The notes under the pieces are model-generated. The model searched no databases and was not told where the DNA came from. It saw only the letters and a program-made list of their open reading frames with translations. The translations under genes were made by a program, and so were the position numbers. DNA of 32,143 nucleotides from Syntrophales bacterium (lineage in GTDB: Bacteria > Desulfobacterota > Syntrophia > Syntrophales > JADFWA01): NCBI GenBank assembly GCA_030655775.1, contig JAUSPI010000190.1, positions 1-32,143 of the forward strand, read 5' to 3'. Every line of letters begins with the position of its first letter. Positions within the stretch are counted from its first letter, which is position 1. Positions 1 through 32,143 of this stretch are shown here, piece after piece.

Positions 1-393
1 AATCATCTTTTAACTCGTAGATAGAACAAAGACAGGGGACTGATTGATAAACCTCAGTCCCCTGTCTACTTAATCTGAAAATCCGGCATCTTGTTCAATA
101 TAATCAGGATATTTTGGTCAGTTTATTGTGGGAATCAACACGGGGTTATAAATATGCTGCAAGAGAAGCAATCATAATTATGGAAGCAATCGTTTCAACG
201 TGGGAACCGTATCGTTCGCTCACTATAATCATAATGATATCCCGACGATAGAGATGGAAGAGGCGGAGAGTATCGCAAGCTGTTCGCCCTGAATTGCAGG
301 AAAGGCAAAGACGATAAAGGGAATTCCGAAGCAAGCAGGACTTCCAATTTTATGGCGATGTTCACGCTATGGCGCATAGAGAGTACCCAAGGA
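1..393. other. Intergenic stretch with hairpin, no supported gene
   Basis: I see no convincing gene here. Short open frames of 60-70 codons exist on the minus strand but have no ribosome binding site or recognisable motif. The stretch holds a strong inverted repeat near its left end and leads into the 3' end of the mlaD-like gene on the minus strand. It may belong to the 3' untranslated region of the mla operon or to a neighbouring locus outside the window. Confidence 0.5.
30..67. repeat. Perfect 14-bp inverted repeat (stem-loop)
   Basis: AGACAGGGGACTGA (30-43) is matched exactly by its reverse complement TCAGTCCCCTGTCT (54-67), with a 10-nt loop. On the minus strand the stem is followed by only a short, interrupted T stretch, so a terminator role for the mla operon is possible but weak. 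It could equally be one end of a dispersed palindromic repeat. The stem is visible directly; its function is inferred. Confidence 0.6.
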
Positions 394-405
394 TTAATCC
401 TTGGG
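386..405. repeat. 20-bp perfect palindrome over the mlaD stop codon
   Basis: CCCAAGGATTAATCCTTGGG is a perfect palindrome without a loop, and the TAA stop of the mlaD-like gene (394-396, minus strand) lies in its centre. No T-run follows on either strand, so it is not a standard intrinsic terminator. It could be a protein binding site or an RNA-end stabiliser. Confidence 0.6.
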
Positions 406-1803
406 AATGGGTGCACTGGTCAGAAGGTATTTGAGATCTTCATCTTCGAACCGTATCGAAACTCCGACGAAGGGTGACTCGTTCCCCTCGTCGCTAAGAA
501 AGTCATCCCACCCTGCCGAGAGATACAGGTGTTTGAAAAGTCTGTATTCGGCAAAGACCTTGAGGTGTGGATCCCTGTCGGTATCAAAATCGAATGCCTC
601 GAAAGTAAACATAAGATCATCATCAAAGGCAAAGTAATCTATTCCCACACCACCGGTGGATTCCAGAAGACCTCCCCGGAGAACGATATCTTTCCATCTC
701 TTGGCGATCTCTACATTGAAGAGGAGCCCATTTTTTTCCCACTCCTCCGTGCGGATAGTTACCCCGTCAGTTGTGGAATCCTTTACCGTTCTTCTCCCCC
801 TCGGATCAGCTACCAAGCCGAGAATGTAAAACTTATCCTCCTTGGGCTGGATCTTCAGCTCGAGGTAGCTTTTTGCATTACTGTTATCAAAGAGGTATTC
901 ACCACGGTAGCTTAAGAATGTCCTGAACTGTTCCGCCTTGGTTACGTATCTGTTGATGCCGGACAGGGTTTCATTAAGATTATCAACCGTTTCATCATCA
1001 TGTATCAGTTTACCGATTGTTCCCTTGCCTTCATTGATCTTATCGGAGATCTCCTGGAGAGAAGCGAGGGTTTTATTGAGCTTGTCGATAGTAGAATCGT
1101 CTTTAACAAGACGTCCAATCGTCCCTTCCCCCTTATTTATCCCCTCCGTTATTGCGCTGAGAGAGGCAAACGTTTTCTCCATCTGTATGGATGCCTCCCT
1201 AAGGCTTGTGATCATCTGAGAGAATTTTTCGTCGTTTTGTCTCACGACCTTGTTCAGGCTTTCAGTGAGATCTCTGGTGTTTCTAACGATACTTTTGAAA
1301 GACTCTTCACCTTCCTCTCCCCCCAGAACCCTGCTCAAGGAAGTGGTCACCACTTTTACGTCATCGGCTATTGAACCGAGTTGTGACAAAAGTCTGTCGA
1401 TATCGGCCGGACGCTGCACATGTGTGATCTCTCCCCCCTCCGCAAGGAAAGGTTCGCCTTTTGTTCCCGGAATAATTTCTATGTATTTCTCTCCCAGAAT
1501 ACCGTGAGTTTTAATAGAAGCCACCGCGTCTTCCTCCAGCTTGACCTCCGGAAGTATCCGCATGGTTACAAGGGCTTTCCCGTCTTTGAGTCTTATCGTT
1601 TCAACTCTTCCCACCTCTACACCGGCGATCTGTACCGAGGCATCCTTCTCCAGCCCTGCCGCGTTGTCAAATACAACATCTACAGGATATCCTTTTTTAA
1701 AACCGAAGCCGTACTCTCCCACCCTGAATGACATGTATCCCAGTATGATTAAGGCCACCAGGACGAACAGACCTACCTTTGCTTCTGAACTAATTGACAA
1801 CAT
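394..1803 (-). CDS. mlaD: MlaD-family MCE domain lipid-transport protein with beta-rich C-terminus
   Basis: Periplasmic substrate-binding component of an MCE (Mla-type) phospholipid transporter, anchored in the inner membrane. One N-terminal membrane helix (about residues 9-26) precedes the MCE domain (about 38-115; VDVVFDNAAGLEKDASVQIAG, then GEKYIEIIPG). A long helical region (about 130-290) contains a motif repeated with a 34-residue period: GTIGRLVKDDSTIDKLN near 227-243 and GTIGKLIHDDETVDNLN near 261-277. Residues about 292-469 alternate aromatic and charged residues in a pattern typical of beta strands. At 469 aa it is far longer than E. coli MlaD (about 180 aa); long versions are known in Desulfobacterota. 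GGAGG lies 6 nt before the ATG. It follows mlaF in the operon. The family call is secure; the nature of the C-terminus is inferred. Confidence 0.9.
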   Translation of the reverse strand: MLSISSEAKVGLFVLVALIILGYMSFRVGEYGFGFKKGYPVDVVFDNAAGLEKDASVQIAGVEVGRVETIRLKDGKALVTMRILPEVKLEEDAVASIKTHGILGEKYIEIIPGTKGEPFLAEGGEITHVQRPADIDRLLSQLGSIADDVKVVTTSLSRVLGGEEGEESFKSIVRNTRDLTESLNKVVRQNDEKFSQMITSLREASIQMEKTFASLSAITEGINKGEGTIGRLVKDDSTIDKLNKTLASLQEISDKINEGKGTIGKLIHDDETVDNLNETLSGINRYVTKAEQFRTFLSYRGEYLFDNSNAKSYLELKIQPKEDKFYILGLVADPRGRRTVKDSTTDGVTIRTEEWEKNGLLFNVEIAKRWKDIVLRGGLLESTGGVGIDYFAFDDDLMFTFEAFDFDTDRDPHLKVFAEYRLFKHLYLSAGWDDFLSDEGNESPFVGVSIRFEDEDLKYLLTSAPIPKD

Positions 1804-1877
1804 CTTACGCCTCCACGTTAGGAGTTAAGAGGTAAGAAGGTAGAATGAAACGTTGTTGTTCACTCGAACCCCTTAAT

Positions 1878-2633
1878 TTATATCACCTTGATCGGACCTT
1901 CGGTATTTCCTGAAAGAAATTGCTCCAGTACCGGATTTTTTGATTCTCTAATCTCTTCGGGTGTCCCGTATTCCACTATCTTGCCTTCATGTAACATTGC
2001 TATCTTGTGACCGATTTTGAAGATGGAAGAGACATCGTGGCTGATGACGATGCTTGTCAGGTTGAAATTTTTCTGGGTATCGATGATCAGGTTGTTTATC
2101 GCTTCGGTCATGATTGGATCAAGGCCCGTTGTGGGCTCATCAAAGAGAACCATCTGGGGGTGCATAGCGATCGCCCTTGCCAGCCCTACCCTTTTTTTCA
2201 TACCGCCGCTCAACTCGGAGGGCATCTTGTCCTCGATGCCGGTGAGTCCAACCGCCCTGAGCCTGTCGGCGACGACTTTTTTTATCTCATCATCCTTCAT
2301 CTTTGTCTGTTCTCTCAAAGGGAATGCCACATTCTCCCCCACATTCATCGAGTCGAAAAGAGCACTTTCCTGGAAGAGCATCCCGAACTTCTTTCTGATT
2401 TCGTTAAGATCCCTGTCATTGAGGGTGGTAATATCGGTGCCACCTATTAAGACTTGACCGCTGTCCGGTTTGAGGAGCCTTATGATATGCTTCAGGAGAA
2501 CGCTCTTCCCCCCTCCGCTCCTCCCGATGATCACTGTTGTCTTCCCCTCTTCGATAGCGAGATTAACCCCGTCCAGGACTTTTTGTTCTCTGAACGATTT
2601 ATGAAGATCAATAATTTCAATTATATTTGCCAT
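1878..2633 (-). CDS. mlaF: ABC transporter ATP-binding protein MlaF
   Basis: Cytoplasmic ATPase that powers MCE-type phospholipid transport together with the MlaE permease and MlaD. The 251 aa length is normal. Walker A is GRSGGGKS (about 37-44), the signature is LSGGMKKRVGLARAIAMHP, Walker B is MVLFDEPTTGLDP and the switch histidine is in VISHD. The SGGMKKR signature is typical of MlaF proteins. Its ATG lies one base after the TGA of the upstream permease gene (TGATATG), indicating translational coupling. The mlaD-like gene follows 74 bp downstream on the same strand. Confidence 0.96.
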   Translation of the reverse strand: MANIIEIIDLHKSFREQKVLDGVNLAIEEGKTTVIIGRSGGGKSVLLKHIIRLLKPDSGQVLIGGTDITTLNDRDLNEIRKKFGMLFQESALFDSMNVGENVAFPLREQTKMKDDEIKKVVADRLRAVGLTGIEDKMPSELSGGMKKRVGLARAIAMHPQMVLFDEPTTGLDPIMTEAINNLIIDTQKNFNLTSIVISHDVSSIFKIGHKIAMLHEGKIVEYGTPEEIRESKNPVLEQFLSGNTEGPIKVI

Positions 2634-2634
2634 A

Positions 2635-3414
2635 TCAGAACATAATAGCGGTGAGGAAATAATCGCTTACCAGTATGGTTATCGATGCCAATACCACCGC
2701 CTCTGTTGTCGCTTTCCCCACGCCTTCTGCACCCCCGCTGGTATTGAACCCCTTGTAACAGCCGACCAGAGACAGGATCAGGCCAAAGACCGCCGCCTTA
2801 ATCAATCCGTTATAAATATCATCGAGTCCCACGTACCTGGTAATATTTTTGACAAAGATACCTGAATTGATATTCAAAAGGACAACTCCCACAAAGTACC
2901 CGCCCAGTATTCCCACGAAATCTGACACTATGGTTAAAACAGGGACCATAATAACCCCTGCAATGACTCTCGGAACGATGAGATGTTTGACGGGATTTGT
3001 GGCCATGACGGAGAGGGCATCGATCTGTTCAGTCACCCGCATGGTTCCCAGCTCCGCAGCCATGGCGGAACCAGCCCGGGCTGTTACCATAAGGGACGTG
3101 AGGACTGGTCCGAGTTCTCTGGTCATACCCAGGGCTACCGTGGAACCGACCAGGCTCTCCGCACTGAACATTCTGAAACCATGATATCCCTGGAGAGCCA
3201 GAACCATGCCGGTAAATGTGCCGGTCAGGACAACGACAAAGATTGATTTAACACCGACAAATTCCATCTGCTTGAAGATGTTCCGGAGCTTTAAAGGGGG
3301 CCTGATCATCCAGCTTAAGACAGAAATGAAAAGGAGTAGGAGCTTCCCCATCTCCTCGACATTTTGCAGGACTGCCCTTCCCAGATTATCGATGGCGGTA
3401 GAAACTTTATTCAT
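2635..3414 (-). CDS. mlaE: MlaE-family ABC transporter permease
   Basis: Inner-membrane permease of the MCE/Mla phospholipid transporter. The 259 aa protein has several hydrophobic helices and typical family segments (FTGMVLALQGYHGFRMFSAE; VTARAGSAMAAELGTMRVTEQIDAL; GLIKAAVFGLILSLVGCYKGF). The conserved AELGTMRVTEQIDAL loop is diagnostic. It is the first gene of a tightly packed mlaE-mlaF-mlaD set. The start chosen is the first ATG; no strong Shine-Dalgarno is visible before it. The ~130 bp upstream is low-complexity (GGTTAAGGGTTAAGGG) and shows no clear promoter. Confidence 0.95.
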   Translation of the reverse strand: MNKVSTAIDNLGRAVLQNVEEMGKLLLLFISVLSWMIRPPLKLRNIFKQMEFVGVKSIFVVVLTGTFTGMVLALQGYHGFRMFSAESLVGSTVALGMTRELGPVLTSLMVTARAGSAMAAELGTMRVTEQIDALSVMATNPVKHLIVPRVIAGVIMVPVLTIVSDFVGILGGYFVGVVLLNINSGIFVKNITRYVGLDDIYNGLIKAAVFGLILSLVGCYKGFNTSGGAEGVGKATTEAVVLASITILVSDYFLTAIMF

Positions 3415-3544
3415 CTATCACAGGTTAAGGGTTAAGGGTTTATATTAAATGCTGTTCTGTTGGTTCGATTAGTTAACCAATGAAACGAATAAAACCAATT
3501 GAACTAATAAAACTGTTCTCATCTTGATTCTTTGTGCCGTACAC

Positions 3545-4612
3545 TTATAATGGTCCCCTCTTCTTTGCATGGGCTTCCAGCGATAATTGAATGACCCGGT
3601 CGATCAAGCCCGATTGGTCTATTCCGGAAGCGGCTGCCTGGTGAAAGAGTACAGTCGAAGGAGTCATACCGGGAAGAGTATTGGGCTCGAGGACCGCCAC
3701 CCGTCCATTCTTTCTCACAAACATGTCAATCCTTGAATATACTTTCAACCCAAGGGCACGATATGTATCCACAGCTACTTTCTGTATCTCTTTCAATTTT
3801 TCTTCCGGAAGTCTGGCGGGGGTCTTATTTTCACCCTGGCCATAGAGAAATTTGTCTTCGAGGGAAAGGATATCTTTCGTAGGAATGGTTTCTGAAGGTG
3901 TCAGGGGGAGAGGATCATCATTTCCTATAACCCCGCATGTAACTTCAGTCCCGTCGATAAATTCTTCAACCAGTACCGTGTTGTCCCATTCGAAGGCAGA
4001 GATAAGGGCGTCAGGAATTCCTTCTGTTGACATCACCTTCTTGACAGAGGTGCTGCATCCTTCCCTTGTGGGTTTAACCACACAGGGGAACCCTATCTCT
4101 TCATCAATTCTTTTAAGAAACACCTCTCTGTCCTCGTTATCCCACCTTCTTCTGGTCACCGGCACGGTTTTCGGTACATCTATCCCGTTCATTGCGAGTA
4201 CGTTTCTGGAAGTATATTTGTCTATACCCAGGGCGGAACCGAGTACGCCGCAGCCGGTGTAAGGAATTTTCAAAAGTTCCAGCAGGCCTTGCAAACATCC
4301 GTCCTCTCCATATTTCCCATGAAGACCCACATATACGAAGTCTACACGCTCTTTCAGCTCTTCATAAGGAATAGGAATGGCCTCCTCCTCCAGATCTACT
4401 TCAATATCACTGGTGCTATTTCGCATCAGCAACTTAACGGGTATCTCCCAGAAGCCACCCTGGCTGTCCATAAAAACAGGCATTGGATCGTACTTTTCAC
4501 GACTGATCTTGCTGAAGATATTCCTACCACTTTCCAGGGAAACCTCCTTTTCCGAGGACATTCCCCCCATAATGATTCCGACTCTCAATTTATTAGCGTC
4601 TTTGACGTCCAT
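3545..4612 (-). CDS. D-alanine-D-alanine ligase paralogue with altered active site (possible D-Ala-D-lactate type)
   Basis: ATP-grasp ligase of the Ddl family, joining D-alanine to a second D-amino or D-hydroxy acid for the peptidoglycan stem. The 355 aa length is normal. N-terminal GGMSSEKEVSL carries Glu21 (E. coli DdlB Glu15), HGKYGEDGCLQGLLEL is family-typical, Lys180 binds ATP (VVKPTREG) and EPNTLPGMTPS binds metal. Aligned by eye to DdlB, Ser150 becomes Cys186 (KPTREGCSTSV) and the omega-loop Tyr216 becomes Phe255 (LEDKFLYG). A Phe at this position is known from Leuconostoc-type depsipeptide ligases and from the DdlB Y216F mutant, which gains D-Ala-D-Lac activity. It is the second of two tandem ddl genes after an alanine racemase. 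Family is certain, changed substrate is inferred, and reduced activity is an alternative. Confidence 0.93.
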   Translation of the reverse strand: MDVKDANKLRVGIIMGGMSSEKEVSLESGRNIFSKISREKYDPMPVFMDSQGGFWEIPVKLLMRNSTSDIEVDLEEEAIPIPYEELKERVDFVYVGLHGKYGEDGCLQGLLELLKIPYTGCGVLGSALGIDKYTSRNVLAMNGIDVPKTVPVTRRRWDNEDREVFLKRIDEEIGFPCVVKPTREGCSTSVKKVMSTEGIPDALISAFEWDNTVLVEEFIDGTEVTCGVIGNDDPLPLTPSETIPTKDILSLEDKFLYGQGENKTPARLPEEKLKEIQKVAVDTYRALGLKVYSRIDMFVRKNGRVAVLEPNTLPGMTPSTVLFHQAAASGIDQSGLIDRVIQLSLEAHAKKRGPL

Positions 4613-4679
4613 TTTCTTTCCAATGCGTTAGTTGTGCACGACTATAATGTTATTTGGTTGTTTTGTAAAGTATGAACTT

Positions 4680-5741
4680 TTATCCCTGCAATGCCCCTTT
4701 CTTTTCTTTATGAATTTTGAGAGAAATTTCAATAAGCCTTGATATTATCATGGAGGGGAGCATACCGGCGCAGGCTGCCTGTTCGAAAAAAAACGAAGAA
4801 GGTGCCATGCCGGACGATGAATTAGGGTCTGTGATAAGCACCCGACCGTCTTTTAAAACGAATCCGTCAATCCTGCCATAGGACTTGAATCCTAATGCCT
4901 TGAAGGCTTGTACGGCTTCCTCTTTGATCTGTTCCGCAACGTCGGCTGGAATATTTTTCGGAGGGGTGAACTTTCTGCATCTCCCAGGCATATACTTGTC
5001 ATCGTATGTGTAGAACTCGCTTTGGGGATAAATCTCCGTCAGCGCCAAAGGAAGAGGCTTGTCATTCTCTTCCAGGATGATGCACGAAAATTCTATACCA
5101 TCCAGATACTCCTCTACAAGAACAACGTTATCCCATTTGAGAGCTTCAGTAATTCCCCTCTCAAGGGAACTCGAATTATTTACTATTGTTACCCCTATAC
5201 TCGATCCTTCCCTTGTTGGTTTTGTGATGAAGGGAAGTCCAAATCTGTTTATCAATTTTTTTTCAACACTTTCTTTGTTTTCTTTCCACTCTTTCTCTTG
5301 GATTATCATGCTTTCGGGCACACCGATACCGTAAAACTTGAGAATTTTCTGTTGGATATGCTTATCCATTCCGAGAGCCGATGCCAATACTCCCGGTCCT
5401 GTGTAGGGGATACGCAGCAGTTCAAGAAGACCCTGGATGCACCCATCGTCTCCGTATTTTCCATGCAGGGAAATGAAAGCAAAATCGATTTCATCTTTAA
5501 GTCCCTCATAGGATATCCTTCTTGCCTTTGTGTCAAGCTGTTCCGAGATATCAGTGGTTGTGTTTTGAGATACAAGCTGCCAGGGGAGTATCCATAATCT
5601 TGCGGCATCATCCATGAATATTGGTATTCCCTCATACTTTTCCCTGTCAATGTTGTCATAGACATTCCTGCCGCTGTTTAAGGAAACCTCTTTTTCCGAG
5701 GACATACCGCCAAAGATGATACCGACTCTTAAATTTCCCAT
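4680..5741 (-). CDS. ddl: D-alanine-D-alanine ligase (canonical active site)
   Basis: Cytoplasmic ATP-grasp enzyme making D-Ala-D-Ala for peptidoglycan. From the ATG the protein is 353 aa; a TTG one codon earlier is possible but the ATG fits better after AAAGG. The Glu-Ser-Tyr triad of E. coli DdlB is intact: Glu16 (GGMSSEKEVSLNSG), Ser180 (TKPTREGSSIGV) and Tyr250 in the omega loop (YDDKYMPG). The ATP lysine is Lys174. The C-terminal metal site reads ITDPNSSSGMAPSS, with Asp where Glu is usual. It lies between the alanine racemase and a second, divergent ddl on the same strand, so it probably supplies the normal housekeeping dipeptide. Confidence 0.95.
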   Translation of the reverse strand: MGNLRVGIIFGGMSSEKEVSLNSGRNVYDNIDREKYEGIPIFMDDAARLWILPWQLVSQNTTTDISEQLDTKARRISYEGLKDEIDFAFISLHGKYGDDGCIQGLLELLRIPYTGPGVLASALGMDKHIQQKILKFYGIGVPESMIIQEKEWKENKESVEKKLINRFGLPFITKPTREGSSIGVTIVNNSSSLERGITEALKWDNVVLVEEYLDGIEFSCIILEENDKPLPLALTEIYPQSEFYTYDDKYMPGRCRKFTPPKNIPADVAEQIKEEAVQAFKALGFKSYGRIDGFVLKDGRVLITDPNSSSGMAPSSFFFEQAACAGMLPSMIISRLIEISLKIHKEKKGALQG

Positions 5742-5802
5742 CAAAAATAGCCTTTCTTTGAGTTTAGCTTAAACCCCGAAAACGTACTGCCCTTGAAACG
5801 AG

Positions 5803-7740
5803 TTATAAATCCCAGATAAATGTTACCCCGCTGTTCGGGAATATCCATTCATCGTCGCTGATCTTCAACTTTATCGATTTACCCTCCTCTTTGACCACCT
5901 CAGGATAGGGATGTTTTCCGGCAAAGAAACTTATCTCTTTTACATTCTTCAATTTTGCGCCGTCGTAGTTAAAAGAGATTTCAAGTCCTCTTGTGGGGTA
6001 AACGAGATATACAGAAAAAAGATTATTAGCCTTGAACTGCTTGGTTATAATTTCAATCTCCATCTTAACCGGTTTGTTCAAATTCTTTTTTAGCGTGTTC
6101 CCCCCGCACCAGACCTCGTATCCTCTGTCTGTTTCTTCCTTTCTGATAATAGTGACATCCTCGCTGTTGACACGAACACGATTTACATTGAAGTCACTTT
6201 CCTTGAACAGGCCTTCCCCCCGATTGAGAAGCCATCTGTACTCACATCTTTCATCCTCGAAAAGGGCGGAGAGTTGTTTGTTATTTAAAGCACACCCGAT
6301 GATGAATGTGTTATTTCTAAGGGTTTTGGTATATTCTATATGGGTTGTTACCGTGAAATAGTCTTTCGTAAGATCGTCATCGGTCACATTTATATCGTAT
6401 TTAAAATCTGTCCTTAATTCGAGCTGCCGGTCCTTTTTCCCGAAGAGCGTTTCAAACATCTCATAGTAGATTGCGTTGCCCAATTCCGTATCCCGTGCTC
6501 TCGTCTGGAAGCAGTTTCGGATTATATTGTCTATCCGTGATATGGATTTTTCCTCATCGGGGATGTATATTCGCCTCAATCGTGGTTCTACGGTATCGGT
6601 TTTCCCCTTATGTACAAATACCCGGGGAGCCCTCTTGCCCAGCGCGCATAATATTTCATAGCTTATTGTCTTTGCTTTTTTGGCAATCTCATTGGCGGAG
6701 ATGTATTCGCTTTCCTGTTTTCCCATCAAGACGATCTCGTCTCCTACCTGGCAATCCGGTATATCCGTTACATCTATGGTGCACATATCCATGGAGACAC
6801 GCCCCACAACAGGGACTCTTGTCCCCCGTATCAGGGCATCTCCCTGATTTGAGAGTATCCAACCGTAACCGTCTCCGTATCCGACGGGAATGGTTGCTAT
6901 CCTGGTCGGTTTTTCCGTAACGTAAGTTCTCCCATAACCAATGCTATAACCCTTGGGAAAATCTTTTAGAAGAACCACGCTTGTCTTGAAGCTCATGACC
7001 GAAGCGAGGTCTGCTTTTGATTCTGTGTCCGGGGATGGGTAAATACCATAAGACATAAGACCGGGCCGCACCATATCAAGACTGAATTGTGGAAAGTTAA
7101 GGAGTCCACCGCTGTTGGACATATGTTTTTGGGGAATATGTATATTGTTTTCCTCCAGCATTTCGATAAGTTCCTTGAACAGTTTCCACTGCGCCTGGTT
7201 ATAGTCTTCATCCTCAACTTCACTTGATGAGAAGTGCGAAAATATGCCCTCTATTGTGATGTTGGGAAAGTCAAGGATTTCACTAATGATATTGAAGGCC
7301 TCTTGATGAGTAGTTCCACCCCTTCCCATACCTGTATCCACTTCTATATGAATTGGGGCTTTGACGGCCGCTTTTGCATAACTTTTTTGTAACTCCCGGG
7401 CAAAACCGAGATCGGAAATCGATGGAGTCAAATTGTATTTGATTATCTCATTTATTTCGGAAACGGTGGCCGGACTCATTATGAGTATCGGTGCGTTTAT
7501 CCCGCTTACCCGCAGTTGTACTCCTTCATCTGCATTGGCAACTCCGAGAAAGGAGGCGCCGTTTTTCAGAGCAACGTTGGAAATTTCAATTGCTCCGTGA
7601 CCATAGGCGTCTGCCTTGACTACCTGTAAAACCTTGACATCGGGGCCAACAATCTTCTTTATTTCGCCCAGGTTGTGGCTGAAGTTTTCGAGGTCAACCT
7701 CCACCCAGCTTCTGTATTTCAGGTTTTCTCTTAATGACAT
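5803..7740 (-). CDS. alr: Alanine racemase with uncharacterised C-terminal extension
   Basis: PLP-dependent racemase interconverting L- and D-alanine. Residues 1-375 are a complete fold-type III racemase: PLP lysine Lys42 in VVKADAYGHG, HIEVDTGMGRGG, the catalytic tyrosine near Tyr269 (SIGYGRTY), VGYGDGYGW, and the second-domain motif GRVSMDMCTIDVTD. Usual family length is 360-390 aa, but this protein is 645 aa. The extra region (about 390-645) begins with a predicted helical part (396-432) and continues as a beta-rich part ending ISDDEWIFPNSGVTFIWDL; I do not recognise it. GGGAG precedes the ATG. The two ddl genes follow at once, which supports a role in D-alanine supply. I see no in-frame stop or frameshift at the junction, so this looks like a real fusion. 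Confidence 0.93.
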   Translation of the reverse strand: MSLRENLKYRSWVEVDLENFSHNLGEIKKIVGPDVKVLQVVKADAYGHGAIEISNVALKNGASFLGVANADEGVQLRVSGINAPILIMSPATVSEINEIIKYNLTPSISDLGFARELQKSYAKAAVKAPIHIEVDTGMGRGGTTHQEAFNIISEILDFPNITIEGIFSHFSSSEVEDEDYNQAQWKLFKELIEMLEENNIHIPQKHMSNSGGLLNFPQFSLDMVRPGLMSYGIYPSPDTESKADLASVMSFKTSVVLLKDFPKGYSIGYGRTYVTEKPTRIATIPVGYGDGYGWILSNQGDALIRGTRVPVVGRVSMDMCTIDVTDIPDCQVGDEIVLMGKQESEYISANEIAKKAKTISYEILCALGKRAPRVFVHKGKTDTVEPRLRRIYIPDEEKSISRIDNIIRNCFQTRARDTELGNAIYYEMFETLFGKKDRQLELRTDFKYDINVTDDDLTKDYFTVTTHIEYTKTLRNNTFIIGCALNNKQLSALFEDERCEYRWLLNRGEGLFKESDFNVNRVRVNSEDVTIIRKEETDRGYEVWCGGNTLKKNLNKPVKMEIEIITKQFKANNLFSVYLVYPTRGLEISFNYDGAKLKNVKEISFFAGKHPYPEVVKEEGKSIKLKISDDEWIFPNSGVTFIWDL

Positions 7741-7765
7741 TTTGAATATACTCCCTCAAGGGCGG

Positions 7766-7917
7766 CAAAGCCGCAACAACAAAAGTGCCTAAAGTTTGAA
7801 GTGCTTAAAGTGAGCTAAAGTTAATGTACACGCCTTCGGCGCGGTCAAATTTGAAACAGGCTGCGCTGAAAGCGCATTTTTAACTTTAGGCACTTTAGCT
7901 CACTTCACACTTTAAAC
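7766..7917. repeat. Interspersed palindromic repeat B, copy 1
   Basis: About 150 bp between the cyclase and alr genes. The same sequence occurs inverted at about 31995-32143, differing at few positions. The outer parts are inverted repeats of one another (AAAGTTTGAAGTG...AAAGTGAGCTAAAGTT against AACTTTAGGCACTTTAGCTC...). The centre has two small GC hairpins, CGCCTTCGGCG and GCGCTGAAAGCGC. No coding potential is seen. It looks like a non-autonomous palindromic element. Confidence 0.8.
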
Positions 7918-7918
7918 T

Positions 7919-10060
7919 TTATTTTTTCGTCATAATATAAGCCCCGTCCCATTTACCGTCAGGTGGATTTTTTTTAAGCTCTCGACACCTTCTGATGTAC
8001 AGCTCTGAGGGAGGATCACCCTGATGGATAGATAACACATCCTGGAAAAAGGCAACAGCCTCATCCCACTGTCCCTGTCTGTATTTTGCCAGTCCCTCCT
8101 CAAACAGCTTAACAAAATCTCCCCGGTTTTCAACATCTCCTCTTTCCCCTAAAAGCTCATATATCCTTACAGGGAGTTCCTTCCCCTTGACCCTGACAAA
8201 ATCAAGTTCCCGGCACAAAAATTTATCCTTTACCTCGTTGTATGTGTATTCACTGATAATGATATTTGTTCCGTATTCTTTGTTGATTCCCTCCAACCTT
8301 GAACCAAGATTTACATTATCACCCATGACCGTATAATCGAACCTCATATCGGAACCCATATTGCCCACTACCATTTCACCGCTGTTGATACCGATTCCGA
8401 TATCAAGAACAGGCCTGCTTTCATCTGCCCACTTCTTTTGAAGTTTCCTCAGTTCATCCATCATACCAAGGGCGGACCTGCAGGCGCTTACCGGATGATC
8501 ATCCTGGGGCAGCGGGGCACCAAAGACTGCCATAATAGCATCTCCCATGTATTTGTCGAGGAGCCCATCGTATCTGAATACTACACCGGTCATGGCGGTC
8601 AGGTATTCATTGAGGAGGTGTACGAGTTCCTCCGGCGACAGTTTCTCGGAAACGGTGGTAAACCCCCGTATATCAGAGAAGAGGACTGTAAGATTCATCT
8701 TTTCCCCCCCGAGCTTCAGCTTTGAGGGATCCTTCAAAAGTTCGTTGATTACGGAAGGGGTAAGGTAATACTGGAAAGCACCGCGTATCTTTTTCTTCTC
8801 CCGCTCTTCGGTTATGTACTTGTAGATCGTTATGCCGAGGTAGACTGTAAGTATTGTAATGACTGGGTAGATTAGATTGAGCCAGATGTTATAATGGGAG
8901 AAGATAAACCAGTTGATCAGGATATACGTTACAAGTAACAGAAGGCTGAAAAAAACACCGTAAGCACCCCTGACCCTGGACAGAACAATGCCGAGGATAA
9001 GACCGAAGAAAAGTATAGCGGTAATGTCAAATACCCCGATCCAGCCGGGACGCTTAAGAAAGGTTTGAGTTAGTATATTGTCTATTACAGTGGCATGAAT
9101 TTCGATTCCCGGATACGTAGTACTGAAGGGAGTTACCCTCATGTCGTAAATACCTGTAGCTGTAGCCCCCACCAGAACGATTTTGTCTTTAAAAAGTGCC
9201 GGTTTCAGGCGGCCGCTTATGATATCGGCAATCGAATAATGAGGAAAGGTCTTGGCGGGCCCAAGATAATTTATCAACATTCTCCCCGATTCGTCGGTCG
9301 GGACACCAAGATCACCTATCCGTATGGAATCAACGCCAAAGTCGGCCATCTTCAGGGTCATCATGGGCCAGTCCATGTACTGAAGAAGGACAGAGATGGA
9401 AAGAGGGGGATAAAAGTCGTCTCCGAATTTCATAACCAGAGGGGACCACCTTATCGTTCCGTCACTGTCTGGGAAACAATTAAAGTATCCGCTATTTTCT
9501 GCCGCATCGGACAGCGGCCCCACGTTTGCTGCAGCCGCACATGCTTGTGGCAGAATGGATTCATCCGGTTTGCCTATGAACTGTACTATCTGATATTTGG
9601 AGTAGGAAATATTATTGGCACATTTCTGGGCGTCCTCTTTGTTCAGGTGTGCGATTTCCTTCTCTGTGGTGTGGAAAAAATAGCCGAGGGTGATATTTCC
9701 CGCATTCTTCATCGATTCAGCGAGTATTGGATCGGTGTCCGCAGGTTCGGCAAAGACGATATCCATTCCCACGACTTTTGCTCCGTATTCCTTCAGGGTG
9801 TCAACGAGTTTTGCAATGGTTGCCCTCGGCCATGGCCATCGCCCCAGTTCACTTAAACTCTTCTCATCAATGGCCGCAATTACTATATTTCCTCCTGGAC
9901 ACCTCTCGCCCCGGGAAAGCGTCCTCAGATCCAGGGTTTTTAGCTCCATAAATCTAAGGAAAGGAACATTCATTAAATAGAAGATGATTGCTATGAAAAC
10001 AATAACAAGGCTTATTTTCAGGGGGGATATTGACAGCAGTCTCTTGAATAGGTTGTTCAT
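7919..10060 (-). CDS. CHASE2-domain class III adenylate/guanylate cyclase
   Basis: Membrane-bound signal-transduction cyclase making a cyclic nucleotide in response to an extracytoplasmic cue. From the ATG at 10060 (AGGAG 5 nt upstream) it is 713 aa; an ATG 17 codons earlier lacks this site. Order: an N-terminal membrane helix, a CHASE2 sensor region (DLRTLSRG, IVIAAIDEKSLSELGRWPWPR, GMDIVFAEP), three membrane helices, then the class III catalytic domain with LTVLFSDIRGFTTVSEKL and YMGDAIMAVFGAP. Substrate choice between ATP and GTP is not settled by eye. A short C-terminal part (GLAKYRQGQWDEAVAFFQDVL) resembles a TPR unit. It has no operon partner: repeat B lies downstream and a divergent tRNA upstream. 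Confidence 0.93.
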   Translation of the reverse strand: MNNLFKRLLSISPLKISLVIVFIAIIFYLMNVPFLRFMELKTLDLRTLSRGERCPGGNIVIAAIDEKSLSELGRWPWPRATIAKLVDTLKEYGAKVVGMDIVFAEPADTDPILAESMKNAGNITLGYFFHTTEKEIAHLNKEDAQKCANNISYSKYQIVQFIGKPDESILPQACAAAANVGPLSDAAENSGYFNCFPDSDGTIRWSPLVMKFGDDFYPPLSISVLLQYMDWPMMTLKMADFGVDSIRIGDLGVPTDESGRMLINYLGPAKTFPHYSIADIISGRLKPALFKDKIVLVGATATGIYDMRVTPFSTTYPGIEIHATVIDNILTQTFLKRPGWIGVFDITAILFFGLILGIVLSRVRGAYGVFFSLLLLVTYILINWFIFSHYNIWLNLIYPVITILTVYLGITIYKYITEEREKKKIRGAFQYYLTPSVINELLKDPSKLKLGGEKMNLTVLFSDIRGFTTVSEKLSPEELVHLLNEYLTAMTGVVFRYDGLLDKYMGDAIMAVFGAPLPQDDHPVSACRSALGMMDELRKLQKKWADESRPVLDIGIGINSGEMVVGNMGSDMRFDYTVMGDNVNLGSRLEGINKEYGTNIIISEYTYNEVKDKFLCRELDFVRVKGKELPVRIYELLGERGDVENRGDFVKLFEEGLAKYRQGQWDEAVAFFQDVLSIHQGDPPSELYIRRCRELKKNPPDGKWDGAYIMTKK

Positions 10061-10222
10061 GGGAACTCCTTGGAATTTAACAAATAATATCAAACCCTTT
10101 TTGAAAGTCAAGACAAAGGATTTGAGGGTTGCAAATTTTAGATAACAAATATCTTGACAAGGTAGATGGCTTTATGATAGCCAAATCATTCTTGTAAAAT
10201 AGTCAAAAATTAGACTACATTT

Positions 10223-10298
<76 letters not shown>

Positions 10299-10354
10299 GG
10301 GAGTATAAAAGGGATCCGCCATATTTAATTGGACCCGTCAGTGATTAGCTTATG

Positions 10355-10450
10355 TTTCTCCGATCCGCGTCTTCTAAAGGATTTGTCTATGAAGAGCGGA
10401 CAGTGGGTATAACCGGAAACAGTTGTGCCTCCCGTGTTTGGAAAGGAGAG
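10355..10450 (+). promoter_or_regulatory. Structured leader, candidate Moco/Tuco riboswitch upstream of formate dehydrogenase
   Basis: The leader between the tRNA and fdhA folds well. TCCGC (10364-10368) pairs with GCGGA (10396-10400), and CTTC (10371-10374) with GAAG (10391-10394). An outer CTCC near 10358-10361 can pair with GGAG at 10445-10448. A second domain has GGG (10405-10407) opposite CCC (10431-10433), an AACCGGAAAC stretch, and GTGCCTCCC at 10425-10433. This arrangement, with CTCCG at the 5' side and GTGCCTCCC at the 3' side, resembles what I remember of the molybdenum-cofactor RNA motif, and the gene downstream encodes a Mo/W-pterin enzyme. The helices are seen; the riboswitch identity is inferred. 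Confidence 0.45.
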
Positions 10451-10501
10451 TAAATAAGAGGGTATTTTCCTAACTAAACTTTAAGAAAGGAGCGCATTGT
10501 T

Positions 10502-13500
10502 ATGAAAGTTACCAGAAGAGGTTTCTTGAAGATCTCCGGTGTGGCGTTAATGGCAAGCGGTATCGGAATCAGTCTGAAACCGGTATTAGCTCATGCCGAA
10601 CCACTGAAGATCCAGTATGCTAAAGAGACCACTACGATCTGTCCTTACTGTTCTGTTGGATGCGGCATAATTGTCGCCACTCAGAAGGGTAAGGTCATCA
10701 ACACGGAAGGTGATCCCGATCACCCCATTAACAGGGGGTCTCTCTGCACCAAGGGAGGGTCTATTTACCAGCTGTCGGTCAATAAAAACCGGCTTGACAA
10801 ACCACTTTACCGGGCACCTTATTCCGATAAGTGGGAGGAAAAATCCTGGAAATGGATGATTGACAGGATTGCCAAAAATGTAAAGAAGAGTCGTGATAAG
10901 AGTTTCAAGGAAAGAAATGCCAAGGGACAGGTAGTCAACCGAACAGACGGGATAGCTTCGGTTGGCAGTGCCGCCATGGACAATGAAGAGTGTTTCATCT
11001 ATCAAAAATTCTTAAGGGGGTTGGGCCTGACTTATATTGAACACCAGGCCCGTATCTGACACAGCGCAACTGTTGCGGCTCTGGCAGAGTCGTTCGGACG
11101 CGGTGCGATGACCAATCACTGGATTGACATTAGAAACAGTGATTGTATTTTGGCAATGGGCAGTAACCCCGCATCAAACCATCCCGTTTCCTTTAAGTAT
11201 GTTACACAGGCAATGGAGAATGGCGCTAAACTTATCAGTGTTGATCCAAGATTTACCCAGACCTCCGCGAAAGCAGACATCTTCGCTTCTCTGAGGTCAG
11301 GTTCAGATATAGCCTTTCTTGGAGGCATGATTAAATATATTCTGGACAATAACCTCATTCAAAAAGAGTATGTCGTCAATTACACAAATGCTTCTTTCCT
11401 GGTAAATCCGAAAATTAAACTTCCTGGGGACAATAAGGGTGTCTTCTCCGGGCTCACCGACGGCAAGTATGATAAATCCACATGGTCATTCCAGACGGAT
11501 GCCAACGGTGTCGTTAAAAAAGATCAAAGCCTGAAGGATCCTGACTGTGTATACCAGCTCTTGAATAAACATTATTCAAGGTATAACCCCGATACCGTAT
11601 CCAACATTACCGGTACTCCGGAGGAAAAACTTCTTGAGGTTTACAAGGAATACTCAAAAACCGGCAAGGTAGGAAAAGCTGGGACTATCATGTATGCCAT
11701 GGGGTGGACGCAGCATACGGTGGGTGTCCAGAACATCAGGACAATGGCCATAATCCAGCTCCTCCTTGGAAACATGGGACTTGCCGGCGGTGGTGTCAAC
11801 GCTTTAAGGGGTGAGTCCAATGTTCAGGGATCTACAGATCAATGTCTGCTCTTTCACATCATCCCCGGGTATCTCAAGACACCAAAGGCGTCTCTTCCTA
11901 CATTGAAAGCGTACAATGATAAATATACGCCTACAACAAAGGAGCCGAATAGTCTGAACTGGTGGAGCAACTATCCGAAATACATAGCAAGTCTCCTGAG
12001 GGCGCATTACGGGACAGATGTCAGTCTGGAAGAGGCCTATAGCTATCTGCCCAAGCTGGATGACGGTGTAGATTACTCCTGGCTGAGTCTCTTTGATGCA
12101 ATGTACAAAGGAAAATTCACCGGATTCTTCTCATGGGGGCAGAATCCTGCCTGCAGCGGTGCCAGTTCCAACAAAACAAGACAGGCTATGACCAAACTGG
12201 ACTGGATGGTCAATGTCAACATCTTTGACAGTGAGACAGGTTCCTTCTGGAAGGGACCCGGTATGGATCCGAAGAAGATCAAGACAGAGGTCTTCATGCT
12301 TCCATGTTCTGCCTCAATTGAAAAAGAAGGCAGTATTACCAACAGCGGCCGCTGGATGCAGTGGAGATACAAGGCGGTTAATTCACCCGGAGTCGCCATG
12401 CCTGATGGTGAAATCATTGCCGAGCTCTTCTACAAGGTAAAAGAGCTTTACGAAAAAGAAGGCGGGCCTCTGAAAGAGGCTATTACAAAAATGACCTGGG
12501 AGTACGGTCCTAAAGGTGCTGACGGCAAGGTCAAGCATCTGGATGCCCACTATATTGCCAAGGAAATCAACGGGTACTTCCTCGAAGACAAGGAGATCAA
12601 AGGGAAGCTCTACAAGAAAGGCGAACTGGTGCCAAGTTTTGCCTTTCTCCAGGATGACGGTTCGACCTCTTCCGGAAACTGGCTGTACTGTAATTCCTAT
12701 ACTGAAAAAGGGAATATGGCGGCACGGCGCGGAGGCAAGGATGAATCCGGCATAGGCCTTTACTCCGATTGGTCATGGTGCTGGCCTGTCAACCGCAGGA
12801 TCATCTACAATGGCGCTTCAGTTGATCTGAATGGAAACCCCTGGGACAAAGAGCATCCCGTAATCAAGTGGGATGGTTCCAAGTGGACAGGAGATGTTCC
12901 TGACGGTGTTGCAAAGCCTGGTTCAGGGAGACCTCCCTTCATCATGAAAACCCATGGTGTCGGTAGTATTTTTGGACCGGGACTTGCTGATGGACCATTT
13001 CCAGAACATTATGAGCCTTTGGAATGCCCCGTAGAAAAGAACTTTATGTCACCTCAAATGGTCAACCCGACTATCAAGAGATGGGATAAAGAGGGAACAG
13101 GGACAAATGTGGATGCAAGGGCAACCTGCGATCCAAGATTTCCCTTTGTCTGTTCTACCTATCGAGTTAGTGAGCACTGGCAGACTGGTCTCATGACAAG
13201 ATGGTGTCCCTGGCTTGCAGAGATGCAGCCTGAAATGTTTGTCGAGATGAGTCAAGAGCTTGCCAAGATGAAGGACATCAAAAATGGTGATCGGACTATT
13301 GTAAAATCGATCAGGGGCGAAGTCGATGCCGTGGCTATCGTCACAGCGAGATTCAAACCCTTTAAACTGAACGGCACTGTCGTTCATCAGGTCGGTATTC
13401 CGTGGCACTATGGATGGGTGACAACGAACATGAGGAAGTATGTCCAGGGCGACAAGAAACCTGAGGTTTTTACCTCTGGTGATTCAGCTAATCTGCTTAC

Positions 13501-13582
13501 ACCATTCATCGGAGATGCCAATACCATGATACCTGAGAGCAAGGCCTTCATGGTAAATGTTGAGAAGAAGGGGGTGAAATAA
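10502..13582 (+). CDS. fdnG: Formate dehydrogenase alpha subunit, selenocysteine-containing (TGA 11057-11059 read as Sec)
   Basis: Catalytic Mo/W-bis-pterin subunit oxidising formate to CO2, exported by Tat and so acting outside the cytoplasmic membrane. The signal contains R5-R6-GFLK. A [4Fe-4S] site follows with Cys47, Cys50, Cys54 and Cys82 (CPYCSVGCG...LCTKG). The frame is interrupted only by TGA at residue 186, in the context EHQARI-U-HSATVAALAESFGRG, the formate dehydrogenase active site (E. coli FdnG Sec196-His197). Downstream, GRGAMTNHW, MGSNPASNHPVSFKY and the C-terminal pterin-binding domain are intact. Total length is 1026 aa, close to FdnG (1015). AAGGAG sits 7 nt before the ATG. 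The beta subunit starts directly after its stop codon. Related tungsten enzymes share this architecture. Confidence 0.95.
11070..11087 (+). promoter_or_regulatory. Candidate bacterial SECIS hairpin after the Sec codon
   Basis: Ten nt after the in-frame TGA, CTGTT (11070-11074) can pair with GGCAG (11083-11087), including G-T wobbles, around the loop GCGGCTCT. E. coli SECIS elements also lie about 11 nt after UGA and carry a GGUCU-like apex. The stem is short and the fit modest, so the gene context supports Sec decoding more strongly than the hairpin does. Confidence 0.45.
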
Positions 13583-14365
13583 ATGTCTAAGAAAGCTAAG
13601 CTCATTGATCTTTCAAAATGTACCGGATGCAGGGGCTGTCAATTAGCCTGTAAGCAGTGGAACGGTTTGCCTGCAAAGCAGACTAAAAATACCGGGACAT
13701 ATCAGAATCCCCCCGACCTTCAGCCAAACACCTGGACTCTTATCAGGTTCCAGGAGGTATCCGATGGTAACGGTGGTGTCAACTGGTTATTTAGAAAAGA
13801 TGGATGCATGCACTGCACCGATGCAGCGTGTGTCGAGGTGTGTCCGGAAAATGCGTTGTACTATACAGAGTTTGGAACGGTTGGTATTCGCCGCGAAAAG
13901 TGCATAGGCTGTGGAGCATGCGTCGATGCATGTCCTTTCGGGATTCCAAAGCTGGACGCAGAACTCGAGAAGGCCTTCAAGTGTGACATGTGCACGACCA
14001 GGCTGGAGAACAATTTATTGCCTGCCTGTGTCAAGGCGTGTCCCACCGGTGCCCTTCAGTTCGGCAACCAGGCAGACATCCTGAAAAAGGCATACGAACG
14101 TGCTAAAGAACTTGGTGGAGATGCATCAGTCTACGGGGATAAATTTGTAGATGGAACCCACGTCATATATGTCCTTACAGAAAAAGTGGACGTATATGAT
14201 GAACTTCCGGTAAAACCGGCAAAGCAAGCCTCATGGAAGGATATGTTCAAGCCTTTTGGTTTGCTTGCGGCAGGTGGTTTGATTGGTCCCTCCTTCTTAC
14301 GTTATCTTACTCAAGATCCAAAATCTAACGATGAGGGGACGGGAACAAGTAAGACGGAAGGTTAA
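13583..14365 (+). CDS. fdnH: Formate dehydrogenase beta (iron-sulfur) subunit
   Basis: Electron-transfer subunit passing formate electrons from the catalytic subunit onward. The 260 aa carry four ferredoxin-type cysteine groups: CTGCRGCQLAC; CMHCTDAACVEVCP; CIGCGACVDACP; CDMCTTRL...ACVKACP, consistent with four [4Fe-4S] clusters as in FdnH/FdhB. A short hydrophobic segment near the C-terminus (FGLLAAGGLIGPSFLRYL) may anchor it to the membrane. The ATG directly follows the alpha-subunit stop, with a GGGG-containing upstream region. No cytochrome b gamma subunit follows: an intrinsic terminator comes next. The electron acceptor may be a soluble cytochrome c or a quinone-reactive partner encoded elsewhere. 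Confidence 0.95.
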   Translation: MSKKAKLIDLSKCTGCRGCQLACKQWNGLPAKQTKNTGTYQNPPDLQPNTWTLIRFQEVSDGNGGVNWLFRKDGCMHCTDAACVEVCPENALYYTEFGTVGIRREKCIGCGACVDACPFGIPKLDAELEKAFKCDMCTTRLENNLLPACVKACPTGALQFGNQADILKKAYERAKELGGDASVYGDKFVDGTHVIYVLTEKVDVYDELPVKPAKQASWKDMFKPFGLLAAGGLIGPSFLRYLTQDPKSNDEGTGTSKTEG

Positions 14366-14396
14366 TGAAAAAGAAGATGGTTTAAGCTTTTGAAGG

Positions 14397-14429
14397 AAAA
14401 GGCCTGCTCGATATGAGCAGGCCTTTTTT
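14397..14429 (+). terminator. Rho-independent terminator after fdh genes (probably bidirectional)
   Basis: GGCCTGCTC (14401-14409) pairs perfectly with GAGCAGGCC (14415-14423) around a 5-nt loop. A6 T-run (14424-14429) follows, and AAAA precedes the stem. It ends the formate dehydrogenase transcript and, with the upstream A-run, could also stop the convergent hydrolase gene ending at 14445. Confidence 0.93.
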
Positions 14430-14444
14430 GTAAGGCGCGGTTTT

Positions 14445-14984
14445 TTACTTCACGATCTTTATTACTTCTCTGAATTTTTCATGTTCCGCAGATTTCAGCA
14501 ATTCAAATAACACAATCTCCGTACTTGTCAAACTTGCGCCGCCATCTTGCATTTTCTCAAGCCCTATGTTTCTGTTTCTAACTGTTCTTGAAGAAACTGC
14601 GTCTGCAATAATATGGACTTCATAATCCATATTAAGCAGACCCATAGTCGTCTGATAGACACAGATATGCGTTTCGATTCCTGTAAGCAAAAGCTGGTTC
14701 CTGTTCAGCGATTTAAGTTCACGCATAAAGCGTTCGTTATCACAGCAGTTAAAGTTAGTTTTACTTATATGTTGAATGCCGGAGAGGAGGTTGTCGATTT
14801 CAGGTATCGTCGAACCAAGTTTGTCAGGGGTCTGTTCTACCGCGAGGATGGGTATTCCAAAGACGCTTGCCCCTTTAATTATCTTCTGTGCGTTTTCAAA
14901 AAGTTGATGCTTTTCATACATCGAATGGGCCAGATTGCCCTGAAAGTCAACAACAATTAAGGCCATATTTTCTAAAGTAAGCAT
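14445..14984 (-). CDS. Isochorismatase-family cysteine hydrolase
   Basis: Small cytoplasmic alpha/beta hydrolase of the isochorismatase/nicotinamidase superfamily; the natural substrate cannot be told. From the ATG at 14984 (AAAGGAG 9 nt upstream) it is 179 aa. A 26-codon longer frame is open but has no better start and runs toward the inserted element. The catalytic triad is visible: Asp13 (IVVDFQGN), Lys75 (ISKTNF) and Cys108 (GIETHICVYQT). Family-typical VHIIADAVSSRT follows. Its lack of a cis-peptide GxxT-type nicotinamidase metal set suggests the YcaC-like branch. It converges with the fdh operon. A 211-bp mobile element separates it from the nitroreductase gene. Confidence 0.87.
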   Translation of the reverse strand: MLTLENMALIVVDFQGNLAHSMYEKHQLFENAQKIIKGASVFGIPILAVEQTPDKLGSTIPEIDNLLSGIQHISKTNFNCCDNERFMRELKSLNRNQLLLTGIETHICVYQTTMGLLNMDYEVHIIADAVSSRTVRNRNIGLEKMQDGGASLTSTEIVLFELLKSAEHEKFREVIKIVK

Positions 14985-15040
14985 GAGCAATAACTCCTTT
15001 CTACAATAACAGCTTCCACTGTCCTGTTTGAGGTTAAACC

Positions 15041-15251
15041 TGATACACTCATAAAAAGTCACCTTTCTTTGCTCAGAACCACTTTGGGGATGCTGTTATT
15101 GCCCGTCTAAAAATCTAAAACTCGTGCTAACGCACTCAAACAGTTAGATTTTCTTAACGCCGGTCACTACCACCATCTTTTCCCCAAAATGCTTAAATTA
15201 CTTACGTTATTCTTCGAATTCGCTCCGAAAAGACTTTTTGCGAGTGCATCA
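15041..15251. mobile_element. MITE-like element A, copy 1 (211 bp, TSD AACC)
   Basis: The ends are imperfect 18-bp inverted repeats: TGATACACTCATAAAAAG on the left, and the reverse complement of the right end is TGATGCACTCGCAAAAAG. The element is flanked by AACC at 15037-15040 and again at 15252-15255, a perfect 4-bp target duplication. It has no open frame of its own. It folds as one long imperfect hairpin: internal TTTGGGGA pairs with TCCCCAAA, and AAAATCTAA with TTAGATTTT. A second copy of identical length lies at 18812-19022, with about 20 mismatches and no gaps by eye. Confidence 0.9.
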
Positions 15252-15824
15252 AACCTGGCTAACTATAATATCATTAATAGATCGCTTTGGCACATGGTGC
15301 TTGCCTTCGCTGTCACGCCAGTATTTTATGTTTCCATCAGGGCCAACGGTTTCTATTATCACCGTTTCCTTTGGTTTTCCGAGGGCCAGGACAAGAATTA
15401 TTTCGAGGTGCGGTGGTAGTTTGAGGATTTCGCGAAGTTTTGTCCGACTGATTGAGGCGATCATACAGCCCCCTAAACCCTTTTCCGTTGCACCAAGAAG
15501 GATATTCTGGGCAGCAATTCCGTGATCACAGCCAGTGGATCGGCTTATCTGTGTATCTGCGAGTATAATGATGTATGCGGATGGCCTTTCCCCTTCTGAT
15601 GGACCGGACCAGTCTTTCAGATAACCGGCCCACTCAAGGTGTGGAAATATCAGGGCATTCTTTTGAACTTCACAGGAAAGGACATATTTTAGCGGTTGCA
15701 TATTGGCTGCCGAAGCAGAGATTCTCGCAAGATCAACAAGTTCTCTCAGTGTACCAAGTTCAATGACAAAATCCTGATAAAATCTTCTGTAGCTTCTGTT
15801 TTTCTGTATCAAATCTCTTATCAT
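15249..15824 (-). CDS. Nitroreductase-family FMN oxidoreductase
   Basis: Flavoprotein of the nitroreductase fold, likely NAD(P)H- or ferredoxin-dependent; substrate unknown. The 191 aa start with IRDLIQKNRSYRRFYQD, the N-terminal FMN-phosphate binding motif (Arg-Ser-Tyr-Arg). SASAANMQPLKYVLSC and the GIAAQNILLGATEKGLGGCMIASI segment are typical; the last forms the dimer/FMN pocket. GAGGAGG precedes the ATG. It is the last gene of the heme run, 46 bp after the AhbA/B-type gene, so it is probably co-transcribed. Its TGA stop (15249-15251) is supplied by the end of inserted element A. Without the element the same reading frame would stop at TAA after the same valine. Confidence 0.88.
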   Translation of the reverse strand: MIRDLIQKNRSYRRFYQDFVIELGTLRELVDLARISASAANMQPLKYVLSCEVQKNALIFPHLEWAGYLKDWSGPSEGERPSAYIIILADTQISRSTGCDHGIAAQNILLGATEKGLGGCMIASISRTKLREILKLPPHLEIILVLALGKPKETVIIETVGPDGNIKYWRDSEGKHHVPKRSINDIIVSQV

Positions 15825-15869
15825 TTGCCCTCCTCATAGTTTTAAAATTAGGTATATTAAAAAGAAACT

Positions 15870-16316
15870 TTAGAAATCGAAACTAACATTAATCTTGAAA
15901 TTCTGTTTAGCAGGCATGTTGAGTATATCAGACATGCCAGTTTTTTCGCTAATTTCCGTCAGCGATTTTTGTATCTCTTCTTCGGTGGAAGCCATGAAAG
16001 TAAACCAGACATTGTATTCGTGGTTTCTTCTGTAATTATGGGTTACCCCCGGATAAGAATTGACGATTTCGACAAATTCTTTCAGCTTCTCCTCTGAGAC
16101 CCGAGCGGCACAGAGAGTGCTTGCAAAACCAAGTTTTCGGGTGTCAAACACTGCGCCCATTCTGCGAATGATCCCTGTCTCCTTCAGCTTTTTGACACGT
16201 TTCAGGACTTCATCCTCACCGATGCCGATTTTTTTAGCCAGAACGGTAAAGGGTTTTACATCAATCGGAAAATCGGTCTGGATAATATTAAGAATTTTTT
16301 TGTCTATTGGATCCAT
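15870..16316 (-). CDS. Siroheme decarboxylase subunit (AhbA/AhbB, AsnC-like)
   Basis: Subunit of the enzyme that decarboxylates siroheme to 12,18-didecarboxysiroheme in the alternative heme pathway. The 148 aa have an N-terminal winged-helix part (DPIDKKILNIIQTDFPID...LKETGIIRRMGAVFDTRKLGF) and a ferredoxin-like AsnC/RAM part containing GVTHNYRRNHEYNVWFT, the hallmark of AhbA/AhbB/NirDLGH proteins. These are enzymes, not DNA-binding regulators, despite their fold. It follows the AhbD gene but is separated from it by repeat element D, and no Shine-Dalgarno is visible at its ATG. The known enzyme is an AhbA-AhbB heterodimer; only one subunit is present here, and I cannot say which it is. Confidence 0.9.
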   Translation of the reverse strand: MDPIDKKILNIIQTDFPIDVKPFTVLAKKIGIGEDEVLKRVKKLKETGIIRRMGAVFDTRKLGFASTLCAARVSEEKLKEFVEIVNSYPGVTHNYRRNHEYNVWFTFMASTEEEIQKSLTEISEKTGMSDILNMPAKQNFKINVSFDF

Positions 16317-16375
16317 GATAAAGTTTCATGTTTCAGGTTTCAAGACTTTAAACTTTAGAGGCTGGCTTTGCTATG

Positions 16376-16596
16376 AAAGCGTACCCCCTTGAATTAACTT
16401 TGGAATAAAATCGTACCGAAAATATGTAGTTTAAATTGATTCATAGCAATCAAAGTAACATTCTTCTATCCCCTTATTTTATAATGCTAAAACCATACAA
16501 TCATGTCGTTTAAAAAGTTTTTAAAAGTACCTTCTGTATTGAGCATTGTAATAATTCAAAAATAAAGGGGGGTACGCTTTTATTCCAAAGTTAGCA
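16376..16596. repeat. Inverted-repeat element D between ahbD and the AhbA/B gene
   Basis: AAAGCGTACCCCCTT (16376-16390) is repeated inverted as AAAGGGGGGTACGCTTT (16564-16580). A second inverted pair, TTTGGAATAAAATCGTACC (about 16399-16417) against GGTACGCTTTTATTCCAAA (16571-16589), partly overlaps it. The ~150 bp between is AT-rich and without an open frame. It looks like a small non-autonomous element or an IS remnant. No clear target duplication was found. Confidence 0.65.
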
Positions 16597-17688
16597 TTTA
16601 GACTTTAAACTTGAAACCTTCTTTTTCGGTTCATAAATACAAAATGGTTCCTCAGCCAGGTAGTCTCCCGTGATTTCATAAGCGCGTGCACGGCAACCGC
16701 CGCACACCTTAATAAATTCGCACCTGCCGCATTTCCCCTTGTACTTACTCAAATCCCTCAGATCAGTAAAAACAGGGGAATTATTCCAAACATCTTCCAA
16801 GCTTTTTTCTTTGAGTTGACCACAGTCAATCTCAAGAAAACCACAAGGCTGCACCTGCCCCGTATGGGAAATAAAACAGAACGAAATCCCCCCCATACAG
16901 CCTCTGGTCATGGCATTCAATGAATCTCTTTCTTCCCTTGATTCCGCCGGGGGTTCCTTTCTTCGCTGATGGAAAATGCGGAAGTAGTGAGGAGCGCAGG
17001 TAGCTTTGAGCTGAATCGGGCAAGTGAAACTCTGTTCATAAAACCAGTTCAACGTTTCTTCATAATCTTGCGGTTGTATCTCCTGATCAGCCATCTCTCT
17101 TCCCCTCCCTGTGGGTACAAGGAGAAAGATGTGGTGGGCGGCGGCACCCAGCCCGATGGCCAGATTCAGAATTTCCTGAATCTGATCCAGATTGACCCGG
17201 GTTATAGTGGTATTGATCTGAAATTCCATTCCGGCTTTTTTCATGGCTGTAATTCCGGCCATCGCTTCCTCAAAGGCGCCGGATACCCCGCGGAAGGCAT
17301 CATGACTTTCCGCATCCAGACCATCAATACTGATACTGACCCTTTTGATTCCTGATTCAAGCATCTTTACGGCAATTTCCTCGGTTACCAGTGTCCCGTT
17401 CGTGGCCAGCACCATACGCAACCCCTTTTTATCTCCATAAGAAGCAATCTCAAAGATATCCTCCCGCATGAGTGGTTCACCACCGGTCAGGATAATCACC
17501 GGTTTGCTGAAAGATGCTATGTTGTCAACGAGCTTCAAACATTGATCAGTGGTGAGTTCCCCTTCATAGGGGCCGTATTCTGATGAGGCCCGGCAGTGTA
17601 TACAGGAGAGGTTACAGCTCCTGGTTACTTCCCAGGCAATCATGCGAAGTGTAGGGGGTAAGATTAAAGATTGTTTATTTGAAACCAT
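16591..17688 (-). CDS. ahbD: Radical SAM heme synthase AhbD (Fe-coproporphyrin III decarboxylase)
   Basis: Final enzyme of the siroheme-dependent pathway, oxidatively decarboxylating two propionates of Fe-coproporphyrin III to make heme b. The radical SAM site is CNLSCIHC, with ILTGGEPLMRED following. The C-terminal SPASM-like region binds extra Fe-S clusters (CMGGISFC; PCGFLEIDC; CGRCEFIKVCGGCRARAYEITGDYLAEEPFC). I chose the ATG at 17688 (365 aa, beginning MVSNKQSL); a TTG at 17736 would add 16 residues encoded by repeat-like DNA. The last codons (VSSLKSKC) are read from the dispersed TTTAAAGTCTAAA repeat. It lies directly after hemB. AhbD rather than AhbC is inferred from the Cys pattern and YEITGDYLAEEP. 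Confidence 0.9.
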   Translation of the reverse strand: MVSNKQSLILPPTLRMIAWEVTRSCNLSCIHCRASSEYGPYEGELTTDQCLKLVDNIASFSKPVIILTGGEPLMREDIFEIASYGDKKGLRMVLATNGTLVTEEIAVKMLESGIKRVSISIDGLDAESHDAFRGVSGAFEEAMAGITAMKKAGMEFQINTTITRVNLDQIQEILNLAIGLGAAAHHIFLLVPTGRGREMADQEIQPQDYEETLNWFYEQSFTCPIQLKATCAPHYFRIFHQRRKEPPAESREERDSLNAMTRGCMGGISFCFISHTGQVQPCGFLEIDCGQLKEKSLEDVWNNSPVFTDLRDLSKYKGKCGRCEFIKVCGGCRARAYEITGDYLAEEPFCIYEPKKKVSSLKSKC

Positions 17689-17754
17689 TACTGATAACCC
17701 TATCAGGCAGGGATAAACCCCGCCCCTAATCTTCAAAACTTTAAACTCGAAACT

Positions 17755-18726
17755 CTAAACCAGCAGTTTCGCCGCATCCCGGGCGAAATAGGTGATAATA
17801 ATATCCGCCCCCGCCCTCTTTATTGATGTGAGGGATTCCATCATCGCCGTTTCTTCATCCAGCCAGCCAAGATTTGCAGCAGCCTTGATCATAGCAAACT
17901 CCCCGCTGACATTGTAGGCCGCTATCGGCAGGTCAAATTCCTCCTTAGCCCTGTAGATAATATCGAGATAAAGAAGCGCAGGCTTAATCATAATAATATC
18001 TGCGCCCTCTTCAACATCGAGGGTTATCTCCCGGATAGCCTCATCGGAATTGGCCGGATCCATCTGGTATGATTTCCTGTCCCCAAATTGCGGTGCACCT
18101 TCGGCGGCTTCGCGAAAGGGTCCGTAAAAGCATGAGGCATACTTGGCTGAATAGGCCATAATGGGAAGGGCATCATATCCTTCCTCATCGAGGGCATCCC
18201 TGATTGCCCCGACACCGCCGTCCATCATACCGGAAGGGGCTATCATATCCGCACCGGCCTTCGCCTGAGACAGGGCTGTTTCTGCGAGGATTTCCAGGGT
18301 GGCATCATTGTCCACATCGTTGTCTTTAATAGTGCCGCAATGACCGTGGCTGGTATATTCACAGAGACATACGTCACAAATTACAATGATATCAGGCACC
18401 TTCTCCTTAATTTTCCTTGTTGCCTGCTGGATAATCCCATCGTCGGCAAATGCACCTGAACCGACTTCGTCTTTCTTGTCGGGAATGCCGAAAAGAAGTA
18501 CCGCGGGAATACCGACATCTTTTGTTTTTTGCACTTCTTTCACCAGATGATCGACAGACATCTGAAAATTGCCCGGCATGGAGTTGATAGGTTTCTTGAC
18601 ATTACGGCCAGAGGTTACAAAGAGGGGATAAACAAGGTCATCAACGGATAATTGTGTCTCCCGTATCATCCTCCTGAAATTTGCGTTTTTCCTCAATCTC
18701 CTTGGCCTGTAAACTGGATAATACAT
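17755..18726 (-). CDS. hemB: Delta-aminolevulinic acid dehydratase (porphobilinogen synthase)
   Basis: Condenses two 5-aminolevulinate molecules to porphobilinogen. The 323 aa length is typical. The Zn-binding cysteine cluster [15 protein letters not shown] shows the zinc-dependent type. The two Schiff-base lysines are in [15 protein letters not shown] and [10 protein letters not shown], and [17 protein letters not shown] is also conserved. AGGAG lies 6 nt before the ATG. It is downstream of ahbC with element A between, and upstream of ahbD. Its TAG stop sits within the repeated GTTTAGAGTTTCGAG sequence. Confidence 0.97.
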
Positions 18727-18740
18727 GGTCTCACTCCTGA

Positions 18741-18786
18741 GTTTAAAGTTTCGAGTTTAAAGTTTAAAGTCTAAAGCTTGAAGTTC
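18741..18786. repeat. Short AT repeat cluster (TTTAAAGT words)
   Basis: Tandem variants of GTTTAAAGTTTCGAG and TTTAAAGTCTAAAGC occur just upstream of hemB. The same words recur at 16341-16356, 16598-16618, 17732-17756 and 19029-19048, always at gene borders of the heme run. No coding role is seen here. Confidence 0.6.
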
Positions 18787-18811
18787 ATTTATGTTTGTTT
18801 CCTTTGATACT

Positions 18812-19022
18812 TGATGTATTTGTAAAAAGCCACTTTTCTTCGCTCAGAACCATTTTGGGGATGCTGTTATTGCCCGGCTAAAAATCTAAAACTCGTGCTA
18901 ACGCACTCAAACAGTTAGATTTTCTTAACGCCGGTCACTACCACCATCTTTTCCCCAAAATGCTTGAATGACTTGCGTGATTCTTCGAATGCGCTTCGAA
19001 AAAACTTTTTACGAATACATCA
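18812..19022. mobile_element. MITE-like element A, copy 2 (211 bp, TSD TACT)
   Basis: The left end TGATGTATTTGTAAAAAG and the right end (reverse complement TGATGTATTCGTAAAAAG) match at 17 of 18 positions. TACT flanks it at 18808-18811 and 19023-19026, a perfect 4-bp target duplication. It has the same length and hairpin layout as the copy at 15041-15251, with the central ~105 bp almost identical. The ends differ between copies, yet left and right change together. It has no open frame. It separates ahbC from hemB. Confidence 0.92.
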
Positions 19023-19038
19023 TACTTGAATTTAGACT

Positions 19039-20220
19039 TTAAACTTTTATTTCCTCATCTGTCAGATAACAGGCCGGGTCAGGTGTCCAGATGTCACCTG
19101 ATGCCGCCTCAGACCTCGCCCGAAAATTGCCCCCGCAGATATCGAGCCAGCGGCAGGTTGCGCATCTCCCCTTCACGTGAGGTTTTTTATCTTTCAATTT
19201 TGCCATCAATTCATTTGATGTATCCAGCCATATCTCACTGAAGGGACGTTTTCTGACATTACCGAAGGACACATTTCTCCAGAACTGGTCTGCGTGGACC
19301 TCACCATCCCAGCTCACACACCCGATACCATTTCCGGAACTGTTTCCCTCATTCATCATGAGAAGCTCAAAGACTTCGCCGGCTCTTTGGGGGTCTTCCT
19401 TTAACAAGCGCAAATATACATAAGGGCCATCGGCATGGTTGTCCACGGTGAGTATCTCTTTTTCCATTCCACGATGAAAAAGATCTCTTGTCCTGTCCAT
19501 GATAATATCTACCACTTTTCTCGTTTCATCGTGGGACAGATCTTCATCAATCAACTCGGAGCCGCGTCCCGCATAGACGAGGTGATAAAAACATGCCCGG
19601 GGGATTTCTCTTTCCTCAATGAAGTCAAAAATGGAAGGGATTTCGGAGGAATTTTTCCTGCTTATGGTAAAGCGCACTCCCACCTTTATACCCTCATCCT
19701 GGCAGAGCCTGATTCCTTTCAGGGTGGCATCAAAAGCCCCACTAACCCCCCTGAACCTGTCATGTGTTTCCTTCATTCCATCGAGGCTCACGCCAACATA
19801 GGAAAGGCCGATTTCTCCAAAGATCTTTGCCAGGTTTTTTGTCATCAGTGTGCCGTTTGTTGAAATCACTGCCCGCATACCCTTATCCACAGCGAACCGG
19901 ATAAGCTCGGGAAGATCCTTTCTTATCAATGGTTCACCGCCGGAAAAGAGAATAACCGGACATCCGAACGAGGCAAGGTCAGATATCAGTTCTTTCCCTT
20001 CATCGGTATTCAATTCATCGCTGTAGCGTATATTTTGAGAACTCGAGTAACAGTGGATGCATTTAAGGTTGCATCTTCTGGTTGCATTCCAGACGACCAC
20101 AGGCTTCTTGTCAATGGAAAACTGGAGGAGATGTGAAGGAAGATCCTCGGAGTCCCTCCCATAACGAAGGACATCTGATGGCTCCACAGCCCCGCAATAT
20201 AGCTTTGAAATTCCAATCAT
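19039..20220 (-). CDS. ahbC: Radical SAM 12,18-didecarboxysiroheme deacetylase AhbC
   Basis: Removes the two acetate side chains of didecarboxysiroheme to give Fe-coproporphyrin III. The 393 aa open with GISKLYCG and then VVWNATRRCNLKCIHCYSSS, the radical SAM CxxxCxxC site, followed by ILFSGGEPLIRKDLPEL. The C-terminal cluster region is CVSWDGEVHADQFW...CATCRWLDICGGNFRARSEAASGDIWTPDPAC. The NLKCIHCYSSS and HADQFW motifs fit AhbC better than AhbD. Its ATG overlaps the TGA of the cobA-hemD gene by four bases (ATGA), indicating translational coupling. Element A follows its stop codon. Confidence 0.93.
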   Translation of the reverse strand: MIGISKLYCGAVEPSDVLRYGRDSEDLPSHLLQFSIDKKPVVVWNATRRCNLKCIHCYSSSQNIRYSDELNTDEGKELISDLASFGCPVILFSGGEPLIRKDLPELIRFAVDKGMRAVISTNGTLMTKNLAKIFGEIGLSYVGVSLDGMKETHDRFRGVSGAFDATLKGIRLCQDEGIKVGVRFTISRKNSSEIPSIFDFIEEREIPRACFYHLVYAGRGSELIDEDLSHDETRKVVDIIMDRTRDLFHRGMEKEILTVDNHADGPYVYLRLLKEDPQRAGEVFELLMMNEGNSSGNGIGCVSWDGEVHADQFWRNVSFGNVRKRPFSEIWLDTSNELMAKLKDKKPHVKGRCATCRWLDICGGNFRARSEAASGDIWTPDPACYLTDEEIKV

Positions 20221-21731
20221 AATCTAAAATCCTCAATCAGTGCATCTACAAGGCCGGAAATAGTATATGTCTCCGGCATGATGTCGGTCTTGAACCCGAG
20301 TTTTTCCGTGGCAGCGGCCGTCACAGGCCCTATGCACGCTGTCTTTATGCTTTCGGGAAGACGGAAGTCCTCTCCCATAATATTCAGGAAGTTAATCGCA
20401 GTGGAAGGACTGGTGAAGGTAATGACGTCAACCTTGTTTTGCTCTATCAATTCACAAAGCTCTGTCCTGTCTCTTCCCGAACTAACTGTTCTGTAAGCTA
20501 CCGCGACGTCTACGTTTGCACCGAGTTTTGAAAGGCCCTCCGGAATGACGTCACTGGCAATTTCCGCCCTCGGCAGGAGAATGTTCTTGTCCCTGATTTT
20601 CTGTTCCTGAAATTTTTCCAGAACAGCTTCGGATGTGTAATCATCGGGGATGATATCGATGCGGATCCCGTAATTTTCCACGGCAGCAGAGGTAGCGGGT
20701 CCTATGGCACATATCCTGATTCCCTTGAGGTCTCTTATGTCCTTATTCAAATCATCAAGGCGCTTGAAGAAAAACTTAACCCCGTTTACACTGGTAAATA
20801 CAATCCAGTGGTATTTTTCTATATTTTCTATCGCCCGGTCCAGATCATCGAAATTGTCGGGCGGCATAATCTTTATCGTGGGGCAATAGATAACTCGAGC
20901 CCCCGCTCTATGCAAGATATCTGCAAATTCTCCTGCCTGTTCCACGGGTCTCGTAATGACGACTCCTTTACCGAAGAGGGGCTTCTTTTCAAACCAGTTC
21001 AGGGATTCTCTCAAATTTACCACATTTCCTACGACAAATATCGCCGGGGGTGAAAAATTTTTTTCTTCCGCTATCTCTACTATATTTCGAAGAGTTCCCG
21101 TCAGGGTTTCTTGATCCGCCGTTGTTCCCCACCTTATCAGGGCAGCCGGTGTCTCTGAAGCCCTCCCGTTGCCGACCAGGTTTTCCACGATATGCCTCAA
21201 GTTCTTGACACCCATCAAGAAAACAACGGTTCCGATAGCGGAGATGCTCTCCCAGTCTATATCGCTTATACCCTTTGTAGGATCTTCATGACCGGTTACA
21301 AAGGCAACTGTGGATGTATAATCCCGGTGTGTCAGGGGTATCCCTGCATAGGCGGGAACGGCTACTGCAGAGGTGACACCGGGAACCACCTCAAAAGGAA
21401 TACCTTCTTTTGAAAACATTTCTGCTTCTTCTCCACCCCTTCCGAAGATAAAGGGATCTCCCCCTTTAAGTCTGGCAACGACATTCCCGCTTTTTGCCTC
21501 CTTTACAAGGAGATTATTCAGTTCATCCTGGGCAATGGTATGGTTTCCGCCCTTTTTACCCACGTAGACCAGCCGGGCATTTTCCGCCGTATGGTTGAGA
21601 AGTTCACTGCTGACAAGATAATCATAGAAAACTACGTTGGCCTCCTGCAGGTATTGTAACCCTCTGACCGTCATAAGCCCGGGATCTCCTGGTCCAGCAC
21701 CGATAATATATATCTTGCCCATCTTCTTCAT
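20217..21731 (-). CDS. cobA-hemD: Fused uroporphyrinogen-III methyltransferase / uroporphyrinogen-III synthase
   Basis: A two-enzyme protein: HemD closes hydroxymethylbilane to uroporphyrinogen III, and CobA methylates that to precorrin-2, sending flux to siroheme. Residues about 5-245 are the SAM methyltransferase ([66 protein letters not shown]). Residues about 255-504 are the synthase ([62 protein letters not shown]). The 504 aa length is normal for this fusion, common in Desulfobacterota and clostridia. It lies between hemC and ahbC. The N-terminal part does not include the CysG dehydrogenase/ferrochelatase domain. Confidence 0.96.
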
Positions 21732-21876
21732 TAGTTTAAGACTCCGTTTTTAGCACACTGCATTGCTTTCGGTTATTGTTGCGTTAAAAACCTTAGTATT
21801 TCTAAAACAGGGGAATTTAGCTGTCATTTCTTATAATGTAGGGTTAAAGCCCTGTGTAGCGCTGATAGCTGATCGC

Positions 21877-22803
21877 TTATATATTGTATATTTCTTCCAG
21901 TATTGCCCGACCGCCTCTTGACGATATTCTTTCGGCTAATATCTTCCCCAGCTCTTCCCAATCATTACTGCTTCCCCTGACTTCGTCATCCACTATAGTC
22001 CTGCCATCAAGACTTCCCACAAGGCCTCTTAAAATTAACTCATCGTCCTGTTGTTTACCGAAGGCCGCTATCGGCACCTGACATCCTCCCCCCAATTGTG
22101 TTAAAAAAGCCCTCTCGGCCATAACTTCAATCGACGATGAGCTGTGATTGAGAAAGGAGACAATGTCTCTTATTTCTTCATCATCCTTTCGCAGTTCTAT
22201 ACCAAGTGCGCCCTGTCCGGGGGAGGGGACCATTACTGCGATGGGGATGAATTGAGAGATACTCTCTGCCCATCCCATACGTTTCATCCCGGCCGCTGCA
22301 ACCACCACGCCATCAAGATCATCTGTTTTTAGCTTTTTTATTCTCGTGTCCAGATTACCCCGGATAGAAACTATTTTGATATCCGGCATTAAATTACGCA
22401 GTTGTAATGCCCTTCTGAGGGAACCTGTACCTATCCGGGCCCCGGTTGGCAGATCCTCTAATTTTCCGTTTTCCCTTGATATCAGAACATCTCTGGGATC
22501 CTCTCTTTCGGTCACGACTCCTATTTCTAACTCTTCCGGAAGTTCTGTGGGAACATCCTTCATACTGTGCACAGCAATCGCAATGTCGCCTTTAAGGAGC
22601 GCTTCTTCAATTTCCTTGACAAAAACACCCTTCCCCCCGATATTGGCCAAAGAAATATTTTGCATCCTGTCTCCCTTTGTTTTGATTACGGAAATCTCCG
22701 TAATCATGTCAGGGTATTTCTCTTTCAGCCTGTCGGCCACCCAGTGTGCCTGTTTCAACGCCAGATTACTTCCGCGTGTTCCTATTCTTAGAATTTCCTT
22801 AAT
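21877..22803 (-). CDS. hemC: Porphobilinogen deaminase (hydroxymethylbilane synthase), ATT start
   Basis: Polymerises four porphobilinogens to hydroxymethylbilane. The family N-terminus ILRIGTRGSNLALKQAHW is present in frame but upstream of the first usual start codon (a TTG inside that motif). A TGA lies two codons before the motif, and the only plausible initiator after it is ATT at 22801-22803, 5 nt after a strong GGAGGT. This gives 308 aa, the normal length. The dipyrromethane cofactor cysteine is in GGCQVPIAAFG, and KDVPTELPEEL and GTGSLRRALQL are typical. Two hairpins lie in the leader. It is downstream of hemA. Confidence 0.94.
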   Translation of the reverse strand: MKEILRIGTRGSNLALKQAHWVADRLKEKYPDMITEISVIKTKGDRMQNISLANIGGKGVFVKEIEEALLKGDIAIAVHSMKDVPTELPEELEIGVVTEREDPRDVLISRENGKLEDLPTGARIGTGSLRRALQLRNLMPDIKIVSIRGNLDTRIKKLKTDDLDGVVVAAAGMKRMGWAESISQFIPIAVMVPSPGQGALGIELRKDDEEIRDIVSFLNHSSSSIEVMAERAFLTQLGGGCQVPIAAFGKQQDDELILRGLVGSLDGRTIVDDEVRGSSNDWEELGKILAERISSRGGRAILEEIYNI

Positions 22804-22830
22804 GTGTCACCTCCGTTCCCCCTCCCCTAA

Positions 22831-22849
22831 CCCCTCCTACCAGGAGGGG
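22831..22849. promoter_or_regulatory. GC-rich hairpin in the hemC leader
   Basis: CCCCTCCT (22831-22838) pairs perfectly with AGGAGGGG (22842-22849) around a 3-nt loop, about 20 nt upstream of the hemC ribosome binding site on the minus strand. The AGGAGGGG arm is itself Shine-Dalgarno-like, so the fold could influence initiation at the unusual ATT start. The structure is seen; the role is inferred. Confidence 0.5.
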
Positions 22850-22867
22850 CACCCAGAAGGTCTCTTT

Positions 22868-22893
22868 GCACGGACAAACAAGTTTGTCCATGC
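22868..22893. repeat. Near-perfect palindrome between hemA and hemC
   Basis: GGACAAAC-AA-GTTTGTCC (22872-22889) is a perfect inverted repeat, extended outward by GCA/TGC with one mismatch pair. It could be an operator or a dispersed palindromic repeat. It lies in the 126-bp hemA-hemC gap, on the minus strand ahead of the leader hairpin. Confidence 0.55.
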
Positions 22894-22929
22894 CACCCTT
22901 CCATTCTTAAGGGAAAAGATAAAGATGGA

Positions 22930-24198
22930 TCAGTCGTCATCTAATCTGAATAATCTTCTGATAGCCGCTATGTAAGGAGCGGCACCGTCATTTTGACTTT
23001 CCTCCTTAAGACCTGTTATAGGATCATGGAGCATTTTATTTGTCACAGAAGAAATCAGGATTTTTATGTTTTTCTTTTCCTCTTCACCTAAATTCCTCAT
23101 CCAGGAAGCTGATTTTTGCAGTTCACTCTCAGTAATCTCATCCGCTTTTTCTCTGAGAGAAACGATGGTTGGAACTGCTTCGAGCGTCTTGAGCCATCCA
23201 GAAAATTTAAGAACCTCCTCATCTATAATTGTCTCGGCTTTTTCGGCCTCTCTCATCCTGACGTTTATGTTTTCATCAACAATTTCCTGGAGATTATCGA
23301 TATTATAAAGATAAACATTGTCTATTGTGTTCACCTCGGGATCGATGTCCCTCGGTACTGCTATGTCAATCAAGAACATTAATCTGTTCTTGCGTCTGCG
23401 CAATGCGGAGGAGATTATTGCTTTTCCGATAATATAACCGGGCGCGCCTGTAGAGCTGATTACTATATCCACTTCCTTGAGTTTTTCTTCAAGAAGGTCA
23501 AAACTTATTGGTGTGCCATGAAAATCATCCGCCAGCTTCACAGCCTGCCCGTAGGTTCTATTGGCCACAATAATCTTGGAAACCCCATTGCTCATCAAAT
23601 GTTTTGCTGCCAGTTCTGACATCTCGCCGGCGCCAACAAGAAGAATGGTTTTCCCCCTGAGATCTCCAAGTATCTTTTTTGCCAGCTTTACTGCTGCAAA
23701 ACTTACTGAAACAGCATTACTGGAAATACCGGTTTCCGTCCTTACCCTCTTTGCCACTCGGAAGGCATGGTGAAGCAGCTTATTCAGAATAACTCCCGAC
23801 GAGCCATGTTCTACACAGCGGCGATAAGCATCTTTGACCTGTCCCAGTATCTGTGGTTCTCCCATGACCATGGAATCAATACTCGAAGCCACCCGGAACA
23901 AATGTCTTACCGCATCATCGCTGTGATAAATATAAAGGCATTTTTCCAGCTCTTTTGAAGATAAATTACCGAGAGAAAAAATGACGGATTTTAAGTTTTC
24001 TACGGCAGAATGAATGTCCGACACACCTGCAAGCACCTCCACGCGGTTGCAGGTAGAAAGAAACAAACTCTCACGTATCTGCGGGACTCTCATTATTTCT
24101 ACCAGAGGCCGGTCGTTGTCCTCGCAGTTAATGGAAAGCTTCTCCCTTATTTCCACAGGAGCTGTCCGGTGATTTATCCCAATCAATATTATGTTCAT
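22930..24198 (-). CDS. hemA: Glutamyl-tRNA reductase
   Basis: First committed enzyme of the C5 tetrapyrrole route, reducing glutamyl-tRNA to glutamate-1-semialdehyde with NADPH. I start it at the ATG (MNIILIGINHRTAPVEIREKL, 422 aa); a GTG two codons upstream is also open. The active-site cysteine is in LSTCNRVEV, GSSGVILNKLLHHAFRVAKRVRTET-type helices follow, and ILLVGAGEMSELAAKHL is the NADPH-binding loop. The C-terminal dimerisation helix region is complete. The gene is downstream of a CcsA-like gene and upstream of hemC, a common order. Glutamate-1-semialdehyde aminotransferase is not in the window. Confidence 0.96.
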   Translation of the reverse strand: MNIILIGINHRTAPVEIREKLSINCEDNDRPLVEIMRVPQIRESLFLSTCNRVEVLAGVSDIHSAVENLKSVIFSLGNLSSKELEKCLYIYHSDDAVRHLFRVASSIDSMVMGEPQILGQVKDAYRRCVEHGSSGVILNKLLHHAFRVAKRVRTETGISSNAVSVSFAAVKLAKKILGDLRGKTILLVGAGEMSELAAKHLMSNGVSKIIVANRTYGQAVKLADDFHGTPISFDLLEEKLKEVDIVISSTGAPGYIIGKAIISSALRRRKNRLMFLIDIAVPRDIDPEVNTIDNVYLYNIDNLQEIVDENINVRMREAEKAETIIDEEVLKFSGWLKTLEAVPTIVSLREKADEITESELQKSASWMRNLGEEEKKNIKILISSVTNKMLHDPITGLKEESQNDGAAPYIAAIRRLFRLDDD

Positions 24199-24273
24199 TA
24201 GCACAAAAATAGAATCCAGAAATCAGGAGTCAGAACAAAAAGATTATATTGATAATATATTCCGATTTCCTTC

Positions 24274-24410
24274 TGAACTGAACAGCGAGCGCATTTCCCG
24301 CTGCTTGTGGCGGGGTTAGCGAGCGAATAAAATCAACAATTCTTCAAAGAAGAATAACGTCAGTAATTTTCCTTAACAGTCGGAGATTCCCCGCAGCAAG
24401 CTGAGGGGAG
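24274..24410. repeat. Interspersed repeat C, copy 1, in the ccsA-hemA gap
   Basis: TGAACTGAACAGCGAGCGCATT begins at 24274 and leads into a CCCGCTGCTTGTGGCGGGG hairpin and GTTAGCGAGCGAATAAA. The same arrangement is found at 28521-28600. A second hairpin word, AGTCGGAGATTCCCCGC near 24378-24394, matches the start of the partial copy at 28815. No open frame spans it. Confidence 0.7.
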
Positions 24411-24445
24411 CTTTAATTCTGGATTCTGGCTCCTGAAATTTATTC

Positions 24446-25261
24446 TTACATAAACCTGTGTGATGTTATAAAAAACATGTTCACTCCAACAAAAGCAAAA
24501 AGCAAAATTAAGAAAGCAACAATGGAAAAAAGGGCAACTTTTCTACCCTTCCATCCTATGGCAAGTCTTTGGTGTAATAAAAGGGCATAGAATATCCAGG
24601 CAAACAGTGTCCATATCTGTTTTGGGTCCCACTGCCAGTGACTACCCCAGGCAGTCCGTGCCCAGATTGATCCGGCAATAATTCCCATTGTTAACATAGG
24701 GAAACCCCAGAGAAGACAGATGTGATTTACTCTGTCTAAATCCCGCAGCGAAGGCAGTAGCCTGCTATATCCACTAGACTTTTTATTTTTTATAAAATTT
24801 TCCTGAATCAGATACATAACACCGGCGCAACACGCAAGGGTGAAAAGAGCTTCACCTGAGACAGACAATATTACGTGAATAGTTACCAAGCGTCCCTGTA
24901 AGATGGACGATATGGAAACCTCCCCGCCTAATTGGACGGATGCCACCATCATGAGCAAGAAGGCAAGAGGTGACACAAAAGCGCCGAGAACCCTCGTTTT
25001 TGTCTTAACCTGGAAGGCAAGATAAGTGCCGGTTATTGTCCATGCAAAAAAAGAAAGGGAATCGTACAAATTGATAAATGGACTATGACCGGTTTCTATA
25101 CACCGGAAAAGAAAAGAAAACCCGTGTATAATAAAAGCCAGGACAAGAATCCATGTAGAAACCTTGGCCACAAAAACCCTCTTAACGAGAAGAGACGTGA
25201 TATATCCCAGAGTACTTATAAAATAAGCACAAAGAGCAATTTTAAATAATAAAACATCCAT
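24446..25261 (-). CDS. ccsA: CcsA/HemX-type cytochrome c biogenesis membrane protein
   Basis: Polytopic inner-membrane protein of the heme-handling family used in system II cytochrome c assembly. The 271 aa protein has about eight hydrophobic helices. The tryptophan-rich heme signature is clear: IWARTAWGSHWQWDPKQIWTLFAWIFYALLLHQR. Position just before hemA is common in Desulfobacterota, where such genes are annotated either CcsA/CcsB-like or HemX; the WGxxWxWDPK motif favours a CcsA role in heme export and ligation. No ResB/Ccs1 partner gene is seen nearby. The ATG has only a weak ribosome binding site. Confidence 0.9.
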   Translation of the reverse strand: MDVLLFKIALCAYFISTLGYITSLLVKRVFVAKVSTWILVLAFIIHGFSFLFRCIETGHSPFINLYDSLSFFAWTITGTYLAFQVKTKTRVLGAFVSPLAFLLMMVASVQLGGEVSISSILQGRLVTIHVILSVSGEALFTLACCAGVMYLIQENFIKNKKSSGYSRLLPSLRDLDRVNHICLLWGFPMLTMGIIAGSIWARTAWGSHWQWDPKQIWTLFAWIFYALLLHQRLAIGWKGRKVALFSIVAFLILLFAFVGVNMFFITSHRFM

Positions 25262-25331
25262 TGTTGTTTCTTTTTATGTCGAAAGATAGCTGCTTACTTT
25301 CAGCAGAATGCCTGCAATCTTTTTAGGAACC

Positions 25332-26699
25332 TTATTTCCGGAGGTCGTATTTTGTCATTTTCAGTTGAAGTCCCTTCCTGCTGAGACCGAGCCGCTTTGC
25401 CGCCTTTGTTATATTTCCGTTACATTCCTCCAGAACCTTGATGATAATCTGTTTTTCTATTTCCGCCGTCTTGCTTTTGATGATGTCTTTAAAAGATTTT
25501 TTTTGGTCTTCAGGCCGGAAAGTTACTACTGCTTCATCCTGGAAATTGAATTCTTCTGGGAGATCTTTGATGGTAATACTATGTCCTTTGGCCATCAACA
25601 CAAGTCTTTCAATAAGATTCTCCAGCTCCCTGATATTCCCGGGCCAGCTATAATTGTGGAAAAGTCTTCTTGCCCCTGAATCAATGTGTTTGATGTTTCG
25701 ATTAAGTTTTTTGTTGAATTTCTCGACAAAAAAATCGGCCAAGGGAATTATATCTTCCTTTCTTTCTCTCAAAGCCGGAAGATGGATGGGTAGGACATTG
25801 AGCCTGTAATAAAGATCATCTCTGAACCTTCCTTCTTTTACGTCCTGAAGAAGGTCCCTGTTTGTGGCTGTAATCAATCTTACATCTACCTTTATTGTCT
25901 GGAGTCCCCCCACCCTTTCAAACTCATGATCCTGTATTACCCTGAGGAGCTTTACCTGCATCTCCTTTGGAATATCGCCTACCTCGTCGAGAAAAAGGAT
26001 TCCCTTATGAGCGAGTTCCAATCTTCCCGGCTTTCTTGAGACTGCACCTGTAAATGCCCCCTTTTCATAACCAAAAAGTTCGCTCTCTATAAGATTTTCT
26101 GAGATGGCGGAACAGTTAATCTTAATAAGTGGATTATTTTTACGGGGACTGTTCCTGTGGATTGCGTTGGCTATCAGTTCCTTTCCTGTCCCTGTTTCTC
26201 CCGTAATGAGGATCGTTGTAGTAGAGGGGGCCACTTTTTTAATCGTATCAAATATTTCAGTCATGCCTTTGCCATAGCCTATGATCTCATATCGGTCTAT
26301 TTCGTCGGGACTCAAAACCACTTCATCTTCACTAAACATTCTGGTTTTGAATGCCTTGTTGATAACGTTCTTCAGGTCGTCCTGTTCAAATGGTTTGGTG
26401 ATGTAATCAAATGCCCCCTTCTTCAGGGCATCCACCGCTGTGTCTATCGTGCCGTGAGCGGTAATGATAATGACCGGTATTGAGGGGTAGTCCCTGACCG
26501 TTTTTTCCAGAAGACCCATGCCGTCAAGCCCGGGCATTTTGAGGTCGGTTACAATTACTGCAACATCACTGGTCGCCAGTATATCGAGAGCTTTAAGGCC
26601 ATTGGAGGCAGTAGCAACCTCATAGTTTTCTTTTTTGAGCATGGCCTTTAAAACCAGCCGCATATTTAATTCGTCATCAACAACTAAGATTCTTCGCAT
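25332..26699 (-). CDS. Sigma-54-dependent response regulator (NtrC family)
   Basis: DNA-binding transcription activator for sigma-54 promoters. The 455 aa contain a receiver domain (1-120; acidic pocket Asp8-Asp9, phospho-acceptor Asp52 in VIVTDLKMPG, Lys in YITKPFEQDD). The AAA+ domain has Walker A GETGTGKE, the sigma-54 contact loop YEKGAFTGA and LFLDEVGDIP as Walker B. The C-terminal Fis-type helix-turn-helix reads NITKAAKRLGLSRKGLQLKM. It is 140 bp after a histidine kinase gene and just before the ccsA-hem genes. Whether it controls heme genes is open: I found no clear -24/-12 promoter in their leaders. Confidence 0.95.
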   Translation of the reverse strand: MRRILVVDDELNMRLVLKAMLKKENYEVATASNGLKALDILATSDVAVIVTDLKMPGLDGMGLLEKTVRDYPSIPVIIITAHGTIDTAVDALKKGAFDYITKPFEQDDLKNVINKAFKTRMFSEDEVVLSPDEIDRYEIIGYGKGMTEIFDTIKKVAPSTTTILITGETGTGKELIANAIHRNSPRKNNPLIKINCSAISENLIESELFGYEKGAFTGAVSRKPGRLELAHKGILFLDEVGDIPKEMQVKLLRVIQDHEFERVGGLQTIKVDVRLITATNRDLLQDVKEGRFRDDLYYRLNVLPIHLPALRERKEDIIPLADFFVEKFNKKLNRNIKHIDSGARRLFHNYSWPGNIRELENLIERLVLMAKGHSITIKDLPEEFNFQDEAVVTFRPEDQKKSFKDIIKSKTAEIEKQIIIKVLEECNGNITKAAKRLGLSRKGLQLKMTKYDLRK

Positions 26700-26839
26700 A
26701 ACACGTAAATTTATTATGGCATTGCACTGCTGTCAAGGTTATTTTATCGGGCCTGCAAGCAGAAATCAGCAAAAAAAGTGTGGCAGGATATTCTGTTGTC
26801 TCCTTTTGCTTATTCTTTGATTCAAAGCTGACCCCGGTG

Positions 26840-28429
26840 TCATGATTTAATTCTTATATAAAATGTTGTTCCTTTACCTGGATTTGATTTTACCTCAATA
26901 TGACCACCATGTTTTGTGATAATTCTCTGGCAGATCGGGAGGCCAAGACCTGTCCCTTTTTCCTTGGTTGTGAAAAAGGGTTTGAATATATTTTCCATGT
27001 CTTCCTTATTGATGCCTCTGCCGGTGTCCCGGACAGCGATCTCTATGATGGTGGCATCTTCCTTTTCGATCTGTGATGTAGTGAAACTCAAAGTCCCCTC
27101 TTCGGGCATTGCCTCAATCCCATTGAACGCAATATTAAGAAAAACCTGCATCAGTTGCTCACCGTCTACATTTATCTCCGGCAGATCGGGGGAAAGAGAC
27201 TTTTTGATGGTAATCTTTTCTGACAGGTTATCTGCTTTGATCAGGGCGATAGTTTTTTCTATAATATTGTTGATATTTTGCTTTTTTGCATTCACCGTGT
27301 AGGGCTTGGCATAATTGAGAAACTGTGAAACGACATTATTCAGACGATCCACCTCCTCCGTGATGACATCAAGGAGATTTCGGTTTTCGGCGGTATCCAC
27401 TTCTGATCTCAGGTACTGTGCGGCCCCCTTGATGGAACCGAGAGGGTTTCTTATTTCATGGGCAAGCCCGGTTGCCATCTCTTCCAGAAGCACTGATTTT
27501 TCATTCTCCAGTTTTTCGTCGATAGCGTAAAGGGATGTGAATACATCCCTGCCTTCAAAGAAAAGGAAGCTGGCAATTTTTTTTAGTATCAGTTTGACGG
27601 GATCAATAAAGATAACGATTATGAAAGACGTCATTAACATAATGTTAATGGGGGGCAATGTTGAACCCTCTCCAAATAGGCCGATGATGAGGTAAAATAC
27701 GATGGCTGCGAACAATGTAAGGATGAAAATTATAAGAGCCCTGGCCATAATTTCATAGAATTCCGGAAGATGGGGATAAGTAATAATAATCAGAGTAAAA
27801 TATATCAGGGCAGCTATTGCAATGTTTGAGAGGGGAGGAACTGCATAACCATAGTGGTAAAATATGTCGGAAATGCTTGCGGCTGCTGCCATGGCACAGG
27901 CGATGGCAAGATAAACCATCCGTTTTTTTTCTATATCCGATGCCCTTTTTTTAATGGAAGCAAGAAAAGCTGTGTAGCAGTAAACCGATGCGAAGCCAAC
28001 AAACAGATAAGGGATGATATCCAGGTGAGACCATCTGTGAAAAGTTGTAAACAGGGCACCTCCTATCAAGAAACTGCCGAATGTGGTCAAGGCTATAATT
28101 CTCTTCGGAAAGATTTGCCGATTGATGAAGAACCGGCTGAAAGCGAGCAGCAACGGAGGGATTGAAAGAAAGCCCAGATAGTAGATAGCTTTCCAGAAAC
28201 CAATATTGAAAATTCCGTAGAAAAACACCCCGATTTTTTGTAAAAACAGCGCAAAACATAAAAGGGCAAAGGACAGGTAGACGGGGTTCCTCTTTTTTTT
28301 GATTAAAAGGGAAATCGAAATTGTAAGGCTGATCGCCGCTAAGGCAAAAGTTTCCATAGAAAATTTTGTGTCCGAAGGCCAGGTCTGATCTACCAGTGTT
28401 TCAGCTTGGGATAAGATATTTGCAATCAA
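26840..28429 (-). CDS. Membrane histidine kinase, partner of the sigma-54 regulator
   Basis: Sensor kinase likely phosphorylating the adjacent NtrC-type regulator. The 529 aa start with about nine hydrophobic helices (roughly 27-285), with no large periplasmic domain, so the signal may be sensed in the membrane. The HisKA region (about 315-380) has His324 in GLAHEIRNPLGSIKG. The ATPase domain has MQVFLNIAFNGIEAMP (N box), VRDTGRGI (G1), FFTTKEKGTGLGL (F/G2 boxes) and GKGTTFYIRI. The start is uncertain: the longest frame uses TTG at 28429, and an ATG at 28357 would remove 24 residues but keep all helices. Neither has a strong ribosome binding site. Confidence 0.92.
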   Translation of the reverse strand: MIANILSQAETLVDQTWPSDTKFSMETFALAAISLTISISLLIKKKRNPVYLSFALLCFALFLQKIGVFFYGIFNIGFWKAIYYLGFLSIPPLLLAFSRFFINRQIFPKRIIALTTFGSFLIGGALFTTFHRWSHLDIIPYLFVGFASVYCYTAFLASIKKRASDIEKKRMVYLAIACAMAAAASISDIFYHYGYAVPPLSNIAIAALIYFTLIIITYPHLPEFYEIMARALIIFILTLFAAIVFYLIIGLFGEGSTLPPINIMLMTSFIIVIFIDPVKLILKKIASFLFFEGRDVFTSLYAIDEKLENEKSVLLEEMATGLAHEIRNPLGSIKGAAQYLRSEVDTAENRNLLDVITEEVDRLNNVVSQFLNYAKPYTVNAKKQNINNIIEKTIALIKADNLSEKITIKKSLSPDLPEINVDGEQLMQVFLNIAFNGIEAMPEEGTLSFTTSQIEKEDATIIEIAVRDTGRGINKEDMENIFKPFFTTKEKGTGLGLPICQRIITKHGGHIEVKSNPGKGTTFYIRIKS

Positions 28430-28520
28430 ACCGGCAGATTAGATTTTTTGACGCTATGATATCTGCAAATAAAGGGTAAGTCAAGTTTGTGGAAACAGAT
28501 TTGGAATCTATTCCCATGGA

Positions 28521-28600
28521 TGAACTGAACAGCGAGCGCATTATTCTTCGAATTCCTTCGTTCCCCGCTGCTTGCGGCGGGGTTAGCGAGCGAATAAAAA
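28521..28600. repeat. Interspersed repeat C, copy 2
   Basis: It starts TGAACTGAACAGCGAGCGCATT like the copy at 24274, but has about 20 extra bases (ATTCTTCGAATTCCTTCGTT) before the CCCCGCTGCTTGCGGCGGGG hairpin. It then ends GTTAGCGAGCGAATAAA. The octamer AGCGAGCG flanks the hairpin as a direct repeat. Confidence 0.75.
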
Positions 28601-28814
28601 ATAGACATTTTCCTTACCCCGATAAACGGGATAAGTGCGTTAACGAATTTGCTTTCTACCAGAAAGCAAATTCTAACTTACTAAACAGCTCACTATGCCA
28701 CTTTGCGGCATTATAATTGGAAGTAACTCATGTTTTTAACAAATGCGTTATTTCTGGCAGATATTGAGAAATGTTAACTACTTGCAACACATTTGCAAAT
28801 TTAAGTTACTTGGA

Positions 28815-28867
28815 AGTCGGAGATTATTCTTCGAATTACTTCGTTCCCCGCAACTTGTTGCGGGGAG
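28815..28867. repeat. Interspersed repeat C, partial copy 3
   Basis: AGTCGGAGATTATTCTTCG is followed by AATTACTTCGTTCCCCGC and the closing arm GCGGGG. It shares the TTATTCTTCGAATT and CTTCGTTCCCCGC words with copy 2 and the AGTCGGAGATT start with the second half of copy 1. Confidence 0.65.
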
Positions 28868-28962
28868 ATGCAATACCGTGGCGCCTCGCCTGCCATTGAG
28901 AGGCATGGCAAAAAGGTCAGGGGAAAAAGGGACGAGGACAGTTTTTCTGCCTTGGAAAACGC

Positions 28963-28998
28963 AAAAGCCCCCGTAATAGATATATTAAAGGGGCTTTT
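28963..28998 (-). terminator. Candidate terminator of the decarboxylase operon
   Basis: AAAAGCCCC (28963-28971) pairs with GGGGCTTTT (28990-28998), a 9-bp stem with an 18-nt AT-rich loop. On the minus strand it lies about 60 nt after the biotin-carrier stop and ends in TTTT. The loop is long and the T-run short, so efficiency is uncertain. Confidence 0.6.
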
Positions 28999-29055
28999 AC
29001 CGATAGAGCAAACTAAAGCTACTTTTGGTGTATCGTTTGTGCCGATACGATGTCT

Positions 29056-29271
29056 TTACTCTATGATCATCAAGAGCTGATCAACATCCACGGCATCTTT
29101 CTCTTTTACGTTGATTTCTTTCACTACACCGTCTATTGGAGAGAAGATGGGATTTTCCATTTTCATCGCCTCGAGTACCAGAAGTTCATCATCTTCTTTT
29201 ACTTCCTGACCAGGTTTAACAAGAATCTGCCAAATGTTTCCCGGCATTGGAGCGAGTATTTCTTCACTCAT
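29056..29271 (-). CDS. Small biotin carrier protein of a Na+-translocating decarboxylase
   Basis: Biotinyl (lipoyl-fold) domain that carries the carboxyl group from the carboxyltransferase to the membrane beta subunit. From the ATG at 29271 it is 71 aa; AGGAGG is 7 nt upstream, whereas an ATG two codons earlier is too close to it. The biotinylated lysine is in LVLEAMKMENPI, and the usual Gly residues of the hammerhead (SPIDGVVKEINV) are present. It is a stand-alone domain without the Pro/Ala linker of longer carriers. It lies 70 bp after the beta subunit gene. Lipoylation is unlikely given EAMKM. Confidence 0.95.
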   Translation of the reverse strand: MSEEILAPMPGNIWQILVKPGQEVKEDDELLVLEAMKMENPIFSPIDGVVKEINVKEKDAVDVDQLLMIIE

Positions 29272-29340
29272 TTGCATTCCTCCTTTTAAGGTTTTTATCG
29301 AATTACCCCATGTACTTAGACGAACGGGGATTAATTCCTG

Positions 29341-30465
29341 TTACTTTAATAACGTCAGAAATAGTCCTGCTGCTGATACTGTACCAATCACGCCGGCCAC
29401 ATTGGGTCCCATCGCGTGCATCAGAATAAAGTTACGCTTGTCATTCTTTGACGCCACAACCTGCGAGACACGCGCGGCCATGGGTACCGCCGACACACCA
29501 GCCGAACCGATCAGAGGATTTATCTTCTCTTTTAAGAAAAGGTTGAAGATCTTGGCAAGGGCAAGACCTCCGAATGTGCTGAAACTGAAGGCGACTAATC
29601 CAAGGAAGAATATGAAGAGCGATTGCTGTTTCAAAAAGAGCTCTGCCGGCATAGCAGCGCCAACACATAGACCTAAAAATATCGTTACAATATTTATCAA
29701 TTCATTCGATGCTGCCTTGGAGAGACGTTCGACCACACCGCATTCCTTGAACAGATTACCCAGCATCAGCATTGCCATCAAAGGCGCGGATTCGGGGATA
29801 AGGAGACAGATGATACCTGTCGCCATCAGCGGGAAACAAATCTTTTCAAGCTTGCTGACCGGCCGTGTCTGTTTCATCTTGATTTTGCGCTCTGCCTCGG
29901 TCGTCATCAGGTTCATTATCGGCGGCTGGATTATCGGTACCATTGCCATATATGAATAGGCTGCCAATGCTGTCGCACCTAAGAGGTGTGGAGCAAGCTG
30001 CGCCGTTAAGAATATCGTTGTAGGTCCGTCGGCCCCTCCTATGATTCCGATACAGGCGGCCTCCTTGAGGTCAAATCCTAAGAAGAGAGCAATAAAGAAA
30101 GCCATATAAACACCGAATTGTGCCGCCGCACCGAGAAGAAGAGTCTTCGGATTGGACAAAACCGGCCCAAAATCGGTCAAGGCGCCTATACCCATAAAGA
30201 TAATCGGTGGCAGTAGGTCCCACTTATCGATAGTGAAATGGTAAAAAACCCAGAGAAGGCCGTGACCTTCTTTCATAAGACCTGTCATTGGCAGGTTTAC
30301 AACGAATATTCCAAAACCTATGGGAACCAGAAGCAAAGGTTCGTAATTCTTAGTTATAGCAAGCCAGATAAAAGTAAAAGCTATTACCCACATTATAACA
30401 TTTCCGAAGGTTATATTTAAAAACCCTGTACCTTCAATGACCTTTACAAATAAACTCAAATCCAT
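29341..30465 (-). CDS. Sodium ion-translocating decarboxylase beta subunit
   Basis: Integral membrane subunit that decarboxylates carboxybiotin and pumps Na+ outward (OadB/GcdB/MmdB family). The 374 aa protein has about ten hydrophobic segments. The family's key motif, IGGADGPTTIFLTAQLAP, contains the aspartate involved in Na+ and proton movement, and GSAGVSAVPMAARVSQ and MGPNVAGVIGTVSAAG are also characteristic. AGGAGGT lies 12 nt before the ATG. It sits between a 47-aa gamma-type protein and the small biotin carrier. The substrate (oxaloacetate, methylmalonyl-CoA, glutaconyl-CoA or malonate) is set by an alpha subunit not in the window. Confidence 0.95.
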   Translation of the reverse strand: MDLSLFVKVIEGTGFLNITFGNVIMWVIAFTFIWLAITKNYEPLLLVPIGFGIFVVNLPMTGLMKEGHGLLWVFYHFTIDKWDLLPPIIFMGIGALTDFGPVLSNPKTLLLGAAAQFGVYMAFFIALFLGFDLKEAACIGIIGGADGPTTIFLTAQLAPHLLGATALAAYSYMAMVPIIQPPIMNLMTTEAERKIKMKQTRPVSKLEKICFPLMATGIICLLIPESAPLMAMLMLGNLFKECGVVERLSKAASNELINIVTIFLGLCVGAAMPAELFLKQQSLFIFFLGLVAFSFSTFGGLALAKIFNLFLKEKINPLIGSAGVSAVPMAARVSQVVASKNDKRNFILMHAMGPNVAGVIGTVSAAGLFLTLLK

Positions 30466-30517
30466 GTCTATTATTTTACCTCCTTAACTTACCTTCCGAA
30501 AGATGGATTTTCTTTGA

Positions 30518-30661
30518 TTAACCTTCCTTCTTCTCTTTTTTCGTAAACAGAGCAGCGATTTTACCAAGGGCCATAACTGATAACATTAATATTATAAGGC
30601 AGACAAAAACACCGCTAAATCCGACAGCAAATACCTTCATTGCTTCTCCCCAATCAACCAT
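30518..30661 (-). CDS. OadG-like small gamma subunit of the decarboxylase
   Basis: A 47-aa protein starting MVDWGEAMKVFAVGFSGVF, with one membrane helix (about 10-34) and a Lys-rich tail (FTKKEKKEG). AGGAGG lies 6 nt before the ATG and the stop is TAA. Size, single helix and position just before the beta subunit fit the OadG/gamma family, which stabilises the complex in the membrane. Short gamma proteins diverge fast, so the assignment rests mostly on context. Confidence 0.85.
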   Translation of the reverse strand: MVDWGEAMKVFAVGFSGVFVCLIILMLSVMALGKIAALFTKKEKKEG

Positions 30662-31112
30662 TTCCAACCTCCTGACAACGTGGCTTTTTTATACCGGTAC
30701 AACCCGGAAATCTCTTTGCCTGACCGGAAAGGGATCTCCATTTAAATTTTATTAAAAAATAAAAAGAACGATAAAACCCTTCTAAATACTTTTATCCACT
30801 ATCAGTGTTAAACTGAGCTCCGCTAATAACAAGAATTTCGAGCAATGTCAAGATTATTTTGTAAATGTATCTGATTTAACAGACTATGCCTTTAATGCTT
30901 CGAATTTATTTTAGAATGAAGGTGTTATAAAATCTGTCCAAGATGAATTTTGAGTCCGTTGCAGGCTTAATAAACAGCTCAACATAGGACAGATATTTCT
31001 TAACGATTGGTCCTGTTTTCCGTTAAGGTGTGGTGATAAATATACGATTAGAAAGCTTTTCAAAAAGGGACTTTTCGTGTATTAATCTTTTTGGGAGAGA
31101 GAGTAAAGCGAA
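30662..31112. other. Divergent intergenic region (451 bp)
   Basis: Region between the minus-strand decarboxylase operon and the plus-strand DUF364-like gene, so it should contain both promoters. It is AT-rich, with no frame worth calling. I see no repeat of the families found elsewhere in the window and no confident promoter boxes. Confidence 0.5.
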
Positions 31113-31874
31113 ATGATACCAACCGGTGAAATATCAAATCGTTTTTATGAATATCTTTCCGGAAGAGGGGGCGATCTGCTGGTAAAGGAGGTCAGAATAG
31201 GTCTCAGCTATCTGGGTGTGAAACTGGAAGAAAACCGGATGGGACTGGCTGCGGTGTTGGGGCACGAATTAACCCCGGGCTGTTCGGTTTTTGATGAGGC
31301 CGGCAAACTTGTTGGTTCAAAGGCTTTTGATCTTTTGAGGCGTCTCGTCGATGGTAAAACCCCCCTTGAAAAAGCGCTGGGACTGGCTACGGCGAATGCT
31401 ATAATTCATCCGGAGCCGACTGAGCAGGAAAAAGACGCACTCGCATTGATCAATCTTGGATCAGAAGACAGGGTCGCCATGATAGGACTTTTTCGTCCTC
31501 TGGTGCAACGGATAAAGAAAACCGGGGCATCTCTTTCCATTATTGAGAGGAATCCGGCTCTGATGGAGGTTCTGGATAAAAAGGACAGAGAAAAAATACT
31601 CAGAGAGTGTACAGTTGCTATCATTACCGCTACCACACTGTTGAATGATACCATGGAGGAGGTGCTAAACGGCCTGGGGAGTCCCCGGCATGTTGCGGTG
31701 CTGGGTCCTTCCACGCCAATGTGCGGTGAAATGTTTGAAGGGACGCAGGTAAGCCATTTAGGAGGTTCTGCACTGCTCAATACAGACAAGATTATGCAGA
31801 TTATTTCTGAAGGTGGAGGAACATCTGCTTTGCGGCCCTATCTGCGGTTTGTCAACATCCTGCTGGATAAATGA
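31113..31874 (+). CDS. DUF364-like (putative heavy-metal chelation domain) protein
   Basis: A 253-aa cytoplasmic protein resembling the DUF364/DUF4213 group. The N-terminal part is an enolase-like half (VKEVRIGLSYLGVKLEENRMGLAAVLGHEL, LEKALGLATANAIIHPEP). The C-terminal Rossmann-like half has VAMIGLFRPLVQRIKKTGASLSIIERNP, VAIITATTLLNDTMEEVL and VAVLGPSTPMCGEMF. The family is loosely linked to metal or metal-cofactor handling; no precise reaction is established that I know of. GGGAGAGAGAG precedes the ATG. It stands alone, divergent from the decarboxylase operon. Family recognition is by pattern memory only. Confidence 0.8.
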   Translation: MIPTGEISNRFYEYLSGRGGDLLVKEVRIGLSYLGVKLEENRMGLAAVLGHELTPGCSVFDEAGKLVGSKAFDLLRRLVDGKTPLEKALGLATANAIIHPEPTEQEKDALALINLGSEDRVAMIGLFRPLVQRIKKTGASLSIIERNPALMEVLDKKDREKILRECTVAIITATTLLNDTMEEVLNGLGSPRHVAVLGPSTPMCGEMFEGTQVSHLGGSALLNTDKIMQIISEGGGTSALRPYLRFVNILLDK

Positions 31875-31881
31875 CAGTCTT

Positions 31882-31907
31882 GTAAAAGACTTTTTACGAA
31901 TACATCC
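31882..31907. repeat. Relic end of element A
   Basis: CTTTTTACGAATACATC (31890-31906) equals the right terminal repeat of the element at 18812-19022. Just before it, TTGTAAAAGA looks like a shortened opposite end. It lies 10 bp after the DUF364-like gene and may be a deletion remnant that kept only the ends. Confidence 0.6.
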
Positions 31908-31994
31908 AAGATTAGGCGTGTCAGAGTCTTTATTCTCCACAACTGCGTTTTTTGCGCAGATGTTGGTACCAGTTCAAGCAGCAAGACTTAGTTA

Positions 31995-32143
31995 AGAGTG
32001 TAAAGTGAGCTAAAGTGACTAAAGTTAAAAAATGCGCTTTCAGCGCAGCCTGTTTCGAATTTGACCGCGCCGAAGGCGTGTACATTAACTTTAGCTCACT
32101 TTAGGCACTTCAAACTTTAGGCACTTTTGGGGTTGCGGCTTTG
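31995..32143. repeat. Interspersed palindromic repeat B, copy 2 (inverted, reaches window end)
   Basis: Reverse complement of the sequence at 7766-7917 with only scattered differences, including the CGCCTTCGGCG and GCGCTGAAAGCGC mini-hairpins and the shared CAAAGCCGCAAC end. It may continue beyond the window. No gene is seen from 31875 to the end. Confidence 0.8.

Follow-up and report, generated by a model that had tools for sequence, protein, structure and literature searches.

Two Ddl paralogues encoded side by side next to the alanine racemase gene alr, one of them with Cys and Phe in place of the active-site Ser and Tyr, raise the question of whether this locus specifies two ligases or the two parts of one. 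Ddl, a validated antibiotic target (D-cycloserine), is described as a self-sufficient homodimer. The locus lies in a stretch of 32,143 nucleotides from a Syntrophales genome, all of which was analysed and which is here called the window. As originally predicted, ddl1 and ddl2 are tandem full-length paralogues adjoining alr: both are intact ORFs on the minus strand, and both contain the two Ddl Pfam domains (PF01820 and PF07478) above the gathering score (Table 1).

Table 1. Positions of the ligase genes, their neighbours and the diagnostic codons in the window
Feature	Position	Strand	Basis or remark
alr, alanine racemase with a C-terminal extension of ~270 aa	5803..7740	-	TIGR00492, 379 bits
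ddl1, Ddl paralogue, 353 aa, directly downstream of alr	4680..5741	-	PF07478, 158 bits; PF01820, 102 bits
ddl2, Ddl paralogue, 355 aa	3545..4612	-	PF07478, 166 bits; PF01820, 98 bits
Cys186 codon of ddl2 (DdlB Ser150 position)	4055..4057	-	sequence and alignment
Phe255 codon of ddl2 (DdlB Tyr216 position), omega loop LSLEDKFLYGQGENKTPAR	3848..3850	-	sequence and alignment
Asp305 codon of ddl1 (DdlB Glu270, Mg ligand)	4827..4829	-	alignment
Ser310 codon of ddl1 (DdlB Pro275, beside oxyanion Gly276)	4812..4814	-	alignment
mlaE-mlaF-mlaD-like lipid transport genes, downstream of ddl2	394..3414	-	conserved ddl2 neighbours in Syntrophales

The gene order conserved in Syntrophales is alr-ddl1-(OMP)-ddl2. 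The alr extension (5803-6612, minus strand) has no Pfam match and is conserved in the Syntrophales alr genes that adjoin the ddl pair. The gene found between ddl1 and ddl2 in many Syntrophales (L039 4194-4964 and its equivalents) encodes a secreted, barrel-like protein of ~260 aa; a role for it in the pair was rejected, as it resembles an outer-membrane barrel with a weak YfaZ match below the cut-off and is absent in the window. The mlaE-mlaF-mlaD-like genes are not regarded as belonging to the ligase.

Active-site residues were assigned by alignment to E. coli DdlB and DdlA, VanA and the Leuconostoc enzyme (sequence checked against PDB 1ehi), with ddl1 residues counted from the ATG at 5741. 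The alignment bears out the predicted equivalents of DdlB Glu15, Ser150 and Tyr216, which are E16, S180 and Y250 in ddl1 and E21, C186 and F255 in ddl2. The canonical strand that includes the Mg ligand Glu270 and the oxyanion Gly276 reads (L/N)E(A/V/I)NT(S/L)PG(M/F)T. In ddl1 it reads TDPNSSSGMA, with E270 changed to D (D305), P275 to S (S310), T278 to A and L282 to F. In ddl2 this strand is intact (E309-N311-P314-G315, with T320 at the S281 equivalent), and the equivalents of DdlB Ser150, Gly153, Tyr210, Tyr212 and Tyr216 are all lost. Canonical dipeptide ligases combine Glu15-Ser150-Tyr216 with NTxPG; ddl1 has the triad without NTxPG, and ddl2 has the reverse. Among K97, K144, E180, E187, D257, E270, N272 and G276, all are present in ddl2 of the window and only E270 (Asp) is missing from ddl1. 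The pair thus shares with canonical DdlA and DdlB (PDB 2dln and 3i12) the fold, both Pfam domains and K97, K144, E180, E187, D257, R255 and K215, but differs from the canonical homodimer in consisting of two diverged paralogues with losses at 150/153/210/212/216 in ddl2 and 270/275/278 in ddl1.

These reciprocal changes are nearly invariant in the sequences compared. When 65 ddl1-type sequences, taken from genes that are paired, fused or split, are set against 62 ddl2-type sequences, Pro275 and Glu270 are each found in 0% versus 100%, Ser150 in 100% versus 3%, and Tyr216 in 100% versus 0%. Position 270 is Asp in 65/65 ddl1-type sequences, and position 275 is Ser in 58, Ala in 4, Val in 2 and Cys in 1. 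The ddl2 type has Cys150 in 60 of the 62 sequences, Phe216 in all and Thr281 in 61; Gly153 is mostly replaced by Ala, Tyr210 by Leu, and Tyr212 by Leu, Val, Ile or Met. Leu282 is replaced by Val or Cys in ddl2, so that the D-Ala2 pocket is altered at both 281 and 282. Gly276 is Ala in 7/62. Among 24 Syntrophales ddl2 orthologues, the others being 69-86% identical to ddl2, the Glu, Cys and Phe are invariant, which rules out chance or a sequencing artefact behind Cys and Phe, and the lid LSLEDKFLYGQGENKTPAR is common to them nearly letter for letter. The Ser-to-Cys change, previously regarded as an oddity that could not be placed, therefore marks the ddl2 clade almost without exception.

In a maximum-likelihood tree, ddl1 with the N halves of fused genes (see below) and ddl2 with the C halves form sister clades (SH-aLRT 96 each, 100 jointly), and the ordinary Ddls, VanA and the Leuconostoc enzyme lie on the opposite side of the tree (support 100). 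The branches of these reference ligases are long, which makes their own exact placement unsure and leaves the split of the pair unaffected. The two sister clades point to a single old duplication that preceded the spread of the pair, and suggest that the Leuconostoc-like Phe arose separately.

This bears directly on the possibility that the locus encodes two independent ligases, ddl1 for D-Ala-D-Ala and ddl2 for D-Ala-D-Lac (or D-Ala-D-Ser), so that the stem peptide would be mixed or switchable. Such an arrangement is suggested by F255 of ddl2, since a Phe in place of Tyr216 is the known dipeptide/depsipeptide switch in lactic acid bacteria (PMC5996685), as the original prediction pointed out, and by the altered D-Ala2 pocket (S281T, L282V/C). 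LmDdl of Leuconostoc (PDB 1ehi) has the same Phe but keeps Ser150, Val152, Gly153 and YDYNNKF, whereas the corresponding segments of ddl2 are CSTS and LSLEDKF, and ddl2 falls in a different clade. VanA and VanB (D-Ala-D-Lac) and VanC and VanG (D-Ala-D-Ser) are members of the same superfamily as ddl2, but VanA is without the Lys/Tyr of the 215/216 loop, and ddl2 misses the NCBIfam cut-offs by hundreds of bits, scoring 198 for D-Ala-D-Lac ligases (cut-off 550), 185 for D-Ser ligases (cut-off 520) and 225 for VanG (cut-off 495). As had been noted, neither vanH nor vanX is seen in the window; the VanX family (PF01427) is also absent from the whole genome and from most pair-bearing relatives, and occurs more often in those relatives that have an ordinary Ddl. 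The tree, the loop, the cut-offs and the lack of VanX together speak against a place for ddl2 in the Leuconostoc type, as originally proposed, or in the Van type, and both memberships were rejected. Of the proposed combination of a normal and a depsipeptide-type ligase, the triad residues and the Phe stand, but the Mg/oxyanion strand of ddl1 is remodelled, so that ddl1 is not a normal ligase either. As the pairs are, in addition, kept or replaced as a unit and fused, which is unexpected for an optional second product, two independent ligases are unlikely.

The co-retention of the pair is evident in Syntrophales. Counted by hand from the table of 108 genomes with completeness of at least 90%, 61 have pair genes, 41 have a single ordinary Ddl and 6 have neither at the threshold. 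Both members were recovered in 58 of the 61 pair-bearing genomes, and the other three (G018, G036 and G107) are fragmented assemblies. In G006, G016 and G025 both members are retained though far apart; an apparent ddl1 fusion in G006 (an 836-codon frame) was discarded because the frame merely overlaps alr. Several third Ddl matches in pair-bearing genomes are gene fragments, and the only possible case of the pair together with another Ddl is G108 (6% contamination), which has an extra Ddl-like gene of 332 codons with 30% identity. Replacement can be seen within genus g21, where G037 has alr-ddl1-OMP-ddl2 and G021 has the same alr, with the length of its extension kept, followed by an ordinary ddl.

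The genome from which the window comes (3.04 Mb, 99% complete) contains no further true Ddl; four of its six family matches are more distant ATP-grasp genes. A second tandem of distant Ddl-like ATP-grasp genes (C237, L007 6324-10198) is flanked on one side by a radical SAM gene of the lysine-2,3-aminomutase (KamA) kind and on the other by a GNAT acetyltransferase gene. It was rejected as a hidden third or rescue Ddl, since its two genes are more distantly related members of the ATP-grasp group.

Within a Desulfobacterota-wide sample of 394 genomes, the pair is found in Syntrophales only. Elsewhere, it is found in Chloroflexota (L069, L070 and L076, and unlinked in L081 and L135), where a 400-genome sample shows it to be rare, and in Methylomirabilota (L078). 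No ordinary Ddl was found in these particular genomes, and in L076 and L081 one pair member is close to a MurF-Alr fusion gene. Whether separate or fused, the pair is kept together across four bacterial phyla.

The fused form is found in Cytophagales. The contig L111 encodes ddl1 followed by ddl2 in one protein of 896 aa, each half with its own marks; the genome, of 0.8 Mb, has no other true Ddl. A full-length fusion of ~890 residues is present in about 118 of 292 Cytophagales genomes (hand count of uninterrupted matches), and in about a dozen more the match is interrupted, with both pieces in the same long frame; the fusion is rare across Bacteroidota as a whole (8/396 sampled genomes). In about eight small Cytophagales genomes the two halves are encoded separately, often at distant sites. 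In L199 and L202, from Cytophagales genomes of ~0.7 Mb, the split ddl2-type genes have Ser150 and Gly153 back and keep Phe216. Taken with the Syntrophales data, these results suggest that the pair behaves as a unit: its members are retained jointly, are joined in one protein in Cytophagales, and give way together to one ordinary Ddl.

Another Cytophagales group has a shorter protein made up of a complete ddl1 half and a decayed remnant (~85-150 aa) of the ddl2 N-terminal domain, recognizable by homology up to E 1e-25; no other strong Ddl match was found in these genomes. In all of the solo ddl1 genes sampled (11/11), Pro275 and Leu282 are present and Asp270 stays. The solo genes form one clade, indicating one event, which might lie inside or beside the fusions (AU p 0.27 and 0.55). 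This lineage connects the strand changes of ddl1 with the presence of a partner, and indicates that Asp270 by itself is probably compatible with function.

Structure models were made of ddl2 and of a fusion. The ddl2 model (pLDDT 79.7, pTM 0.82) has DdlA as its best structure match; its confidence is low in the omega loop (249-260), so that Phe255 is not placed by the model. In the AlphaFold2 model of a natural fusion of 897 residues, built with 60 homologues (pLDDT 87, pTM 0.85), each half resembles Ddl and the predicted structure is consistent with a fixed arrangement of the two halves, the high pTM denoting a defined arrangement within the fusion and saying nothing on binding of the separate proteins. 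In known Ddl dimers, the active sites lie within one subunit, which leaves the need for both copies unexplained and counts against a two-part ligase. A dimeric arrangement does, however, recur among Ddl enzymes (PMC6899670), in favour of such a ligase.

The sequences themselves show a duplication, reciprocal changes in the two copies, their co-retention and natural fusion, and the exchange of the pair for a single Ddl. On this comparative evidence, ddl1 and ddl2 are probably two non-identical subunits, or fused parts, of one D-Ala-D-Ala ligase, of which ddl2 would be the catalytic one. An ordinary homodimer-forming Ddl would have been duplicated once, and the copies would have diverged reciprocally until both were needed. 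From the sequences we infer a physical complex, in which ddl2 is probably the catalysing subunit because no canonical ATP or Mg2+ residue is missing from it and the oxyanion glycine is nearly always present; its lid would have been rebuilt (Cys150, Ala/Gly/Ser153, Leu210, Leu212, Phe216). ddl1, with its triad and lid kept and its Mg/D-Ala2 strand rebuilt (Asp270, Ser275, Phe282), would probably support or activate ddl2. Since one ordinary Ddl can substitute for the pair, what the complex makes and passes to MurF is most likely ordinary D-Ala-D-Ala.

The roles might conversely be exchanged in such a heteromer, with ddl1 catalysing by its intact triad and ddl2 as a helper. The canonical triad and lid would fit this, and solo ddl1, truncated as it is and with no second strong Ddl match beside it in several Cytophagales genomes, evidently can work with Asp270. 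However, ddl1 with a partner has lost Pro275 in 65/65 sequences and, in single lineages, also Lys144 (K144L in L135), Asn272 (N272H in L078) or His63 (H63N/Y in two split genes), whereas ddl2 keeps all of these, which makes a catalytic ddl1 quite unlikely. The survival of solo ddl1 also bears on the two-subunit ligase itself: it implies that ddl1 can be a working ligase, and counts against a need for two parts, as does G994, a Cytophagales genome of 0.7 Mb with a ddl2-type gene only and no ddl1 half found. A further alternative is a neofunctionalised pair acting in sequence, with a product other than the dipeptide used by MurF, e.g. a D-amino-acid peptide that is longer or of another kind. Judging from their residues, both halves could bind ATP, and in the large subunit of carbamoyl-phosphate synthase there is a precedent for two steps carried out by ATP-grasp halves in tandem. 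As an ordinary Ddl stands in for the pair in related genomes, and pair-bearing genomes are without another true Ddl to feed MurF, a sequential pathway is very improbable.

If the two diverged copies must act together, as in the favoured two-subunit ligase, the annotation of Ddl sequences would change; the Phe rule would misread ddl2 as a vancomycin-resistance-type ligase. The naturally separated parts would then allow the role of the triad to be tested. In the open-access literature, to which the search was confined (subscription papers lay outside it), no description of a two-part bacterial Ddl, heterodimeric or fused, was found. The large subunit of carbamoyl-phosphate synthase likewise has tandem diverged ATP-grasp halves in one chain, but it catalyses a different reaction and is an analogy only. 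Throughout plants, DDL is described as a fusion of two DDL enzymes (PMC9954125), and moss Ddl is reported to be closest to those of Fibrobacteres-Chlorobi-Bacteroidetes bacteria (PMC9434261). The plastid DDL of Arabidopsis and Physcomitrium is thus, by description, a two-DDL fusion as in Cytophagales, but is eukaryotic; kinship with the pair family is a possible lead. The pair could provide a bacterial model for this unexplained fusion. The most extended form of the proposal, i.e. an obligate two-subunit Ddl in four phyla, in which a Cys/Phe catalytic subunit depends on a triad-keeping partner without the catalytic strand, and from whose family the plant plastid fusion descended, is possible but doubtful.

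The window also contains genes outside the ligase locus. A formate dehydrogenase alpha subunit is encoded at 10502-13582 on the plus strand with an in-frame TGA (selenocysteine 186), and upstream of it are a Moco/tungsten riboswitch (10347-10464) and a tRNA gene (10223-10295). At 15870-24204 on the minus strand, translations indicate a haem/tetrapyrrole gene cluster, including genes for glutamyl-tRNA reductase, hydroxymethylbilane synthase, uroporphyrinogen methyltransferase/synthase, a HemB-like protein, two radical SAM proteins and an AsnC-type regulator.
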